Assembly: GCA_900317905.1 (NCBI GenBank)
Contig: ONIN01000003.1
Coordinates: 81,780 to 145,779, forward strand
Source of the DNA: an uncultured Eubacteriales bacterium
Lineage (GTDB): Bacteria > Bacillota > Clostridia > Oscillospirales > Oscillospiraceae
Direction: 5' to 3'
DNA length: 64,000 nucleotides
The notes under the pieces are model-generated. The model did not search any database and had not been told where the DNA came from. It worked only from the letters and a program-made list of their open reading frames with translations. Shown piece after piece: positions 1 through 64,000 of this stretch (within the stretch, counting starts at the first letter, position 1; each line of letters begins with the position of its first letter). Made by a program: the position numbers and the translations under genes.

Positions 1-272
1 ATGATCAGCCGCTTCCAGGCCGGCTGGCTGGAGAAGGCGCGCTCGTCACCCTCCACGGCCTCGTTTTCACCAGTCATGGCGCAGTAGCCGCCGATGGGCA
101 GGGCTCTGAGGGCATAGAGGGTCTCCCCTTTTTGTTTTTTCCACAATGCCGGGCCCATGCCGATGGAAAATTCCTCCACCCGCACGCCGCAGGCCTTGGC
201 GGCCGCGAAATGCCCGAACTCGTGGACGGCGATGAGGATCCCGAAACCCAGGATCGCGAGGAGAATATACAT
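1..272 (-). CDS. rseP: RseP-type site-2 zinc metalloprotease, partial (N-terminus only)
   Basis: This is the first ~90 residues of an intramembrane site-2 protease (M50 family), which cleaves membrane-bound anti-sigma factors or signal peptides within the membrane. The translation starts MYILLAILGFGILIAVHEFG and shows the HEFGH zinc-binding motif in the first transmembrane helix at about residues 17-21, followed by the usual ALRALPIGGY stretch. The ATG at 272 lies 26 bases after the dxr stop, so the gene closes a pyrH-frr-uppS-cdsA-dxr-rseP cluster. The rest of the gene lies outside the window. Confidence 0.93.
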   Translation of the reverse strand, partial: MYILLAILGFGILIAVHEFGHFAAAKACGVRVEEFSIGMGPALWKKQKGETLYALRALPIGGYCAMTGENEAVEGDERAFSSQPAWKRLI

Positions 273-298
273 GGGATGTTCCTTTCAGAAACGAAGAA

Positions 299-1447
299 TT
301 ACTGCTTGAAATACGCTCTTACGAAGGCGCGTGCCTCTTGGTCGGCGGCGAGGATGGCGTCCAGATCCGGGTTCTCGGTTCTCGGAACCGTCTGCACCGC
401 CGCGGCGACGCTGTCGTAAATATCATTATACCCGATCTTATGATCCAGAAACAGATGCACCGCCACCTCGTTGGCCGCGTTCATGACCGCTGCGTCGGTG
501 CCGCCGTTTCTGGCGCACTGGATGGCCAGCGCCAGGCAGGGCAGCTTTTCGAAGTCCGGGGCGTAGAAGTTCAACCCCTTCCCTAATTTCGTGAAGTCCA
601 GCCGCTCACTCATGCTGGCGACACGATTGGGATAGGTCAGCGCATACTGGATGGGCAGGCCCATATCCGGCACGCCCAGCTGGGCGATGACGGTGCCGTC
701 CACCAGCTCCACCATGGAGTGGACGATGCTCTCGGGGTGGATCAGCACCTCGATGCCGTCCGGCGTAGTGCCGAACAGATGCATGGCCTCGATGAATTCC
801 AGGCCCTTGTTCATCATGGTGGCGCTGTCCACGCTGATCTTCGCGCCCATGCTCCAGTTGGGATGGCGCACGGCCTGCTCGGGAGTCACATCCTTGGTCT
901 GCTCTCTGCTCCAGCCTCTAAAGGGGCCGCCGGAGCCGGTGAGCAGGACTTTCCGCAGCTCGCCCTTCCTGCCGGTGAGGCACTGGAAGATGGCGCTGTG
1001 CTCCGAATCCACGGGAACGATCTCCGCGCCGCAGTCCGCCGCCCGCTGCATGACGATGGAGCCGGCGCAGACCAGGGTCTCCTTGTTGGCCAGAGCGATG
1101 CGGCGCTTCTTTTTGATGGCCTCCAGCGTGGGCTTCAGGCCGACGGCGCCGGAGACGGCAGTGACCACGGCGTCGGTGTCGGAGATCACAGCGGCCTCCA
1201 CCAATGCGTGCTCGCCGCCCCAGACCTTGATATCGGTATCGGCAAGGGCGGTTTTCAATTCCTTCGCCGCGCTCTCGTCGGTGACGGCGACCATGGCGGG
1301 GCGCAGTTTTCTCGCCTGCTCCTCCGCCAGCTTGATGCTGCGGTTGGTGCTGATGGCCCGCACCTGCAGGCCCAAATGCTCCGCCACGGCCACGGTCTGC
1401 CGACCGATGCTGCCGGTGGAGCCCAGAATCGAAATGGATCGTACCAT
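299..1447 (-). CDS. dxr: 1-deoxy-D-xylulose-5-phosphate reductoisomerase
   Basis: The product converts DXP to 2-C-methyl-D-erythritol 4-phosphate with NADPH, the first committed step of the MEP isoprenoid pathway in the cytoplasm. The 382-residue protein has the normal family length. Visible motifs are the NADPH loop GSTGSIGRQT at the N-terminus, ALANKETLVCAG, the metal-binding PVDSEHSAIFQ and the substrate loop HPNWSMGAKISVDSATMMNK. I chose the ATG at 1447, which has an AAAGG site upstream; an earlier in-frame start at 1522 would run through a GC-rich palindrome. It lies between cdsA and rseP, the usual Gram-positive order. Confidence 0.95.
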   Translation of the reverse strand: MVRSISILGSTGSIGRQTVAVAEHLGLQVRAISTNRSIKLAEEQARKLRPAMVAVTDESAAKELKTALADTDIKVWGGEHALVEAAVISDTDAVVTAVSGAVGLKPTLEAIKKKRRIALANKETLVCAGSIVMQRAADCGAEIVPVDSEHSAIFQCLTGRKGELRKVLLTGSGGPFRGWSREQTKDVTPEQAVRHPNWSMGAKISVDSATMMNKGLEFIEAMHLFGTTPDGIEVLIHPESIVHSMVELVDGTVIAQLGVPDMGLPIQYALTYPNRVASMSERLDFTKLGKGLNFYAPDFEKLPCLALAIQCARNGGTDAAVMNAANEVAVHLFLDHKIGYNDIYDSVAAAVQTVPRTENPDLDAILAADQEARAFVRAYFKQ

Positions 1448-1483
1448 AATCTTACCTTTCTTAATTGCGTTGGAATGGAGATT

Positions 1484-1511
1484 TAGGGCGGGACACGTGC
1501 ACCCCGCCCTA
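1484..1511. repeat. GC-rich palindromic intergenic repeat
   Basis: TAGGGCGGG and CCCCGCCCTA arms flank a short centre between dxr and cdsA. It resembles the palindromes at 2440-2514 and 10306-10337, so it looks like one member of a dispersed short-repeat family. No coding role is seen. Confidence 0.6.
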
Positions 1512-1525
1512 TTTCCTGTCATTTT

Positions 1526-2362
1526 TCAGCTTACCATGACCCCGATGGCAGGCCAGAGAATCACCAGCAGCTCCAGCAGGGGCGCAGTGAAGATGGTGCT
1601 GTCGAAGCGATCCAGCATGCCGCCGTGGCCGGGCAGCAGGTTAGAATAGTCCTTCACGCCGTACTCCCGCTTGATGGCGGAGAAGGCCAGATCGCCCATC
1701 TGTCCGGCGAGGGAGCCCAGCAGGCCGTAGACCATCATGCCGAGGAAGTTTACATAATAACCACAGAGCTTCAGCACCAGACCGTACAGCAGCGCGCCGA
1801 CGATGGCCGCCAGCAGACCGCCCACGGCGCCCTCGATGCTCTTGTTGGGGCTCAGATGCGGGGCCAGCTTCCGCTTGCCCATGGCGTTGCCCACGAAGAA
1901 GGCGCCGGAGTCGCTGATCCAAACGATAATGAAGGTCAGGAGGATGTAAGGTGCCTTTGGAGCGTGCTGCCCCAGCCGCACCAGGGAGGTCAGCAGATAA
2001 GGGATCAGCAGGCCCGCGGTGAACACCAGCGCAGGCTCCACGAAGTGCATGCGGTTGTTTTCGCTGCGGAAGGTGCGCATCATCTCTCCGAACATGACCA
2101 CCAGCAGCAGCCATGCCGCCAGCTTCAAAGCCACGTCGCCGAAGCCGAAGACGGTGCCCATGGGGATCAAAACGGCGGCCACTCCGGCGTAGATGCCGAA
2201 GCGCTTGCGGAAGCGGGAGCCCATGGTGGTGTGCAGCAGCTCCCAGGCGCTGAATGCCGCCATGACGGAGACCACGATGGCCCAGCCCCACAGCGGTGCG
2301 AAAAAGATTACGGCCAGCAGTGCCGGAATGCCGATCCCGGCAACGATCAGTCTGTTTTTCAT
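1526..2362 (-). CDS. cdsA: Phosphatidate cytidylyltransferase
   Basis: This integral membrane enzyme makes CDP-diacylglycerol from phosphatidic acid and CTP, the branch point of phospholipid synthesis. The 278-residue protein is almost entirely hydrophobic helices. The C-terminal half holds the signature region: WISDSGAFFVGNAMGK, then SPNKSIEGAVGG, and the conserved KDYSNLLPGHGGMLDRFDS segment near the end. It sits between uppS and dxr in the conserved lipid/isoprenoid cluster. Length and motifs match the family, and I see no defect. Confidence 0.95.
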   Translation of the reverse strand: MKNRLIVAGIGIPALLAVIFFAPLWGWAIVVSVMAAFSAWELLHTTMGSRFRKRFGIYAGVAAVLIPMGTVFGFGDVALKLAAWLLLVVMFGEMMRTFRSENNRMHFVEPALVFTAGLLIPYLLTSLVRLGQHAPKAPYILLTFIIVWISDSGAFFVGNAMGKRKLAPHLSPNKSIEGAVGGLLAAIVGALLYGLVLKLCGYYVNFLGMMVYGLLGSLAGQMGDLAFSAIKREYGVKDYSNLLPGHGGMLDRFDSTIFTAPLLELLVILWPAIGVMVS

Positions 2363-2439
2363 GTTTCTCTGTCCTTTACTGGTTGATGTGAGAAAGGGAA
2401 TTCAAATTCAAGTTTAACAGGATGTTGAAATGATCCACC

Positions 2440-2514
2440 GTAGGGCGGGGACCTGTGCCCCGCCGTTACATGGGCAGCACATTCAACGCGGCGGGGCACA
2501 GGTCCCCGCCCTAC
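2440..2514. repeat. Long perfect inverted repeat (dispersed GC-rich element)
   Basis: Two perfectly complementary 26-base arms (2440-2465 and 2489-2514), each built around GGGGACCTGTGCCCC, flank a 23-base loop between uppS and cdsA. It fits the same family as 1484-1511 and 10306-10337. A transcript here would fold strongly, but there is no U-tract, so it is not a typical terminator. Confidence 0.7.
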
Positions 2515-2546
2515 AAGGAGCGAGCGTGAAACGCCCAATTTACCGC

Positions 2547-3290
2547 TCATTTCACCCCACCGAAGCGGCGGTCTCTTCTCTGGAACTCGATGATGGCGTC
2601 GTCCATGTCCCGCTCGGAGAAATCCGGCCAGAGGACGTCGGTGAAATAGAGCTCCGAATAGGCGCCCTGCCAGGGAAGGAAGTTCGAAAGCCGCTCTTCC
2701 CCACTGGTTCGGATGATCAGATCCGGATCCGGGATGCCGGTGGAGTAGAGCAGACTGGAGAAATAGTCCTCCGTCAGCTCCGGGGCCTCGCCGGTTTGAT
2801 ACAGTTCCGCGTATTTCCGCACGGCGTGGAGGATCTCGTCCCGGCCGCCGTAGTTGATGCAGAGATTCAGCTGGCATCCGTCGTGGCGGCTGCTCTCGGC
2901 TCTGGCGTCGGCCATGAGCTGCTGCAGAGCCGGAGACAGGGCCGTCAGCTCTCCGAAGAAGTCCATGCGGATGCCGTCGCGCTTCATGACCTCGATGGAT
3001 TCGACGATGTAGCGCTCAAAAAGATCCATCAGCGTCCGAACCTCGTCGTCCGGCCGCTTCCAGTTTTCCGTGGAAAAGGCGTAGAGGGTCAGATACTCGA
3101 TGCCGATGTCCTTGCAGTAATTGGCGATCTTCCGCACGGTCTCGGCGCCCACGGCGTGGCCGGCGGTTCTCGGAAGTCCCCGCTTTTTCGCCCAGCGGCC
3201 GTTGCCGTCTAAGATAATGCCGATGTGCTTCGGCAGACGGTCGAAGTCCACCTCCGGTTTCGTCCCGGTTTTCTTTTGAAACAATGCCAT
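2547..3290 (-). CDS. uppS: Isoprenyl transferase (undecaprenyl diphosphate synthase)
   Basis: This cis-prenyltransferase condenses isopentenyl diphosphate units onto farnesyl diphosphate to make the undecaprenyl lipid carrier for cell-wall synthesis. The 247-residue protein shows all family blocks: HIGIILDGNGRWAKKRG with the catalytic Asp near residue 28, TLYAFSTENW in the middle, and IIRTSGEERLSNFLPWQ plus the AYSELYFTDVLWPDF C-terminal block. It is followed downstream by cdsA and preceded by frr, with a hairpin terminator in between. Confidence 0.95.
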   Translation of the reverse strand: MALFQKKTGTKPEVDFDRLPKHIGIILDGNGRWAKKRGLPRTAGHAVGAETVRKIANYCKDIGIEYLTLYAFSTENWKRPDDEVRTLMDLFERYIVESIEVMKRDGIRMDFFGELTALSPALQQLMADARAESSRHDGCQLNLCINYGGRDEILHAVRKYAELYQTGEAPELTEDYFSSLLYSTGIPDPDLIIRTSGEERLSNFLPWQGAYSELYFTDVLWPDFSERDMDDAIIEFQRRDRRFGGVK

Positions 3291-3313
3291 AGCTTTTTCT
3301 CCAGTCTATGCTC

Positions 3314-3340
3314 AAAAAGGGGATCAAAGATCCCCTTTTT
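3314..3340. terminator. Bidirectional hairpin terminator downstream of frr
   Basis: AAAAAGGGGATC pairs perfectly with GATCCCCTTTTT across a 3-base loop, and runs of T follow on both strands. It lies between frr (ending 3357) and uppS, so pyrH-frr transcripts probably end here, at least in part. Confidence 0.85.
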
Positions 3341-3356
3341 GTCATTTGTATGGGAA

Positions 3357-3911
3357 TTAAAGCTCCATGAGCTCCTTCTCTTTGTCGTCCGCGATCTTCT
3401 CGACTTCCTTGATATAGTCGTCGGTCATCTTCTGCATATCCTTCTCGACGTCCTTGAAGTCGTCCTCGGTGATCTCGGATTTCTTCTTCTGAGCCTTGAA
3501 CTTATCCATGGCGTCGCGGCGGATGTTGCGGACGGCCACCTTGGCCTCCTCGCCGTACTTCTTCACCTGCTTGGCCAGATCCTTACGGCGCTCCTCGGTC
3601 AGCTGCGGGAACACCAGACGGATGGCGCGGCCGTCGTTCTGGGGGTTGATGCCCAGCTCGGAGGCCTGGATGGCCTTCTCGATGGCCTTGAGGGCAGAGG
3701 CGTCCCAGGGCTGGATCAGCAGGCTGCGGGCGTCGGGCACGCTGATGGAAGCCACCTGATTGATCGGGGTGTCGGTGCCATAGTATTCCACGGTGATCCG
3801 GTCCAGCACGGCGGGATTGGCCTTACCGGCGCGGACAGAGGCGAGCTGCTCTTTGAGGAACTCGCAGGTACGTTTCATTTTCCTCTCAAAATCCTGATAA
3901 TCGACTGACAT
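3357..3911 (-). CDS. frr: Ribosome recycling factor
   Basis: This factor splits the post-termination ribosome together with EF-G. The 184-residue protein has the usual length and composition, a charged coiled-coil rich in Lys and Glu. Family blocks include EQLASVRAGKANPAVLDRI, YYGTDTPINQVASISVPDAR and the C-terminal KKSEITEDDFKDVEKDMQKM stretch. It lies 36 bases downstream of pyrH, which is its usual partner, and the two are likely co-transcribed. Confidence 0.97.
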   Translation of the reverse strand: MSVDYQDFERKMKRTCEFLKEQLASVRAGKANPAVLDRITVEYYGTDTPINQVASISVPDARSLLIQPWDASALKAIEKAIQASELGINPQNDGRAIRLVFPQLTEERRKDLAKQVKKYGEEAKVAVRNIRRDAMDKFKAQKKKSEITEDDFKDVEKDMQKMTDDYIKEVEKIADDKEKELMEL

Positions 3912-3947
3912 GTTGACTCCTCCTCTATTTTGAAATAAACGTTTTTC

Positions 3948-4667
3948 TTATTTGACCAGTGTGCCAACCGCCTGGCCGGTCACGGCGCGGAGGATGTTCT
4001 CCGGCTCCGAGAGGGCAAAGACGAACACGGGCAGATGATTGTCCATGGCGAGGCTGGTGGCCGTGGAATCCATGACCGCCAGATGCTGGGCCAGCACCTC
4101 GTCGTAGGTGATGTTGTCGTACTTCACGGCAGAGGCGTCCACTCTGGGATCGGCACTGTAAACGCCGTCGATGTTTTTGGCCAGCAAAATGGCGTCAGCG
4201 TCGATCTCGCAGGCGCGGAGCACGGCCGCGGTATCGGTGGAGAAATAGGGGCAGCCTGTGCCGCCGGCGAAGAGGACGACCTTCCCCTCCTCCAGATGCT
4301 TCACTGCCCGCTGGCGGGTATAGGTCTCGGCAAAGGCGCGCATCTCCGTGGCGGTCTGGACGCGGGCGGGAATGTCCTTCTGCTCCATGACGTCGGAGAC
4401 GGCAAGGCAGTTCATGACGGTGGCCAGCATGCCCATGTGGTCGGCTCTGGAGCGCTCCATATAGCCGCCGCCGTCCTTGGCGCCGCGCCAGAAGTTGCCG
4501 CCGCCGATGACGACGCCCACCTGCACGCCCAGCTCGCGGCACTCCTGAATGGCGTCGCAGACCTGAGCGATCATTTTAAAATCAAGACCGGTCTTTTTCT
4601 CTCCGGCCAGCGCCTCACCGCTGATCTTCAGAAGGATGCGGTGATATTTCGGCGTAATGTTTTCCAA
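3948..4667 (-). CDS. pyrH: UMP kinase
   Basis: This bacterial-type UMP kinase of the amino-acid-kinase fold phosphorylates UMP to UDP. Motifs seen: ILLKISGEALAG near the N-terminus, VGVVIGGGNFWRG, DHMGMLATVMN and LLAKNIDGVYSADPR. I chose a TTG start at 4667 because a GAGGGG ribosome site lies six bases upstream, giving a 239-residue protein. The longer GTG start at 4688 would put that ribosome site inside the coding region. It heads the pyrH-frr pair. Confidence 0.93.
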   Translation of the reverse strand: MENITPKYHRILLKISGEALAGEKKTGLDFKMIAQVCDAIQECRELGVQVGVVIGGGNFWRGAKDGGGYMERSRADHMGMLATVMNCLAVSDVMEQKDIPARVQTATEMRAFAETYTRQRAVKHLEEGKVVLFAGGTGCPYFSTDTAAVLRACEIDADAILLAKNIDGVYSADPRVDASAVKYDNITYDEVLAQHLAVMDSTATSLAMDNHLPVFVFALSEPENILRAVTGQAVGTLVK

Positions 4668-4812
4668 TGGTATCCCCTCATTTCGCACAGTTGTGTATCC
4701 TATTTTAATATAAAATCCAGAAAAAGAAAAGGGGGTAAATGTGAAAGTTTAAAAACCGTTGAAATCAGAGGAGAATGCGTGTACAAATTGAAGTTTGTCT
4801 GCCAGACCCACA

Positions 4813-4835
4813 TGGCTCGCCCTCCGGGAGAGCCA
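4813..4835. repeat. Short intergenic palindrome
   Basis: TGGCTC and GAGAGCCA-type arms enclose a CCTCCGG core in the ~300-base gap between pyrH and the ACT-domain gene. No ORF or promoter is convincing in the rest of this gap, apart from the terminator at 4918-4954. Confidence 0.4.
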
Positions 4836-4917
4836 AGGGGTGTGCAGCATCATCCTACTCCCCGATAAACTGGAATTTGAAATCCGTCGAAAACACTTTC
4901 AACTCCACACTTAACAG

Positions 4918-4954
4918 AAAAACTCCCTCTGCGCGTTATTTTCTGCGCAGAGGG
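4918..4954 (-). terminator. Intrinsic terminator of the ACT-domain gene
   Basis: On the minus strand CCCTCTGCGC and GCGCAGAGGG form a perfect 10-bp stem (4925-4934 with 4945-4954), followed by AGTTTTT. It lies 20 bases past the stop codon of the ACT-domain gene. Confidence 0.9.
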
Positions 4955-4974
4955 TGTTTTGATTCGGAATGCTT

Positions 4975-5418
4975 TTACGCTGCCATGACCCGGACGTTGA
5001 CCACGCCCTTGGTTTTCCTCAGGGCGGTGAGGAACGCGTCGGTGGTGATGCGCATATGCTCGGTGACGGCGGTGATGGTCACCGGGGCAACGCCGTTGGT
5101 GGGGATGCTCTGGTTGATGGTGAGGATGTTGGCGCCGTTGCCCGCGAAGATCGCCAGCACCGAAGAAAGCACGCCCTGCTGATCCCGCAGCTCCATATTG
5201 AAGGTGACCACGCTGCTGTGGTTCATGTCGTGGAAGGCGCTGACCGCGTCCTTGTATTTATAAAAGGCGCTGCGGCTGATGTCCACCCGCTCCACTGCCT
5301 GGGCCACGGTGCGCACCTCGCCGGTCTCCAGAAGCTCCTTGGCCTGCACCACCTTGGCAAAGACCTCCGGCAGGACGCTGGCCTCCACCAGATAATACTT
5401 CGGAACCTTGCTTGCCAT
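4975..5418 (-). CDS. ACT-domain regulatory protein (PheB / UPF0735 type)
   Basis: The 147-residue cytoplasmic protein has an N-terminal helical, HTH-like part (about residues 25-55, including AVERVDISRSAFYKYKD). A C-terminal ACT domain starts at about residue 70 (SSVVTFNMELRDQQGVLSSV). ACT domains bind amino acids and regulate amino-acid metabolism; the UPF0735 group is often called PheB, but its exact role is not established. The start at 5418 is set by an AGGAGG site seven bases upstream. The gene is monocistronic: its own promoter lies at 5470-5498 and a strong terminator follows the stop. Confidence 0.85.
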   Translation of the reverse strand: MASKVPKYYLVEASVLPEVFAKVVQAKELLETGEVRTVAQAVERVDISRSAFYKYKDAVSAFHDMNHSSVVTFNMELRDQQGVLSSVLAIFAGNGANILTINQSIPTNGVAPVTITAVTEHMRITTDAFLTALRKTKGVVNVRVMAA

Positions 5419-5469
5419 CTCTCTCCTCCTGTCCGCGCACGAAACACAATTGTACACACTTGCAAAAGG

Positions 5470-5498
5470 ATTATAGCACGTTCCGGAATGAAACACAA
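5470..5498 (-). promoter_or_regulatory. Sigma-A promoter of the ACT-domain gene
   Basis: On the minus strand TTGTGT (5493-5498) and TATAAT (5470-5475) are separated by 17 bases. The predicted start lies ~45 bases before the ATG at 5418. Confidence 0.8.
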
Positions 5499-5512
5499 GG
5501 AAAAGTTGGCGG

Positions 5513-7261
5513 TTATTCCACGTCCTGCAGGGCGTCGTAGTTCTCCTCGCCGGTGCGGACCTTGACCACCCGGAGGACGCTGTAGACGAAGATCTTGCCG
5601 TCGCCGATGTGGCCGGTGTAGAGGGACTTTTTGGCGGCCTGGATCACATCGTCCACGGGGATCTTGCTGACCACGACCTCCACCTTCACCTTTGGCAGCA
5701 GGGTCGCGTCCATCTCGACGCCGCGGTAGTACTCCCCCGCCCCCTTCTGCACGCCGCAGCCCATGACCTGCGCCATGGTCATGCCGGTGACGCCCAGATC
5801 GTTGAGGGCCTTTTTCAGCTTGTCGAATCTGGCGAGTTTCGCGAGGATGACCACCTTGTAGATCCCGGTGTCCGGCATGCCCACCACGGTCTCCCGAATC
5901 ACGGGCACCGCCGCGTTCTGCTGAAGCTTGCTTGCCAGCTCGTATTCCCCGACGCCGAGATCCGTGTTCTCGTTTACGTCCATGGTGGCGCTCATGTCCT
6001 GCACCGCGAAGCCGGAATAGGCACTGGGGAGGCCGTGCTCCGTGATGTCGAGGCCGGTGATCTCCTCCTCCGCCGTGACGCGGAGACCCAAAGTCTTATC
6101 CAGCAGCAGGAAGAACAGCGTGATGGTCACCGCCGTCCAGCCGATGATGCTCACCATGCCGAGGGTCTGGATGCCAAGAAGCTGCAGCCCGCCGCCGTAG
6201 AAGAGCCCCACAAGGCTGTCGTTTCCCGGGGCAGAGGTGGTGGCAAAGAGTCCCACCGCCAGGGCACCCCAAATGCCGTTTAAGCAGTGCACAGCTACCG
6301 CACCCACCGGGTCATCGATCCGGAGCTTATAGTCCAGCAGCCAGACGCCGAAGTTCACCAGCAGTCCCGCCACCGCGCCGATGAGGATGCTGCCCAGGGC
6401 GTCGGTCACGTCGCAGCCGGCGGTGATGGCAACCAGGCCCGCCAGCGAGGCGTTCAGGCACATGGAGACGTCCGGTTTCCCGTAGCGCAGCCAGGTGTAG
6501 ATCATGCAGACCACCGTTGCCACCGCCGGGGCGATGGTGGTGGTGACGAAGATGGAGCCCAGCTGCTCCACACTGGCGGCCGCCGCGCCGTTGAAGCCGT
6601 ACCACCCCAGCCACAGAATGAACACGCCCAGGGCACCCAGCGGGATGTTGTGGCCGGGAATGGCGTTGACGCGCTTCACGGTTCCGTCCTTGCCTTTTTC
6701 AAACTTCCCGATCCTGGGGCCCACCATCTTTGCGCCGATCAGCGCGCAGACGCCGCCCACCATGTGGATGGCCGCGGAGCCCGCGAAATCGTGGAATCCA
6801 AACTGCGCCAGCCAGCCGCCGCCCCAGACCCAATGGGCCTCGATGGGGTAGATCAGCGCCGAGATCACCGCCGAGTACACGCAGTAGGACAAAAACCTTG
6901 TCCGCTCCGCCATGGCCCCGGAGACGATGGTGGAGGTGGTGGCGCAGAACACCAGATTGAACACGAAGTTCGACCAGTCGAAGTCCGCGTAAGAGTTGAA
7001 AATGTCGAAGCCGGGCTTTCCGATGAAGCCCAGAAAATCTTCACCGAACAGCAGGCCGAAGCCGATCAGGATGAAGGTGCAGGTGCCGATGCAGAAGTCC
7101 ATCAGGTTCTTCATCAGGATGTTGCCGGCATTCTTGGCTCTGGAAAAGCCGGTCTCCACCATGGCAAAGCCCGCCTGCATCCAAAACACCAGCGCAGCTC
7201 CCAGCAAAAACCACACGCCGAAGGTCAGCTCCGACATCGCACGGAAAATTTCTCCTGTCAT
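5513..7261 (-). CDS. amt: Ammonium transporter fused to a PII (GlnB/GlnK) domain
   Basis: The 582-residue protein joins two functions. Residues ~1-410 are an Amt/Rh channel with 11 predicted helices and family blocks such as FWMQAGFAMVETGF, GSAAIHMVGG and the HCLNGIWGALAVGLFA twin-His region. A linker of ~55 residues follows, and from about residue 465 (GIYKVVILAKLARFDKLKKA) to the end lies a PII signalling domain with a T-loop region (GCGVQKGAGEYYRGVEMDATLLPKVKVEVV). PII proteins normally plug the Amt pore depending on ATP/ADP and 2-oxoglutarate; the fusion builds this brake into the channel. An AAGGAGG site lies eight bases before the ATG. Expression is probably set by the leader hairpins at 7287-7324. 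Confidence 0.93.
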   Translation of the reverse strand: MTGEIFRAMSELTFGVWFLLGAALVFWMQAGFAMVETGFSRAKNAGNILMKNLMDFCIGTCTFILIGFGLLFGEDFLGFIGKPGFDIFNSYADFDWSNFVFNLVFCATTSTIVSGAMAERTRFLSYCVYSAVISALIYPIEAHWVWGGGWLAQFGFHDFAGSAAIHMVGGVCALIGAKMVGPRIGKFEKGKDGTVKRVNAIPGHNIPLGALGVFILWLGWYGFNGAAAASVEQLGSIFVTTTIAPAVATVVCMIYTWLRYGKPDVSMCLNASLAGLVAITAGCDVTDALGSILIGAVAGLLVNFGVWLLDYKLRIDDPVGAVAVHCLNGIWGALAVGLFATTSAPGNDSLVGLFYGGGLQLLGIQTLGMVSIIGWTAVTITLFFLLLDKTLGLRVTAEEEITGLDITEHGLPSAYSGFAVQDMSATMDVNENTDLGVGEYELASKLQQNAAVPVIRETVVGMPDTGIYKVVILAKLARFDKLKKALNDLGVTGMTMAQVMGCGVQKGAGEYYRGVEMDATLLPKVKVEVVVSKIPVDDVIQAAKKSLYTGHIGDGKIFVYSVLRVVKVRTGEENYDALQDVE

Positions 7262-7286
7262 AATGGGTTCCTCCTTTTAAAACGAG

Positions 7287-7324
7287 AAAGACGCCGCAGC
7301 CTCACTGCTGCGACGTCTTTGTCG
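7287..7324 (-). promoter_or_regulatory. Candidate ANTAR-responsive antiterminator/terminator leader of amt
   Basis: The 70-base leader of amt can fold in two ways. One is a long terminator hairpin (7287-7320): AAAGACG-U-CGCAGC pairs with GCTGCG-G-CGTCTTT, and U-rich sequence follows. The other is two short adjacent hairpins, P1 (7311-7324, stem CGAC/GTCG, loop AAAGAC) and P2 (7297-7310, stem CAGC/GCTG, loop AGTGAG). Both loops are six bases with A at position 1 and G at position 4, the pattern known for RNA targets of ANTAR-domain antiterminators. P1 uses the terminator's 5' arm, so the folds exclude each other. The zero-length linker between P1 and P2 is unusual. Confidence 0.55.
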
Positions 7325-7339
7325 TCTCAAGATGGTGGA

Positions 7340-7369
7340 ATTTTACACCATTTCCCGGTTTTTCGTCAA
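7340..7369 (-). promoter_or_regulatory. Sigma-A promoter of amt
   Basis: Minus-strand TTGACG (7364-7369) and TAAAAT (7340-7345) have an 18-base spacer. Transcription from about 7333 would place the whole hairpin leader in the mRNA. Confidence 0.75.
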
Positions 7370-7524
7370 CGGATGATTTAACAAAATTAACCGATAATAT
7401 TATCGAAATTTATGTGAAAAAGAGACATTTCAATTTTGGGAAAGCAAACCTTAGGAAATTCGATACATTTCTGCTGCATCTCTCCGTTACAATGCAGTTG
7501 CCATGGCAAAACGGAGGAATGATC

Positions 7525-8235
7525 ATGCAATACAAAACGAAACGGAAGCCGGGTTTGGCGCTGGCGCTTCTGCTGATGCTCGGTCTGGTGCTGGTGCTCA
7601 GCGGGATGCGCCGCCACAGTGACACCGACGGTCTCCCCGAAGCCCTCCGGGAGCTCTATGACCGAAACCCGGAGGCGCGGGAATTTGTGCTGGACTATGA
7701 AAAGTATAAGGACGCCGACCCGGTCATCGACCTCTCCGGTGAAATTGAAACGGGCCAGGCGCCGCTGCTGCTCCAGTGGGATCTGCGCTGGGGCTACCGC
7801 AGCTACAACGGCAGCTTTCTCGCCTGCACCGGCTGCGGACCCACGGTGCTCAGCATGGCAGTGATCGGACTCACCGGGGACTTAAGCTGTGATCCCTGGC
7901 GGGTGGCGCAGTACGCGGAGGAGGGCGGATACAACGTCCCCGGAAGCGGCACCAGCTGGCGCTTCATCCCCGAGGGCGCAGTGCACTACGGGCTGTCTGC
8001 CCAAGAGCTGCCCCTGGACGAATCCTGTGTCACCGAGGCGCTCGATTCCGGCGAGCTGGTGGTGATCGTGGTGGGCCCCGGAGACTTCACCACCACGGGC
8101 CACTATCTGCTTTTGACCGGTGTCGAGGACGGCGGCTTCCGGCTCAACGACCCCAACAGCCCGAAGAACTCCAAAACGGTCTGGAGCTGGGCGCGCCTGT
8201 CTCCGCAGATCCAGAATCTCTGGGCGCTGGGCTGA
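7525..8235 (+). CDS. Membrane-anchored C39-like cysteine peptidase, copy 1
   Basis: The 236-residue protein begins with a short basic stretch and one transmembrane helix (about residues 8-27), then a papain-like C39_2 domain facing outside. The likely catalytic residues are visible: Cys in ACTGCGPTVLSMA, His in TTGHYLLLTG and Asp in RLNDPNSPKN. The start at 7525 is chosen because GGAGG lies seven bases upstream; other ATGs sit too close. A paralogue with roughly half identical residues follows at 8308, in the same direction but with its own promoter. The substrate is unknown; such proteins may cleave peptides or cell-wall cross-links. Confidence 0.8.
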   Translation: MQYKTKRKPGLALALLLMLGLVLVLSGMRRHSDTDGLPEALRELYDRNPEAREFVLDYEKYKDADPVIDLSGEIETGQAPLLLQWDLRWGYRSYNGSFLACTGCGPTVLSMAVIGLTGDLSCDPWRVAQYAEEGGYNVPGSGTSWRFIPEGAVHYGLSAQELPLDESCVTEALDSGELVVIVVGPGDFTTTGHYLLLTGVEDGGFRLNDPNSPKNSKTVWSWARLSPQIQNLWALG

Positions 8236-8253
8236 GCCTTCGACGGTTTTTCG

Positions 8254-8282
8254 TTGCATTCTCCGGTTTTTTGGGGTATAAT
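8254..8282 (+). promoter_or_regulatory. Promoter of the second C39-like peptidase gene
   Basis: TTGCAT (8254-8259) and TATAAT (8277-8282) are spaced by 17 bases in the gap between the two paralogues. The predicted start is about 8289. Confidence 0.75.
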
Positions 8283-8307
8283 CACCCCATTACCAAGGAG
8301 AACATCT

Positions 8308-9135
8308 ATGCAAACGGAAACCAAAACCAAAAACATCCGGCTGGGCTGGCTGCCGATTTTGATCGGCGCTGCCATCGCTCTGGCAGCCATGGTGGTGCTG
8401 GGCTTTATGCTCCGGCAGAGTCTCGCAAGGGATCAGGCGGAGGCCCCGGCCATCGCGGAAGCCACCCCGGAGCCCACCATCTACACGCTGGAGACTTACG
8501 CGGAGGCCCACGGCTACCAGCTTTCGGACTACCCGGAGCCGCTGGTAGAGCTTTATAACAAGAACCCCGAGGCCCGGCAGTTCGTCATGGAGTACCCCCT
8601 CTACAAGGACGAGACCCCGGAAATCGACCTCCACGATGAATACACTGAGGGCGAGGTGCCGCTGCTGTTTCAGTGGGATCGGCGCTGGGGCTATCGGATG
8701 TACAACCAGAACTTCATGGCCCGCACCGGCTGCGGCCCCACCTGTTTGAGCATGGCCATCATCGGACTCACCGGGAACGTGAGCTGCAATCCCTGGGCCC
8801 TGGCCCAGTACGCCGAAGAGCACAACTTCTGCATCCCCGGCAGCGGCACGGTCTGGGAGTTCATCCCCAACTGCGCGGAATACTTCGGCGTCCATGCCCA
8901 GGTACTGGGTCTCAGCGAGAGCAGCATCACCGCCGAGCTGAACGCCGGGAATCTGGTGATCGTGGTGGTCGGCCCCGGCGACTTCACGGACAACGGCCAC
9001 TTCCTGCTGCTCACCGGCGTGGAGAACGGGCTCATCCGCATCCACGACCCCTACAGTCCCCGAAACTCCGAGCTGCTCTGGACATACGAGCGTCTGGCCT
9101 CCCAGATCAAGGGCCTCTGGACCCTCTACACATAA
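8308..9135 (+). CDS. Membrane-anchored C39-like cysteine peptidase, copy 2
   Basis: The 275-residue paralogue of the previous gene has one N-terminal transmembrane helix (about residues 12-36), an acidic/Pro-rich stalk, and a C39_2 peptidase domain from about residue 110. The Cys of ARTGCGPTCLSMA, the His of DNGHFLLLTG and the Asp of RIHDPYSPRN form the expected triad. An AAGGAG site precedes the ATG at 8308. Conserved blocks shared with copy 1 include GLTG, AQYAEE, PGSGT and VVVGPGDFT, so the pair arose by tandem duplication. Function and substrate are not known. Confidence 0.8.
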   Translation: MQTETKTKNIRLGWLPILIGAAIALAAMVVLGFMLRQSLARDQAEAPAIAEATPEPTIYTLETYAEAHGYQLSDYPEPLVELYNKNPEARQFVMEYPLYKDETPEIDLHDEYTEGEVPLLFQWDRRWGYRMYNQNFMARTGCGPTCLSMAIIGLTGNVSCNPWALAQYAEEHNFCIPGSGTVWEFIPNCAEYFGVHAQVLGLSESSITAELNAGNLVIVVVGPGDFTDNGHFLLLTGVENGLIRIHDPYSPRNSELLWTYERLASQIKGLWTLYT

Positions 9136-9140
9136 AAACA

Positions 9141-9175
9141 CAGCCATCTCAGACGAGGTGGCTGTTGCTGCGTTT
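9141..9175 (+). terminator. Weak hairpin terminator after the C39-like pair
   Basis: CAGCCA and TGGCTG arms with inner CTC/GAG pairs are followed by TTGCTGCGTTTATT. The tail is weak, so termination may be incomplete. Confidence 0.45.
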
Positions 9176-9214
9176 ATTAGTTTACCATAATTATATTATG
9201 TTTTAATCCATGCA

Positions 9215-9264
9215 GCAAAAAACCATCCGCAGGCTTCCCTGTGACAGCGGGGATCTGCGGATGG
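9215..9264 (-). terminator. Intrinsic terminator of the YitT-family gene
   Basis: On the minus strand CCATCCGCAG (9255-9264) pairs with CTGCGGATGG (9223-9232), followed by TTTTTTGCTG. It begins 30 bases past the stop codon at 9297. Confidence 0.9.
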
Positions 9265-9296
9265 CTGATTCTGAAAGGAGTCCGGGGAGGCAACGC

Positions 9297-10166
9297 TTAC
9301 TTCTGCTCTCCCCCGGTCTGCTTGATGTGCTGGCCGATGATCTCGGAGACGTCGGTGACGGTGACGAAGGCGGAGCCGTCCATCTCGTGGATGATCTTTT
9401 TCACGGCGGGGATCTCAATGCGGGTGATGACGCAGTAAAGCACCACCTTCTGCCCGCTGATGAGACCGCGGCCTTCGATCAGAGTACAGGTGCGGCCCAG
9501 TTGGGTATAGAGGGCGTCGGCGATGTGCTGGCCCTCATCGGTGATGATCATGACCGCCTTCCCCTGCTCCATGCCGTTCTCTACCATGTCGATGATCTTG
9601 GAGGTGATGAAGTAGGTCAGCAGACTGTAGAGCGCGCGGTCTAGGCCGAAGAGCAGCCCCGCCACGCCGTAGATGACGATGTTGAAGCCCAGGACGATCT
9701 GCCCGGTGGAGAAGGAGGTTTTCCGGCTCAGGAGCATGGCCACGATCTCGGTGCCGTCGAGACAGCCGCCGCTTCGCAGGATCAGTCCCACGCCGAGTCC
9801 CAGCAGCACACCGCCGAAGCACACCACCAGCAGATCCTGATCCGTGATGGCCGGCAGCGGCGCGAACACCTCCAGCAGCACCGAAAACAGCACCATGGCA
9901 TAGAGGCCCCGGATCAGGAACCCCCAGCCCAGCCGCCGGAGTCCAAGGATCAGAAACGGGATGTTCAGCACCACGATGAACAGGCCCAGGGGCAGGCCGC
10001 TCAACTGGCTCACGATCATGCTGACGCCCACGATGCCGCCGTCCAGGATCGTGAAGGGCACCAGAAATTCCTCCAACGCAAAGGCCGCCGAAGCCGCCGC
10101 GATAGTCAGCAGCAGAAACGGCAGGATCACATCGGAAAACAGATTGGTCTTCTCCCCCTGCTTCAC
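9297..10166 (-). CDS. YitT-family integral membrane protein (DUF161/DUF2179)
   Basis: The 289-residue protein has about six transmembrane helices over residues 15-200, with the Gly-rich blocks LDGGIVGVSMIVSQLSGLP and GGCLDGTEIVAMLL typical of YitT. A soluble C-terminal DUF2179 domain (about 205-285) ends with EMDGSAFVTVTDVSEIIG. The transport substrate of this family is unknown. I chose the GTG start at 10166, which has AGGAGGG eight bases upstream; a start at 10223 would precede the promoter -10. The gene is monocistronic, with its own promoter and terminator. Confidence 0.88.
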   Translation of the reverse strand: MKQGEKTNLFSDVILPFLLLTIAAASAAFALEEFLVPFTILDGGIVGVSMIVSQLSGLPLGLFIVVLNIPFLILGLRRLGWGFLIRGLYAMVLFSVLLEVFAPLPAITDQDLLVVCFGGVLLGLGVGLILRSGGCLDGTEIVAMLLSRKTSFSTGQIVLGFNIVIYGVAGLLFGLDRALYSLLTYFITSKIIDMVENGMEQGKAVMIITDEGQHIADALYTQLGRTCTLIEGRGLISGQKVVLYCVITRIEIPAVKKIIHEMDGSAFVTVTDVSEIIGQHIKQTGGEQK

Positions 10167-10202
10167 AGGGAATCCCTCCTGACAAAATGGTTTTCTGCTT
10201 CG

Positions 10203-10231
10203 ATTGTACCGCATCTCAGCCAAGAGCGCAA
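10203..10231 (-). promoter_or_regulatory. Promoter of the YitT-family gene
   Basis: Minus-strand TTGCGC (10226-10231) and TACAAT (10203-10208) are spaced by 17 bases, ~30 bases before the GTG start. Confidence 0.65.
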
Positions 10232-10305
10232 GGGGGATGAAAGTGTGGAGTATGGAGTTTAAAAAAGCTTTTCAAATGATAGTTTGTGGAGGTGTTAAAG
10301 AGAAT

Positions 10306-10337
10306 CCGTAGGGGAGGGGCAAGCCCCTCCCCTACGG
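10306..10337. repeat. GC-rich perfect palindrome (dispersed intergenic repeat)
   Basis: Two perfect 15-base arms, CCGTAGGGGAGGGGC and its complement, are separated by AA. It belongs with the palindromes at 1484 and 2440. The rest of the 10.23-10.40 kb gap holds only the terminator at 10357. Confidence 0.7.
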
Positions 10338-10356
10338 CCATCATTTGGTTGCATTG

Positions 10357-10395
10357 CAAAAAACAGCACCACCTGCCATGATGGCAGATGGTGCT
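10357..10395 (-). terminator. Terminator of the SLH-protein locus
   Basis: Minus-strand AGCACCATCTGCC pairs with GGCAGGTGGTGCT (one wobble), followed by GTTTTTTGC. Confidence 0.85.
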
Positions 10396-10404
10396 TGGTC
10401 ATAT

Positions 10405-11330
10405 TTACGCTGCGGTCAAAAACCGCTGCATGATGGTGGCGATCTGGGCGCGGGTGGCGGTGCCGTTGGGGAGCAGATTGTGGCTGTCATCCCCCTGCAG
10501 GAGCCCCTTGGCGGCGCACCAGGTCATGGCGTCGGATGCCCAGTCGGGGACGTTGGCAGAGTCCGTGAAGGTCAGCGCCGTGGAGGCGTTCACATCCATA
10601 CCCTTGTAAGCTGCGTAGCGCATGAGGATCGTGGCCGCCTGGGCTCTGGTGAGGGTGTCCTCGGGGCCGAAGGTGAAGTTATCATAGCCGGTGACGATGC
10701 CGTTGGCTTTCGCCCAGGCCACCGCGTCGGCGTACCAGGCGTCATTCTTCACATCCAGGAAGCCGGAGGCGGTGACCGCGGGCTTGCCCTCGATGTTGTA
10801 GAGGATCTGCACCATCTGGGCGCGGGTCAGGTTGGTGTCCGGGGAGAAAGCAGCATCGCCCACCCCCTGCATGATGCCGTTCTGATAGGCGTAGAGCACC
10901 GCATTGTAATACCAGTCCGTGGTCTTCACGTCCGTGAAGGGCAGCACGGCGCTGTCCGGCTGCTGGGGCGGCTGGCCGTTCTGATTGGGATCGCCGGTGG
11001 GCGGGATCATCCCCTGCCCCGGATCGACCATGGGCGGCGTTCCGCCGGGCTGCTGACCACCCTGACCGGGCTGTCCGGGCTGCATTCCGCCCTGCCCGTT
11101 TCCGGTGGAAGCGGTGGCGGTGGCGGCGTCGGAACCGTTCACCTGGAGGGTGTAGGTGCCGCCGGATGTGAGCTGGTCGCTCATGAAAATCACCTGATTG
11201 GCATTTTTCACGCCGGTGGCGGTGTAGAGGGTCTTGCCGCTGTCGTCCAGGATGGCGATGGTGCTGCCCTTCTGGATACTGACGGTGCCGGAGGCGTTGC
11301 CGCAAGGATCGTGGTAAGTCGTTTTTTCAT
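10405..11330 (-). pseudogene. Truncated, frame-broken SLH-domain surface protein
   Basis: The readable part (from about 11318 down to 10405) encodes a small beta domain (ASGTVSIQKGSTIAILDDSG) like the C-terminus of Cthe_2159/DUF4353 carbohydrate-binding proteins. A Gly/Pro/Gln linker and three SLH domains that would dock to the secondary cell-wall polymer follow. Upstream, an intact AGGAGG site and an ATG at 11330 start a signal-peptide-like MKKRLTTILAA, but in another reading frame (119 bases from the GTG at 11211, not a multiple of three). The signal peptide is cut after about ten codons, so the central domain appears to be deleted. A product from the GTG at 11211 would lack a signal peptide. 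A sequencing or assembly error is possible. Confidence 0.7.
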
Positions 11331-11413
11331 TGCAATTCCTCCTTTTCGGAACTGGTGGTTTGGTTCTGACTGTGGCCAGTTTACCGGCCCAACCTGTGAC
11401 GAAACTTAAAGAA

Positions 11414-11460
11414 CCGAAAAAGGATGTCCCCCTCCAAAGCTTCGGAGGGGGACATTTTTC
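11414..11460. terminator. Bidirectional terminator after the giant surface-protein gene
   Basis: ATGTCCCCCTCC pairs perfectly with GGAGGGGGACAT around an 8-base loop. T-runs follow on both strands, CCTTTTT on the minus side. Confidence 0.88.
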
Positions 11461-11469
11461 GTATGGTGG

Positions 11470-14400
11470 TTACCCGAGCTTCATGACAGCGGCGTCGGAA
11501 ATCACACTGCTGCCGTTCTGATCGGTCACGATACAGCGGACCATCCGTCCGTCGCTGGCTGCGGTGAGCACGGATTTGTAGGCCGGCTTCTTCACGGAGC
11601 TGTCGGTCCAGGTCTCTCCGCCGTCGCTGCTGATCTGCCACTGATAGGTCAGGCCCACGCCCACGGCCGTGACGGAGAAGGCAGCGACCGCGTTCAGCTT
11701 GCCCACATAATCCTGGGGCTGGGCGGTGATCGCGAGGGCCGCGAGGCGCATGACGGCAGTGTCGCTGATGACGGAATATCCGCCGGACTCCGTCACCACG
11801 CAGCGCACCATGCGCCCGTCGTTGGCGGCGGTAAGGGTGGTCTTATAGACCGCCTTCTTCACAGAGCTGTTGGTCCAGGTCTCCCCACCGTCATTGCTGT
11901 ACTGCCACTGGTAGGTCAGATCCGCGCCCTCTGCCGTGACGGAGAAGCTGGCGACCGAATTGACCGCACCCTCGCAGTCCCGGGGCTGGGCGGTGATCGT
12001 GAGGGGCAGGAGCCGCATGACGGCGGCATCGCTGACAGCGGTATCGCCGTAGGGATCCGTCACCACGCAGCGCACCATGCGCCCGTTGCTGGCGGTGGTG
12101 AGCGTGGCGTTATAGACCGCCTTTCTCACGGAGCTGTTGGTCCAGGTCTCCCCGCCGTCGCGGCTGTACTGCCACTGGTAGCTGAGGCCGTCGCCCTCCG
12201 CCCGGATCAGGAAGCTGGCGACAGAATTCAGCTTTCCGGTGTAATCACTCGGCTGGGTGGTGATGACGATGCGCTGGATCTGCATGGTCGCGGTCTGGCT
12301 GACGACGGCGTTGCCGTAGCGGTCCGTCACCGTGCAGCGCACCATGCGCCCGTTGCTGGCGGCGGTGAGGGTCGTCTTATAGACCGCCTTTTTCACAGAG
12401 CTGTTGGTCCAGGTCTCCCCGTTGTCATTGCTGATCTGCCACTGATAGGTCAGGCCCTCGCCTTCCGCCGCAACGGTGAAGCTGGCGGAGGTATTGACCT
12501 TCCCCACATAGCTCTGGGGCTGGGTGGTGATAGCGAGGTTCGAAAGGCGCATGACAGCGGTGTCGCTGGTGACGGCGTTGCCGTAACGGTCTGTCACCAC
12601 GCAGCGCACCATGCGGCCGCTGTTGGCGGCGGTGAGCGTGGCGTTGTACACCGCCTTTTTCACGGAGCTGTTGGTCCAGGTCTCCCCGCCGTTTTTGCTG
12701 ATCTGCCACTGATAGGTCAGGCCCTCGCCTTCCGCCGCGACGGTGAAGCTGGCGACGGCATTGGGCATGCCCACAGAATCCTGAGGCTGGGCGGTGATCC
12801 TGAGATCCGAGAGGCGCATGACGGCGCTGGCGCTGGTTTCGCTGACGCCGTACTGATCCGTCACCACGCAGCGCACCATGCGCCCGTTGGCGGCGGCGGT
12901 GAGCCGCGCGTTGTAGACCGCCTTCTTCACAGAGCTGTCGGTCCAGGTCTCCCCGCCGTCACTGCTGATCTGCCACTGGTAGGTCAGGCCCTCGCCCACC
13001 GCCGTGACGGTGAAACTGGCGGTGGCGTTCAGCAGGCGCACTGCGTCCTTCGGCTGGGCGGTGATGGCCAGGTGCGAAACATGGATCACGGCGGGCTCGC
13101 TGACGACGGTCTGGCCGATCTTGTCTGTGACCACACAGCGATAGCGCTGGCCGGAGACAGCATCCTGTACCGGAACGGACAGAACGCCGGATTCCCCGTC
13201 CAGATCTGTCCAGTCTCCCCCGGCCGCAGGCTGCGTCTGCCACCGGTAGGTCAGGCCCTTGCCGCTGGCCTCCACAGAGAAGACGGCCACGTCGCCCGCT
13301 CTGCCGGTATAGCTCTTGGGCTTGGTGAGGATCCGGGGTTCGGGAATGATCTCATAGAATTTCGCGGTGACCTGCTGGTCGGCCCGCATCTGCAGCGTGA
13401 GCACGTCGTCGGTGCCGATGCAGACGCCGTCCTGATACCAGCCCTCGAAGGCGTATTCCTCGGCGGGCGTCGCCACGAGGGCAGCCTCCGCGCCGTGCTC
13501 ATAGCGGCCCGCGCCGGTGACGCTTCCGCCGCCGGAGATCTCCGCCGTGAGGCTGTGCATGGGATAGATGGGTGCGAGATAGAGATTGGAGGCATAGGCA
13601 TTGGCGTCGGCGTCCGTCCGAATGACCACCTCGGTGACGGTCTCCCCGGTGGCGTAGTCATAGGAGTAGCTGCCCGCCGGGATCTGGAGCGCCAGCGGAT
13701 CCTCGTAATAGTATCTGCCGGGCTCCGCGGAGAAGGTGACGCTGTAGTGCTTCGCCGGATCCAGCCCCACAACGCGATAGCCGCTCTCGGTCTCCAGCAC
13801 GCGGATGCCGCTCAGGGTGCGGATGCCGTAGATCAGGATCGAGGTGGCGAGACTGGTGCCCATCTCATCCAGCTGGTTGGTGGAGACCACCAGCCGCTGG
13901 GTATAGTGCTGCGGCGTGACGGCGATGGGCTCGCCGGTGCAGGTGATCCAGGGGCCGCCGTCCAGCGAGTAGCGGTAATTCTCATCGAAGGACTGGGCGG
14001 TCTGGCCGGCCGCATAATCGAAGGTGACCACCGGCGCCGCCAGGGCGTAGTCGATGGTGGAGACGGGATTTTTCAGCAGCTGGGCCCGGGTGAGGCTGAT
14101 GCGGTCTTCCATGGCGTCCCGCCACTCATACCAGCTGGTCGTCTCCTCGGTTCCGGTCATGCCCTTCACCAGTTTGAACAGCTGGAAGCTGTCGAAGATG
14201 ACAGGCATCACCTCATAGCTCACGCCGAACTGCGCCGTCAGGGACTCGCCCAGGGCGCGGGAATCCGCCAGGAAGCCGATGAGCTCCATGTGCTGGGCGG
14301 CCTCCGAGGTAGAGATGTCCGTCGTATAGGCGTTGTGGCGCTTTTCCAGCGAGGCGCGCAGGCCGTCGGAGATCAGAGACACAAAGCGGATCCGGTCCGC

Positions 14401-17400
14401 GATGTCATGGCGCTCCGAGACATGGAAGATGTTGTCGCCGAGATAACGGGTCAGCTTGCAGGCGCACTTGAGGACGATCACAAGCTTGTTGGCGGTCAGA
14501 CCGCTCTTCTTCACGATCGCCTTGTAGCCCGCGTCCAGCGCGTTCCAGAGCTCCGGCTCGATGATCCTCTCCGCGGCGTCGAAGAAGATCTCCATGGGGT
14601 CCATGCCGTCGATGATTTTCTTGATGTCCTCGACGCACTTGCGGACCTTTTTGCCGTCGCCGTTGTCGGGCACGTTCTCTTCCAGGGCGTCCAGATAGAG
14701 ATTGCAGCTGCTGATGACGCTCTGGGCGGCGATGTAGAGATTCACATCCGCCGAGGCGCCCTCAAAGCCTTTCACGATCTTTTTGGCCACATCGGTGGCA
14801 AAGCCGATGTTTTTCCAGACCTCGGCGAAGTCCTCAGAGGTGAAGAGTTCGTTGAGGGTGGAGACGAAGTCGATGTCGGCCAGGGGGACCAGATCCCCCA
14901 GCCCCTTGTTGTTCATGACCTGCATGAGCTTGTTGATGATGAAGCCTTCCAGCTTGTCGTAGGACTTGTTGAAGGCGATCTGGTAGAAGTCCCACTTGTA
15001 GTTCGTGCCGATGAGCTCGAAGGCCTCCGGCAGGGCGCCCAGATAGCCCTCCACCAGGGCGTCCACCTGTTCCTTGGTGGCGTCTTTGGCCTTTTCCCGG
15101 ATCTTCCGGGTGATGAGCTTGTCCCAGTTGCCCAGGCCGCCGCCCTTCAGCCAGTCGCAGACCTTGTTCACCCAGTTGATGGCGCTGTAATAGCCGGAGT
15201 AGTCATCCTGGCTGGCGCTGAGATCCAGCTCGTCCAGAATGATGGCCTTGATCATGTCGTAGTCGTCGGCGCCGAAGAGGGACTTGAAGTCTCCGTCGCC
15301 GGCGGCGAAGGCCAGCAGATTCCAGAGGGTCTCCTGCTGATTGGTGGTGAGCTTTCCGGCCACGTCCCCGGTGGACTCGTAGAGATTCCAGTAGATGAAG
15401 TTCTCGTTGTCCGTGAGGTAGTCATAGGCATCCTGATTCTCCGTGAAGGTCAGGGCGGTCTTCTCCTTCGGACTGATGTTGCTGCTGAGAGACTCCAGGA
15501 ACCAGGAGACCGGGTGCTTGACGATCTCGACCTCCAGGCCATAGGTATTGCTCATGGAGGCAGCGTATTCCCCGAGCTTCTGCTCCTGCTCGGTGTAGAC
15601 CGTCTGGTCCACGCACATGTAGTGGCGCGTCAGCCGCTCGCCGCTCTTCAGGACGCTGAGCTGGCCGTCCAGCCGGGTGGACAGGGCAAACTTGTCCACA
15701 TCCTCGGCGCCGTAGCCGTACATGTCCGAGATGTTGGCGCCGGCGATGTCGAACAGCTCCGTCTCCAGCAGGTAGTCGCCGGTCTCGATACTGGGCAGAT
15801 AGACGTCCTTGAAGCCGTTGTTGATGAGAGAAGCGTTGTAATAGAAGGTGCCGTGGTCCAGCTCCTCGGGGATGTCCAGCCGGAGGGTGAGATTGGAAAG
15901 GCCGTACACCTCGATGGGCTCCGTGGCCACGAAGCTGGTGTAGATCGTCTCGTTGAACTCCGACAGCAGGCCGGAATAGTCCGCCGAAAGGTAGTAGGAG
16001 CCCACCGCGTCGCCCCGGAGGATCCAGGTGATGGTCTCGGTGGTCTGGCCCCGGATCTCCGCCCGGGAGACCTGGGCGCTGGACTCGGTGGCGTAGGTAT
16101 CCACCAGAGAGAGCCCGTTGGGGATGTTCAGCTGGATCTCGTTATTGAGCATGCTGAACTGGCTGGAGGCATTGTTGATGATGTGCAGCCGCACGTTGTA
16201 AAACTCCTTCAGCGTCGACACGCCCACCGGGATCTCCAGATAGGCCACGGACACGTCCTTGGAGAACTCATAGCCCAGACTCTTGGGCGCCAGCACCACC
16301 GGGATGATCTCGGTGGAGGCCTTGCCGTAATGGGGGATGTCATAGTCCACGATCACGGGCTTGTAGATGGTCTCGCCGGTGAGCTCGTTGTAGTGGAAGG
16401 AGGTCTCCACCTTCTTCTGCTCGCCATAGGTCAGGGTCACGTTCACCTGGACGAAATACTGGTTCTCCGGCTTGCTGACGTCGATGCCGGCGGCGCGGAT
16501 CTCCTCGAAGCTCATGGGGGTGATCTCGAAGTGTCCCTCGATCATCACATGGTGCACCAGCGTCATGGTGACGGCGGTCTCCTCCCCGGCCTTGACGATG
16601 ATGTCCTTCTTCGCCGGGAGCCACTGGTTGTCCGGGATCACGCAGCCCACAGTGTGGCGTCCCACCTCGGCGGAGAATACCACGGTACCGCGGCTGTCGG
16701 TGGTGCGGATGACCTGCTCCTCCTCGCCGAGGTCGAAATACACCGGCGCGTTGGGAACGGCCTTTCCGTCCTCGTCCACGATGCGGATGCTGGCCGAGCC
16801 GATGAGGGTGCGGTCCTTCACGGTGACCGTCTTGGTGGCGGTGCCGCGGTTGCCCTCGTCATCGGTGACGGTGAGGGTGATGGTATAGGTACCCACGTCC
16901 TGATAGACATGGACGGGCCGTCGCTCGGTGCTGGTGGTGCCGTCGCCGAAATCGAACTGATAGGCGATGATGGCGGAATTGTCGTGGGAAGAGGAGGCGT
17001 CGATGTAATACTCCACGTCGGCCTCCAGGGTCGCCTCGCAGGCGATGACCGGCACCGGTGCGCTCCGGTCTGGCACCGTGACGCTCTGCAGCTCCAGGGT
17101 GCTGACGTTGCCGCAGCTGTCCATGGCCTCGATCTTATAATAATAGGTGGTGCGCTCCTGAGAGAGGTTGGCGTCGGTGCAGGTGTACTGGCTCTGGCCG
17201 GAGACCGCCTTTCTCTGGGAGATCAGGCTGTAGGAGCCGCTCTCCCCGGTTTTCCGCAGGACGCGGTAGCCGCTGAGATCCGGTTCCTGATTGCCGCTCC
17301 ACTGAATAGTGATCTGCCCCGCGTCATACTGGGCCGCAGCATGGCTGACCGCGGGGGCGGTCACGTCCACCACATAGGTGGTCTCGGCATAATCGCTGCG

Positions 17401-20400
17401 GTTGCCTGCGGCGTCCACAGCGGAGGCACGCAGATAGATCGTGTCCCCGGTCTGCTTCCCGCTCATGGGGATGTTGGCCGTGACGGTCTTGCTGGCGGCG
17501 TTGATGCCCGTGACGCTGGAGAGGGTCTGATACTTCTCCCCGTCCGCGCTGGTCTCCAGCAGGATGGACTGCAGCAGCTGGTTGTCGGTCGCCTGCACGT
17601 TCACCGTGCGGTAGCCGCTGCCGAGGGTGCTGCCCTGGGCGGGGAGAACGGCCTTGATCTCGGGGTTGATGGAATCCGGGATCACCGAGGCGGTGACGAT
17701 GGCGGAGGGCTCGCTGTAGTTGCCGGCCCGGTCGGTCACAGCCACGCGGTAGTCATAGGTGACGCCGCTCTGGGCGGTGCGGTCCAGATAATTGATGGTG
17801 GTGAGGCTGCCGGCGATCTGGCGGAAGTCCTCGCTGCCATGTTCGGCGCGGTAGACGTAGTAGCGGGAGAGATCCTCCTCGCTGCCGCTCTCCCAGCGGA
17901 TCTCCACATAGCCGTTGTAGCCGGTTGCCGTGACGCCGGCGGGCGCCGCGGGGGCCGTGCGGTCCACCACATACTGCACCGCGGGGGCGTTGCTGCCGGA
18001 ATCGCTCTCGTTCCCGGCGGGATCCCGGGCGATGCCGCGCACAAAGAGGAAGCCCTCGTCATAGTCCGCCAGCTGCAGCGTATAGCTCATGGTGCGGGAG
18101 GTGGCCACCGCGGACCAGGTCTGGGTGTAGACGTCGGTCCAGGTCTCTCCGTCGGGAGAGGTCTGCACGGTGATGGCCTGGATGGAATACTCATCCGTTG
18201 CGGTCATGGTCAGCGGGATGCTGGCGGCGTAGTAGCCCGGCAGCGGCCGCAGCTGCGTGATCACAGGGGCGGTGGTGTCCGGCTGGGTCCGCACGACGAC
18301 GTCCTCCGAGGGGGTACCCCGGTTGCCGTGCTGGTCATAGCCCACCACCCGATAGGTGTACTCCGTGTCCGGGGTGAGATTGTAGAGATTGGCGCCCCGG
18401 GTCTTGGTCACCTCCTGAACATTCGTATAGGTGCCGCTGGCGTTTTTTCGCTCCACCCGGAAGGACTGGATGTCGTTGTCGGACACGTCCTCCCAGCTGA
18501 GGGTGACGGTAACGGAGGTGCTCTGCCAGCTCAGGCCCTGGACCTGCTCCGGCCCGGTGTTGTCCACATAGTAGACATAGGTCAGGCCGTCGCTCTCGTT
18601 GCCGCTGGCGTCCCAGGCGACGCCGCGGACATGGATGATCCCTTCCGGAAGGGATTTGGTGTTGACACTGGCGCTCCAGGTGCCGCCCGATCCGGCGGTC
18701 AGCTCTGTGAGCTGCGTCCAGGTCTCGTCGTTTTCCGGTGCGTAATAGAGGGCCGCGCGGGTGACGGCCACGTTGTCCTGGGCCGTGAGCCGCACCGTGA
18801 CGGTGCCGCTGAGGAAGCTGTTGGTGGCCGGAGTGAGCTTGGTGACCACGGGGGCCTCCACGTCCGGCAAACGGGTGGCGCCCACGGTGATGGAGGGCTC
18901 GCCCTCCTGGCCGAACTCATCCACGCCGACGATATAGTAATAGTAGACCTCATCCTCCGCCGCCGTGGTATCGGTGTAGGACAGGGTGGTGCGCTTGTTG
19001 ATCTGGGTCAGCAGCGTAAAGTCATCCTCCGAGGCGGCCCGGCGATAGATCCGGTAGATGGCGGTATCCACCTCGCTGGACATGCTCCAGCTGAGGGAAA
19101 TGGCGGTGATGTCCCCGATGGCGGTGGGGTTCACGATCTGGGCCGGGACGCTGTGGCTCACCAGGAAGGTCTGGGTGCGCTCTCCCTGGGCGCCGTCGGC
19201 GTCCGTGAGCCGCACGGTGATGGGATAGCTGCCGTCAGCGATCTCCGCGATGTCCCATTCAAAACGGAAGGCCCGCACGGTGTCGCTGCTGTTTTCGGGA
19301 TCCGGCGCCGCCTCCCCCAGCAGGGTCTCGCCGTAGAACACCTCCACGCGGACGGCGTCGCCATCCATGTTGACGCCGGCGGGTGCCTTGATGAACAGCG
19401 TGCTGTGGCCCGGCACCAGCTTCCCTCTGGAGTTTTCCGAGGTGATAGCGGTCACCGCGGGCTGGAGGGTGGTGACCTTCCGCTGCGCGGAGGCGGTGCT
19501 GCCGCTTTCGCCGGTGCCGAAAACGGTATAGGTGTAGGCCGTGCCGGGCTGGACGGTCTCATCGGTGAAGGTGCAGTCGGCGGTCACCGCCAGGGTCTCT
19601 CCGTCCCGCTGCACGGTATAGGCGGTCACGGCGCTGCTCACATGGGGGTCCCAGGTGAGGGTGACATGCCGGCTGCTGACGGTGGTCGCCGTCAGTGCCT
19701 GGATGGGAAAATCGCTGAGATCCGTCAGGATCTGCACGCCCTCGGCCACCAGGGGTCCAAAGGCCGCCACATAGGCGTCATAGGCGGCGGGCGGCACCAG
19801 AATGACCTCCAGTCCCTTCATCGGCGCGAAGGGGTTAGCGCCGAACTCCGGCACGGTCTGGCCGGTGAAGGAGAGCACCTTGATGCCGGTGCAGCTGTTG
19901 AAGGGGGTATTGCTGTCAGAGGTGGCGCTCGCGGCCAGGGAGCGGAGGCCGCTGCCGAATTCCACGGCGGTCAGACCGGTCATGCTGGAGAAGGCGTTGT
20001 TGCCGATGGTCTCCAGACTGTCCGGGAGACTGAGGGTGCCGGTGACCTTGCTGCAGCCGTTGAAGGCATAGTTTCCGATCTCCGTGACGCCGCTGCCCAG
20101 CTGCAAGCCGGTCAGATTGCTGCAGCCGCTGAAGGCGTAGGCACCCACGGTCCGGATGCTGTCCGGTATAGTCAGCGTCGAGGCAAGCCCCGTGCAGCTG
20201 CGGAAGGCGTAGCTCTCGATGGCGGTGACGCCCTCCGGGATCGTGACGCTGCGCATCGTCGCGCAGTTCTGGAACGCAGAGGTCCCGATGGTCTGCACAG
20301 AAGCCGGGATCTCCACGTCCCCGCCCGCACCGTAATAGACCACCAGCGCGCCGTCCCGGATCACGAACTCCTCCTGGCTGTCCGCAGGCAGCAGCCGGAG

Positions 20401-23400
20401 CTTCACGGCAAGGCTGGACTGGACCTTCCCCGCGTAGGCGCCAAAGGCGTCCACGGGAACATAGACCTTCTCCACCGAGGAGAGACCGTTCATCGTCAGG
20501 GCAAATGCGCTCAGGCTGAAACCGCCCATCAGGCCGGTGGAGATGTTCGGCGGTGTGGCACCGGTGAAGGTAAAAGACTCCAGCATGCCGCAGTGATAGA
20601 AGGGGCTGTTGGAAAGCAGGAACCCTCCTTTTTTGCCGATCTCCTGGATGCCCGTGCCGAACACCACGGCACGGAGATCCGTATATTCAAAAGCTCTGCT
20701 CTCGATGGTGGTGAGGCTGTCCGGGAAGACCGCCTCTCCGGTGAGATTGGTGCAGTTGCTGAAGGCGGATTCCCGGATGGTGACCAGCCCCTCGGGGAAG
20801 GTCACACCGGTGATGGCCGTATTGCCGGAAAACACGTTGGCGGCGATCTCCGTAACGCCCTGGGGAATGACCACATGGCCGCCGTCGCCCAGGTATTCCG
20901 TCAGGATCCCGTCGTTGATGATGAATTCGCCGCTGTCCATGACGAGGATGTGGGCCCCAGCGGGAAGCTTGCCGCTGAAGGCGGCGGTGTACGCGTCCAG
21001 AGACCCGGCGGGCACATAGACCCGCTTTAGCCCGGTCATGTCCGCGAAGAGGTTCAGATCGAAGGCCGGCACAGCGGCGGGACGGAAGATCATCTCCGTG
21101 ACCGCCGAGCAGCCGCCGAAGGCAGAATATTCATCGTTCTTGTAGCCGTCGCTGGTGAAGCTCGTGACCGAGGCGCCGACGGTGATGGAGGTGACCTGAG
21201 TCAGATCCTTGAAGGCGGCGGCGCCCACGGTCTGCACGCTGTCGGGGATCACGATGGCCCCCTGCACGTTGCTGCAGGATCCAAATGCCCACGCGCCGAT
21301 CTCCGTAAGGCTCTCGCTGAGCTGCAGACCGGTGAGATTTTCACAGTTCTCGAAGGCGTATTTCCCGATGGAAGTGACGCCGTTGGGGATCACCAGCGTA
21401 CCGGTGAGATTCCGGCAGCCGGAAAAGGCGGTGTCACCGATCCGTGTCAGACCGGCGGGCAGGGTCAGGGTGCCCTGGATGCTCTCCAGATATTCAAAGG
21501 CCCCGTTCGGGATCTCCGTCAGACCGGCGGGCAGCTTCAGGGTCCCGTCCATCCGCCAGCAGTAGGCAAAGGCAAATTCGCCGATGTCCGTGACGCTGTC
21601 CGGGATCCAAAGATTGCCGGTAAAGCCACAGTCCTCAAAGGCGTGGGCGCCGATGTGGACGACAGTGTCGGGGATGGTCAGGCTGCCGCTCATCTGCCAG
21701 CAGCGGGAGAAGGCGTTCTCCCCGATGGATTTAATGCCCCGACCGAGGGACAGCCCGGTGAGATTCTCGCAGCCCAGGAACACGCCCTCCTCAATGTGCT
21801 CCACGGTGCCCGGGATGGTGATACTGCCGGTGAGTCCGTGGCATTCTTCAAAGGCATGGGCGCCGATGCGCTTCAGGGTACTGGGCAAAACCAGCTCACA
21901 GTTCAGGTTCTCGCACTGCTCAAAGGCGTACTCGCCGATCTCCTCGAGACCTTCGGAGAAGCGTATCTCCTCCAGCGCGGTGCAGTTTCCGAATTCATAG
22001 TCGCCCATTCTGCGCAGACTGCCGGGCAGGGTCACAGATTTCAGATGCACATTGCCCGCAAAGGCCCAGTTGCCGATTTCCTCCACGCCCTCGGGCAGCG
22101 TGAGCGCGGTGAGGCCCGTCCAGTCAAAGGCGCCCTCATCGATGAGCCGCGGCGCCCCCGCGAAATCAATAGTTTCCAGATTCTGCCACCCGTTGAAAGC
22201 ACCTTTTCCGATTCGCTCCACGGAGGCGGGGATGGTGATGGAGGTATTCTCCGGGGTGAGCTTGTGGAAGGCGTAGTCACCGATCTCGGTGATGCCCTCC
22301 TCCAGCACCACGCGTTTGATCTCCAGCCCATCCTGCTCGATCCAGTAGTCCCATTCATGGTCGGAATCCCAGTCATAGCCGTCGTAGATCGCGCCGGTGC
22401 CGGAGATGGTCAGCACGCCGTCCTGATCCAGGACGCAGACCAGGTCATCGCCGCACCAGGTGTCACGCACCACCTTTTCCCCAAAGGCGTCATCCTTGCC
22501 CAGGATGTGCAGCTTCACGCCGCTTTCCAGCACGGAGGCAAGGGTCTCCTTCATCCAGTAATAGTTACCCAGCTGGATGTAAATATCTTTCAGCGCCGTC
22601 ATGGTGCTCAGGAACGCGATGTCTTCAAAATATGCAGAATACTTGGAAGGGATCACGATCTCTTCCACGGCGGTGCATTCCCGGAATGCGTCCGCGCGAA
22701 CGGAGACCCCGCGTGCGCCGAGATCGATGGAGGTCACGTTGAACAGGTAAGCAAACGCGTACTCCCCGATCTCGTAGACCCGATCCGGGATCACCAGCTT
22801 GCCGGTGATCCCCGTGCACATGGCAAAGGCATGGACGCCGATCTGCTCGACCTTCTCGCCCAGCTTCAGCCCGGTCAGACCGGTGCATTCGCTGAAGGCA
22901 AAGTCGCAGATTCTCGTAACGGTGTCGGGGATCACCAGTGTGCCGGTCAGCTGATTTAAGCCCCGGAAAGCATAGTCACCGATCCGGGTGATGCCCTCCT
23001 GCAGGCGGAGGCTCGTGATCTTCTCCCGATCGGCAAACCAGGGCGCGGGCTCGGAATAGGAGTATCCGGTCATGGCGCCGGTGCCGGAGATGGTCAGCAC
23101 GCCGCTGTCCGACAGCGACCAGGTGAGATTCGCGCCGCAGCTGCCCTCGATGGGATACGTGCCAGCCTCCGGCGTCGGCTCGGGCGTGGGCGTCGGCTCA
23201 GGGGCAGCAGTGGGCTCCGGTGTGGCCGTGGGTTCCGGCGTGGCCGTTGGCGCAGCGGTCTCGTGGGCGGCGGTCTCCGCATCCAGCTGCTGCCGATAGG
23301 CATCCCATGCCTCCAGCAGCTTGTCTGCATCCGTGAACTCCAGGACCTCTACCTGAGAAGCGTGTTCTTCCCCCAGATCCTGCACCAGCAGGCCAGACAG

Positions 23401-23892
23401 CAATGCTGCATTTCCTTCCAAAACAAACAGCTTCTCCAGCTGGCCGCAGCCCTCGAATGCCGTGACACCAAAGTTAACCGTGTTGGCGAGAAAAGCCGCT
23501 GCGCGCAGATTGACACAGCGCTGAAACGCCGCGTTCCCGAAGCTGTAAGCCAGCTCCGGAAACTGAACGGTGGTGAGGAACGCGGTATCCGCAAAGGCGC
23601 TGTCCGCGATGTCCAGGACCTCCATCCCGTTGATGGTATCCGGAATCACAAGATGGTTGGTATCCCATTCCGATTCCGGCTCCGGGGCGTTGTACCCGGT
23701 GAGAACCACGGTTTGCATCGATGGGTCATAGCTGTGCTCGTTGGTGAGGGTGTAACGGAAATCCCCTTCGGTGAAGGTCTCCGCGTTCCCGCTGTTCTCG
23801 TCGGTCTGCACCGCCAGAGCCTGAGTGGGAAACAGGCTCAGCAGCATCACCAGCGTCAGCAAAAATGCAATGGGCCGAGTTGCGTGTTTCAT
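11470..23892 (-). CDS. Giant secreted modular protein: BspA-type LRR, Fn3, PKD, Ig-like repeats
   Basis: The 4,140-residue protein begins with a signal peptide (MKHATRPIAFLLTLVMLLSL, cut after ALA). Order by approximate residue: two leading BspA-like LRRs, a TPEPT-type Pro/Thr linker (~212-245), many BspA/TpLRR leucine-rich repeats (~250-1390; LTIPDSVxxIGxxAF pattern), Fn3 and Ig-like modules (~1398-2275), and a PKD domain (~2276-2365; FDFGDGTTS). A SpaA/CNA-like module (~2366-2450), a ~1,000-residue unrecognised region, an InlB/Bacterial_2-like repeat (~3445-3512; YAFEGWYQDG) and seven Ig-like repeats to the C-terminus complete it. No LPXTG, SLH or C-terminal helix is seen, so attachment is unclear. 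Adhesion or glycan binding is an inference. AGGGGA precedes the ATG at 23892. Confidence 0.88.
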   Translation of the reverse strand: MKHATRPIAFLLTLVMLLSLFPTQALAVQTDENSGNAETFTEGDFRYTLTNEHSYDPSMQTVVLTGYNAPEPESEWDTNHLVIPDTINGMEVLDIADSAFADTAFLTTVQFPELAYSFGNAAFQRCVNLRAAAFLANTVNFGVTAFEGCGQLEKLFVLEGNAALLSGLLVQDLGEEHASQVEVLEFTDADKLLEAWDAYRQQLDAETAAHETAAPTATPEPTATPEPTAAPEPTPTPEPTPEAGTYPIEGSCGANLTWSLSDSGVLTISGTGAMTGYSYSEPAPWFADREKITSLRLQEGITRIGDYAFRGLNQLTGTLVIPDTVTRICDFAFSECTGLTGLKLGEKVEQIGVHAFAMCTGITGKLVIPDRVYEIGEYAFAYLFNVTSIDLGARGVSVRADAFRECTAVEEIVIPSKYSAYFEDIAFLSTMTALKDIYIQLGNYYWMKETLASVLESGVKLHILGKDDAFGEKVVRDTWCGDDLVCVLDQDGVLTISGTGAIYDGYDWDSDHEWDYWIEQDGLEIKRVVLEEGITEIGDYAFHKLTPENTSITIPASVERIGKGAFNGWQNLETIDFAGAPRLIDEGAFDWTGLTALTLPEGVEEIGNWAFAGNVHLKSVTLPGSLRRMGDYEFGNCTALEEIRFSEGLEEIGEYAFEQCENLNCELVLPSTLKRIGAHAFEECHGLTGSITIPGTVEHIEEGVFLGCENLTGLSLGRGIKSIGENAFSRCWQMSGSLTIPDTVVHIGAHAFEDCGFTGNLWIPDSVTDIGEFAFAYCWRMDGTLKLPAGLTEIPNGAFEYLESIQGTLTLPAGLTRIGDTAFSGCRNLTGTLVIPNGVTSIGKYAFENCENLTGLQLSESLTEIGAWAFGSCSNVQGAIVIPDSVQTVGAAAFKDLTQVTSITVGASVTSFTSDGYKNDEYSAFGGCSAVTEMIFRPAAVPAFDLNLFADMTGLKRVYVPAGSLDAYTAAFSGKLPAGAHILVMDSGEFIINDGILTEYLGDGGHVVIPQGVTEIAANVFSGNTAITGVTFPEGLVTIRESAFSNCTNLTGEAVFPDSLTTIESRAFEYTDLRAVVFGTGIQEIGKKGGFLLSNSPFYHCGMLESFTFTGATPPNISTGLMGGFSLSAFALTMNGLSSVEKVYVPVDAFGAYAGKVQSSLAVKLRLLPADSQEEFVIRDGALVVYYGAGGDVEIPASVQTIGTSAFQNCATMRSVTIPEGVTAIESYAFRSCTGLASTLTIPDSIRTVGAYAFSGCSNLTGLQLGSGVTEIGNYAFNGCSKVTGTLSLPDSLETIGNNAFSSMTGLTAVEFGSGLRSLAASATSDSNTPFNSCTGIKVLSFTGQTVPEFGANPFAPMKGLEVILVPPAAYDAYVAAFGPLVAEGVQILTDLSDFPIQALTATTVSSRHVTLTWDPHVSSAVTAYTVQRDGETLAVTADCTFTDETVQPGTAYTYTVFGTGESGSTASAQRKVTTLQPAVTAITSENSRGKLVPGHSTLFIKAPAGVNMDGDAVRVEVFYGETLLGEAAPDPENSSDTVRAFRFEWDIAEIADGSYPITVRLTDADGAQGERTQTFLVSHSVPAQIVNPTAIGDITAISLSWSMSSEVDTAIYRIYRRAASEDDFTLLTQINKRTTLSYTDTTAAEDEVYYYYIVGVDEFGQEGEPSITVGATRLPDVEAPVVTKLTPATNSFLSGTVTVRLTAQDNVAVTRAALYYAPENDETWTQLTELTAGSGGTWSASVNTKSLPEGIIHVRGVAWDASGNESDGLTYVYYVDNTGPEQVQGLSWQSTSVTVTLSWEDVSDNDIQSFRVERKNASGTYTNVQEVTKTRGANLYNLTPDTEYTYRVVGYDQHGNRGTPSEDVVVRTQPDTTAPVITQLRPLPGYYAASIPLTMTATDEYSIQAITVQTSPDGETWTDVYTQTWSAVATSRTMSYTLQLADYDEGFLFVRGIARDPAGNESDSGSNAPAVQYVVDRTAPAAPAGVTATGYNGYVEIRWESGSEEDLSRYYVYRAEHGSEDFRQIAGSLTTINYLDRTAQSGVTYDYRVAVTDRAGNYSEPSAIVTASVIPDSINPEIKAVLPAQGSTLGSGYRTVNVQATDNQLLQSILLETSADGEKYQTLSSVTGINAASKTVTANIPMSGKQTGDTIYLRASAVDAAGNRSDYAETTYVVDVTAPAVSHAAAQYDAGQITIQWSGNQEPDLSGYRVLRKTGESGSYSLISQRKAVSGQSQYTCTDANLSQERTTYYYKIEAMDSCGNVSTLELQSVTVPDRSAPVPVIACEATLEADVEYYIDASSSHDNSAIIAYQFDFGDGTTSTERRPVHVYQDVGTYTITLTVTDDEGNRGTATKTVTVKDRTLIGSASIRIVDEDGKAVPNAPVYFDLGEEEQVIRTTDSRGTVVFSAEVGRHTVGCVIPDNQWLPAKKDIIVKAGEETAVTMTLVHHVMIEGHFEITPMSFEEIRAAGIDVSKPENQYFVQVNVTLTYGEQKKVETSFHYNELTGETIYKPVIVDYDIPHYGKASTEIIPVVLAPKSLGYEFSKDVSVAYLEIPVGVSTLKEFYNVRLHIINNASSQFSMLNNEIQLNIPNGLSLVDTYATESSAQVSRAEIRGQTTETITWILRGDAVGSYYLSADYSGLLSEFNETIYTSFVATEPIEVYGLSNLTLRLDIPEELDHGTFYYNASLINNGFKDVYLPSIETGDYLLETELFDIAGANISDMYGYGAEDVDKFALSTRLDGQLSVLKSGERLTRHYMCVDQTVYTEQEQKLGEYAASMSNTYGLEVEIVKHPVSWFLESLSSNISPKEKTALTFTENQDAYDYLTDNENFIYWNLYESTGDVAGKLTTNQQETLWNLLAFAAGDGDFKSLFGADDYDMIKAIILDELDLSASQDDYSGYYSAINWVNKVCDWLKGGGLGNWDKLITRKIREKAKDATKEQVDALVEGYLGALPEAFELIGTNYKWDFYQIAFNKSYDKLEGFIINKLMQVMNNKGLGDLVPLADIDFVSTLNELFTSEDFAEVWKNIGFATDVAKKIVKGFEGASADVNLYIAAQSVISSCNLYLDALEENVPDNGDGKKVRKCVEDIKKIIDGMDPMEIFFDAAERIIEPELWNALDAGYKAIVKKSGLTANKLVIVLKCACKLTRYLGDNIFHVSERHDIADRIRFVSLISDGLRASLEKRHNAYTTDISTSEAAQHMELIGFLADSRALGESLTAQFGVSYEVMPVIFDSFQLFKLVKGMTGTEETTSWYEWRDAMEDRISLTRAQLLKNPVSTIDYALAAPVVTFDYAAGQTAQSFDENYRYSLDGGPWITCTGEPIAVTPQHYTQRLVVSTNQLDEMGTSLATSILIYGIRTLSGIRVLETESGYRVVGLDPAKHYSVTFSAEPGRYYYEDPLALQIPAGSYSYDYATGETVTEVVIRTDADANAYASNLYLAPIYPMHSLTAEISGGGSVTGAGRYEHGAEAALVATPAEEYAFEGWYQDGVCIGTDDVLTLQMRADQQVTAKFYEIIPEPRILTKPKSYTGRAGDVAVFSVEASGKGLTYRWQTQPAAGGDWTDLDGESGVLSVPVQDAVSGQRYRCVVTDKIGQTVVSEPAVIHVSHLAITAQPKDAVRLLNATASFTVTAVGEGLTYQWQISSDGGETWTDSSVKKAVYNARLTAAANGRMVRCVVTDQYGVSETSASAVMRLSDLRITAQPQDSVGMPNAVASFTVAAEGEGLTYQWQISKNGGETWTNSSVKKAVYNATLTAANSGRMVRCVVTDRYGNAVTSDTAVMRLSNLAITTQPQSYVGKVNTSASFTVAAEGEGLTYQWQISNDNGETWTNSSVKKAVYKTTLTAASNGRMVRCTVTDRYGNAVVSQTATMQIQRIVITTQPSDYTGKLNSVASFLIRAEGDGLSYQWQYSRDGGETWTNSSVRKAVYNATLTTASNGRMVRCVVTDPYGDTAVSDAAVMRLLPLTITAQPRDCEGAVNSVASFSVTAEGADLTYQWQYSNDGGETWTNSSVKKAVYKTTLTAANDGRMVRCVVTESGGYSVISDTAVMRLAALAITAQPQDYVGKLNAVAAFSVTAVGVGLTYQWQISSDGGETWTDSSVKKPAYKSVLTAASDGRMVRCIVTDQNGSSVISDAAVMKLG
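11490..13300 (-). repeat. Tandem 267-bp repeats encoding seven Ig-like domains
   Basis: The block containing GGTCCAGGTCTC recurs at 11605, 11872, 12139, 12406, 12673 and 12940, exactly 267 bases apart, with a more diverged seventh copy near 13206. Each unit encodes ~89 residues with ITAQPxD, LTYQWQxSxDGGETWT and GRMVRCVVTD. Near identity at the DNA level makes copy-number change by recombination, or collapse in assembly, likely. Confidence 0.9.
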
Positions 23893-23932
23893 GACTGGAG
23901 TCCCCTTTAATTTAATAATCAAAGATGGTTTT

Positions 23933-23961
23933 ATTATATCAATTCCTGTATGATACTGCAA
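23933..23961 (-). promoter_or_regulatory. Promoter of the giant surface-protein gene
   Basis: Minus-strand TTGCAG (23956-23961) and TATAAT (23933-23938) have a 17-base spacer, with a start ~35 bases before the ATG. Confidence 0.8.
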
Positions 23962-24024
23962 GCGATTTCAGCTGTACCCGGATGCCAATTCGGACACTGG
24001 AAATACAAAAAAGCAGGGCAAAAC

Positions 24025-24061
24025 AAAAATCGCCTGTCTTTCCGAAGAAAAACAGACGATT
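24025..24061 (-). terminator. UNCG-capped hairpin, copy A: terminator of the cobalamin operon
   Basis: On the minus strand a ~14-bp stem (ATCGTCTG... with ...CAGGCGAT) is closed by a C-UUCG-G tetraloop and followed by TTTTTGTTTTGCC. It lies ~40 bases after the last gene of the 22-gene operon. It is one of five related hairpins in the window (others at 43995, 46243, 54571, 63540). Confidence 0.85.
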
Positions 24062-24100
24062 GAAACAGCTGGAATGTAAGCCTGTATGAGGGACAATGCA

Positions 24101-25216
24101 TCATTCGATCCCCCATTCATCCAGAGGCGCGAGCAGGTTTTGTGCCTGCGCGTAGTCACGGAGAGCCTCGTTGGCACGGTTCATGGAGCCGAAGGATTCC
24201 AGCGGGCAGAGCACATACCGGCACTGCAGCATCCGCTGCTTCGCCTCTTCAACCCGTTCCGGGCTGACGGGCTCGAAGGCCGCTTCCAGAATGACATGGG
24301 AAGCCAGTGCCTGAGCCACGGGCGTATCCAGGTCGTTCTCGTGCAGAACGCCTGCGGCAAAGGGGATGCCCATTCGATGGAGCCTCCGATAGATCGGGAT
24401 GCCGGCCCCGCCGCCGCCGATGACGAATACCTGCGGCGGGTCAGACAAACCCTCCGGCTCGACGCTGCCGAAGATCGGCTCGTAGCGCCCGCGCTCCACC
24501 CCGTAGAGCGCGCCGATATAATCGCCGGTGAAGATCTCCTCCGGCGTGCCGATGCGGTCGGCGCGGCCGTCACGGATGCAGACGATCTCGTCGGAGAACT
24601 TCTGGGCGAGATCCAGCTCATGGAGGCTCATGATGACGGCGATGTGCTTTTCCCGCGCGAGCATGCGCAGCAGGTGCAGAAATTCCAGCTTGTTGCGAAT
24701 ATCCAGAAACGAGGTCGGCTCATCCAGCACCAGGAGCTTCGGCTCCTGACACAGAGCCCGCGCCAGCATCACACGCTGGCGCTGCCCGTCGCTGATGCGC
24801 TCGAAGTCCTGCTCCGCGATCTCCTCCAGACCCACCAGCTCCATTGTCTCCTGCACCACCGCGCGGTCATGGGCAGACAGCGTCCCCAGTCTGCCGGTGT
24901 GGGGATAACGTCCGGCGGCGACCACGTCAAAGCAGCGCATGAGCTCCGGGCGCGGCCGCTCGGTCAGCACCGCGGCGCTCTCTCTGGCAAGCTCCGTCTG
25001 GCTGAGGCTTTTCAGCTCTCTGCCGGAGAGCCAAACTGCGCCGCCCAAAGGCTCGAGCTGGCGGATCAGCGTTTTGAGAATGGTGGACTTCCCCGCTCCA
25101 TTGGGGCCGATCAGCGTCAGGAGCTTCCCGGCCTCGGCCCGGAGCGTCAGTGCCGCAACAACGGCTTTTTCGCCATAGCCGACGGTGAGGCTGTCCGTGC
25201 GCAGAATGTCACTCAT
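24101..25216 (-). CDS. ABC transporter ATP-binding protein (FecE/BtuD type) with C-terminal extension
   Basis: This is the ATPase of the importer formed with the permease and binding protein encoded just upstream. Residues ~1-250 are a standard FepC/BtuD-like ATPase: Walker A GPNGAGKSTIL, signature ISDGQRQRVMLARAL, Walker B LLVLDEPTS, H-loop SLHELDLA. A further ~120 residues carry a Rossmann-like start (VFVIGGGGAGIPIYRRL) and an ESFGSMNRANEALRDY block; this extension is absent from E. coli BtuD and its role is unknown. It overlaps the permease stop by four bases (ATGA) and is the last gene of the cobalamin operon, before terminator A. The substrate, inferred from context, is cobalamin precursors or another metal-chelate complex. 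Confidence 0.88.
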   Translation of the reverse strand: MSDILRTDSLTVGYGEKAVVAALTLRAEAGKLLTLIGPNGAGKSTILKTLIRQLEPLGGAVWLSGRELKSLSQTELARESAAVLTERPRPELMRCFDVVAAGRYPHTGRLGTLSAHDRAVVQETMELVGLEEIAEQDFERISDGQRQRVMLARALCQEPKLLVLDEPTSFLDIRNKLEFLHLLRMLAREKHIAVIMSLHELDLAQKFSDEIVCIRDGRADRIGTPEEIFTGDYIGALYGVERGRYEPIFGSVEPEGLSDPPQVFVIGGGGAGIPIYRRLHRMGIPFAAGVLHENDLDTPVAQALASHVILEAAFEPVSPERVEEAKQRMLQCRYVLCPLESFGSMNRANEALRDYAQAQNLLAPLDEWGIE

Positions 25217-26229
25217 GCCATTTCACCCCGCTTTCTGGTCAGCAGCATCCAGATCACGACGGGCGCGCCGAACACCGCTGTCACCGAGCTGATGCTCAGC
25301 TCCGTCGGCGCAAAGAGCGTCCGCGCGATGAGATCGCAGAACAGGCAGAACACACTCCCGCCGAGAAAGCAGGCCGGCACCATCACCAGGGGCTTTGCCG
25401 TGGCAAACAGCCTTTTTACCAGATGCGGCACCGCGATGCCGACGAATGAGATGGGCCCCGCAAAAGCCGTGACGCAGGCGGCGAGGATGCTGGAAAGCAG
25501 GATCAGCGCCGTGCGAAACCGCGGCACGTTCACGCCCATGCTCCGGGCGTAGTTTTCGCCCAGCTGATAGGCCCCCATGGGCTTGGAGAGCAGCACCGCG
25601 CAGATGGTCGCCGGAATCACCGCCGCGGCGGAGGCGGCCACGTCGCCCCAGGCCACGCCCGAGAAGCTGCCCATGGACCAGTTGTGGAGGTTCACGATGT
25701 TCGAATCATCCGCGAAGGTGATCACAAACTCCGTCACCGCCGAGCAGATGTAGCCGATCATGACGCCGCAGACGATGAGCATGCCCATGCCGCGCAGCCG
25801 CCGCGAGGCCAGCAGAATGAAGCCCATGGAAACCATGGAACCCACAAACGCCGCCAGAATCAGCGTGGCGGAATGGATCGCGGTGCCCCGGCTGAGACAG
25901 AAGATCATCGCGAGGGCCACCGTAAGCTTCGCGCCCGAGGAGACGCCCAGCACATAGGGCCCGGCGATGGGGTTTAAGAAAAACGTCTGCAGCAGAAAGC
26001 CGGAGACCGCCAGCGCCCCGCCGAGGATCGCCGCAGAGAGCAGCCGCGGCATGCGGATGCTCCAGAGCACGCTGGCGCTCGTGTCCGCGCTGCGGGGAGA
26101 AAAGAGCGCGCGAAGCGCCTCATCGAGCGGGATGCGCGTGCTGCCGGCGAGCAGATTGCAGACCAGCAGCAATGCGAGCAGCCCCAGCAGGAGCGCAAAG
26201 CCCGCGGGGATTCGTTTTTCTCGGTTCAT
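25213..26229 (-). CDS. FecCD-family ABC transporter permease
   Basis: The 338-residue integral membrane protein has about nine to ten helices and matches the FecCD/BtuC family for siderophore, haem and cobalamin import. Typical blocks are SIRMPRLLSAAILGGALAVSG near the N-terminus, GPYVLGVSSGAKL, and GPISFVGIAVPHLVKRLF in the C-terminal half (the ATPase-contact loop region). It lies nine bases after the binding-protein gene and overlaps the ATPase start. Which chelate it moves cannot be read from sequence; its position inside the cobalamin operon favours a cobalt-containing tetrapyrrole or corrinoid. Confidence 0.9.
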   Translation of the reverse strand: MNREKRIPAGFALLLGLLALLLVCNLLAGSTRIPLDEALRALFSPRSADTSASVLWSIRMPRLLSAAILGGALAVSGFLLQTFFLNPIAGPYVLGVSSGAKLTVALAMIFCLSRGTAIHSATLILAAFVGSMVSMGFILLASRRLRGMGMLIVCGVMIGYICSAVTEFVITFADDSNIVNLHNWSMGSFSGVAWGDVAASAAAVIPATICAVLLSKPMGAYQLGENYARSMGVNVPRFRTALILLSSILAACVTAFAGPISFVGIAVPHLVKRLFATAKPLVMVPACFLGGSVFCLFCDLIARTLFAPTELSISSVTAVFGAPVVIWMLLTRKRGEMA

Positions 26230-26238
26230 ATCGTTTCC

Positions 26239-27342
26239 TCAGTTCAGCTTATGCAGAAATTGCAGGTTCTCCCCGTCTCCGGAGAGGATGCTGTGAAAGT
26301 CCGTGATCATCCCCGCGGCCGCGGAGGAGCGCTGGAACATACTCTGCTCCGTGCACCAGACATCTCCGGTCTGCACGGCCCGGAAGTCCGCCAGCAGCGG
26401 GCTCTGCGCGAGCAGAGCGTCCAGATCGGCAAGCTCTCCGGCTACGGTGCTGTTGTAGATCAGCACGTCCGCGTCCCTGGCCTGGGTGTAGAACGATTCC
26501 ATCTGGATCGTGACGGTGGAGAGCGCGGTGTCGCTCTCCGGCAGATCGGTGATGGCGGTCTCCCCGCCGGCCAGCTCGATCATCCGGGTGACATAGTCGG
26601 CGCTGCGCCGCACCACCACCGCGCCGCTGGGCGTGATGTGGAAGAAGGCCACCGTCTTTCCGCTGGGCTCCGCCGTCTCCACCGCCTGCACTGCCGCGGT
26701 CTGGGCGTTAAAGAAGGCCTCCGCCTCGCCCAGATGCCCGGTGAGCAGGCCGTAGAGCTTGATCCACTCCACCCGCCCCAGCGGGTGCGGCTCATAGCTG
26801 GAATACTCCACCATAAGGGGGAAGCCCAGGGAGACCAGCTTTTCCTGCACGGCGGGGGTGTGGAAGATCATCGTGTTCTCCACAATGAGATCCGTGCCCT
26901 CCTCCAGCAGAAGCTCAAAGTCCGGCGCGCTGTATTTTCCGGCGTAACGGATGCTGCCGTCATCCAGCGCCGTGCGCATGGAGTCCAGCCGCCAGTCGGC
27001 GGACTTCGTGCTGGTGAAAGCCACGCGGTCCAGCGCGCCGATCTGGTCGAAGAGATCGGCAGCGGAAGAGCTGGCGAGATACACCCGCTCCACCGGATAT
27101 CGGATCACCGGGAGCTCCGCGAAGGCCGCCGGCGCTTTTGCGTCCTGCTTTAAGAGCAGATACCGATCCGTACCGCCCAGGGTGAGCACGGCGGCGTCAT
27201 CGGTATAGTAATCCACAGTGAAGTTCTCCGCGTAGGAGAGCGGCATGGATCCCGTCGGATCCGCCGCAGCGCCCGTCTCCTGCGCGCCACAGGCGCACAG
27301 GAGCAGGCACAGCAGAAGAAGAAGAGAGAGCGCCCGTCTCAC
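26239..27342 (-). CDS. ABC transporter substrate-binding lipoprotein (iron/corrinoid type)
   Basis: The 367-residue lipoprotein has a signal peptide ending in a lipobox (LLCAC-G), so it is anchored outside the membrane. The rest resembles the BtuF/FepB class of two-lobed binding proteins: a first lobe with PVIRYPVERVYLASSSAADL, a lobe-linking helix, and a second lobe with TVAFFHITPSGAVVVRRSADY and SPLLADFRAVQTGDVWC. It captures ligand for the FecCD permease and ATPase that follow. The start codon overlaps the stop of the upstream NEAT-like lipoprotein gene by four bases, which suggests translational coupling and a shared ligand. Confidence 0.87.
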   Translation of the reverse strand: MRRALSLLLLLCLLLCACGAQETGAAADPTGSMPLSYAENFTVDYYTDDAAVLTLGGTDRYLLLKQDAKAPAAFAELPVIRYPVERVYLASSSAADLFDQIGALDRVAFTSTKSADWRLDSMRTALDDGSIRYAGKYSAPDFELLLEEGTDLIVENTMIFHTPAVQEKLVSLGFPLMVEYSSYEPHPLGRVEWIKLYGLLTGHLGEAEAFFNAQTAAVQAVETAEPSGKTVAFFHITPSGAVVVRRSADYVTRMIELAGGETAITDLPESDTALSTVTIQMESFYTQARDADVLIYNSTVAGELADLDALLAQSPLLADFRAVQTGDVWCTEQSMFQRSSAAAGMITDFHSILSGDGENLQFLHKLN

Positions 27343-28220
27343 GCCGCGGCCTCGATGCTGTCAGCGGAGAAGGTGAGCGTGTAGGCGATCTCGTGGGGCT
27401 CGCTCATGGCGACGGTGTCCGCAATGACGGCCATGGGGCGGTCAAAAACCGAGACCGGGATCTGGAACACGGAGTTGCCCTCGGTGTTCACCGGGAGGTA
27501 TTGGGCGTCGCCGATCTTCATGTAGTCATAGTGGGAGCTGCTCCACTGGATTTCGGCGGTGCAAAGGCCGTTTTCCACCGTGAGTTTGGCGGGAGAAGTG
27601 ACGCTGGCCTTGCCGCTGCCACCGGCGAGGGCGACGTCCACGGTGTATTCGCCGTCCGCGAGACCGAGGGACTCCGGCGTCACGATCACGCCGGGCCGAA
27701 AGGCCTCCAGTGGCAGAGAGTCCGCGCGAAAGCACAGCGTGCGGTCGTACCACAGTTCCTTGTTCTTGCTGAAGGCGGCGCAGCTCACGCCCGCGTCCAG
27801 CGCCTCCACCGGGATGGTGAACACATGGAGCCCGTCGCCGTCGATCTCCGGCGCCACGTAGTCGGCGCTGTCGGCTTTGGCGGCTTCCTCCGCCGTGCCG
27901 GGATAGACATAGAGATAGCTCTCGCTGTCCATCTTGATGGAGGCCGTCATCTTCCCGTCCTCCACGGTGAGATCACAGGCGTCGATGCGGAACATGGAAG
28001 AGCTGCAGTCCACCGCGACGGGATAGGTGCCGTCCACCAGATCCGTCGCAGGCACCGGCACCATGCCGGGCTGCACCACGTCCTCCACCTCGGTCATCTG
28101 GGAGGCGTCCGCCACCGCCAGCTTTTCAGAGCCGGCGGGGGGTTCGGTATTCTGTCCGCAGGCTACCAGGATCCCCAGCAGCAGCGCGAGGCAGAGCAGC
28201 AGAGATAGTTTCTGTTTCAT
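27339..28220 (-). CDS. Surface lipoprotein with two tandem NEAT-like domains
   Basis: The 293-residue protein has a lipoprotein signal (LGILVACG). Two homologous ~115-residue beta-domains follow: about 45-160 (DGTYPVAVDCSSSMFRID to LCFRADSLP) and 172-290 (DGEYTVDVALAGGSGKASV to LTFSADSIE). The pattern DGxYxV, AKLTVENGLCTAEIQW and a final YTLTF strand resembles haem-binding NEAT domains. The second repeat has HEIAY where NEAT domains carry the haem-ligand YxxxY; the first repeat lacks both positions. It sits between the lipoprotein chelatase and the ABC importer. Binding of a tetrapyrrole or corrinoid at the cell surface is an inference; I am moderately sure of the fold assignment only. Confidence 0.6.
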   Translation of the reverse strand: MKQKLSLLLCLALLLGILVACGQNTEPPAGSEKLAVADASQMTEVEDVVQPGMVPVPATDLVDGTYPVAVDCSSSMFRIDACDLTVEDGKMTASIKMDSESYLYVYPGTAEEAAKADSADYVAPEIDGDGLHVFTIPVEALDAGVSCAAFSKNKELWYDRTLCFRADSLPLEAFRPGVIVTPESLGLADGEYTVDVALAGGSGKASVTSPAKLTVENGLCTAEIQWSSSHYDYMKIGDAQYLPVNTEGNSVFQIPVSVFDRPMAVIADTVAMSEPHEIAYTLTFSADSIEAAA

Positions 28221-28243
28221 AGTTTTTTCCTTCTATATGTTTT

Positions 28244-29206
28244 TTACTTCACCTGATCCACGGCGGCCCGGGCGTGCTGCACGAAGATCTGCTGGATCTC
28301 CGGCAGCTGGCCGAGGCCCTCCACCACGCACTCGACCTCGTAGCCCGCGGCCTCGAAGATGCTCTTCCAGGAATCCTCCTCATCGCCGGCCATATCATTG
28401 TTGGCGTGGTCGCCCGCGACGATCATCAGCGGACGGAGCACGACGCGCTTGTAATTGCCCGCCTGCACCATGGCCAGCACATCCTCCACGGAGGGCTCGG
28501 CCTCCACGGTGCCGATGAAGTAGTTGTCATGGCCGCCGTCGGTGAGCACCTGCTGCATCTGAGCATAGACCGCGTTGGACTCGGCCTCGGTGCCGTGACC
28601 CATGAAGCAGATGGCGGTCTCGCCGTCGTCATACGCCGCGGTGGCGTTCACGATGATCTCCGCCACGGCGGCAAAGTCCTCGTCGCTGGTGAGCAGCGGC
28701 TCGCCCATGACGATCTGATCGAAGGCGTCGGCATAGGCGGCAAGCTCATTCGCCAGGTCGGTATACTCATAGCCGTGCATCAGGTGGGTCGGCTGCACCA
28801 CCAGCTTCTTGACGCCGTTGTCCACGGCGCGGTCCAGGGCCTCGGTCACATTGTCGATCGCGACGCCGTCACGGCTCTTCACGTGGTCGATGATGATCTG
28901 GCTGGTGAAGCCGCGGCGGACGCTCCAGTCCGGGAAGGCCTGATCCAGCGCGCCCTCGATGCCGCCGATGGTGAGACGACGACTGTCGTTGAAGCTGGTG
29001 CCGAAGCTGACGACCAGCAGTTCGTTTTCACCGATCTCGTCTCCGTTGCGGGGATCATCCAGGGAGGCGTCGCCGGTGTTGTAGTTTTCCTCGTCCTCCT
29101 CTACCGCGGCGGAGCCGGTGTCGGCAGGGGCGCTCTCCTTGCTGCCGCAGGCGCCCAGGCCCAGCAGCATGGTGAGCATGAGAATGGATGCCAGGATCTT
29201 TTTCAT
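28244..29206 (-). CDS. cbiK: Lipoprotein sirohydrochlorin cobaltochelatase (CbiK, exported form)
   Basis: CbiK inserts Co2+ into sirohydrochlorin, the entry step of anaerobic cobalamin synthesis. The 320-residue protein has the CbiK body (LLVVSFGTSFNDSRRLTIGGIE, VQPTHLMHGYEY with two His, ICFMGHGTEAESNAVY, VVLRPLMIVAGDHANNDMAG). It also has an N-terminal signal peptide with a lipobox (MLLGLGACG) and an acidic, disordered linker up to about residue 60. The chelatase therefore should sit on the outer face of the membrane. An exported CbiK (CbiKP) is known from Desulfovibrio vulgaris; here it is followed by a NEAT-like lipoprotein and an ABC importer. AGGAGG overlaps the cbiJ stop codon. Confidence 0.88.
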   Translation of the reverse strand: MKKILASILMLTMLLGLGACGSKESAPADTGSAAVEEDEENYNTGDASLDDPRNGDEIGENELLVVSFGTSFNDSRRLTIGGIEGALDQAFPDWSVRRGFTSQIIIDHVKSRDGVAIDNVTEALDRAVDNGVKKLVVQPTHLMHGYEYTDLANELAAYADAFDQIVMGEPLLTSDEDFAAVAEIIVNATAAYDDGETAICFMGHGTEAESNAVYAQMQQVLTDGGHDNYFIGTVEAEPSVEDVLAMVQAGNYKRVVLRPLMIVAGDHANNDMAGDEEDSWKSIFEAAGYEVECVVEGLGQLPEIQQIFVQHARAAVDQVK

Positions 29207-29218
29207 TGTGTTTTCCTC

Positions 29219-29962
29219 CTAAAAATGATTGGTCTGTATATTGAGGCACAAGGCCAGAATATCCTCGAATGATTCACCCGTCTCCTCCGGGCGGCGGAGC
29301 AGAATAAGTGCTGCGCCCGTGGTCTTCGCCGCCGCGGCCTTCTCGGGAAAGCCGCCGGGGGCGCCGCCGTCCTTTGTGACGAGAAGCCGGATCTGAAACT
29401 GCCGCAGGATCGCTTCGTTCAGCTCCTGCGAGAAGGGCCCCTGCATGGCGATGATGTTTTTGCGCGGCACGCCAATGGCCTCGCAGGCATCCAGCGCCGC
29501 GTGGGACGCCAGCACCCGCGGATAGAGCCGCGCCGGGTCGATCGCCGCGAAGGCCGGAAGCTCCTTGGCTCCGGTGGTCAGGAGAATGTTTCCCTCGCGT
29601 TCCGTCAGATAGGCAGCAGCCTCCGCCGCGGTGTCAAAGACCATGGCGCCCTCCGCTTCGCTCTCGCGGCGGAGCAGACGATGATACGGCGTGCCGACGG
29701 CCTCGCACGCCTCCCGCACAGAGACACTGATGTGGGATGCATATGGGTGCGTGGCGTCCACGCAGAGATCGGCATTTTGCAGCAACGCCTGCTTTTCCAG
29801 CGCCGTCATCGGCCCGACACGCACCCTGAGACGGTCTCCCGCCGGCTGGGTCTCGCCGCCGTATTCCGTGGCGACGCAGACGGTCACCTCCGCGCCGGCA
29901 GCCGCCATGCGCTGGGACAGCTCGCGGCCCTCCGTAGTGCCGCCGAAGATGATGAGCTTCAT
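29219..29962 (-). CDS. cbiJ: Precorrin-6A / cobalt-precorrin-6A reductase
   Basis: This NAD(P)H-dependent reductase reduces the macrocycle of cobalt-precorrin-6A to 6B. The 247-residue protein starts MKLIIFGGTTEGRELSQRMA, the family's nucleotide-binding motif, and contains DATHPYASHISVSVREACEA and LLVTKDGGAPGGFPEKA, both CbiJ/CobK hallmarks. It overlaps the cbiH stop by four bases and precedes cbiK by 12 bases. Confidence 0.93.
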   Translation of the reverse strand: MKLIIFGGTTEGRELSQRMAAAGAEVTVCVATEYGGETQPAGDRLRVRVGPMTALEKQALLQNADLCVDATHPYASHISVSVREACEAVGTPYHRLLRRESEAEGAMVFDTAAEAAAYLTEREGNILLTTGAKELPAFAAIDPARLYPRVLASHAALDACEAIGVPRKNIIAMQGPFSQELNEAILRQFQIRLLVTKDGGAPGGFPEKAAAAKTTGAALILLRRPEETGESFEDILALCLNIQTNHF

Positions 29963-30687
29963 GTGCGGTACCCCCTGGGCGTGACCATCCGCTCTCCGAT
30001 CTGAAGCGTCTGCGACGAGCCGATGAACACTGTCGTGAACATGTCCGCCTCCGTCTCGCAGAGCTCAGCGAGGGTGAGAATGCGCACACACTCCCCTTCT
30101 CTGCCGATGTTTCTGACCATGCCGCAGACCGTCTCCGGCCCTTTGGCGCGGAGCAGGATCTCGCAGGCCCGGCGGAGATAGTCCTTCCGGTGGCGGGACG
30201 CGGGGTTATACAGGCAGATGGCGAAATCGCCCGCCGCCGCGGCAGAGAGCCGCCTTTCGATTACGCTCCAATCGGTGAGCCGATCGGATAGCGAAATGAC
30301 GCAGAAATCATGCCCCAGTGGCGCGCCCAGCAGCGCCGCCCCCGACAGCGCCGCCGTGACGCCCGGGACGATCTCCACCGTGACGCCGGGGTAGTCCGGC
30401 TGCAGCTCCAGCACCGGGGCGGCCATGCCGTAGACCCCCGCGTCGCCGCTGCAGACCAGGGCGACGGTGCGCCCGCTCCGGGCGAGCTCCAGCGCATAAC
30501 GGCAGCGCTCGATCTCCCCGGTCATGCCGGTGGTATAGATTACTTTCTCGGGAAACCGTGCGCGCACCAGCTCCACATACAGCGTATAGCCGCAGAGCAC
30601 CTCCGCACGCGCAAGCGTGGTTTCGGCGGCGTCCGTCAAATACGCCGGCGCGCCGGGGCCGATGCCCACCACAAACAGCGTTCCCAT
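29959..30687 (-). CDS. cbiH: Cobalt-precorrin-3B C17-methyltransferase
   Basis: This SAM-dependent methyltransferase of the corrin pathway methylates C17 with ring contraction. The 242-residue protein has the tetrapyrrole-methylase fold: VGIGPGAPAYLTDAA at the start, ALVCSGDAGVYGMAAPVLEL for the SAM site, EIVPGVTAALSGAALLGAPL, and FAICLYNPASRHRKDYLRRA, which separates CbiH/CobJ from its paralogues. The ATG at 30687 begins two bases before the cbiG stop, and the gene ends in a four-base overlap with cbiJ. Confidence 0.93.
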   Translation of the reverse strand: MGTLFVVGIGPGAPAYLTDAAETTLARAEVLCGYTLYVELVRARFPEKVIYTTGMTGEIERCRYALELARSGRTVALVCSGDAGVYGMAAPVLELQPDYPGVTVEIVPGVTAALSGAALLGAPLGHDFCVISLSDRLTDWSVIERRLSAAAAGDFAICLYNPASRHRKDYLRRACEILLRAKGPETVCGMVRNIGREGECVRILTLAELCETEADMFTTVFIGSSQTLQIGERMVTPRGYRT

Positions 30688-30688
30688 G

Positions 30689-31657
30689 TTACCAGCTCCA
30701 GTCCAGCTCCGGCTGCGTGACCGCAATGGCGAAGGTCACACCGTCGGAGGCGTATTTTTTCTCAAGAATTTCGCCGCCGGAGGCGCACACGGCGCTGCGC
30801 TCGCAGACGTTGTCCACGCCCACGGTTTCGCACACGAAGTCGGAGGGAGCGAAGCTGCCCTCTGTGGCTTTCAGCGCGTCTGCGGTGAAAAACCGCACCG
30901 GCCATCCGCGGCATTCGCAGAATTTGAGCAGTCCCGTCTCGTCCCGCTTGCGGTCGATGGAGGCGGCGGCGGAGATCGCCTCCGGTAGCACACGGCGCTC
31001 GAAGCAGAAGCGGCGGAACACGGTCTCGATCTGCTCTGCCGAAACACCCCGACGGCAGCCAATGCCGAGGGTGAGACAGCGCGGCACCAGCTGCAGCGCG
31101 CCGCTGGCCTCCGGCCGGACGGAAACGATCACGTCAGCCTCCGAACCGATGCGCACGCCCTCGGGCGGCTCGCCTTCGACGGGAAACGGGCAGTCCACCG
31201 CAACGGTCTCCCCGGCCAGCAGCTTTGCCGAGACGCGCTTGATCCGCTCCGGCTGCAGAACGGTCATGCCCTGGGTCTTTGCCCAGAGATCCACGGCGAA
31301 CACGCCGCGCAGATCCGTCGCCGTGGTTATCACGGCAGTGGCCTGCAGCTTTGCTGCGATCTCCTCTGCCAGCGCGTTCGCGCCGCCGAGATGCCCCGAG
31401 AGGATCGGGATCACAAACCGCCCCGTCTCATCCGCGACGAGCACGGCGGGGTCGGTGGCTTTGCTTTTCAAATGCGGGGCGATCGCCCGCACGGCGATGC
31501 CCGCCGCGCCGACGAAAAGGAGCGCGTCAGAATCGGCAAACCGCGCCGCCGTCCAGTCGGCCAGCGACACGTTCCCGCCGATGCGCGTGACCGGCGCGCC
31601 GAGGCGTTTTGCGAGCGCCTCGCCCCGGTCGGTGAAGGCCGCAATCGCAAGCTTCAC
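30689..31657 (-). CDS. cbiG: Cobalt-precorrin-5A hydrolase
   Basis: CbiG opens the delta-lactone of cobalt-precorrin-5A and releases acetaldehyde, a step specific to the anaerobic pathway. The 322-residue protein shows the N-terminal VKLAIAAFTDRGEALAKRL, the central FVIPILSGHLGGANALAEEI motif, and the C-terminal CbiG domain (CLTLGIGCRRGVSAEQIE, the VGVDNVCERSAVCAS block). I chose the GTG at 31657, which overlaps the cbiD stop as GTGA. All parts of the usual three-segment architecture are present. Confidence 0.92.
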   Translation of the reverse strand: MKLAIAAFTDRGEALAKRLGAPVTRIGGNVSLADWTAARFADSDALLFVGAAGIAVRAIAPHLKSKATDPAVLVADETGRFVIPILSGHLGGANALAEEIAAKLQATAVITTATDLRGVFAVDLWAKTQGMTVLQPERIKRVSAKLLAGETVAVDCPFPVEGEPPEGVRIGSEADVIVSVRPEASGALQLVPRCLTLGIGCRRGVSAEQIETVFRRFCFERRVLPEAISAAASIDRKRDETGLLKFCECRGWPVRFFTADALKATEGSFAPSDFVCETVGVDNVCERSAVCASGGEILEKKYASDGVTFAIAVTQPELDWSW

Positions 31658-32793
31658 TTTGCAGCCCCCCAATCCCTGAGCATGGTCTCGGCCGGTTCGG
31701 TCATGCCGAGCAGGCCGTATTGATTCGAAAACGTGATCGCGCCGACGGTGAACGCATCCCCCGCGCGGCGCCCCAGATGGCGCTGCATGGCGGCCATGAG
31801 CGACGCGGTCACCGGCTCACGCAGTCCGGCGTCCTCCAGCACGGCGAGGCAGCCGTCCGTCGTGACCTGCCGCATCAGCGCGCGGCAGACTTCCGTCGAC
31901 GCGCCGCAGAGCGCCGCGTGCGCGGTGATGCTCTCGAGCCGCGCGTCGGCAAAGCGCGAGTGCGTGTTCATCACGCCGGCGGCGAGCTTCACGAGCTTGC
32001 CGAAGTGGCCGACGAGGAGCACGGACCCAAAGCCTTCGAGCGCCGCGATGTCCAGCGCGTCACCGATGAAGTTCGAGCACTTCACGACCGGAACGGACAC
32101 GAGCGCGCTGTAGGTCTCGCGCAGGAAGTCGAGCCCGTAGTTGCCGGGTGTGAGGATCAGCCGCTTTTCGCCGCTCGCGGCCGCCTGACGCAGCTGGACC
32201 GCGATCGTGTCCACCAGCGCCTGCTCGCTCATCGGCTCCACGACGCCGGACGTGCCGAGGATCGAAATGCCGCCCTCCACGCCGAGCATGGGGTTGAAGG
32301 TCTTTCGCGCCGCCGCAGCGCCATCCGGCACGGAGATCACGGCAGACAGCCCGGCGGAATATCCGGTCTCCGCGCAGACCGCCTCCAGCGCAGCGCGAAT
32401 CATCTGCCGCGGCACGGTGTTGATCGACGCCGCGCCGACGCTCTGGTCGAGCCCCGGCTTCGTCACGCGGCCAACGCCCTCGCCGCCGTCGATGGAGATT
32501 CCCTCCGGCGTCTTTTCGACGCGCGCGCAGACGAGCAGACCGTTTGTCACGTCCGGATCGTCGCCCGCGTCCTTGCGCACGGCGCAGAAGGCGGTCTCGC
32601 CCTCCATGCGGCAGATCTCCGGCGCGATCTCTGCGGCCCAGCCTTTCGGCGTGCGCAGCGAGAGCGACTCCGGCGCCTGCCCCGTGAGCAGCAGCTCGGC
32701 CGCGCCCGCTGCCGCGAGGGCGGCGCAGGTGCCGGTGGTATAGCCGCAGCGCAAAAGTCTTGTGCCGCTGCGGACGTAATGTTCAAACGCCAT
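31654..32793 (-). CDS. cbiD: Cobalt-precorrin-5B C1-methyltransferase
   Basis: CbiD methylates C1 of the corrin ring in the anaerobic pathway. The 379-residue protein has the diagnostic N-terminal GYTTGTCAALAAAGAAELLL, GGEGVGRVTKPGLD, the LDVGEGISILGTSG-like GGISILGTSGVVEPMSE, and LLVGHFGKLVKLAAGVMNTHS. The ATG at 32793 overlaps the preceding Cys-rich gene by 11 bases and has an AAAGGA site. A longer start would overlap that gene heavily. Confidence 0.94.
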   Translation of the reverse strand: MAFEHYVRSGTRLLRCGYTTGTCAALAAAGAAELLLTGQAPESLSLRTPKGWAAEIAPEICRMEGETAFCAVRKDAGDDPDVTNGLLVCARVEKTPEGISIDGGEGVGRVTKPGLDQSVGAASINTVPRQMIRAALEAVCAETGYSAGLSAVISVPDGAAAARKTFNPMLGVEGGISILGTSGVVEPMSEQALVDTIAVQLRQAAASGEKRLILTPGNYGLDFLRETYSALVSVPVVKCSNFIGDALDIAALEGFGSVLLVGHFGKLVKLAAGVMNTHSRFADARLESITAHAALCGASTEVCRALMRQVTTDGCLAVLEDAGLREPVTASLMAAMQRHLGRRAGDAFTVGAITFSNQYGLLGMTEPAETMLRDWGAAK

Positions 32794-33064
32794 CGTCGTC
32801 CCGTCCTTTCGCCGCCAGCGCCGCAATCTCCGGAAAGCGCGCGAGCACGGCGCCGTAGTTCTCCCGCCGGTGGGGAAAGGCGCAGTGTTCACAGCTCTTC
32901 ACGCCGCTGGGGAGATAGACGCACGCACCGCCGCAGTCCTTCCCCAGGGCGTAGAGCGGGCAGTAGCAGAACAGGCAGTTGAAATCCGCCTCCGGCACGC
33001 CCTCGTGGCAAGGGAAAAACTCGCAGTCCCGGTGCTGAAAAAAGGCATATCGCTTCTCGTTCAT
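32783..33064 (-). CDS. Cysteine-rich small-domain protein of cobalamin operons
   Basis: The 93-residue soluble protein has at least nine Cys (HRDCEFFPCHE, FNCLFCYCPLYALGKDCGGAC, VKSCEHCAFPH), matching the cysteine-rich small domain family (PF04071). That domain is found alone or fused to cobalamin enzymes in anaerobes. The Cys pattern suggests bound metal, perhaps cobalt, zinc or an Fe-S cluster, but no function is established. It sits between cbiC and cbiD, one base after the cbiC stop. Confidence 0.8.
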   Translation of the reverse strand: MNEKRYAFFQHRDCEFFPCHEGVPEADFNCLFCYCPLYALGKDCGGACVYLPSGVKSCEHCAFPHRRENYGAVLARFPEIAALAAKGRDDDGV

Positions 33065-33065
33065 A

Positions 33066-33740
33066 TCAGTTCCAGCCTCTCGCGGCGGGATCCAGCAGAT
33101 CCGCCGCAGAATAGATGAGCGCGTTCAAAATCGCCGCCGCCACGCTGCTGCCGCCCTTGCGCCCCATGGCGGCGATGACCGGCACGTTGTGCTTCCGGCA
33201 GACGGAGACGATGCGCTCCTTGCTTTCCACCACGTTCACAAACCCCACCGGTACGGCCACGACCAGGGCGGGCCGCAGCCCGGCTTCGATCTCCTCGGCG
33301 ATCTGAAACAACGCGGTGGGCGCGTTGCCCACGGCGAGGATGGCCCCCGGCAGCGTCTCGGCCGCGTGGCGCATGGCGGCAACGGCCCGGGTGGTGCCGT
33401 CGCGCTTCGCTTTTTCCGCAACGGCAGGGTCCGCCATGAAGCAGAACGCCTCGCCGCCGAGTTTTTTCAGCCCGGGACGGCTGACGCCGGAGAGGGCCAT
33501 GTTCGTGTCTGTGACGATGGGCGTACCCTTCGTGAGCGCCTCGGAGGCCAGAGCCGCCGCCTTCGGTGAGAAGGTCAGCGTCTCGAGATACGCAAAATCC
33601 GCGGTGGCGTGGATGACCCGCAGGATCACCGGAGCGTTTTCTTCTTTGAGGGTGACGCCGAGACCCGCGATCTCCTGCCGGATGATCTGCATGCTGCTGC
33701 GCTCAATGTCGCCGGGCAGTCGGTGTTCCGCCATGGTCAA
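33066..33740 (-). CDS. cbiC: Precorrin-8X / cobalt-precorrin-8 methylmutase
   Basis: CbiC moves the C11 methyl to C12, giving the cobyrinate ring. The 224-residue protein shows RVIHATADFAYLETLTFS with the catalytic His, PIVTDTNMALSGVSRPGL, AILAVGNAPTALFQIAEEI and FVNVVESKERIV. Its start overlaps the 3' end of cbiP by 38 bases; a second Met at 33734 is an equally good start. Confidence 0.94.
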   Translation of the reverse strand: MTMAEHRLPGDIERSSMQIIRQEIAGLGVTLKEENAPVILRVIHATADFAYLETLTFSPKAAALASEALTKGTPIVTDTNMALSGVSRPGLKKLGGEAFCFMADPAVAEKAKRDGTTRAVAAMRHAAETLPGAILAVGNAPTALFQIAEEIEAGLRPALVVAVPVGFVNVVESKERIVSVCRKHNVPVIAAMGRKGGSSVAAAILNALIYSAADLLDPAARGWN

Positions 33741-35205
33741 ATTCCTCCATTGCTTTGTAAATTGCGTTCAGATCGATGCTCTGCCGCACCGCGTCCGCCA
33801 GCAGATCATACTGCCGCTGCCGATAGGCGGCGCGGTCGCTTGGCGCGGCTGCGGGGATGTCGATCCCCTTTCGCGCCGCGAGCCAGCTTGCGAGTTTTAC
33901 GGTGAGCTCCCCCGTGTCGAAGAGCCCGTGCAGATAGGTGCCGAAGACATTGCCCCGCACCGCGCCGTCCGCGCTGCCGTCCGAAAAGCGGCAGAAGGGT
34001 TCGGCGTCGCTTCGCTCCGTGCGGCCCATGTGGATCTCATACCCCTCAATCGCCGCGCCGGAAAACGGCTCGGAAACGACCGTCGCCCTCCGGCGGGTGC
34101 GGGTTTTCTGCGTGGAAAACACCGTCTCGCACGGGAGGAGACCCAGCCCTTCAAAGCTGCCCTTCCGCTCCGTGCCGTCGGGATCGCGCAGCGTTTGCCC
34201 CAGCATCTGATAGCCGCCGCAGACGCCGAGGATCGGGGTCACATCCGCACACGCTTTGATCGCGTCCGCGAGTCTCGTCTCCCGCAGCCACAGCAGATCC
34301 GGGATCGTGCTCTTCGTGCCGGGCAGGATGATCAGATCCGGCCTGCCGAGCTGGGATGCGTCCGAGACGTACCGCACGCCCAGCGCCGGGTGCTCCTCCA
34401 GCGGGGAGAAATCCGTAAAGTTCGAGATGTGCGGCAGGCGGATGACGGCGATATCGATGGCTTTTGCCGCCGCGTTTTGCTGCAGCCGCGGCGAGAGGCT
34501 GTCCTCATCGTCGATGTCCGCGTTGGTATATGGCACGACGCCCAGCACCGGCACGCCGGTGAGGTCTTCCAGCTGCTGGAGTCCCGGCTCCAGCAGCGAA
34601 ACGTCGCCGCGGAATTTGTTGATGATCGTGCCGATGACCCGTTTGCGCTCCTCCCGCTGCAGCAGGGCCACCGTGCCGTAAAGCTGGGCAAAGACGCCGC
34701 CGCGGTCAATGTCGCCCACCAGAAGCACCGGCGCGTCCACCAGCTCGGCCAGCCCCATGTTCACGATGTCGTCCGCGCGGAGGTTGATCTCCGCCGGAGA
34801 GCCCGCGCCCTCGATGACGATGATGTCGTTTTCCGCGGCGAGGCTGTGGTAGGCCGCGAGGATATCGGGAATGAGGGAGCGCTTCATGCGAAAGTAGTCC
34901 CGTGCTTCATAGTGCCCGCGCACCTCACCGTTTACGATGAGCTGGCTGCCCATGTCGCTGGAGGGTTTTAAAAGGATCGGGTTCATACGCACGTCGCAGG
35001 TCAGTCCCGCGGCCTCGGCCTGGGCGGCCTGTGCCCGGCCCATCTCCAGCCCGTCGGGGGTCACATAGCTGTTGAGCGCCATGTTCTGGCTCTTGAACGG
35101 CGCCACGCGCCAGCCGTCCTGCAGGAAGATGCGGCAGAGCGCCGTGACCAGCAGGCTCTTGCCCGCACCGGACATGGTTCCCTGCACCATGATGCACTTT
35201 GCCAT
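33703..35205 (-). CDS. cbiP: Cobyric acid synthase (glutamine-hydrolysing)
   Basis: This enzyme amidates four side chains of adenosylcobyrinic acid a,c-diamide. In the 500-residue protein the N-terminal P-loop amidoligase domain (IMVQGTMSGAGKSLLVTALC, GDIDRGGVFAQLYGTVALL) is followed by a class-I glutamine amidotransferase domain with the nucleophile Cys in ILGVCGGYQMLG and His in YEIHMGRT/YLHGLFD. Two adjacent ATGs exist; GGAGG lies seven bases before the second (35205), which I use. The start overlaps the cobD stop. Confidence 0.95.
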   Translation of the reverse strand: MAKCIMVQGTMSGAGKSLLVTALCRIFLQDGWRVAPFKSQNMALNSYVTPDGLEMGRAQAAQAEAAGLTCDVRMNPILLKPSSDMGSQLIVNGEVRGHYEARDYFRMKRSLIPDILAAYHSLAAENDIIVIEGAGSPAEINLRADDIVNMGLAELVDAPVLLVGDIDRGGVFAQLYGTVALLQREERKRVIGTIINKFRGDVSLLEPGLQQLEDLTGVPVLGVVPYTNADIDDEDSLSPRLQQNAAAKAIDIAVIRLPHISNFTDFSPLEEHPALGVRYVSDASQLGRPDLIILPGTKSTIPDLLWLRETRLADAIKACADVTPILGVCGGYQMLGQTLRDPDGTERKGSFEGLGLLPCETVFSTQKTRTRRRATVVSEPFSGAAIEGYEIHMGRTERSDAEPFCRFSDGSADGAVRGNVFGTYLHGLFDTGELTVKLASWLAARKGIDIPAAAPSDRAAYRQRQYDLLADAVRQSIDLNAIYKAMEEFDHGGTPTARRH

Positions 35206-36245
35206 CATTCCACCTCCCGGAGCGCTTGGAGCAGCTGATCGTTTTCTTCCGGTTTCCGGATCGCCGTCCGGTACCAGCCGGGACACAGCCCCGGAAAATC
35301 GCGGCAGTCCCGCAGCAGGATCCCCTTTCGGCGCAGCTTTTTTGCAAGGTCTGTGTCCGCGCTGCAGAACAGCAGGTAATTCGCCTCACCCGGCAGGACG
35401 CGAAAGCCCATGCCGGAGAGCGCACGGAACATCCGCCCGCGCTCCGCGCGGAGAAACGCTCTCACTTCGTTTTCGTAATCCTGTTCCTGCAGCGCGGCAA
35501 TTCCCGCCGCCTCAGCTGGAACAGAGACCGGCCAGGGCTGGCCGATGTCCTGCAGTGCCTGCGCCGTCTCCGCGCTGCCGCAGAGGGCATAGCCGAGGCG
35601 CAGCCCCGCCATGGCGAAGGTTTTCGTAAACGCGCGCAGGATGATGAGGTTCGGGTGATCCCTGAGCGACGAAACCAGCGAATACCGCCCGGGGTCCTCC
35701 GTCAGGTCGAGAAAACACTCGTCCACGATCAGCGCAGCGCCCCGCTCCGCGCATTGCCGCAGCAGCGCCGGCTCGGTGAGCAGTCCCGTGGGGTTGTTCG
35801 GATTGCAGAGAAAGACGGCGTCTGTCTCCGGCGTGATCGCGTCCGGAAATGCCGCCGGCAGATGGAAGTCCGCCGTGAGCGGAAAGCGCTCCACTTTGCA
35901 GCCCACCGAACGCAAGGATCTCTCATACTCCGAGAAGGTCGGCGCCGGGATCAAAGCCCGCTTCGGCTGCAGAAGGCGCGCAAGCCGGTCGATGAGATCC
36001 GCCGCGCCCGCGCCGCAGACGATCTGCGCCGGGTCCACCCCGTGCCGCTCCGAGAGCGCCATACGCAGGCGGCGGCAGTTGGGGTCGGGATAGCGCTCGG
36101 CATCGCGCATCGCCTCGACCGCCGCCTGATACACCCGCTCGGGCATACCCAGTGGGCTCAGAGATGCGGAAAAATCGAGGGGCAGAGCGCCGTGCTCAAG
36201 GGCATAGGCGGCCCAGTCGCCGCCGTGGATTCGTTCCATGGTCAA
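35205..36245 (-). CDS. cobD: L-threonine-O-3-phosphate decarboxylase
   Basis: This PLP enzyme of the aminotransferase class I fold makes (R)-1-aminopropan-2-ol phosphate, the linker between corrin ring and nucleotide loop. The 346-residue protein has the N-terminal block HGGDWAAYALEHGALPLDFSASLSPLG, CNPNNPTG, the Asp of ALIVDECFLDL and the Schiff-base Lys in ILRAFTKTFAMAGLRLGY. It overlaps cbiB by four bases upstream and cbiP downstream. Confidence 0.92.
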   Translation of the reverse strand: MTMERIHGGDWAAYALEHGALPLDFSASLSPLGMPERVYQAAVEAMRDAERYPDPNCRRLRMALSERHGVDPAQIVCGAGAADLIDRLARLLQPKRALIPAPTFSEYERSLRSVGCKVERFPLTADFHLPAAFPDAITPETDAVFLCNPNNPTGLLTEPALLRQCAERGAALIVDECFLDLTEDPGRYSLVSSLRDHPNLIILRAFTKTFAMAGLRLGYALCGSAETAQALQDIGQPWPVSVPAEAAGIAALQEQDYENEVRAFLRAERGRMFRALSGMGFRVLPGEANYLLFCSADTDLAKKLRRKGILLRDCRDFPGLCPGWYRTAIRKPEENDQLLQALREVE

Positions 36246-37207
36246 TCTCCGAAAATCAGTTTCATGCCGCCGAAGAGGGCGAGCGCCAGAAGCGTCCCCG
36301 CCGATTCCATGCGGCAGACGCGGTCAATGTCCCCCGGGGTGATGGGCCGGTCGTCGTCTCCGATGAAGGGCTTATCATGCCGCACGCCGAAGTAGCTGGC
36401 CGGGCCGCAGAGCCGCAGGTGCAGCGCCCCCGCCGCCGCGGCCTCGCACTGGCCGGAATTCGGGCTCGCGTGATTGCGCCGGTCCCGCCGCCAGATGCGC
36501 AGGGCGTTCCCGGCGTCCTCGCCCGTGAAATGCGCCGCCGCAATCAGCAGCAGGGCGGAGAGCCGCGCGGGGATGTAATTCACCAGATCATCCAGCCGTG
36601 CCGCGGCGCGGCCGAAGTACAGATAGGTTTCATTTTTATAGCCCACCATGCTGTCCATGGTGTTCACGGCCTTGTAGCCCAGGGCCAGCGGCGCGCCGCC
36701 GAGCATCAGATACAGCATCGGCGCGATGACCCCGTCGGAGAAATTCTCCGCCACGGTCTCCACCGCGGCGCGGGCCACGCCCTCCGCCGAGAGTTCTGCC
36801 GTGTCGCGTCCGACGATGCGCGCGACGGCCTGCCGCGCCGCGTCAAGGGAATCGTGCTCGAGCTTGCTCTGCACGTTCTTTGCCTCGTCCCGCAGATTCT
36901 TCGCCGCGAGCACCTGCCAGCTCCAGACGGTGGCCAGCGCAAAGGCGGCGAGGGGCGATCGTCTGCGCACCAGACGCAGGATCGCGGCGCCGGAGAGCAC
37001 CGTGCCGACACTGAGCGCCGCCGCCATCACCGTGCCGGCCGCAAGCTCGCCCTGTTTTGTTTTCGGAAAGCGGGCCCGGAGCGCCGTTTCCAGCGCGCGG
37101 ACGCCCTTCCCCATCCAGACCACGGGGTGGATCGGCGTGAGCGCCGCCGGATCGCCCAACAGGCAATCGAGACCATAGCCGCAGAGCGCGGCGGGGAGTG
37201 TTTTCAT
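36242..37207 (-). CDS. cbiB: Adenosylcobinamide-phosphate synthase
   Basis: This multi-span membrane protein attaches aminopropanol phosphate to adenosylcobyric acid. The 321-residue protein has several hydrophobic helices and the family motifs YGLDCLLGDPAALTPIHPVV, KLEHDSLDAARQAVARIVGRD, AAVETVAENFSDGVIAPMLY and YKAVNTMDSMVGYKNETY. The ATG at 37207 forms an ATGA overlap with the cobC stop; a longer start would run back through cobC. Confidence 0.93.
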   Translation of the reverse strand: MKTLPAALCGYGLDCLLGDPAALTPIHPVVWMGKGVRALETALRARFPKTKQGELAAGTVMAAALSVGTVLSGAAILRLVRRRSPLAAFALATVWSWQVLAAKNLRDEAKNVQSKLEHDSLDAARQAVARIVGRDTAELSAEGVARAAVETVAENFSDGVIAPMLYLMLGGAPLALGYKAVNTMDSMVGYKNETYLYFGRAAARLDDLVNYIPARLSALLLIAAAHFTGEDAGNALRIWRRDRRNHASPNSGQCEAAAAGALHLRLCGPASYFGVRHDKPFIGDDDRPITPGDIDRVCRMESAGTLLALALFGGMKLIFGD

Positions 37208-37788
37208 CTTACAAAGCTTACCTCTTTGATCACATCGAGCCGCGAAGGCCAATTCGTGTCCTCCAGCAGCCAGCCGGAGGCGCAGGGCGTCTGCCACTTA
37301 AAATAGTCCTTTTCCGGGTGTCCCCAGCGGGAGAGCGCCGCCATCTGCGTGCCGCCGTGGGCGACGATCAGGAGATCGGAGGCGCCTTCTGCTCGCTCCC
37401 GCTCCACGAGGGCGGCGAAGGCGGTCTGCACACGCGCGGAAAAGCCCGCTCGCTCTTCGCCGTCCGGGCATTTGCCGACGCAGCCGCCGTCCACCCACGC
37501 GCGATAAGCAGGGTCGTTCTCCATCTCCCACCAGCCGCGGCCCTCGAAGGCGCCGAAGTCCATCTCGCGCAATTCCGGCACGGAAATCTTCTCCGCGCGC
37601 GGAAAGAGCACCTCCGCCGTCTCCCGGGCGCGCAGCAGCGGCGAATGATAGACGCGCGCGAAGCGGTCATCCGGCCGCAGGGCGAGCCTCCCCGCCTCAC
37701 AAAGCGGCGTGTCGGTGACGCCCTGATAGCGCTTTTCTTCCCCCAGGGCGGTGAGGCCGTGGCGGATCAGCCAGATGCGCATGGCCAC
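37204..37788 (-). CDS. cobC: Histidine phosphatase, probable alpha-ribazole phosphatase
   Basis: The 194-residue phosphoglycerate-mutase-type phosphatase has the catalytic RHG motif (IWLIRHGLTALGEEKRYQG), YHSPLLRARETAEVL and the second His in LLIVAHGGTQMAALS. In a cobalamin operon this family normally removes the phosphate from alpha-ribazole 5'-phosphate or adenosylcobalamin 5'-phosphate. The assignment rests on context as much as on sequence. It overlaps the short CobU-like gene at its start. Confidence 0.85.
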   Translation of the reverse strand: MAMRIWLIRHGLTALGEEKRYQGVTDTPLCEAGRLALRPDDRFARVYHSPLLRARETAEVLFPRAEKISVPELREMDFGAFEGRGWWEMENDPAYRAWVDGGCVGKCPDGEERAGFSARVQTAFAALVERERAEGASDLLIVAHGGTQMAALSRWGHPEKDYFKWQTPCASGWLLEDTNWPSRLDVIKEVSFVR

Positions 37789-38111
37789 TCCCCTTTCAGC
37801 AGCTGCGGCAGCCCGCAGCAGACGCGGATGACGGTGTCGGCCCGTTCGGCCAGCAGGCAGGAAAGCCTTCCCGCCGCCTCGCGCTGTGCCCGCGCGCGGG
37901 CGTCCATCGGCACCACGCCGCCGCCGATCTCGGTGGCGATCACGATCTCCCGCGCCGAGAGCTGATCGGCCAGCGCCTCCAGATCCGCGCCGGGGTCAAC
38001 ATTTTGCACGTCCCAGACGGCGCGGTTTTTCAGCTCCGCTTCCGAGAGACCCAGCGCGGATCGGATATAGGCGCGTTTTCCCGCATAGAGCGGGCCGGTG
38101 ATGAAAATCAT
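37767..38111 (-). CDS. Short CobU-like P-loop protein
   Basis: The 114-residue protein begins MIFITGPLYAGKRAYIRSAL, a P-loop in the same position as in CobU. It ends with RADTVIRVCCGLPQLLKGEW, very like the C-terminus of the full CobU in this operon (VAEVVCGLPNVLKGALPW); a conserved ATEIGGGVVPMD block lies between. It lacks most of the central region of CobU, including the segment with the guanylylated His. It may be a second adenosylcobinamide kinase or a partner subunit. The function is uncertain. It overlaps cobS and cobC. Confidence 0.7.
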   Translation of the reverse strand: MIFITGPLYAGKRAYIRSALGLSEAELKNRAVWDVQNVDPGADLEALADQLSAREIVIATEIGGGVVPMDARARAQREAAGRLSCLLAERADTVIRVCCGLPQLLKGEWPCASG

Positions 38112-38869
38112 AATAATCTCTCCAAGTATTCAAACAGGCACAGCGTCAGCGCCATCCAAAGCTCCGACGCCTGCAGGAACCAGCCGCAGAGATCACCGGA
38201 GAGCCCGGAAAAATCCACCGTCGCCATGCGGTAACAGCGCCAGAACACCAGCGCCGCGGGCAGGAGCATGACCGCGCCGCCGGTAAGGATAAGCCCAGCG
38301 CTCAAAAAAACCGTGAGCACGATGAGCGCATGGCGCAGCCTGGTCCGATCCGCCGCCTCTGCGAAGCTGCGGGCAAGTCCGCTTCCCTCTGCGAGGGGGA
38401 AACAGGCCAGCGAAAGCGCGGAGAGTGTGCGGCTCAGCAGGAAGAGACACACGATCGCCCAGCCGCGAAAGTCCGGCAGGCTCGTCCAGACGGCGAGGCT
38501 CACGATGAGATAGACCCCGATCCGGATCGCCGCGAAGGCGCCGAGGTGCGGATCTTTCAAGATCTCGCGCTTTTTTTCAGGTTCGGCGTGGCTCGCCTGG
38601 GCGTCCGCCACGTCAGCGTAGCCGTCCATGTGGATCCCGCCAGTGAGCAGGATCGGCAGCACCGCAAGCCCTGCGCCCCGCGCAAGCAGCGGCAGCCCCA
38701 GAAGCCCGCAGAGGTAGACCCACAGGCAGCACACGCCGCCGATCACGGCGCCGACAAGCGGGAAAGCCAGCAGCGACCAGCGCATGTTCTCCCGCGTCCA
38801 TTCGATCTGCGGCATCGGCAGCGCCGAGTACATGGAAAAGGCCACGATGATCGTTTGCAGCACTACCAT
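38108..38869 (-). CDS. cobS: Adenosylcobinamide-GDP ribazoletransferase (cobalamin synthase)
   Basis: This integral membrane enzyme joins adenosylcobinamide-GDP and alpha-ribazole (phosphate), the last assembly step. The 253-residue protein has about six helices and the hallmark LLTGGIHMDGYADVADAQAS, where Asp residues bind Mg2+, followed by KDPHLGAFAAIRIGVYL. It overlaps cobU by seven bases and the short CobU-like gene by four. Confidence 0.93.
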   Translation of the reverse strand: MVVLQTIIVAFSMYSALPMPQIEWTRENMRWSLLAFPLVGAVIGGVCCLWVYLCGLLGLPLLARGAGLAVLPILLTGGIHMDGYADVADAQASHAEPEKKREILKDPHLGAFAAIRIGVYLIVSLAVWTSLPDFRGWAIVCLFLLSRTLSALSLACFPLAEGSGLARSFAEAADRTRLRHALIVLTVFLSAGLILTGGAVMLLPAALVFWRCYRMATVDFSGLSGDLCGWFLQASELWMALTLCLFEYLERLL

Positions 38870-39378
38870 GGGAGCGCTCCTTTCAGTACATTCGGAAGGC
38901 CGCAGACCACTTCCGCGACGGTGTCCGCCTCGGCGGCGAGAGTGCGGTTCAGCCAGGCAAGCTCCGCGAGATAGTCCGCCGTCTCGCCCGCATAATCCGC
39001 GCCGCCGGAGAAGACCTCGTTGGTCACAAGGATCAGGTTTTCACACCGCCCACGCACGGATTGAACGCCCCGTAGCGCGGCCTCGCTGCCGCCGCCGGAG
39101 GGGGAAAACAGTTCGTTTGCGAGCAGATTCGACAGATCCTCCAGCAGCACCGTCGAGTCGGACGGAAGGTCCGCGTTCCACAGCGCGGTGGGCGCTTCGA
39201 CGGTCTCGAAGCCCTTGCCCGCTCTCAGAGCGCGATGACGCTCTATGCGTCGGCGGCTCTCTTCGTCAAAAACCTCCATGGCGGCGAGATAGATGCGCGG
39301 CTGCGGCAGAGACACCGCCCAGCGCTCGGCCAGCGCGCTCTTGCCGCTGGCGCTGCCGCCGATGATCATGGCAAACAT
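38863..39378 (-). CDS. cobU: Adenosylcobinamide kinase / adenosylcobinamide-phosphate guanylyltransferase
   Basis: This bifunctional enzyme phosphorylates adenosylcobinamide and activates it with GMP. The 171-residue protein starts with the P-loop IIGGSASGKSALAERWA, then IYLAAMEVFDEESRRRIERH carrying the probable GMP-accepting His, LLEDLSNLLANELF, ILVTNEVFSGG, and the terminal VAEVVCGLPNVLKG. Length matches the family. It lies between cobT (five bases) and cobS (overlap). Confidence 0.92.
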   Translation of the reverse strand: MFAMIIGGSASGKSALAERWAVSLPQPRIYLAAMEVFDEESRRRIERHRALRAGKGFETVEAPTALWNADLPSDSTVLLEDLSNLLANELFSPSGGGSEAALRGVQSVRGRCENLILVTNEVFSGGADYAGETADYLAELAWLNRTLAAEADTVAEVVCGLPNVLKGALPW

Positions 39379-39382
39379 ACAA

Positions 39383-40435
39383 TCAACTCAATCTGGTATA
39401 AGGTTTGATGCCGCGCGCAGAGAAGGTGTCCCCGCCGGAATAGACCGCGAGGGCCATGTCCAGCAGCGGCATCGCGGCCACGGCACCGCTGCCCTCTCCG
39501 AGACGGAGCCCGGCGTCGATCAGCGGCCGCGTTCCGAGGGCCTCCAGTACAATTCTCCCGGCAGGCTCTGCGGAGACGTGGCTTGCCAGCATGGCGGCAG
39601 ATGCCTCCGGGGAAAGACGCACCGCGCACAGTGCCGCGGCGGCAGAGACGAATCCGTCGATCAATACCGGGAGCCTGGCTTCCGCCGCGCCGAGATAGGC
39701 GCCGCACATGGCGGCAAGATCCAGCCCGCCGACCTTTGTGAGCACGTCCACGGGGTCAGAGCGGTCCGGCGCGTTCACCTGCAGCGCGCTTTCGATCGCC
39801 CGGCGCTTGCGCAGAAGTCCCTCGTCAGAGAGGCCCGCGCCGCGGCCGGTGACGGCTTCCGCCGGAAGATCCAGCAGCGCCGCCGTGACGGCGGAGGCGG
39901 TGGTGGTGTTGCCGATGCCCATCTCGCCGACGGCCAGGAGCTTCACGCCGGTGCGCGCCTGTTCTTTCGCGATCTCCGCGCCAGTGCGGATGGCGGAGAG
40001 GCATTGCGCCCGCGTCATGGCGGGGCCTTGGGTGATGTCACTTGTGCCGCGCAGGATATGGCAGTCCATCACGCCGGGCGGCGTCGGCTCACGCATGCCG
40101 ATGTCCACCGCCTGCACTCTGCAGTCGGCAAGCTGCGCCATGGGGCAGACGGTGCTGCGCCCCTGAGAGAGCGCCGCGGCGACGGCAGCGGTCACCTCGC
40201 TGCCGCACTGGGAAACGCCCTGGGCGACCACGCCGTTGTCGGCGCAGAAGACGAGGAGCGTGCGCGGCTTGAGGGAGACCTCCGTGCTGCCGGTGAGCGC
40301 GGCGAGGTGCACGATCGCGTCCTCCAGCAGACCGAGACTGCCCAGCGGCTTGGCGAGGGAATCCCAGCGCGCCCGGGCTGCCGCGGCAGCGGCTTCGTCC
40401 GGCGCAGAAATATGAAAATGCTGTTCGTTCATCAT
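39383..40435 (-). CDS. cobT: Nicotinate-nucleotide--dimethylbenzimidazole phosphoribosyltransferase
   Basis: CobT activates the lower-ligand base by making its alpha-ribotide from nicotinate mononucleotide. The 350-residue protein contains LAKPLGSLGLLEDAIVHLA, LLVFCADNGVVAQGVSQCG, MGIGNTTTASAVTAALL and the C-terminal RLGEGSGAVAAMPLLDMA with the catalytic Glu. The ATG at 40435 overlaps the cbiA stop as ATGA. A much longer open frame upstream is an artefact of the high GC content. Confidence 0.94.
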   Translation of the reverse strand: MMNEQHFHISAPDEAAAAAARARWDSLAKPLGSLGLLEDAIVHLAALTGSTEVSLKPRTLLVFCADNGVVAQGVSQCGSEVTAAVAAALSQGRSTVCPMAQLADCRVQAVDIGMREPTPPGVMDCHILRGTSDITQGPAMTRAQCLSAIRTGAEIAKEQARTGVKLLAVGEMGIGNTTTASAVTAALLDLPAEAVTGRGAGLSDEGLLRKRRAIESALQVNAPDRSDPVDVLTKVGGLDLAAMCGAYLGAAEARLPVLIDGFVSAAAALCAVRLSPEASAAMLASHVSAEPAGRIVLEALGTRPLIDAGLRLGEGSGAVAAMPLLDMALAVYSGGDTFSARGIKPYTRLS

Positions 40436-41754
40436 TGCTGACACGTCCTGACAAAGCGCTCGGCAAGGGGCATTTCCCCTCCCAGCGGCAGATGGGGAAA
40501 GCCCGCATAGAGCCGCGGCGCCGCAAAAGCGCAGGGCCATTGTCTGCCGTCCGGCTTCACAGAGCGGAGGTCGCAGCCGTTCTCGCTGCAGTCCCAATAG
40601 TGAAATTCGTGCACCGGCACACGCTCGCCCGCGCGAAAGAGCATGGAATCCGTGTCCGTCTCGAGCCACGCGTAGCCGAATCGCTGCAGACGTTCGGTGC
40701 GCACGCCCGCCCCGGGGAGCACGCCGCACATGGGGAAACCCTTGCCGTCCGTGTCCTCCAGCGAGGTCTGGAGATACAGAAATCCGCCGCACTCCGCGAT
40801 GGTCGGAAGTCCGCTCTGCACGGCGCTGCGGACAGCGGCGCGCATGGACTCGTTTTTGGAAAGCGTCTCGGCGTAGAGCTCCGGATAGCCGCCGCAGAGA
40901 TACAGCCCGTCGATCTCCGGCGGGAGCGCATTGTCCCGCAGAGGGCTGAAAAAGACGACCTCCGCCCCGGCCTTGCGCAGGGCGTCGAGACTGTCGGCAT
41001 AGGCAAAACAGAATGCCTCATCCCGCGCGACGGCGATGCGGCAGCTTGCGGCGGCGGTGTACGTTTCGGCAGGAACGGTCTCACCCTCTGCCGCGATCGA
41101 CAGCAGCCGGTCGAGATCGACCGTGCGTTCCAGCTGCGCGGCGATGGCAGCAAACCGCGCCGTGAGCGCCTCGATCTCATCCGGCGTCTGCAGGCCGAGG
41201 TGACGGCTCTCGAGCTTCGCCTCTTCCATGGGCGGGAGATACCCCAGCACCGGAAGCCCGGTTTCGCGCTCCAGCATCGGCGTGAGATAATCTGCCAGGT
41301 GCGCCCTGCAGTCCGTGAGCAGCAGCCCCGCGATCTGGCTCGGCTGCCGGAACTGCAGCATGCCGCGCACCTGCGCCGCCAGCGAGAGGCCGACGCCCTT
41401 CGGCCGCAGCACGAGGATCACGGGCGTGTCAGTCTTTGCGGCGACGTCCCAGGCGCTCGAGTCGGCAGAGCCGGCGACGCCGTCATAATAGCCCATGGCG
41501 CCCTCTAAAACGGCGATCTCGCCGGAGCACTGCATCAGGGAGCGGCGCACACCCGCCTCCCCCTGCAGAAAGAGGTCGAGATTGCGGCTCGGCACACCGA
41601 GCACGCGGGTGTGAAACATGGGGTCGATGTAATCCGGCCCGCACTTGTAGGCGCGCACGTCCATGCCGCGGCGCTTCAGCGCCTTAAGCAGCCCGCAGAC
41701 GGCGACGGTTTTGCCCGCGCCGCTGTGCATGGCGGAGAGCATAATGCGCTTCAT
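40432..41754 (-). CDS. cbiA: Cobyrinate a,c-diamide synthase
   Basis: This ATP- and glutamine-dependent enzyme amidates the a and c side chains of cobyrinate. The 440-residue protein has the N-terminal P-loop MLSAMHSGAGKTVAVCGLL, the KCGPDYIDPMFHTRVLG block, and a C-terminal class-I amidotransferase with nucleophile Cys in LPTIAECGGFLYLQTSLE and a late His in VPVHEFHYWD. It overlaps the cbiET stop by four bases and cobT at its end. Confidence 0.94.
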   Translation of the reverse strand: MKRIMLSAMHSGAGKTVAVCGLLKALKRRGMDVRAYKCGPDYIDPMFHTRVLGVPSRNLDLFLQGEAGVRRSLMQCSGEIAVLEGAMGYYDGVAGSADSSAWDVAAKTDTPVILVLRPKGVGLSLAAQVRGMLQFRQPSQIAGLLLTDCRAHLADYLTPMLERETGLPVLGYLPPMEEAKLESRHLGLQTPDEIEALTARFAAIAAQLERTVDLDRLLSIAAEGETVPAETYTAAASCRIAVARDEAFCFAYADSLDALRKAGAEVVFFSPLRDNALPPEIDGLYLCGGYPELYAETLSKNESMRAAVRSAVQSGLPTIAECGGFLYLQTSLEDTDGKGFPMCGVLPGAGVRTERLQRFGYAWLETDTDSMLFRAGERVPVHEFHYWDCSENGCDLRSVKPDGRQWPCAFAAPRLYAGFPHLPLGGEMPLAERFVRTCQQ

Positions 41755-42932
41755 TCAGAGCACCCCACGATCAGATAAACCGGGTTTTGCGCGAGCATCA
41801 TGTGTCCCGCGCCGGTGCTTCGACTGCGGGAGACGGCGAGCTGTGTGATCTCCGTGCGCCAGCCGAGGGCTTCCATCTCAGAAACCGCCCGCGAGAGCGT
41901 TTCGATCGTAATGGCAGTCGCGCAGAGGACGGCCTTCGGGTTCTTGTCATGGACAAGCTGCAGAATATCATGGAGTTTTCCGCCCGTGCCGCCGAGAAAG
42001 ACCTTGTCCGGCGCGGGAAGCTCCCGGAGCGCGTCGGGGGCCTCGCCCGCGATCAGGCGGAGGTTCCACGCGCAGAATTTGGTTCGGTTTTGGTTCGCCG
42101 CGTCCAGCGCAGCCGGGTCGCGCTCGACGGCATAGACCGCGCCCGCAAGCTTGGAAAGCTCCACGCTCACGCTGCCGGTGCCGGCGCCCACATCCCAGCA
42201 GACGTCCTCCGGCGTGATCCCCAGGGCGGAGATCGCGGCGGCGCGGACAAGCTGCTTCGTCATCGGCACGCCCTCCACACGGGAGAACGCCTCGTCCGGC
42301 CAGCCCGGCGCCCGCGGCGGAATGTGCGGCGCTGCTTCGATCAACAAAACGTTCAGCGGCGCGAAGGTCTGCGCCGCAACCTCGGCGGCAGGAGCAGAAA
42401 CGATGCGCTCGGTTTCATAGCCGAGATTTTCCGCCACCGTGACGGTAAGCGCTCCCAGTCCCGCGTCCAACAGCGCGCGGCAGAGTGCTGCCGGAGCGTC
42501 CGCGCCGGAGGTGAGGACAAAAACGGGCCTGCCGCCGCAGAGGGCGCGGCGCACGTCAAAATCAATGCCGTGGGCGGAGCAGAGCATCCAGTCCTGCCAC
42601 GGACGGCCCAGCCGCGCCGAGAGCATCTGCACGCTCGAAATGCCGGGCAGCACGCGCAGGTCGTGGCCTTCCAAAAGCGGCAGGAGCCTGCGCGCACCGG
42701 AATAAAACCCGGTGTCGCCGCTGAGAAGCACGCAGGCTTTTTCACAGTCTGCTTCTGATAGTATGGTTGCGATCCGCTCCGAGGAGATCTCCGCGACGGT
42801 TCTGCAGACGGGAGACAGGTCGTCCAGCAGACGCTTTGCGCCGATGACGAGCTCCGCCTCCGCAAGGGCTTTTTTTGCCTCCGCCGTGAGCGCGGCGCTG
42901 CCGCAGCCCACACCGAGAATCGTGATCGTCAT
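41751..42932 (-). CDS. cbiET: Fused cobalt-precorrin-7 C5-methyltransferase / C15-methyltransferase (decarboxylating)
   Basis: The 393-residue protein is a CbiE-CbiT fusion, as in CobL. Residues ~1-200 form the CbiE tetrapyrrole methylase (ILGVGCGSAALTAEAKKAL, VLLSGDTGFYSGARRLLPLL). Residues ~205-393 form the CbiT SAM methyltransferase (GITPEDVCWDVGAGTGSVSVELS, KVFLGGTGGKLHDIL). Together they methylate C5 and C15 and decarboxylate the C12 acetate. The start overlaps the cbiF stop by four bases, and cbiA follows with the same overlap. Confidence 0.93.
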   Translation of the reverse strand: MTITILGVGCGSAALTAEAKKALAEAELVIGAKRLLDDLSPVCRTVAEISSERIATILSEADCEKACVLLSGDTGFYSGARRLLPLLEGHDLRVLPGISSVQMLSARLGRPWQDWMLCSAHGIDFDVRRALCGGRPVFVLTSGADAPAALCRALLDAGLGALTVTVAENLGYETERIVSAPAAEVAAQTFAPLNVLLIEAAPHIPPRAPGWPDEAFSRVEGVPMTKQLVRAAAISALGITPEDVCWDVGAGTGSVSVELSKLAGAVYAVERDPAALDAANQNRTKFCAWNLRLIAGEAPDALRELPAPDKVFLGGTGGKLHDILQLVHDKNPKAVLCATAITIETLSRAVSEMEALGWRTEITQLAVSRSRSTGAGHMMLAQNPVYLIVGCSE

Positions 42933-43696
42933 GGCTGTTCCTCCCCTGCTGCCGCGCGGAACTCTGTGGAGAAGTCCGGCGCGTAGAGACGGCTGCGTTC
43001 ATAATCTCCGGCGAGAAAGCCGCCGATGAGCAGCAGCGCGGTTTTGGTGATGTTTTCGCGCTGACCGGTCTCGGCCAGCGTGCCGACCGTGCAGCGGCAG
43101 ACGCGTTCCTCCGGCCATGTGGCCTTATAGACGATGGCGGCTGGCGTGTCCGGCGTATAAGCGCCCTTCAAAAGCTCTGCCTGCACGCCATCCAGCATGC
43201 CGGCGGAGAGGAAGATCGCCATGGACGCCCCATGTGCGGCGAGTTTGGAGAGCTGTTCTGCCTCCGGCACCGGCGTGCGCCCCGCCATGCGCGTGAGGAT
43301 CACAGTCTGGCTGACGCCGGGGAGCGTGAACTCCGCACCCAGCGCCGCCGCCGCGCCGAAAACGCTCGAGACGCCGGGCGTGACGGTGTAAGGGATGCCC
43401 ATCCGGTCGAGGGCGTCCGTCTGCTCGCGGATGGCGCCGTAGACGCTGGGGTCGCCGGTGTGCAGGCGTACGGTGGTCTTCCCTGCCGCCTCGGCGTCTG
43501 CCATCAGACGCAGAACCTCCTCCAGCGTGAGAAAGGCGCTGTTGTGGATCTCGCAGTCCGGCCGGCAGTCTTCCAGAAGCGCGGGATTGACCAGACTTCC
43601 GGCGTAAATGACGACGTCCGCCTCCCGCAGCAGCTTCCGGCCCCGCACCGTGATCAGATCCGCCGCGCCGGGACCCGCGCCGATAAAATGCACCAT
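42929..43696 (-). CDS. cbiF: Cobalt-precorrin-4 C11-methyltransferase
   Basis: This is the first gene of the cobalamin operon, directly behind its riboswitch. The 255-residue SAM-dependent methylase shows VHFIGAGPGAADLITVRG at the start, VIYAGSLVNPALL, VRLHTGDPSVYGAIREQ and TPGVSSVFGAAAALGAEFTLP, all CbiF/CobM marks. I chose the ATG at 43696 with a GGAG site eight bases upstream; the open frame extends further up, but into the terminator of the riboswitch. Confidence 0.94.
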   Translation of the reverse strand: MVHFIGAGPGAADLITVRGRKLLREADVVIYAGSLVNPALLEDCRPDCEIHNSAFLTLEEVLRLMADAEAAGKTTVRLHTGDPSVYGAIREQTDALDRMGIPYTVTPGVSSVFGAAAALGAEFTLPGVSQTVILTRMAGRTPVPEAEQLSKLAAHGASMAIFLSAGMLDGVQAELLKGAYTPDTPAAIVYKATWPEERVCRCTVGTLAETGQRENITKTALLLIGGFLAGDYERSRLYAPDFSTEFRAAAGEEQP

Positions 43697-43710
43697 AACC
43701 TTCACTCCAA

Positions 43711-43769
43711 ATAAAAATGCCGTGTCCGCCAAAAAAACGGGCACGGCAAACGGGCGCAGTGACTGCGCC
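43711..43769 (-). terminator. Terminator and adjacent hairpin of the cobalamin riboswitch expression platform
   Basis: On the minus strand TGCCGTG-CCCG and CGG-CACGGCA arms (43718-43748) surround a T-rich loop, followed by TTTTTATTT just before the cbiF ribosome site. Upstream lies a perfect GGCGCAG/CTGCGCC hairpin with a three-base loop (43753-43769). This is the likely off-state structure when cobalamin is bound. Confidence 0.75.
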
Positions 43770-43774
43770 AATTA

Positions 43775-43930
43775 TAACGTGTATCCCGGTTCCGGCAGGA
43801 GCACCGCTTTTCTCTCATGTATCTGACTTATCTTCTCGATCCAGGAAGCTTCACAGTGACCGACTCGCCGGGCATTTCACCCGATTCCATGTGCCTGATT
43901 CCCAGGGCAGAGAAAAGCATCGTATGTGAT
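43775..43930 (-). promoter_or_regulatory. Cobalamin riboswitch controlling the 22-gene operon
   Basis: On the minus strand, in order, there are a GGGTGAAATGCC block (43871-43882), GTCACTG (43854-43860) and a B12-box-like AAGTCAGATACATGAGAG (43812-43829). These match the conserved core blocks of cobalamin riboswitches, in the shorter AAGTCAGATAC variant. It follows a promoter at 43938 and precedes a terminator and the operon, so cobalamin should turn the operon off. Confidence 0.8.
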
Positions 43931-43937
43931 TTGGTTT

Positions 43938-43966
43938 ATTATAGCCTGTTTTTCGGGATTTGTCAC
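43938..43966 (-). promoter_or_regulatory. Promoter of the cobalamin operon
   Basis: Minus-strand GTGACA (43961-43966) and TATAAT (43938-43943) are spaced by 17 bases, with a start near 43931 just ahead of the riboswitch. Confidence 0.8.
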
Positions 43967-43994
43967 GAACTTTATCAGAAGGACGGCAAATAAA

Positions 43995-44032
43995 AAACTC
44001 GCCTGTCTTTCCGAAGAAAAACAGGCGAGTTT
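43995..44032 (-). terminator. UNCG-capped hairpin, copy B: terminator of the acyltransferase/zinc-ribbon pair
   Basis: Minus-strand AAACTCGCCTGT pairs with ACAGGCGAGTTT through fully Watson-Crick pairs, closed by C-UUCG-G and followed by TTTTTTATTTG. Relative to copies A, C, D and E, the stem has changed on both sides, a compensatory change. Upstream it shares a GGCGCTTCGAAGCC box and further sequence with copy C. Confidence 0.88.
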
Positions 44033-44165
44033 GGCAGGAATAGAAGGCTTCGAAGCGCCAAACTGTTCTGACCTCAAAGGGCTTTGCCGATGCCGGCGCA
44101 GACGGCGCTTCCCGGCTGCATGGAAATGCTTGGGAAAGCTGTTTTTTCTGTTATAACCGGCCGGT

Positions 44166-44873
44166 TCAGAGAAAAAAGCGTTTGTGCAGAGATTGGCGCA
44201 AAGGCGCGGAGATCGCGATGACAATCATCAGCAGCCCCACGAGAGCGAGCACCGCCAGCGGATACAGCGACCACCAGTACATGGGGAGGCCAAAGGTGAT
44301 GTGCAGCAGGAACTCCACCAGCATGCAGTAGCCGCCCAGCGCGATGGCAGCGCCGCCGAGGATATACAAAATCCGGTATCGCCGCTCCCCTACCGCATAG
44401 CGCAGCAGCACGATCACCGCCTCCAGGATCAGGCAGAGGGCGCCGCCCGCCGGAAACGCGAAGGGCAGGAACCAGCGTCCTCCGGTCTTCAGACAGACAT
44501 ACAGCGCGACGCCGAGAAGCGCCGCCATGGTGATCGGGAAGAACACCACCGGATTGCGGCGGGAAAACCACAGCGGCAGACACAGCGCGATATACAGCGC
44601 CAGCACTCCCGCCGTGACATAGCCGCTCCAGGTCACGCCTCCGCTGAGCTTTAAGTCCACCATCAGGCAGACGATCATGGGAAGCGCAAAGAGAAAGCTC
44701 AGGATCAGCAGCAGTCCGCCTCTGCGCACATGGGCCGCGCTGTCATCGAAGGGCGGATAGGGCCTGGCCTCCGGCGTCTCGGTGAGGAGGTCGGGATGAT
44801 AGACGCGCAGGCCGCACAGCGGGCATTTGGAAACGCCCTTTTGCAGCTCCACGCCGCATTGCACACAATACAT
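44166..44873 (-). CDS. Zinc-ribbon multi-span membrane protein (DUF6320-like)
   Basis: The 235-residue protein begins with a zinc ribbon (MYCVQCGVELQKGVSKCPLC, two CxxC pairs), then a ~40-residue linker and about six transmembrane helices to the end. ATG 44873 has an AGGAG site. It follows the acyltransferase gene by ten bases and is probably translated from the same mRNA; I recall this pairing with alcohol-acetyltransferase-like proteins from other Firmicutes. Its role is unknown: it may anchor or regulate the acyltransferase at the membrane. Confidence 0.75.
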   Translation of the reverse strand: MYCVQCGVELQKGVSKCPLCGLRVYHPDLLTETPEARPYPPFDDSAAHVRRGGLLLILSFLFALPMIVCLMVDLKLSGGVTWSGYVTAGVLALYIALCLPLWFSRRNPVVFFPITMAALLGVALYVCLKTGGRWFLPFAFPAGGALCLILEAVIVLLRYAVGERRYRILYILGGAAIALGGYCMLVEFLLHITFGLPMYWWSLYPLAVLALVGLLMIVIAISAPLRQSLHKRFFL

Positions 44874-44883
44874 GAAAGCTCCT

Positions 44884-46173
44884 TTATCGGTCATTACTCT
44901 CGATTTTCACATGAAATCCCATGCGCACCAGGGCGGTGAAAAACGCCTGCTCCAGTCTTGGCTCCACGCTGTTGCGCACGATGTTCACATAGGTTTTGTC
45001 CTGCCAGCTGGTGACGCTGCAGTTATAGGGCGCGGTGGCCTGGGCGCCGAGGATGAACTCCACGCGCGTCACATATTGTGCCATCGCGTCGGGAAGCTGC
45101 ACATTGCCGAGATTGGAAAGGGACAGGCTTGCGACCCGCTCGCCGATGGAATCAAACACCATGCGCATGACGAGATTCTTCAGCCCCAGCGGCACGATCT
45201 TCAGGAGCTTGTTGCGCTCATCGTTGACGTTCGGTGTGAAAATCGTGCGCATGTTCTTTTCCGTGATGGCGAGGGCCATCTGGTGGTGCACAAGCTGCAC
45301 CAGCTCATCGAAGGTGTAGTCGCCCAGCCGCGGATCGGCGCCGATGTTCGCCACGGCGACGAAGTTTCGCATGGTGCTGCCGCCGTAAAGCTTTCGAAGA
45401 TTCACGGGGATCTGCACCTTGACGGGGCGCCTGCGGTTTTGCCGGGGCTCCTCCTCGGCCTGCATCCGCATCAGGCTCTGCAGCAGCACCGCCGTCAGAT
45501 AGGCGGTGACGGTGACGCCGCGGGACTTCGTTTCCGACAGAAGCTGCCGGGTCTCGAGAATGCCGGTGGTGACGTGGAGAAATCGGTCGGGCTCCGTCTC
45601 CCCCTTCGCCCGGTAGACGTTGCGGTCATCCCGCGGCGCGGCCAGCGGCCCGGCGTTTTCCTGAAAGCAATCGACAAATTCATCCTCCGCCGGTGCCTCG
45701 TCCGGATCCCTCACGCCGTCGGTGCAGGGGACGCTGACCGAATAGCGCTGCCGTACATACTCGGCGGCCAGAGACTTGGCGAACACCATGCCGCCGGTGC
45801 CGTCGGTCACGGCGTGGAAGAACTCCACCGCCATGCGGTTTCGGTAATACAGCACGCGGATGGCGCAGCGGCGGACGTCTGCGCCGGTCATGCTTTTCAG
45901 CGGCTGGCAGGTATCCGTCTGCACCGAAGGCGGCGTCGGCAGCTCCTCGAGATAGTGCCAGAATACGCCTCTTCTGAGCCGCACCACCACAGACGGGAAA
46001 CGCGGCGCAACGCGTCTCAGCGCCCGCTGCAGCAGATCGGGATCCACGGGATCGGTGAACGTGAACGCGATGCGAAAAGCGTTGCTCCAGTGGCGGCGCT
46101 GGGCTGCCGGGAAAATCAGCGCGGCATTGTCCAGCCGCATCCAGCGGGGACTGCCCTTCGAAGCTTCCGCCAT
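44884..46173 (-). CDS. Acyltransferase of the condensation-domain / alcohol-acetyltransferase superfamily
   Basis: The 429-residue soluble protein has the BAHD/condensation-type catalytic motif HxxxDG in VEFFHAVTDGTGGMVFAKSL (about residue 115). The C-terminal half matches the domain's second half (VKVQIPVNLRKLYGGSTMRNF, then SLSLSNLGNVQLP). Such enzymes transfer acyl groups from CoA or carrier thioesters to alcohols, lipids or peptides; the substrates here are unknown. A promoter lies at 46206-46234 and GGAGG sits ten bases before the ATG. It is paired with a zinc-ribbon membrane protein gene downstream. Confidence 0.78.
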   Translation of the reverse strand: MAEASKGSPRWMRLDNAALIFPAAQRRHWSNAFRIAFTFTDPVDPDLLQRALRRVAPRFPSVVVRLRRGVFWHYLEELPTPPSVQTDTCQPLKSMTGADVRRCAIRVLYYRNRMAVEFFHAVTDGTGGMVFAKSLAAEYVRQRYSVSVPCTDGVRDPDEAPAEDEFVDCFQENAGPLAAPRDDRNVYRAKGETEPDRFLHVTTGILETRQLLSETKSRGVTVTAYLTAVLLQSLMRMQAEEEPRQNRRRPVKVQIPVNLRKLYGGSTMRNFVAVANIGADPRLGDYTFDELVQLVHHQMALAITEKNMRTIFTPNVNDERNKLLKIVPLGLKNLVMRMVFDSIGERVASLSLSNLGNVQLPDAMAQYVTRVEFILGAQATAPYNCSVTSWQDKTYVNIVRNSVEPRLEQAFFTALVRMGFHVKIESNDR

Positions 46174-46205
46174 CTCATCGTCACCTCCCGAAATTTCGTA
46201 AACTG

Positions 46206-46234
46206 ATTATACCGCATTTTCGCGATCCCGTCCA
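46206..46234 (-). promoter_or_regulatory. Promoter of the acyltransferase/zinc-ribbon pair
   Basis: Minus-strand TGGACG (46229-46234) and TATAAT (46206-46211) have a 17-base spacer, about 30 bases before the start codon. Confidence 0.65.
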
Positions 46235-46242
46235 GTCTCAGC

Positions 46243-46281
46243 AAAAATCGCCTGTCTTTCCGAAGGAAAACAGACGATTTT
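46243..46281 (-). terminator. UNCG-capped hairpin, copy C: terminator of the OYE/LarC chimera
   Basis: The minus-strand stem AAAATCGTCTG... with ...CAGGCGATTTT is capped by C-UUCG-G and followed by TTTTTGC. A GGCGCTTCGAAGCC box lies just upstream. Sequence similarity to copy B continues for ~70 bases into the end of the upstream coding region. Confidence 0.85.
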
Positions 46282-46322
46282 GGTATGGGGAAAAGGCTTC
46301 GAAGCGCCGAACTGTTATCCCG

Positions 46323-47438
46323 TCAAACGGCTTCGCCGATGCTGGCGCGGACGGCGCTGAGACGGCCGAAGTCCTTTTTGCCGATGCCGTAGCCGCGTCT
46401 TTGCACCACCATGGGCGGCTGCCGGGAAGAGTCCTGGGCAAAATGGCGGATGAGGGCGGTGCCGGTGGGCGTGCTGAGCTCGCCCTCGATCTCCCCGGCG
46501 AAGCTGGGGACGCCTTCGAGGATCACCGCCGTGGCCGGCGCCGGAACCGGCAGAATGCCGTGGGCACACCGGATGGAGCCGAAGCCCGTGCAGATGGGCG
46601 TGGCCACGATCCGATCCGGCTGCAGCAGGTCGATCATCCGGCAGGCGGCGGAGATGTCCGCCACCGCGTCCATGGTGCCCAGCTCGTGGAAGTGGATGTG
46701 CTCCATGGGCTCGCCATGGACCTTGGCCTCCGCCTCGGCGATGATATAGTAGACCTCCCGCACCTGGTTCTTGACGCAATACGGCAGATCCAGCTTCTCC
46801 ACGATCTCCTGAATGTCGAACAGATGCCGGTGGTCGTGGTGGTGGTTGGTGAGCGTCATGGCGAACTGGTCGATGAGGTAGCCCCAGTGCATCGCGTGGA
46901 CCTCGACGCCGTCATAACCGGCGTTCTTCAGCATCGCGGCGGTCTGGGCCATGTACTGGATCTTCTTCTGGATCTCTTCCACGGTGAGCACCTCATGCAT
47001 CTGGTCGGGCATGAAGAAGTCCGGAACGCTGGACGCGGCCTTCAGGCCGGGCACGTTGCGGCCCATGCCCATGGTCACCTGGCAGAAGATCTTGCCGCCG
47101 TAGCTGTGGATCTTCTCGGTGAGGACGCCGCAGCGGCTCATGAACACGGCGGGATTTCTCAGCGGGGTCATCATGAAGCCGGGGCCCAGGCCCTCCACTT
47201 CCATGTCCGCCCAGCAGGCCGTCTGGATGACGAGGCCGAAGCCGCCCTTGGCGCGCTCGATGAGGAACGCGGCGCCGTCCGGCGTCAGATTGTCGGTGAG
47301 GTCCACCGTGGGGACAGAGACGGGGCCCTGCACCAGGCGGTTTTTCAGCGTGACGCTGCCGATCTTCAGAGGGGTAAAGGTGGTCGGATACCTGCAGACG
47401 ACCCAGGGCTGCTCCCACAACTCCTGTCTGTTCTGCAC
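46323..47438 (-). pseudogene. Chimeric ORF: N-terminal half of an Old-Yellow-Enzyme oxidoreductase joined to LarC
   Basis: The 371-residue open frame is two unrelated halves. Residues ~1-198 match the first part of an NADH:flavin oxidoreductase TIM barrel (FTPLKIGSVTLKNRL, GGKIFCQVTMGMGRNVPG, VEVHAMHWGYLIDQFAMTLT). Residues ~199-371 match LarC, the nickel-pincer cofactor cyclometallase (HHHDHRHLFDIQEIVEKLDL, EHIHFHELGTMDAVADISAA, CAHGILPVPAPATAVILEGV, GELSTPTGTALIRHFA). The OYE barrel lacks its second half and LarC its first ~70 residues, so neither activity is expected. The seam near 46836-46847 has a short CACCACC-type repeat. A natural deletion or an assembly join are both possible. The true start is uncertain. 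Confidence 0.75.
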
Positions 47439-47499
47439 CTATCCGTTCTCTGGTTTATAACACAGTTCCCGGAAACTGCAAGGCCAACGCCCTTCCGGA

Positions 47500-47528
47500 T
47501 TGACGAAATCTGCCCATTTCAGTATACT
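47500..47528 (+). promoter_or_regulatory. Promoter of the lipoprotein pair
   Basis: TTGACG (47500-47505) and TATACT (47523-47528) are spaced by 17 bases, ~25 bases before the start codon at 47559. Confidence 0.78.
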
Positions 47529-47558
47529 GGAAACAACACCCCGAAAGGAGCGATTGAC

Positions 47559-48464
47559 ATGAAAAGAATCCTGAGTCTGATGCTCGTGCTGGTCATGATC
47601 CTCGCCCTGGGCGCCTGCGGAAAGAAAGCAGCAGAGCCTGACGGGTCTGCTGCCGATCTGGTCACGATCATGGTCAATATCAAAGGGGTGGACGGAAATA
47701 TCGCGATGACTGATGACGGCACAGAGCCGAAAATCGATCCAGAGTACCCCGCGCAGTCCGCGTTTATGAACGTGGAAAAGGGCACGGTCGTCAAAATCCT
47801 CGCGGAGCCGGAGGAAGGATATCACTTCTTCAAGTGGACCGTGGACGGTAAAGCGTATTCCGCCGAGCCGCTGATCACCGTCACCGCGGAGGAGGACACC
47901 GAGTTTATCGCGGAGTTCCTGCCCGAGGGCAAGGACGGAAAGCCCGTGGATCTCGATACGGTCAAGACGCTGGGCGACCTGCTTGGGCTGCCTGAGGTTG
48001 GCGCAAGTTTGACCGGCACGACCTACGTATATGCGTTTGAGCAGGACGGCAATACCTATCGCGCCATCTGCGACGTCCCTGAGGAAGCCGCGCAGGCCAT
48101 CTTTGATCTCGATTTCGACGATCCCGATTATGACAAGAAGCTCAGCGAGCTGATTGCGCCGCTTCCCGTCAAGGTCATCGAGAATCTCACGGAGAATCTC
48201 CCTTCGCAGAAGGAGGCAGATCAGTACATCGGCAAGACCGGTCAGGAACTGATCGACGATGGCTGGACGGTGTACTTCTACAATCTGGATGAGCTGCAGT
48301 TCGGTATGAACCATGGCGCCTATTCCTACGACATCACCTTCGAGGGGACCGTCAAGGATCCCGAGAATTTCAACGAGGATACCGATATGGGCGGCCTGAC
48401 GGTAAAAACCATTACCTGCAGCGGCGTCGGCAACCCCACCTATGTGGAGATGCCGGAGGAATAA
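47559..48464 (+). CDS. Lipoprotein with an InlB-type (Bacterial_2-like) repeat
   Basis: The 301-residue lipoprotein has a signal and lipobox (MILALGACG), then a short linker and a domain with YHFFKWTVDGKAYSAEPLIT followed by EFIAEF. This is the pattern of the InlB B-repeat family at about residues 80-130. The C-terminal ~170 residues (from KPVDLDTVKTLGDLLGLPEV) are acidic and not recognised. AAAGGAG precedes the ATG. Its stop lies two bases before the next start codon, so the two lipoproteins are translated together. Function unknown. Confidence 0.75.
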   Translation: MKRILSLMLVLVMILALGACGKKAAEPDGSAADLVTIMVNIKGVDGNIAMTDDGTEPKIDPEYPAQSAFMNVEKGTVVKILAEPEEGYHFFKWTVDGKAYSAEPLITVTAEEDTEFIAEFLPEGKDGKPVDLDTVKTLGDLLGLPEVGASLTGTTYVYAFEQDGNTYRAICDVPEEAAQAIFDLDFDDPDYDKKLSELIAPLPVKVIENLTENLPSQKEADQYIGKTGQELIDDGWTVYFYNLDELQFGMNHGAYSYDITFEGTVKDPENFNEDTDMGGLTVKTITCSGVGNPTYVEMPEE

Positions 48465-48466
48465 GA

Positions 48467-48962
48467 ATGAAAAAATACGTCTCCGTTCTTTTGGCCGTCC
48501 TGATGCCGCTGACGCTTGCCGCCTGCGCAGGAGAAAAAAACGCCCGCCGGCAGCGCTGAGCCGGAGGGCAGCTTGGATGATTCTGCGGCTTCGTCCGACG
48601 CCGATTACAGCGGCGTCACCGCTATGTCGGCCGATGAGGTGGAGCAATTTGCCGCGCTTGTGAAGGACGCCTATCTGAACGAGGATTGGGATTGGCTTGC
48701 AGAGCATGTGCGCTATCCCATCACCGTGGACGGCGAGGAGCTCGCCGACGCCCAGGCGCTGACCGCCTTCCTGAGTGAGCGGCACGTCCATCCCTCTGAC
48801 CGGGCGGCAATGGAGGAAGAGACCTGCAGCGGCCTCTTTGCCAACGGACAGGGAATCTGCCTCGGAAGCGGTCAGATCTGGCTGTTGGATCCAAGCTATG
48901 CGTCGGATGCGGAGCCTAAGCTTGAAATCATCGCAATCAGCGGAGTGACAAAGGATTCTTAA
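48467..48962 (+). pseudogene. Small lipoprotein gene with a one-base frameshift in an A7 run
   Basis: ATG 48467, with GGAGG seven bases upstream, opens a lipoprotein signal peptide (VLMPLTLAACAGEK), but the frame stops after 30 codons. The rest of the protein continues one frame over to 48962 (SADEVEQFAALVKDAYLNED, CSGLFANGQGICLGSGQIWL). Removing one A from the A7 run at 48534-48540 restores a ~165-residue lipoprotein. This could be phase variation, a real mutation, or a homopolymer sequencing error. The soluble domain, probably NTF2-like by its small size and Trp-rich start, is not firmly recognised. Confidence 0.72.
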
Positions 48963-48974
48963 TTGAACACAGCA

Positions 48975-49006
48975 AACGGGGTCTGGCTGAGCCGGACCCC
49001 GTTTTG
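48975..49006 (+). terminator. Terminator of the lipoprotein pair
   Basis: AACGGGGTC and GGACCCCGTT arms around TGGCTGAGCC are followed by TTTTGCG, 12 bases past the stop codon. Confidence 0.85.
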
Positions 49007-49036
49007 CGTATGACAGCGATGTTGAGGAGGTAAATC

Positions 49037-49065
49037 TTGTGTCGAATTAAAAAGTTTGATATAAT
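49037..49065 (+). promoter_or_regulatory. Promoter of the SLC13-family permease gene
   Basis: TTGTGT (49037-49042) and TATAAT (49060-49065) have a 17-base spacer, ~35 bases before the ATG at 49105, which has an AAGGAGG site. Confidence 0.8.
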
Positions 49066-49104
49066 CTATTATATCCAATCATCTGTCGGGAAGGAGGTCG
49101 ATCC

Positions 49105-50382
49105 ATGTCCCAAAGCACGATCACACTCATCATTATAGCCGCCACCTGTATTCTGTATCTGACAGAACATTTTTCCGTCGCGCTCACGACCGTGCTGGGT
49201 ATGCTGGCGCTGGTGTTCACCGGCGTTTTGAGCTTCAACGAAGCGTTTGCCTGCTTCTCGAGCACCACGGTCATGCTCGTGCTGGGCATGATCATCATCG
49301 TCGATTCTCTGATGGAGTCCGGCGTGGCGGGAAAGCTCGGTCACACGCTCTCAAGGCTCATGGGCATGAGCGAAAAGGCCTTTGCCATCATCGTCTTTCT
49401 CACCTCCGGCATTCTCTCCATGTTCTCAAACAACACGGCGCTCATCACCATGTACATGCCGTTTATCGCCTCCCTCTCCATCACAAGCAAGGGGCGCATC
49501 ACAAAGAAGATGACCTATTTGCCGCTGGCGATGGGCAGCCTCATCGGCGGCACGGGCTCGCTCGCCGGCAGCACCGCGCCCCTGCTGGCAAACGACGTGC
49601 TCGTGACGACCGGCGTGAAGACGATGCGTTTTTTCACACCCGCGCCCGTTGCGCTGACGGTGATGGCCGTGATCGCAGTCTGCTATTGGTTTTTCCTCTA
49701 TGACCTGCAGAAAAAGTGGTTTGACTTCGACGAGGTCGTGAGCGAGGAAGAAAACAAGGCCGAGGAATTTCAGATCGACAAGCGCAAGGCGATTATCTCC
49801 GTCGCAGTATTCGTGACCTGCATCGTGCTCTTCGTCATTCAGCCCTTCGGCTGGGATCTCGGTCTTATTGCCGTTGCCGGTTCCGTGGTGCTGATGGTCA
49901 CCGGATGCGTGCACGGGCAATACGCCATGAGCAATATGAACTGGTCCGCCCTCGTGACCGTCGGTGCTGCGCTCGCAATCGCCAAGGGCTTTGTGGCCTC
50001 CGGCGTCGGCAGTGTGATCATGAACTGGCTGGTCTCGGCCCTTGGCGTGTGGATCGTGCAGCCGGCGGCGCTGGTGGCACTGTTTCTGCTGGCAGGCTTC
50101 CTGCTCAGTCAGTTCATGGCAAACGGCTCGCTCGTCTCGATGCTGGCGGCGATGGCAGTTCCGATGGCAATTCAGATCGGCATGGATCCCATGCCGGCGG
50201 CGCTCGCCTGCGTGTTCGGCTCCAGCCTCGCCATGGCGACGCCGGTCGCCACGCTCACGATCACGATGGTGCAGGTGGCGGGCTATCGCTTCAAGGATTA
50301 TCTGCGCATGGGCGGTCTCGTGGGCTGCATCGGTCTCATAACCGCTTGGGCGGCGATCGTGCTGTTTTACGGTCTGCTGTAA
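49105..50382 (+). CDS. SLC13 / ArsB-superfamily anion permease
   Basis: The 425-residue integral membrane protein has about 11-12 helices. The two repeated re-entrant regions of the ion-transporter superfamily are visible: SMFSNNTALITMYMPFI with GGTGSLAGSTAPLLAND in the first half, and SQFMANGSLVSMLAAMAVP with GSSLAMATPVATLTITMVQ in the second half. The paired SNNTA/SNT-type motifs bind Na+ and dicarboxylate or sulfate in SLC13 proteins. The ion moved here cannot be told from sequence. The gene has its own promoter and no obvious operon partner. Confidence 0.85.
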   Translation: MSQSTITLIIIAATCILYLTEHFSVALTTVLGMLALVFTGVLSFNEAFACFSSTTVMLVLGMIIIVDSLMESGVAGKLGHTLSRLMGMSEKAFAIIVFLTSGILSMFSNNTALITMYMPFIASLSITSKGRITKKMTYLPLAMGSLIGGTGSLAGSTAPLLANDVLVTTGVKTMRFFTPAPVALTVMAVIAVCYWFFLYDLQKKWFDFDEVVSEEENKAEEFQIDKRKAIISVAVFVTCIVLFVIQPFGWDLGLIAVAGSVVLMVTGCVHGQYAMSNMNWSALVTVGAALAIAKGFVASGVGSVIMNWLVSALGVWIVQPAALVALFLLAGFLLSQFMANGSLVSMLAAMAVPMAIQIGMDPMPAALACVFGSSLAMATPVATLTITMVQVAGYRFKDYLRMGGLVGCIGLITAWAAIVLFYGLL

Positions 50383-50450
50383 AAGAATCAGCGCCCCGCA
50401 GACGCGCAATGTCATTCAGTTAAGGGAAAAGAATAGCGAGAGGCTCCATC

Positions 50451-50470
50451 GCAAAAGCAAGCGCTTTTGC
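50451..50470 (+). other. Small hairpin ahead of the C69 peptidase gene
   Basis: GCAAAAGC and GCTTTTGC arms with an AAGC loop lie ~50 bases before the start codon. No U-tract follows, so it is not a typical terminator; it may stabilise the leader or be chance. Confidence 0.3.
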
Positions 50471-50517
50471 AACGCCTGTTCGATGATGGGTATTCTAATG
50501 CAAGAGAGGAGGAAACG

Positions 50518-52353
50518 ATGAATAAACGAATCGCAAAGCGGGCGGCTGTCATTCTGCTGACATTGACGGTGCTGGTATCCGTGTTTTCTGCCAACGCATT
50601 GGCATGTACGGGGATCTATGCAGGCGGCGGCACGACGGAAAACGGTTCCGTCTATCTGGGACGATCCGAGGATTTCGGACCGGATTGGGTGAAGCAGTTT
50701 GTGATTGTCCCTGCCGCTGACCATGCGCCGGATGAAATGCTCGAGGATGATTACGGCTTTCGTGCTCCCTATCCCGCGCATACGCTTCGATACAGTGCCG
50801 TCATGGACGATCCGTCCGAATACAGCGGACTGACAAAGATTCCGTTCCCGGAAGCCGGCATCAACGAAAAAGGCGTTGCTGTCTCTGCAACGGTGTCCAC
50901 GTGTTTTAACGAAAAGGTCCAGGCTGTGGATCCGCTGACCTCCGGAGGGCTGACAGAACTGTCCATGGCCTCCTATATTCTGCAGTCAGCAGATTCTGCG
51001 AAGGACGCCGTCCAGCTTCTGGCAGACTGTATTGACCGGTACGGACACGGCAACTCGGAACCCGATGATCCGGATTATCGGGAAGTGAGTACGGTCCTGA
51101 TTGCCGACCGCGAGGAAACCTGGGTTTTTGAAATCGTATCCGGTCACCAGTATGTCGCCACAAGACTTTCCGACGATACGGTTTCGGTGCTGCCCAATGA
51201 CATCATGACACAGCAGGTCAATGTCAAAGACGAGAATGTGATTGCATCGCCCGGACTCATCTCCACCGCAAAAGACGGCGGGTTCTATGTTACTGATATC
51301 GAGGGGGACGATGAGATCCATGTAGCGAAATCCTATTCACAGGGATACAGTCAGTATTCCAGCTACAGGCTTTATTACGGCGCATCGATTCTGAACCGTG
51401 AACTGGCAGAGGGGATAGACGTTGTCCCGAAGCCCGTTGCAGAAATATCGGACCAGTTCCCCAACGCGTCGGTGGAAGAAGCGGCGGTGGGTCCGTTCTG
51501 CCTGGAGTATGCGCCTTCTGATGCAATCAGAGGCAGGATCTCTCTCATGACTTTGAGACAGGTTCTGGCGTCTCACGGTGAGGGAACCGCTTATGAGACG
51601 ACCGCAAGAAATGAGAATTCCGATGGGGTACCCATGCGTTCGATCGGATCTTACAGTCAGAACGAGGAGCACATTTTTGAGATCCGAAGAGACCCCTCAA
51701 TCCCGGCGTCTGTCAGCATGATCGAGTGGCTTGCCATGGCCCCGTCGGAGTTTTCGGTCTATGTTCCCTTCTACGCCTCTGTGATGACCGAGACGCCGGA
51801 TGGGTACACAAGCGAATCCACGCAGACATTTGATTCGGAGTCCATATACTGGCTGTTCAATGAGCTTGGCAACGCAGGCAACGGCAGCTATTACAGAATG
51901 GATGACAACGGTGCATACTACGACAGGAATGGAGATGCAGTGGACGCGGAAACAGCGCAGGCTGTTCTTCAGTTCCTGTCCGACAGCGAGCTGATCCATG
52001 ACCTGCATGATGATATGAATCGGGCACAGGAAGCGCTGAATGCCAAAGCCGCCGCTGACGATGAGGGGATGGCTGCGCTGGCAAAATCAGCATCTGATGA
52101 AGAAGTAACGGCCAGAGCGAATCAGCTGGCAAATGAGAATGCTGAATATATCAAGCGCATCGCAAGTGAAAAGCTCACGGAAATTGACAATGCAGTTTCC
52201 GCCTATATCGAGGAATCCGGTTTGGAACAAGCTGCTAATCATCATCCCGGCGAGGCAGTGCTTCCGATTGTTCTGCTCTGCGTGTTATTGGTTCTTGTTT
52301 GTTCTTTCATAGGCTATCGCGCTATGAAACGGAAAAAGGCGAAGCGGGTTTGA
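50518..52353 (+). CDS. Membrane-anchored C69-family dipeptidase
   Basis: The 611-residue exported peptidase has a signal peptide (residues ~1-29, VSVFSANALA) cut just before Cys-Thr-Gly, so the N-terminal nucleophile Cys of the Ntn-hydrolase fold would be exposed (CTGIYAGGGTTENGSVYLGR). The catalytic body runs to about residue 470. A helical, Ala-rich segment, one transmembrane helix (~578-600, AVLPIVLLCVLLVLVCSFIG) and a basic tail MKRKKAKRV follow, anchoring the enzyme outside. C69 enzymes cleave dipeptides; this layout fits nutrient peptide use. GAGGAGG precedes ATG 50518. GC content here is lower than in its neighbours. Confidence 0.88.
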   Translation: MNKRIAKRAAVILLTLTVLVSVFSANALACTGIYAGGGTTENGSVYLGRSEDFGPDWVKQFVIVPAADHAPDEMLEDDYGFRAPYPAHTLRYSAVMDDPSEYSGLTKIPFPEAGINEKGVAVSATVSTCFNEKVQAVDPLTSGGLTELSMASYILQSADSAKDAVQLLADCIDRYGHGNSEPDDPDYREVSTVLIADREETWVFEIVSGHQYVATRLSDDTVSVLPNDIMTQQVNVKDENVIASPGLISTAKDGGFYVTDIEGDDEIHVAKSYSQGYSQYSSYRLYYGASILNRELAEGIDVVPKPVAEISDQFPNASVEEAAVGPFCLEYAPSDAIRGRISLMTLRQVLASHGEGTAYETTARNENSDGVPMRSIGSYSQNEEHIFEIRRDPSIPASVSMIEWLAMAPSEFSVYVPFYASVMTETPDGYTSESTQTFDSESIYWLFNELGNAGNGSYYRMDDNGAYYDRNGDAVDAETAQAVLQFLSDSELIHDLHDDMNRAQEALNAKAAADDEGMAALAKSASDEEVTARANQLANENAEYIKRIASEKLTEIDNAVSAYIEESGLEQAANHHPGEAVLPIVLLCVLLVLVCSFIGYRAMKRKKAKRV

Positions 52354-52400
52354 TCAAACAGAGGTGCTCCTCCGCTTTCGCGGAGGTGATTCCGAAATGA

Positions 52401-52446
52401 AAAAAAGATTGCTGAAAGGTCTGGCCTTTCAGCAATCTTTTCTTTT
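52401..52446. terminator. Shared bidirectional terminator between the C69 peptidase and hsp20
   Basis: AAAGATTGCTGAAAGG pairs perfectly with CCTTTCAGCAATCTTT around a five-base loop. T-rich tails follow on both strands. Confidence 0.9.
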
Positions 52447-52476
52447 GTAAAGCGAATCGTTTTGTATGTAATACTA

Positions 52477-52923
52477 TCAACCTGTGATCTGTATCGTTTT
52501 TCGCTCCGGGAGCGCAATCGGCTTTTCCTTCGGGAATTCCAGCGTCAGCACGCCGTCCTCGAATCTGGCCTTGATCTCCTCCTCGGGAATGTTCTCGCCA
52601 ATATAGAAGCTTCTGGCAAGAGAACCCTCATAGCGTTCCTGATGGACGATGGTACCCTTTTTGTCCTTGTCGTCTTCTTCCAGGCCCTTGGAAGCGCTGA
52701 TCGTCAGATAGCCGTTTTGCAGCTGCAGATCGATCTGGTCCTTCTTGAAGCCCGGAAGATCCACCTTCAGCTCATAGCCGTCATCGTGTTCCCTCAGATC
52801 CGTCTTCATCACGCGTGACGCATGCTTGCCGTACAGCTTGCGATCCACATCGGACTCGAAGTCTCTGAACGGGAAGCCCATCCAGTCATCAAACAAACTC
52901 TCTCCAAAAATACTCGGTAACAT
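52477..52923 (-). CDS. hsp20: Small heat-shock protein (Hsp20 / alpha-crystallin)
   Basis: This 148-residue ATP-independent chaperone binds unfolding proteins. A short N-terminal region (FGESLFDDWMGFPFRDFES) is followed by the alpha-crystallin domain at about residues 38-135 (KTDLREHDDGYELKVDLPGF, DLQLQNGYLTISASKG, the RSFYIG segment, ARFEDGVLTLEFPK). The I-x-I-type tail is KTIQITG. The gene has its own promoter overlapped by a CIRCE operator (53022-53063), so HrcA should repress it until heat stress. Confidence 0.93.
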   Translation of the reverse strand: MLPSIFGESLFDDWMGFPFRDFESDVDRKLYGKHASRVMKTDLREHDDGYELKVDLPGFKKDQIDLQLQNGYLTISASKGLEEDDKDKKGTIVHQERYEGSLARSFYIGENIPEEEIKARFEDGVLTLEFPKEKPIALPERKTIQITG

Positions 52924-53021
52924 AAGTCATGCCTCCTTTGGTTTTGCAATCATATCTGTTTGTTACCTGAGCAAGGGGATGGAGGTCATCCATTCGATCT
53001 CTGTTCCTTTGTTCGCTTTTT

Positions 53022-53063
53022 ATTATAGCACCGAAATTAGCACTGTCAAGCCGAGAGTGCTAA
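53022..53063 (-). promoter_or_regulatory. hsp20 promoter with an embedded CIRCE (HrcA) operator
   Basis: CIRCE: TTAGCACTG-N9-GAGTGCTAA at 53037-53063, one base off the perfect 9-9-9 inverted repeat. On the minus strand TTGACA (53044-53049) and TATAAT (53022-53027), 16 bases apart, form the promoter; its -35 lies inside the CIRCE loop, so HrcA would block polymerase. Confidence 0.9.
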
Positions 53064-53117
53064 AAGACTGTAAACAATCCTTGCATGATTTGTAAATACA
53101 TTTATTTCCTGTGAAAT

Positions 53118-53265
53118 TCAGGAATTCTGACCGTCTTCGCTGCGTGCAGCTCTCTCCACGCACAGCATGGTCAGATCGTCGAACTGCGGCGCGCTGATAG
53201 CTGCCGTGATCCACAACGGCCAAAAAGGTGCGAAGATTTTTCAGCTCCAAAGCGATCAACTCCTC
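53118..53265 (-). pseudogene. Remnant of a PP2C/SpoIIE-type phosphatase C-terminus
   Basis: A short minus-strand stretch ends APQFDDLTMLCVER before a stop at 53118, the usual end of SpoIIE-type phosphatases. Just upstream, in a different frame, ALELKNLRTFLAV looks like the preceding helix. No start or catalytic part remains. This is a decayed fragment at best. Confidence 0.4.
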
Positions 53266-53325
53266 ATGTACTCAGCATAGCAGAAATCATTTGCATAAGC
53301 AATATTTGACCGCAGAAACATAGGC

Positions 53326-53362
53326 AAAGCCGATGACCGCGCAAGACGGTCATCGGCTTTTG
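53326..53362. terminator. Hairpin terminator at the end of the DUF554 gene
   Basis: AAAGCCGATGACCG pairs perfectly with CGGTCATCGGCTTT around a seven-base loop. The tail is TTTTGCG on the plus strand and weaker on the minus strand. Confidence 0.75.
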
Positions 53363-53384
53363 CGTATCTTCCTTTCTGGTCTCA

Positions 53385-54077
53385 TCAGTGCAGGATTGAT
53401 GCCGCGATCCATGTCAGCACCGGCGCGAAAACCAGGACGGGGATCAAATCTGCGATTTTGACCTTCGTAATCCCCATCATGTTCGCTCCGATGGGGATGG
53501 TAATCAGCGCTCCGGCGCAGGAGAACATCTGCAGCATCTCATCCGTGAGGATCGGCGTGATCCACCCGGCACACAGCACCAGCAGCCCTTCATACGCCGC
53601 CAGCGGGATCGCCGCGAAGGCAACGCCGACGCCCAGCGTGGACGCCATCATCATGGAGACGATCAAATCCATGGCGACCTTGGTATAGAGCATGCCGCCC
53701 TGTCCCATCCCGGCGTTGAAGCAGGCGATGATCACATAAGCGCCGGTGCAGGAGACGATGAAAAAGGTGCAGAGCCCTTCTGCAAAGCGGGCGTCCTTCC
53801 AATCGCGCAGGAGCGCTGTCTGCAGCCGCTGCGCGCCGCGGTTCATGGCGTCGTCCAGATGGAGCGCCGTCCCGCAGAGCGTCCCCAGAACCACCGAAAG
53901 CAAAAGGACGACCGACTGGATCTCGGATGACAATCCGGTGATGCCGAGGTAAACAACATACAGACCGATGGAGAACAGAATCGCCTGCTTGAGCGCATCG
54001 GGAATTCCCTTTTTTAAGAACGAACCGATCACGCCGCCGAGGATGACGGTGACCGCGTTGATGAGCACGATGAACAT
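53385..54077 (-). CDS. DUF554-family membrane protein (YqgA-like)
   Basis: The 230-residue integral membrane protein has about six to seven helices. It begins MFIVLINAVTVILGGVIGSF and carries family blocks AEGLCTFFIVSCTGAYVI and GANMMGITKVKIADLIPVLV. E. coli YqgA is a close relative; function unknown, transport is suspected. I start it at 54077, where GGAGG lies seven bases upstream; the longer open frame begins upstream of the promoter. Confidence 0.85.
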   Translation of the reverse strand: MFIVLINAVTVILGGVIGSFLKKGIPDALKQAILFSIGLYVVYLGITGLSSEIQSVVLLLSVVLGTLCGTALHLDDAMNRGAQRLQTALLRDWKDARFAEGLCTFFIVSCTGAYVIIACFNAGMGQGGMLYTKVAMDLIVSMMMASTLGVGVAFAAIPLAAYEGLLVLCAGWITPILTDEMLQMFSCAGALITIPIGANMMGITKVKIADLIPVLVFAPVLTWIAASILH

Positions 54078-54133
54078 GAAAAATCCTCCGGTGGAATGCA
54101 GATAAAGCGCTGCCGAAAAGCGTTGGTACCGCC

Positions 54134-54161
54134 ATTTTAGCACAATTCCATTTCTTGTCAA
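54134..54161 (-). promoter_or_regulatory. Promoter of the DUF554 gene
   Basis: Minus-strand TTGACA (54156-54161) and TAAAAT (54134-54139) have a 16-base spacer, ~55 bases before the ATG. Confidence 0.75.
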
Positions 54162-54257
54162 CCTTGCACATCTGCCACTTTTGAGGCGGAAAAAAACGCC
54201 GGTATTTGGCATCATGATCACCGGGTGAAGAGAAACCTTAAGGCCTGTAGGAGGGAG

Positions 54258-54299
54258 AAAGCCCGCCGTCTTCCCTGATGAAAGATGGCGGGCTTTTTT
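54258..54299 (+). terminator. Orphan hairpin terminator
   Basis: AAAGCCCGCC(G)TCTT pairs with AAGAT(GG)CGGGCTTT and is followed by TTTTTTG on the plus strand. No plus-strand gene lies upstream within 200 bases, so it marks a lost gene or a small plus-strand transcript. The 54.3-54.9 kb stretch otherwise holds only repeats and hairpins. Confidence 0.5.
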
Positions 54300-54500
54300 G
54301 ATTTCTGTGCTCGATATCAACTCGATTTAAACAAGGCTTCTATGAACGCCCATGGGCATTTCTCAGTGATGCTCATGTGAGTTCAATTGGTCTGATGCTG
54401 AATATGAGGCTAATTCGGAAGAAATTATTTGTGATCCCTTACAGCAGTGCAATAAGAAAATCCCAAATAAATCATTACGTATCAATAATTTTATTGCATA

Positions 54501-54517
54501 AGGGGTCAAAAAGGGGT
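54501..54517 (+). repeat. GGGGT pair at 11-bp spacing (arm-site-like), copy 1
   Basis: AGGGGTCAAA occurs twice in tandem with an 11-base period. Similar pairs at 10-bp spacing occur at 60992, 63460 and 63715, next to integrase-element ends. Confidence 0.55.
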
Positions 54518-54546
54518 CAAACTTTTTTCGCCACTTTTTCCCAAAA

Positions 54547-54609
54547 CCCGCAAACCATTGATATTACAACAAAAATCGCCTGTCTCTCCGTAGAAAAACA
54601 GACGATTTT
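54547..54609 (-). repeat. Element right end with UNCG-type hairpin, copy D (solo)
   Basis: A 37-base stretch (54547-54583, starting CCCGCAAACCATTGATATTA) is identical to 63516-63552 next to the integrase, in the same orientation. It runs into hairpin copy D, which here is closed by C-UACG-G rather than C-UUCG-G. No integrase is adjacent, so this may be the scar of a lost element or the outer end of a larger one. Confidence 0.65.
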
Positions 54610-54710
54610 GGAGCCGCCTTCGACTTTGATACAATTTCGGAGGGGGGTGCAAATTTCAGCCCAGGGGGGTCAAATTGAACGATTCCCTATTTCAGTAAAT
54701 AATTATGTAA

Positions 54711-54752
54711 ACCATGCCGGATTTACGTCAAAAAAGCCGTAATTCCGGCATG
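54711..54752. terminator. Imperfect hairpin downstream of the SLH protein gene
   Basis: ACCATGCCGGA-TTTACG pairs with CGTAA-TTCCGGCATGGT, with TTTTTCAT on the plus side. A second small hairpin (CTCCCCGGGG/CTCCGGGGAG) lies at 54778-54807. These are the only candidate terminators for the SLH gene; neither has a strong U-tract on the minus strand. Confidence 0.45.
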
Positions 54753-54866
54753 GTTTTTCATAAAAAGTTGACCGTTACCTCCCCGGGGATGTTTCGCTCC
54801 GGGGAGTGCTTATGTATAATTACATTGGTTGGTTCATCACCGAAAATAGTTCACGCCTTCTGCTAT

Positions 54867-57800
54867 TTATTCACAGACAGTTTCCTGAAATCGCATGAGG
54901 ATGGTGGCAGTCTCGGCTCTGGTGGCGCTGCCCTTCGGCACCAGGGTCGTTTCGCTGCGGCCGGTGATCAGGCCCTCGGCGTTGGCCCACTGCATGGCGC
55001 TCTGTGCCCAGGGGCTGATCTGGGCGGCGTCGGTGTAGCCGGAGAGATCCGCCGTCTTTCCGATGTCGTAATCCTTATACTTCGCGTAGCGCTGGAGCAT
55101 GGCGGCGAACTGCTCTCGGGTGAGGGTATCCATGGGGCCGACCTTCCCGTCGCCGTAGCCCTCCACGATGCCCTTGGAATTGGCCCAGATCACCGCGTCG
55201 GTGTACCACTGATCCTTCAGCACATCGGTGAAGGGATTCTTGCCCTTGACCTTGGGGGATTGCTCCATCCGGTAGAGGAGGGTGGCCAGCATGGCGCGGG
55301 TGGTGCTGCCGCTGGGGTCGAATTTGGTCTCCGAGACGCCGTTCATAAGCTGATTCTCCACGGCGTAGTCCACCGACTCATGATACCAGGCGTGCAGATC
55401 CACGTCCGTGAACTGCTTCGAGGGGCAGTCGTTGTCATTGCCGCCTAAGCTGGGGGCCTGCTCCAAGGGGTTCGCCACATAGACCGCACGGTTGGACGCC
55501 GGTTCCCCACTCTCATCCACCAGAGAGAAGGTGATGCCCAGCAGACCCTGCATGGCCCCCTGCTTCCAGATGGGCTCCATGTCGATGTCATAGTGGTAGA
55601 CCTGGCCGGTGTAATCGGCGTCATCGGCATCGAAGCGCTGCAACTGCTCTTTTGTCGGCAGGCTGAACTTCATGGTGCGCTCCTTGCCGCTGTCGCCATA
55701 GTCGAAGACCGCCTGGATGGTGGGGGTCGCCTGCCCGATGAGGGTGTTGTTCTCGATGGCGGTGCTGACGAAATGTCTGCCGCCGATGACCACGCCCTCG
55801 GCGCGGAAGGAGGTGTTGTCCGCCTTGAGGGCGGCGGTGTTCACGAAGTCGTCAATGTCGCCGTTATATTTGTTCACATCCAGATCCACGATGATCTGGT
55901 GCTCTTTGTTGGTGTCCCAGTTGGGGTTGGGCTTCACCTGGAGATGATCCACACGGCTGTCGCCGGGATAGAGCTCGTCGCCGTGGATATGGATGAGGTC
56001 CCCGGGCATCTGGTTGGCCGCCGGAATCAGCTTGGTGCCGTTCTCGTCGGTGACGACGTACTGGGCAGAGGCGATGCCGGCGAAGCCGTAGTTTTTCAGG
56101 GTGGCATAGATGTCGATGACGGGCTGTCCCTGCCGCACCAGGTAGTTGGGGATCTTCACGTCCGTCACCAGCATGCCGCTGTCGGCGTTCTGCTGCCAGG
56201 TGCGGATCTTGGTGTTTGCTTTCGGGTTGGTGCTGGGGGTGGTGTAGACCACGAAGAGCCCCGGAGACTTGCACTCGTTGGGATTGTAGGCCGCGGCAAA
56301 GACGTTGACCTGCTCTCCCTTGGCGAATTTCAGCTCCAGGGGGCCATGGAGCTGGGTGTTCACCTCGCCTTTCCAGTTGGTTTCGGTGATCAGGGTGTAG
56401 ACCTGCAGCTTGTTGGAGGTGAGATTGCTGGTGCCGGTCTCAACGTCCACTTCATAGTCCCCCACCACGTCGATGATGTAGATGGCCGACTGGGCCTGGT
56501 TGCTGATCATGGCGTAGGAGTTTTCCACGGAGATGATGCCGCTGCCGCCCTTCACCTTCTCCACCACCCATTCGTAGCTGGAGCCGCTGGTTTTCTTGTT
56601 CATCCAGTAGACGCTGTCACCGGCGATGAAGTAGTTGCAGCCGTTGAGATACTTCCAGTTGGTGACGATGCTGTTGAAGTCCACCCGGTCGGTGCCGATG
56701 TCGGCGGGGTCGATGAGACCGTCGATGTCCACCCGGATGTTGCAGCGCAGGTCTCTGGCATAGAAGCCGTTGGCGCCGTAGCCCTTCATCACCAGCCACT
56801 TGTCCGAGGAGGCATAGGGATCCGCCTGCCAGTAGGTGGGCTCGTTGGGGGCGATGACGCCGTTGGAGCAGATCTTGTTCTGGCCGAGATTCGTGTAGCT
56901 GCGCACCGCGGGCGTATTGGGCTCACAGCTGGAGATCCAGTAGTTCGTGTAGGTGGGGACGGCGCTGATGTAGCTCTTGAGGGTGGTGAACTGGGTGCCG
57001 TTGCTGTCCTGCAGCTGGGTGGCGGCATAGGCCACCGAGCAGTAGCCCTCTCTGCCCGCGGGCATGGGAGCGCTGTAGAGCACCTGGCCCTGCTTGGCGG
57101 GATCGCTGGCCACCACGGAACTCACGGTCTCGCTCTCGTCCACGTCCACCACCATGGCCACCACGTCGGTGCTGCGCATGCGCTCGCTCTCCGGCAGGGT
57201 GCAGTCAGCCACGATGGCGCCGATGTAGACTTTATCCCAATAGTTCGGGTCGCTGCGGTTGGTCTGGTTGGGTACCACCACGAACTCCGTGACGGAGCGG
57301 GTCTCCCCTTCCGGAAGGGTCACCTTGTTATAGCCCTGGTAGAAGGCGCCGGTGTCGGGATCCTGCCGCTGGTAGTAGATGTCCGTCCGCTTGCCGTTGG
57401 AGCAGATCCGGAACAGGGCGTTGTAGCTCTTGGTGGTGACCATCTGGATCTGGGTGTCGGGATAGATGTCATAGTCCAGCGTCCGGGTGTTGGAGCTGCC
57501 CTCCAGCTGCTGGTTTTGGGGGATGAAGTATTCGTCGTGGTGCTTCCCGTCCCCCATCAGGGCGGGCTTCATCTTCTCGGCGCAGGCCGCCAGATCCACT
57601 TCCTCAAATTCCATGTTCTCCAGCGCCTCTTCCATCAGCTGTGCGGAGGTCCAGTCGCTGTCGTAGATCCGCTTGGCCCCCTGGAGGCAGTCCAGATTGA
57701 TCTGCCCGGTGTAGACCAGCAGGTAATATTCGATCCGCATGCCGTAGAGCACATCGATGAAGGAATGCGGGTTCTCCACCATGGAGGCGCTGCCCTTGCC

Positions 57801-59708
57801 CAGGACGGCGGCGATGTCCATGTTGGCATAGCCGATGGCGCAGGCGCCCAAAACGCCCTTCACGCCCACACCGCCGAAGACCGAGAAGCTGAGAATCACC
57901 TCGATTCTGCCGCTCCAGTCATCACTGCCGTTGTTGGCATATTTCCACTTGACGTCTTTGGCCTCGCTCGAAGGGGGCTTGTCCATGCCAAAGCTCACGT
58001 TCAGGGTGGTCTTGACAGAGATCCCCGCCTCAAAGCCGATGTAGGCCGGGATCACCACAGGCCCCGCGGTGAAGAGGAAATACTCCGTGACGCCGCCGGA
58101 GAAGCTGCCGCAGAACAGGATGCCGCCGGTGCCGTAGCTGTCCTTGGTCTCGGCGTTGTAATTGGAGCGGAGGAACACCGAGAAGCTCATGGAGAAATTG
58201 TAGTTCTTGTTGCTGACGCACTTGATCTTGTCGGTGGAGTTCAGCACCGCCTTGCCGCTTCGCATATTCTCGGCGTTTTCCCAGAAGCTCCGCTCAAAGA
58301 CCTCGAAGGCGGATTTGGTGGTCTCCAGGTTCTTGGGGTTCCAGGATTTTGAGAACAGGGAGCTGTACTTGGTCTCCATCTCCGGCGCCAGCTTGGTGAT
58401 GTCGTAGGAGGCCATGAGGATCATGCTGCCGTCGGGGAAAAAGCCCACAGTCACCGGCACCTGGAGGATCTGGAAGGTACTGTTAAGCGCGCCGGCGCCG
58501 CCCATCTTGTCCGCCAGGTTGCCGGGGGCGGACTTGGTGGTGACGGGCATTTCGGTTTTGTTGGTGCCGAGGTTGTTGAACACCGCGTTTTTCACGGTGA
58601 GGTTATTCAGTCTGAAGGTATCGCTGCCCACCTTGACGGCCACTTCATCGCCGTCCTGCAGCAGGCCGGCACTCTGCTCCGCCCAGCGCTTTTCGGCGGT
58701 GTAGACCCGGGTGTTGCTGTCATAGGCGTAAGCGGAGGTGCTGCTGATGGTGAGGATGGTCTTGCCCCGGTTGGCGGACTGGATCTCCACGGAGCTGGGG
58801 AAGCTTGCGCTGCCGGACTTCGTCACCAGCACCTTCAGAGAGAGATTGTCGGTGTCGTGATCCATGAGGGAGAGGGGCGTCTCCTCGTTCATCAGATCCT
58901 TGCCGGAGAGATCTACCCCGCGAAGGTAGAGGTCGTTGTCCTTGCTGTCCTCCAGGAGGTAGGTGTACTGCTCCCCTGCCTCCATGAGCTTATCCAGCAC
59001 GGAGACGGCCCGGTAGCCCGCGGCCTGGATGTCCAGGATGCCGAAGACGCTCTCGGGCGCATCGTCAAACACGGCGATGCCGGGGGTATTGCCGCCGGTG
59101 GTCACGGTGCTCCTGGTCTGCCGTTTGCCGGCGTCGTCCAGATAGGAGATGGTCACCAGCGCGCCCGCGACGCCCTGGCCGTCGGTATCCTTCACCCAGA
59201 AGCAGAGGGCGTCCTTGTCCACCACGAAGACCCAGGCGCCGGCGTTGTTGTCCGCGCCCAGGATCTTAACCTTCTCTTCTTTATTCGCCTGGAGGCCCAC
59301 CTGGGAGCCCATGAGGAGGTTCCCGCCCTTCAGGTAGGTCTGGAGGCCGCCGTCTTCCACGAAGTGGTCGGCGCTCTTCAAAACCGGGGCAGCCGCCTTG
59401 TCCTCCACAGGCTCGAAGTCCAGCGTCCGATCCATGTCATCGAAAAATCTGGCCCAGGCCTCGTCGGAGAACATGGAGTCCATCTCGTTGGCGGACTCGG
59501 TGTCGATCTGGCCGTAGACATCCGTGAGACTGGAAATGTTCTCTCTGGGGAACTTGCTGGAGTCGGTGGTGTTTTCCAGCATGGGGCTGTCCGCCGCGGG
59601 GAGATCCGCGGGCTCCGCCGCCGAAACGCCGGGGATCATGACGCTCATGAGCATCAATACCGCCAGAAAAAGGCTGGCCGCTCGCTTCATTTTCTTCATT
59701 TTCTTCAT
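54867..59708 (-). CDS. Large secreted S-layer-homology (SLH) surface protein
   Basis: The 1,613-residue exported protein has a signal peptide of ~31 residues after a repeated KKMKKMK start. The body of ~1,400 residues is mostly unrecognised; it includes an early carboxypeptidase-regulatory-like segment (~165-250, VKDTDGQGVAGALVTISYLD) and an internal beta-rich region, and a CARDB-like stretch (~1,170-1,300, YLVRQGQPVIDIYATLKNYG). Three SLH domains close it: ~1432 (FTDVDLHAWYHESVDYAVEN), ~1490 (FTDVLKDQWYTDAVIWANSK) and ~1555 (YTDAAQISPWAQSAMQWANA), which would bind it to cell-wall polymer. AGAGGA lies seven bases before the ATG; TATAAT at 59763-59768 is the likely -10. Confidence 0.85.
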   Translation of the reverse strand: MKKMKKMKRAASLFLAVLMLMSVMIPGVSAAEPADLPAADSPMLENTTDSSKFPRENISSLTDVYGQIDTESANEMDSMFSDEAWARFFDDMDRTLDFEPVEDKAAAPVLKSADHFVEDGGLQTYLKGGNLLMGSQVGLQANKEEKVKILGADNNAGAWVFVVDKDALCFWVKDTDGQGVAGALVTISYLDDAGKRQTRSTVTTGGNTPGIAVFDDAPESVFGILDIQAAGYRAVSVLDKLMEAGEQYTYLLEDSKDNDLYLRGVDLSGKDLMNEETPLSLMDHDTDNLSLKVLVTKSGSASFPSSVEIQSANRGKTILTISSTSAYAYDSNTRVYTAEKRWAEQSAGLLQDGDEVAVKVGSDTFRLNNLTVKNAVFNNLGTNKTEMPVTTKSAPGNLADKMGGAGALNSTFQILQVPVTVGFFPDGSMILMASYDITKLAPEMETKYSSLFSKSWNPKNLETTKSAFEVFERSFWENAENMRSGKAVLNSTDKIKCVSNKNYNFSMSFSVFLRSNYNAETKDSYGTGGILFCGSFSGGVTEYFLFTAGPVVIPAYIGFEAGISVKTTLNVSFGMDKPPSSEAKDVKWKYANNGSDDWSGRIEVILSFSVFGGVGVKGVLGACAIGYANMDIAAVLGKGSASMVENPHSFIDVLYGMRIEYYLLVYTGQINLDCLQGAKRIYDSDWTSAQLMEEALENMEFEEVDLAACAEKMKPALMGDGKHHDEYFIPQNQQLEGSSNTRTLDYDIYPDTQIQMVTTKSYNALFRICSNGKRTDIYYQRQDPDTGAFYQGYNKVTLPEGETRSVTEFVVVPNQTNRSDPNYWDKVYIGAIVADCTLPESERMRSTDVVAMVVDVDESETVSSVVASDPAKQGQVLYSAPMPAGREGYCSVAYAATQLQDSNGTQFTTLKSYISAVPTYTNYWISSCEPNTPAVRSYTNLGQNKICSNGVIAPNEPTYWQADPYASSDKWLVMKGYGANGFYARDLRCNIRVDIDGLIDPADIGTDRVDFNSIVTNWKYLNGCNYFIAGDSVYWMNKKTSGSSYEWVVEKVKGGSGIISVENSYAMISNQAQSAIYIIDVVGDYEVDVETGTSNLTSNKLQVYTLITETNWKGEVNTQLHGPLELKFAKGEQVNVFAAAYNPNECKSPGLFVVYTTPSTNPKANTKIRTWQQNADSGMLVTDVKIPNYLVRQGQPVIDIYATLKNYGFAGIASAQYVVTDENGTKLIPAANQMPGDLIHIHGDELYPGDSRVDHLQVKPNPNWDTNKEHQIIVDLDVNKYNGDIDDFVNTAALKADNTSFRAEGVVIGGRHFVSTAIENNTLIGQATPTIQAVFDYGDSGKERTMKFSLPTKEQLQRFDADDADYTGQVYHYDIDMEPIWKQGAMQGLLGITFSLVDESGEPASNRAVYVANPLEQAPSLGGNDNDCPSKQFTDVDLHAWYHESVDYAVENQLMNGVSETKFDPSGSTTRAMLATLLYRMEQSPKVKGKNPFTDVLKDQWYTDAVIWANSKGIVEGYGDGKVGPMDTLTREQFAAMLQRYAKYKDYDIGKTADLSGYTDAAQISPWAQSAMQWANAEGLITGRSETTLVPKGSATRAETATILMRFQETVCE

Positions 59709-59891
59709 TCTCAGATCCTCTCTTTTTTCGTCCGTTTTTCCAATACTGTCAGTTAGTAATCAATTATACCACGAATTGATCAAAATTTCCAGAGGGAATT
59801 CCAATTTTATTCTAACACCACAGCAAACACATCTGTACCGCAAAGCCCGCCGATTTCTGGTTTCAATTGCCGGTTTTATCGCTCAAATCTG

Positions 59892-59934
59892 AAAAAACGA
59901 TCCCAAAATCCGAAGATTTCAGGATCGTTTTTTT
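59892..59934. terminator. Bidirectional terminator with an inner UUCG loop
   Basis: AAAAACGATCC and GGATCGTTTTT outer arms enclose an inner stem that on the minus strand is capped by C-UUCG-G. It terminates the truncated gene at 59962. Confidence 0.85.
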
Positions 59935-59961
59935 CAGCTCCGGGATTTCCGGGAACATGCT

Positions 59962-60609
59962 TCAAGGGGCTCGGATCAGATTGGACAGCAGCTTCGGGGC
60001 CGCGCTTTTGAGATCGACGCTCTCGTCGGTGAGGACAATGAGCAGCCGGTTTCCTTTTCGTAAGTACAGCTTCGGGAAAGCATCCTCCACGATCCCTGCG
60101 TAGTCCGCCCCTGCAAGCTCGAAGGGCTCTGCGGATTTCGGCAGCTCCTCCTGAAGGTACTTTTCCGCGATGGGCCCGCTTCCGGCCTCATACCAGGTGG
60201 CGTGGTAGCGTTTGCCATCCGCCCCGGCGTCGATCATCTGGATGTCGGAAAACAGGATGTCCCGGTAGCGGTCCTCGATGTAGTGCAGGTTCTCCGTCCA
60301 GCGATTGGTTTCGAGGCAGGGCTCGATTTTCGCCCAGCTCTCCGGGTCCCACTCCGACAGCGGCAGCGGATGGGTCAGATCATAGGTGCCGTTGTCCGCG
60401 GAGCTGAGCCGGGTCTCCGGGAAGTCGTGGCTGACTTTGATGCCGATCAGCAGGGCAAAGATGCCGAGAAAGGAGATCGCCATCCACACTGTGTTGAACA
60501 TCAGTGCCCGCCGGTAGGGCACGTGGTGGGAAAAGCCCTCGCCGCTGTTCAGCTTCTTCAGAAATCGATCATACCTTGTGATGTTCAGCGCCGAGCTGAC
60601 CAGCGCCAC
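59962..60609 (-). pseudogene. 5'-truncated membrane protein fragment (DUF2812-like context)
   Basis: The open frame encodes part of one membrane segment before the annotated start (RLIITIVALVSSALNITRYD), a second helix (~34-58) and a soluble domain ending KLLSNLIRAP. The frame runs back without a start codon or ribosome site into the TCAAATTGAACGATT repeats at 60655-60688, where a stop appears. The 5' end was therefore probably lost at that point. The fold and function are not recognised. Confidence 0.5.
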
Positions 60610-60654
60610 AATGGTAATAATGAGCCTTCCCCTGCGGGAGGTTATAGAGGGGGT

Positions 60655-60688
60655 TCAAATTGAACGATTCCCCTCAAATTGAACGATT
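60655..60688 (+). repeat. Tandem TCAAATTGAACGATT repeats
   Basis: Two copies lie 19 bases apart at 60655 and 60674; a third copy is at 54670-54684. They border the truncated gene here and the repeat region at 54.6 kb. Their origin is unknown. Confidence 0.6.
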
Positions 60689-60728
60689 TGTCGGCCACGG
60701 CGGCACAGATTTAGTCCCAAAAAAGAGA

Positions 60729-60761
60729 AAAGCCGTTGTGAAACTGCTCTCACGACGGCTT
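60729..60761 (-). terminator. Hairpin terminator at the left border of the AT-rich module
   Basis: Minus-strand AAGCCGTCGTGAGA pairs with TCACAACGGCTT, followed by TTCTCTTTTTT. Two more hairpins follow: 60776-60808 (AAAAGCC/GGCTTTT) and 60819-60853 (a 14-bp stem with CAGCACAACCATT). Confidence 0.65.
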
Positions 60762-60855
60762 GAATAATGATCAAAAAGCCTGAAACCCTTTGAAATCAAA
60801 GGCTTTTAGAAAAGTCAATCAGCACAACCATTGTATCAAAATGGTTGTGCTGATA

Positions 60856-60878
60856 TGGCAGGGGAAGAAGGCTTCGAA
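60856..60878 (+). other. Candidate left attachment box of an integrative element
   Basis: A 23-base sequence (TGGCAGGGGAAG...GGCTTCGAA) is repeated exactly at 63578-63600, right after the integrase end and hairpin E. The unit between them is ~2.7 kb and carries the replication-protein, regulator and integrase remnants. Confidence 0.6.
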
Positions 60879-60990
60879 ATGTCAAAAACAAATTCCATAG
60901 ATTCTATTAAATACATATAGTCCAATAATGTCTATTATTTTGGATTCTTTTTCCGGTCATTCCATATATTCCATTGATTTTTAATCCATT

Positions 60991-61060
60991 TGGGGTGAAT
61001 TGGGGTATTACGAACCACAACCCTTCTTCCCTTTTGGGGTGCCCTTCTTCCTTTTGGGGT
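60991..61060 (+). repeat. GGGGT direct repeats near the left end of the element
   Basis: One TGGGGT pair has a 10-bp period (60992, 61002). A 20-bp tandem repeat, each unit ending CCTTTTGGGGT or similar, follows at 61021-61060. They resemble integrase arm-type or replication-protein sites. Confidence 0.55.
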
Positions 61061-61154
61061 ATAAACACTATAATATAATCACACTGCAAATTCTACACCT
61101 TCTGGAACTCCCCTCCTATTTCGGTCAGATCCAGAAGGTTCGTTTTATATATAT

Positions 61155-61194
61155 TATAATATGTATATTGGCGGTGGCTTCGGCTGCCGTTTTT
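61155..61194 (+). promoter_or_regulatory. -10 box and UUCG attenuator hairpin ahead of the replication-protein gene
   Basis: TATAAT (61155-61160) is followed by a 7-bp hairpin CGGTGGC-TTCG-GCTGCCG (61172-61189) and TTTTT, within the leader of the gene starting at 61228. Early termination of the transcript is likely unless relieved. The -35 is weak. Confidence 0.5.
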
Positions 61195-61227
61195 GCTTGA
61201 GTCACAAGAGAAAGGAGGAACAATCAT

Positions 61228-61503
61228 TTGGCTGTATTCAGAGTAGAAAAAAACAGAGGATACACTGTAATGAGCAATTATCATCTTCGTGATAAGTCAA
61301 TCTCCTGCAAAGCCTGTGGGCTGCTGTCCAAAATGTTATCGCTTCCAGACAACTGGGATTACACGACACGTGGTTTGGCAATGATTTGCAAAGACGGAGT
61401 GGATTCCATTGGCTCCGCTCTTAAAGAATTGGAGCGTGCTGGATACTTAGTGCGTAACACAATCAGAGATGACCGCGGAAGAATTAGAGACGTAGAAACA
61501 TGA
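61228..61503 (+). pseudogene. N-terminal fragment of a helix-turn-helix replication protein (DUF6017 family)
   Basis: The TTG start with AAAGGAGG opens MAVFRVEKNRGYTVMSNYHL..., the standard N-terminal winged-helix domain of replication initiator-like proteins found on Firmicutes mobile elements. The reading frame continues normally to RGRIRDVE and then ends after 91 residues, where the sequence switches to the antisense of an XRE gene at about 61496-61503. The C-terminal part of such a protein occurs on the opposite strand at 62290-62580. A second, seemingly intact start of the same gene lies at 63888. Confidence 0.8.
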
Positions 61504-61679
61504 AGTGCATTGGCGATGTTAATGATCACCTCAAGACTTGGGATGCGCTTTCCACGTTCAATGTAACCGATGTGGACACTGCTCAAACTCACCATCTCTG
61601 CTAACTGCTCTTGTGAGAGACGGTTCCTGATTCTGTATGATCTAATTCGTTTACCTATTTCCACATAATCGATTGGCAA
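61496..61679 (-). pseudogene. XRE-family transcriptional regulator, 3'-truncated
   Basis: About 60 residues of a Cro/CI-type helix-turn-helix repressor are readable: IGKRIRSYRIRNRLSQEQLA, VSLSSVHIGYIERGKRIPSL and INIANALHVS. After that the frame runs into the antisense of the replication-protein fragment, so the original C-terminus is gone. The open frame continues to 61359 by chance. The two truncated genes meet tail to tail, sharing a CGTAGAA microhomology at the joint. Confidence 0.75.
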
Positions 61680-61749
61680 ACAATGCCCCCTTTAGCAACT
61701 GTCCCGCCTGGAGCAAATATAATATCGCATTGAGGATGAAACTACAAAT

Positions 61750-61825
61750 GTGCAAATCTCATTAGTAAGAGTGCAAGGGTGCAAGGGTGCAACACGGTTT
61801 TTCACCCCCCCTCCCAAGAGTGCAA
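61750..61825 (+). repeat. GTGCAA iteron-like array
   Basis: GTGCAA occurs at 61750, 61771, 61779, 61787 and 61820; the middle three are exactly 8 bases apart. The array lies in the gap between the XRE fragment and the next gene. It could be operator sites of the regulator or iterons for replication. Confidence 0.5.
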
Positions 61826-61869
61826 TGGTCAGATAATTAGCGAATCACTAACTAAGGGGCTGTCTGTAA

Positions 61870-62271
61870 GTGACTGACACTTATATTTCATTTTATCTGA
61901 AAACAAATAGAATTAGAGTATTCGTGGATGCTATTCGTGGAATTGGTTCTCCTCAATACATTTGTTTACTAATAGATGATAAAGGTAAAAACCTAGCTGT
62001 TGTTCCGTATAGAAAGAAGGATTTTCATTCGCATCGAGTTCCGAGAGAGCTATATAGCAACACAAGGGGAATGGAAATCAGCAGCTTGAAACTGTGTCAA
62101 ATCATTTCTCAGAAGTACAATTGGAATCCGGACTTCTCATATCGTGTTCCCGGAAAGGTGATCCCTGAAAAGGGACTGGCATTGTTTTTTCTTTCGCGGG
62201 GAGAGGCTATTTGTGATGAGATTCAGCGCCGAAAAGGGCTCACATGGACAAGGCCGGATCTGATTCGGTGA
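61870..62271 (+). CDS. Hypothetical protein of the integrative element
   Basis: The 133-residue, mostly soluble protein has a GTG start with AAGGGG ten bases upstream. Visible features: IGSPQYICLLIDDKGKNLAV, a basic stretch YRKKDFHSHRVPRELY, and LFFLSRGEAICDEIQRRKG near the end. I do not recognise the family. Its AT-rich composition fits the surrounding element. No signal peptide or membrane segment is present. Confidence 0.6.
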   Translation: MTDTYISFYLKTNRIRVFVDAIRGIGSPQYICLLIDDKGKNLAVVPYRKKDFHSHRVPRELYSNTRGMEISSLKLCQIISQKYNWNPDFSYRVPGKVIPEKGLALFFLSRGEAICDEIQRRKGLTWTRPDLIR

Positions 62272-62289
62272 CTGCAGAAAGAAGAATAG

Positions 62290-62580
62290 TCAACTTAACC
62301 TGTTCTTGTCGTGATTAACTTGCATGGTGTAGTAATTATCCATTGTTGCTGTAACATTGAATAAGGAAGCCAGAAGATATGCTTTGGTGTTATGAACTTG
62401 AGTTTGGTTCTCGCTGATTCCGTCTAGAACTTTCCGAATATGTTCAGATGTGAGTTTTCTCATGCGCTGCCGCACATAATCTGAGGGATATTCTGCATCT
62501 TTTCCAATGCGTGTGATGGGGTTTCTGTTGAGCTCTATTTCAACAATGATCTCGACGAGTTCATCCAACTGCTCACGATT
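62290..62580 (-). pseudogene. C-terminal fragment of a DUF6017-type replication protein
   Basis: The minus strand encodes about 97 residues of the C-terminal domain that normally completes the protein begun at 61228: NREQLDELVEIIVEIELNRN, YPSDYVRQRMRKLTSEHIRK and LLASLFNVTATMDNYYTMQV before the stop. It starts abruptly near 62580, where sequence switches to the antisense of an integrase fragment. The orientation is opposite to the N-terminal fragment, so the gene was split by an inversion with loss of its middle part. Confidence 0.75.
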
Positions 62581-62599
62581 GGTAGGGGATACAATAAGC

Positions 62600-63415
62600 C
62601 GACCCGATGAGAGTGGGAAAGCTCTGGCACCAAAAAGCGTAAAGAACGTGCATATGATCCTCAAAGCAGCACTTTCGCAGGCGGTTGAAAATGAATATAT
62701 CAAGAAGAACCCCTGCCGGAACGCAAAACTGCCAAGGATTATCAAAACCCAGGTGAAGCCGCTTTCCGATGAGCAAGTGGCAGCATTTCTCAAAGCCTCT
62801 TTTGAGGATGTCATTTATGGAAGCATGCTGCGCCTGATTCTTTTTACGGGTCTTCGTGAAGGTGAAGCCATGGGTTTGACATGGGACTGTGTTGACTTTG
62901 AAAAAGGCGCCCTGATCATCAACAAGCAGCTGCAGCGCCGTCCTCAGAAAGACGGTGGAACTGTACTGAGCTCCGTAAAAAACGGAAAGACAAGACAACT
63001 TAAACCAGCACCATATGTAATGCAGCTTTTGAAATCACGCTATAGCCAACAGATCATGCAGAGCCGGGTAGCCGGCAGCGCATGGGAAGCATGGCAAAAT
63101 GAGGGCGAGCACAAAAAGGCTCTGGTATTCACCAACGAAGTTGGGCATCATCTGATACCGAAGCGAACTTACCTGCGATTCAAAAAGATTGCAGAAGAAA
63201 TCGGTGTCCCGGACGCCCGAGTTCATGATCTCCGTCATACCTTTGCAGTTCTGTCCCTTCAGAACGGTGACGATGTTAAAACTGTTCAAACCAATCTTGG
63301 GCATGCATCAGCCGCGTTTACATTAGATGTATATGGCCACGTCAATGATAGGATGCAAAGAGAGAGTTCGGATCGAATGGAGCAATACATAAAGAGTCTC
63401 GCAGCAAACGGATAA
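62600..63415 (+). pseudogene. Tyrosine recombinase (phage integrase family), 5'-truncated
   Basis: From ESGKALAPKSVKNVHMILKA onward the frame matches a Tn916/phage-type tyrosine integrase, including the end of the core-binding domain and the complete catalytic domain. The catalytic Arg (LFTGLREGEAMGLTW), the HxxR box (VHDLRHTFAVLS), the second His (NLGHASAAFT) and the Tyr nucleophile (LDVYGH) are all present. The arm-binding domain and ribosome site are missing; sequence upstream of ~62600 belongs to another gene. The fragment probably cannot act alone. Confidence 0.8.
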
Positions 63416-63459
63416 ATCACTCCAAAAGTTCCACAGATTCCAATGGTTCCATACGTTTT

Positions 63460-63600
63460 GGGGTATTTTGGGGTGGAAATCGCACTTTTACAAAAATTGA
63501 GGAAAAATCAAGAAGCCCGCAAACCATTGATATTACAACAAAAATCGCCTGTTCTTCCGAAGAAAAACAGACGATTTTGGCAGGGGAAGAAGGCTTCGAA
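63460..63600 (-). repeat. Element right end: GGGGT pair, 37-bp core repeat, UNCG hairpin copy E and box
   Basis: In order there are a GGGGT pair at 10-bp spacing (63460, 63470), the 37-base stretch identical to that at 54547 (63516-63552), and hairpin E (63540-63578, minus strand, C-UUCG-G loop). The 23-base box identical to 60856-60878 ends the group (63578-63600). The group lies 45-185 bases past the integrase stop, where attachment sites of such elements normally are. Confidence 0.65.
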
Positions 63601-63714
63601 GAGCCATGAGAACGTCCCGTTTAGTTTTTTATGCACATTATTTCCCGTCTAGTCCATTAAATCCCGTATTTTTTACCGGTCATCCCGTTATGTCCTTTAT
63701 TTTTCGTTTGGTAA

Positions 63715-63729
63715 GGGGTAATAAGGGGT
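63715..63729 (+). repeat. GGGGT pair at 10-bp spacing at the left end of a second element
   Basis: TAAGGGGTAATAAGGGGTC holds two GGGGT at 63715 and 63725. The ~250 bases between box 63578 and the next replication gene mirror those between box 60856 and the gene at 61228 (same TTCCGGTCAT-like and AATCC blocks). Confidence 0.55.
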
Positions 63730-63887
63730 CAAATAGCCCTGTCTCATCAGTTCGCTGATTCATGCTTTCTGCAATTTACCCGCCCAATTCAGATTATCTT
63801 AATATCGAGTATTATTGCTCTTCCATGCTACGTTCAAAAGCAAGGGAGAGCTTTTATATATCAATCATCATAGAGGAGGTGATTTAC

Positions 63888-64000
63888 TTGGCAGTATTCA
63901 GAATAGAAAAGAACAGAAACTATACCGTAATGAGCAATTATCATCTTCGTGACAAGTCCATTTCATGTAAAGCCTGTGGGCTGTTATCTAAGATGTTGGC
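63888..64000 (+). CDS. Helix-turn-helix replication protein (DUF6017 family), partial, second copy
   Basis: The TTG start with GAGGAGG opens LAVFRIEKNRNYTVMSNYHL (first residue read as Met) and continues IS-CKACGLLSKML to the window end. It is closely similar at DNA and protein level to the fragment at 61228, so a second element of the same family begins here, in tandem with the first. The rest is outside the window. Confidence 0.8.
   Translation, partial: MAVFRIEKNRNYTVMSNYHLRDKSISCKACGLLSKML

Follow-up and report, generated by a model that had tools for sequence, protein, structure and literature searches.

Why does a cobalamin operon end in an exported chelatase, a NEAT-fold lipoprotein and an ABC importer? 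In the window, the whole stretch of 64,000 nucleotides that was analysed, five coupled genes at 24101-29206 on the minus strand close such an operon. They encode CbiK, the NEAT-fold protein, a binding lipoprotein, a FecCD permease and an ATPase. The features of the locus are as follows.

43938..43966, minus strand: promoter-like site GTGACA-17-TATAAT before the operon (consensus scan, 11/12 matches; 1 found against a shuffle mean of 0.4)
43798..43927, minus strand: probable variant cobalamin riboswitch before cbiF (RF00174 18.7 bits, below the 31.5 cut-off)
29219..43771, minus strand: cobalamin genes (NCBIfam and Pfam scans)
28244..29206, minus strand: CbiK-family chelatase with lipoprotein signal (PF06180, 270.3 bits)
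27339..28220, minus strand: lipoprotein with two NEAT-fold domains (predicted structure and structure comparison)
26239..27342, minus strand: substrate-binding lipoprotein of the importer (PF01497)
25213..26229, minus strand: FecCD-type permease (PF01032, 268.9 bits)
24101..25216, minus strand: importer ATPase with a C-terminal extension at about aa 245-371 (PF00005)
24028..24061, minus strand: terminator-like hairpin 3' of the last gene (scan, 15 pairs followed by a T run)

The first part of 29219..43771 contains cbiF, cbiET, cbiA, cobT, cobU, cobS, a CobU-like gene, cobC and cbiB, and the second part contains cobD, cobQ, cbiC, a PF04071 gene, cbiD, cbiG, cbiH and cbiJ. Neither cbiL nor cobA was found in this stretch by the NCBIfam and Pfam scans. 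No riboswitch was found before cbiF at curated cut-offs. The RF00174 match had an E value of 0.0071 in a 301-base stretch, and in the sister operon of genome G149 the corresponding position matched RF01482 with 27.6 bits, below the cut-off of 50.

The window CbiK belongs to the CbiK family, scoring 270.3 bits against PF06180 (cut-off 26.2). Its score against the NCBIfam equivalog for sirohydrochlorin cobaltochelatase CbiK (NF047852) was 228.7 bits, below the cut-off of 400. The best solved relatives were FetB (9b86, 157.8 bits) and Salmonella CbiK (1qgo, 151.4 bits), and 2xvx, which we take to be the periplasmic CbiK of Desulfovibrio, matched with 126.6 bits. The Desulfovibrio protein is also an exported CbiK-family chelatase, but the module CbiK is closer to FetB and Salmonella CbiK, and we know of no NEAT or importer partners for the Desulfovibrio protein. 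The metal site of Salmonella CbiK presumably consists of a conserved Glu and two His. The window CbiK has E147, H204 and H267 at this site; of 25 exported CbiK domains compared, with those of less than 150 residues excluded, 25 share the Glu, 24 the first His and 23 the second. The sequence-only reading had proposed that CbiK is exported via its lipoprotein signal. This was borne out by 80 related CbiKs, among which 66 scored as lipoproteins, 10 had other signal peptides, 2 more were recognized by eye and 2 were cut by contig ends. Two further CbiKs carried S-layer domains. CbiKs were classed as exported or not by a script rule and inspection of N-termini; L066, which has no clear signal peptide in the frame used, was classed as exported on the strength of its S-layer domains, and G071 (contig-end CbiK pieces only) and G086 (match below cut-off) were counted as not exported.

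The predicted structure and its comparison showed two domains of NEAT fold in the second lipoprotein. Its score against PF05031 was 27.7 bits, below the curated cut-off of 32.8; PF05031 was matched at E 0.01 or better in 27 of its 33 relatives. A sequence profile of the NEAT protein matched no solved structure at E 1. Domain 2 contains an [H/Y]xxxY motif at H276-Y280. Its first residue was His or Tyr (29 His, 4 Tyr) and Y280 was kept in all 33 sequences. The sequence profile of the binding-protein family had its closest match in Lmo2184 (E 3e-10), with IsdE third (E 0.0013), both Gram-positive haem-type binders. The fold comparison gave siderophore, haem and molybdate binders alike and thus pointed to no one ligand, and BtuF was absent among the 50 matches listed.

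Next, we asked how well the module is conserved. The scan found at least 579 related stretches, and the analysis was carried out on the 80 best of them. Enough sequence to judge was available at 56 related loci, and 51 of these had all five genes in conserved order. Chance or mis-annotation was ruled out because the module is conserved across these loci. Exported CbiK stood without any partner in 2 of the 80 loci (L132 and L169). The chelatase, NEAT lipoprotein and importer had been described as one linked module, and a genome survey had been proposed in which rare co-occurrence would speak against it; the survey confirmed the linkage. Among 21 loci that were hand-picked from about 140, not drawn at random, 17 have a cobalamin riboswitch upstream of exported CbiK, and none was found in the other 4. 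The ATPase is fused to CbiD in a few genomes (L116 and L123, both without a start codon in the stretch checked), and in-frame ATPase-CbiD joins also occur in L043 and L051. The earlier suggestion that the module feeds the cytoplasmic Cbi enzymes is thus supported by operon position, cobalamin riboswitches and these fusions.

We then examined early tetrapyrrole genes in 150 same-family genomes. Among them, 47 had CbiD, 17 with and 30 without exported CbiK. HemB was present in 5/17 carriers versus 26/30 non-carriers, HemC in 5/17 versus 27/30, and CobA in 6/17 versus 28/30; the Fisher tests, one of them on genomes of at least 95% completeness, ignore kinship among the genomes. The early genes covered by the search were HemB, HemC and CobA. 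CbiD was present with all three genes absent in 12 of the 150 genomes, and 11 of these 12 had exported CbiK. Exported CbiK was the sole CbiK/CbiX-type chelatase in 13 of the 17 CbiD-positive carriers. HemB was also searched for in a second set of exported-CbiK genomes, namely the 50 that headed the list of 80, one of them already among the 150; it was absent in 40 and present in 10. Ruminococcus flavefaciens isolates YL228, Y1 and ND2009 are among the module carriers in which no HemB was found. L147 was taken as the same genome as G070, and L169 as the same genome as G119. In the genome that contains the window, which is 79.6% complete, genome-wide searches found none of HemB, HemC and CobA. 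CbiL was likewise not found there by genome-wide CbiL and PF00590 searches, and so a complete corrin-ring pathway was not seen. Cobalt-sirohydrochlorin alone would not suffice in this genome because CbiL is absent. Among the CbiD-positive carriers, 12 of 17 had CbiL. By gene content, the carriers appear to be B12 makers, most of them without early tetrapyrrole genes, and the association of the exported module with that loss is the new part.

We therefore propose, with a probability of roughly 0.58, that the module works as a salvage device under cobalamin control, which captures a preformed isobacteriochlorin, inserts cobalt at the surface and imports the product to feed the Cbi enzymes. Linkage, export signals, the predicted NEAT fold and B12 control are read from sequence; for the ligand and the chemistry we infer the following. 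The NEAT and binding proteins would catch isobacteriochlorin released by other organisms, the candidate ligands being sirohydrochlorin with or without a C20 methyl group, free or as a metal complex. Surface CbiK would insert or exchange the metal to give a cobalt complex, metal removal being a further candidate for this step, and the FecCD importer would bring this complex in for CbiH/F/G/D/J/ET/C/A. In this way the cell could do without making precorrin-2 itself and without a cytoplasmic cobaltochelatase. Several observations speak against this reading: the equivalog score of CbiK below its cut-off, the carriers that have HemB, the lack of CbiL in the window's genome, the 4 loci in which no riboswitch was found, the 2 loci with exported CbiK alone, and a binding-protein fold that points to no one ligand. 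In addition, four CbiD-positive, HemB-negative genomes (G058, G071, G110 and G122) had no CbiK classed as exported, and the same-genus genomes G069 and G129 had neither CbiK nor CbiD. The sequence-only reading had a tetrapyrrole or corrinoid bound at the surface and imported. Of the two, a ring caught before contraction is more likely than a finished corrinoid, since in most carriers the ring-contraction genes persist although early tetrapyrrole genes are missing, evidence that was not available to that reading.

Could the module instead serve haem or iron acquisition of the Iht or Isd kind? The NEAT and CbiK lipoproteins would then bind haem, CbiK acting as a dechelatase or haem binder, the importer's substrate would be haem or iron, and its location within the cobalamin operon would be incidental. 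The best solved CbiK relative is the haem-binding protein FetB, the NEAT fold and the binding-protein profile point to haem proteins, and Iht is described as haem/iron uptake (PMC10913741). However, among 112 HemB-negative genomes, exported CbiK was found in 12 of 16 with CbiD versus 1 of 96 without CbiD, and therefore tracks cobalamin synthesis, not haem-gene loss. The cobalamin riboswitches and ATPase-CbiD fusions also argue against this explanation, as does the report that IhtB itself is not Fur-regulated (PMC10913741). The riboswitches and the CbiD association among HemB-negative genomes thus make it unlikely that the module serves mainly in haem uptake.

A second explanation is corrinoid uptake, in which a BtuFCD-like importer would take up cobalamin, cobinamide or cobyrinate while CbiK and the NEAT protein bind corrinoid or cobalt. 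The cobalamin riboswitches would fit. The best NCBIfam model for the permease was BtuC, and that for the ATPase was a corrinoid ATPase model, aligned over aa 6-335, both scoring below their cut-offs. However, this explanation gives no role to the conserved chelatase site and leaves unaccounted for the ring-contraction genes kept without a ring source. The absence of a BtuF-like entry among the matches listed for the binding-protein sequence profile is weak evidence in the same direction. We consider corrinoid uptake improbable. An export-and-return loop, in which the cell's own sirohydrochlorin is secreted, catches cobalt outside with CbiK and is re-imported as the complex, would fit carriers such as G031 and G074, which still have HemB, HemC and CobA but no CbiK other than the exported one; it is very unlikely since 11 of the 17 CbiD-positive carriers lack HemB, HemC and CobA and therefore have nothing of their own to secrete.

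Isd/Shp-type haem relays share with the module a NEAT-fold surface protein, a class III binding lipoprotein, a FecCD permease and an ATPase. Unlike these relays, the module lies among cobalamin genes under cobalamin riboswitches (17/21 loci), and the YxxxY-like motif of its NEAT protein starts mostly with His. We know of no exported CbiK in such relays. The closest known system is Iht of Porphyromonas gingivalis (IhtABCDE), in which IhtB is presumably the same protein as FetB. Iht comprises the CbiK-like lipoprotein IhtB, the binding protein IhtC, the permease IhtD and the ATPase IhtE, parts that the module shares (PMC10913741). The arrangement had earlier not been recognised as a described one; in Iht, a relative has been described, and the difference lies in the NEAT protein, which is not named for Iht in the available part of that paper. 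Iht also has a TonB-dependent receptor, IhtA, whereas none was found among the genes of the window operon, and that part presents it as a system for taking up haem or iron, with no mention of a supply to B12 synthesis. In the limited literature searched (titles and opening abstracts), we found no published account of a route of exported CbiK, NEAT protein and importer, and no paper joining a cobaltochelatase with a NEAT domain.

Shelton et al. described tetrapyrrole precursor salvagers, cobamide makers without early tetrapyrrole genes, mostly Firmicutes, with precursor use demonstrated for 5-aminolevulinate (PMC6461909, section 14). The window's genome shares this early-gene loss. No uptake system is named in the part of that paper available to us, and the module supplies a concrete candidate for such cobamide makers. 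CobA is also missing in most module carriers, and therefore the need would lie later in the path than in those salvagers. P. gingivalis is reported there to lack the steps to precorrin-2. More tentatively, the salvage device may be part of a community B12 route, in which neighbours release free isobacteriochlorins and cells load cobalt at the surface and import the complex. CbiL-less lineages would take a C20-methylated (factor III-level) ring or skip methylation. Porphyromonas Iht/FetB would be the same device, a different reading of that system that would answer the puzzle of corrin genes without a precorrin-2 source. We regard this wider proposal as possible, though doubtful. If the salvage reading itself holds, gut organisms would share isobacteriochlorins as a common resource, many Clostridia of the gut and rumen would carry out the cobalt-insertion step of B12 synthesis on their outside, and B12 synthesis by makers unable to build the ring themselves could be explained.

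Finally, CbiM, taken as a marker of separate cobalt entry, was matched in 44 of the 150 genomes. There was no match in G000, G043, G055, G056 and G149, and matches were only weak in G029, G098 and G111. Strong matches in long frames (355-394 aa) were found in the carriers G003, G032, G070, G073 and G112; genomes lacking CbiD had them as well.

The five module genes follow directly after cbiJ in the same minus-strand run, with intergenic gaps from cbiJ onward of 12, 23, -4, 9 and -4 bases. The surrounding assembly comprises 2.23 Mb in 38 contigs and is 79.6% complete. The operon features are as follows.

43966-43938, minus strand: promoter-like site, 5' start of the operon
Minus strand, in order: cbiF, cbiET, cbiA, cobT, cobU, cobS, a CobU-like gene, cobC, cbiB
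Minus strand, after cbiB: cobD, cobQ, cbiC, a PF04071 gene, cbiD, cbiG, cbiH, cbiJ
24061-24028, minus strand: terminator-like hairpin, 3' end of the operon

Two closely similar terminator-like hairpins flank the cobalamin operon on the minus strand, at 43995-44032 before it and 24028-24061 after it. A 4163-aa open frame adjoining the operon (11470-23961, minus strand) resembles by eye a secreted repeat protein. At 46323-47438 (minus strand), a single open frame matches both a nickel-insertion family and, over an overlapping stretch, a family of FMN oxidoreductases.

The window's CbiK (P0001) belongs to the CbiK family (270.3 bits) and has a lipobox at its N-terminus. Its best solved relatives were FetB (157.8 bits), Salmonella CbiK (151.4 bits), and the putative chelatase 2xvx (126.6 bits). 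Against the NCBI cobaltochelatase equivalog P0001 scored 228.7 bits, below the cut-off of 400; therefore, the family name does not give the substrate. The glutamate and two histidines of the CbiK metal site were retained in 25, 24 and 23, respectively, of 25 exported CbiK domains.

CbiK matches were found in 52 of the 150 same-family genomes, 51 of them above cut-off, and neighbour genes and N-termini were examined in 60 regions around CbiK matches. In one class, the protein begins right at the catalytic domain and often adjoins cbiC. In the other, present in 19 genomes (carriers), a signal peptide or lipobox at the N-terminus indicates export; at loci L063 and L066 this CbiK has S-layer domains, and at L055, L059, L064 and L072 one protein holds two CbiK domains. 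In a tree of 90 CbiK domains (52 exported, 38 cytosolic), a single split with support of 0.735 parted the classes, and only L091 was misplaced. At L063, L066 and L068, exported CbiK continues in frame into a NEAT-like stretch, and Pfam found a NEAT domain in the double-CbiK protein of L064. The double-CbiK proteins of L059 (genome G011) and L064 (G111) are long and secreted, and L064 also has a weak copper-amine-oxidase N-terminal match. At L071 (461-2334) and L073 (4250-6255), a NEAT-like protein lies directly 3' of a cytosolic-type CbiK, mixing both classes.

A species-genome collection scanned with the exported-CbiK alignment gave at least 579 related stretches, and the best 80 were kept; most of these bore labels of Clostridia from gut or rumen, and isolates of Ruminococcus flavefaciens were among them. 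Export was called by script in 76 of these best 80 and by eye in 2, and 2 were cut by contig ends. Among the 56 of them with at least 6 kb downstream, 51 had the NEAT-like protein within 5.5 kb along with the binding protein, the permease and the ATPase, the exceptions being L132, L167, L169, L186 and L187. At least three cobalamin genes were also present at 29 of the 49 best-80 loci of at least 15 kb. The module parts travel together.

A cobalamin riboswitch (RF00174) was found 5' of exported CbiK at 17 of 21 loci, chosen from about 140 rather than drawn at random (4/7, 7/7 and 6/7 by batch); it was not found at L051, L063, L066 and L135. Seven riboswitch-bearing loci had no other cobalamin gene matched nearby (L121, L140, L149, L150, L154, L160 and L172). 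In the window, Rfam at curated cut-offs gave no match; a narrow search gave a weak cobalamin-riboswitch match between the promoter and cbiF (18.7 bits against a cut-off of 31.5), and the sister operon of G149 had a sub-cut-off match at the equivalent place (27.6 against 50). At L051 (10549-11521), a nickel/cobalt riboswitch precedes the gene just upstream of the module, which by eye is cation-efflux-like.

Among the 150 genomes, CbiD was found in 47, HemB in 38, HemC in 39, CobA above cut-off in 49 and CbiL in 45. The 47 CbiD-positive genomes differed in early ring genes according to exported CbiK: HemB was present in 5/17 with it versus 26/30 without, HemC in 5/17 versus 27/30, and CobA in 6/17 versus 28/30. 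At 95% completeness or above, HemB was present in 3/9 versus 17/18 (hand tally, Fisher test); these Fisher tests address relatedness only through genus labels. Twelve CbiD-positive genomes had no HemB, HemC or CobA, and 11 of them had exported CbiK; the twelfth, G122, shares its genus label with carrier G056. The 12 HemB-negative genomes with exported CbiK bear 12 genus labels, and under label g56, carrier G055 had no HemB match, whereas G121, with cytosolic CbiK, had one. In a second set of 50 exported-CbiK genomes, HemB matched in 10 and not in 40 (one being G070, shared with the first set). G058, G110 and G122 are CbiD-positive with no HemB or HemC match and no exported CbiK, G058 and G110 having cytosolic CbiK and CobA; this pattern may reflect missing sequence or another salvage route.

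A CbiX search of 23 genomes matched only inside CbiK proteins already found. Thus, exported CbiK is the sole chelatase of the CbiK/CbiX class in 13 of 17 CbiD-positive carriers; G011, G027, G041 and G098 have a cytosolic CbiK in addition.

Linkage, export signals, NEAT fold and B12 control in relatives, as read or predicted from sequence, together with the apparent loss of early genes and lack of a second CbiK/CbiX, bear on the module's role. The best-supported reading is that an isobacteriochlorin, the likely ligand, would be captured at the cell surface, exported CbiK would insert cobalt or exchange metal, and the importer would then deliver the product to the Cbi enzymes. Corrinoid uptake and haem uptake are rivals to this role. 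For the few carriers retaining early genes, an export-and-return loop could apply. A reverse comparison weighs against the haem reading: among the 112 HemB-negative genomes exported CbiK tracks CbiD (12/16 with CbiD versus 1/96 without). G073 and G119 have exported CbiK without CbiD.

The module resembles the Iht system of P. gingivalis, in which a CbiK-like lipoprotein occurs with a binding protein, a permease and an ATPase (PMC10913741). According to a review, FetB exchanges porphyrin metals (PMC13402209). Shelton et al. define tetrapyrrole precursor salvagers, show 5-aminolevulinate use and describe P. gingivalis as being without the steps to precorrin-2 (PMC6461909), a gap that an older paper calls an enigma. 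Among the papers that our literature search listed, we found no account joining an Iht-type set, FetB and precursor salvage as an uptake system. The module parts are of known kinds; their combination and proposed role are new.

Tetrapyrrole-methylase matches in the window genome (G000) fell in four places: CbiF, CbiH and CbiE, all three assigned by operon position, and the rRNA methyltransferase RsmI. G149 and G070 had the same set, G031 had CobA as well, and G098 had three places. CbiL was not found in these five genomes, though CbiF, CbiH and CbiE were present; their cobalamin pathway has no recognisable C20-methyltransferase. Among the best 80 loci, cbiL lay within the stretch at 4 of the 15 with cbiD, F, G and H, and may lie elsewhere in the others. 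The window's branch may therefore take up a C20-methylated ring, use an unrecognised enzyme or do without the methylation.

ATPase and CbiD form a single open frame at L043 (G031), L051 (same as L147; G070), L116, L123 and L159, with a PF04071-like domain between them at L051. No start codon occurred within the stretch checked at the L116 and L123 junctions, and GTG was the sole start codon type at those of L043 and L051. The L159 linker contains ATG, so its ATPase and CbiD may be two genes. The window ATPase (24101-25216) is extended at its C-terminus by some 125 residues, and the first part of this extension aligns with the NCBIfam corrinoid ATPase model; the ATPases of L062 and L067 are only about 256 aa long.
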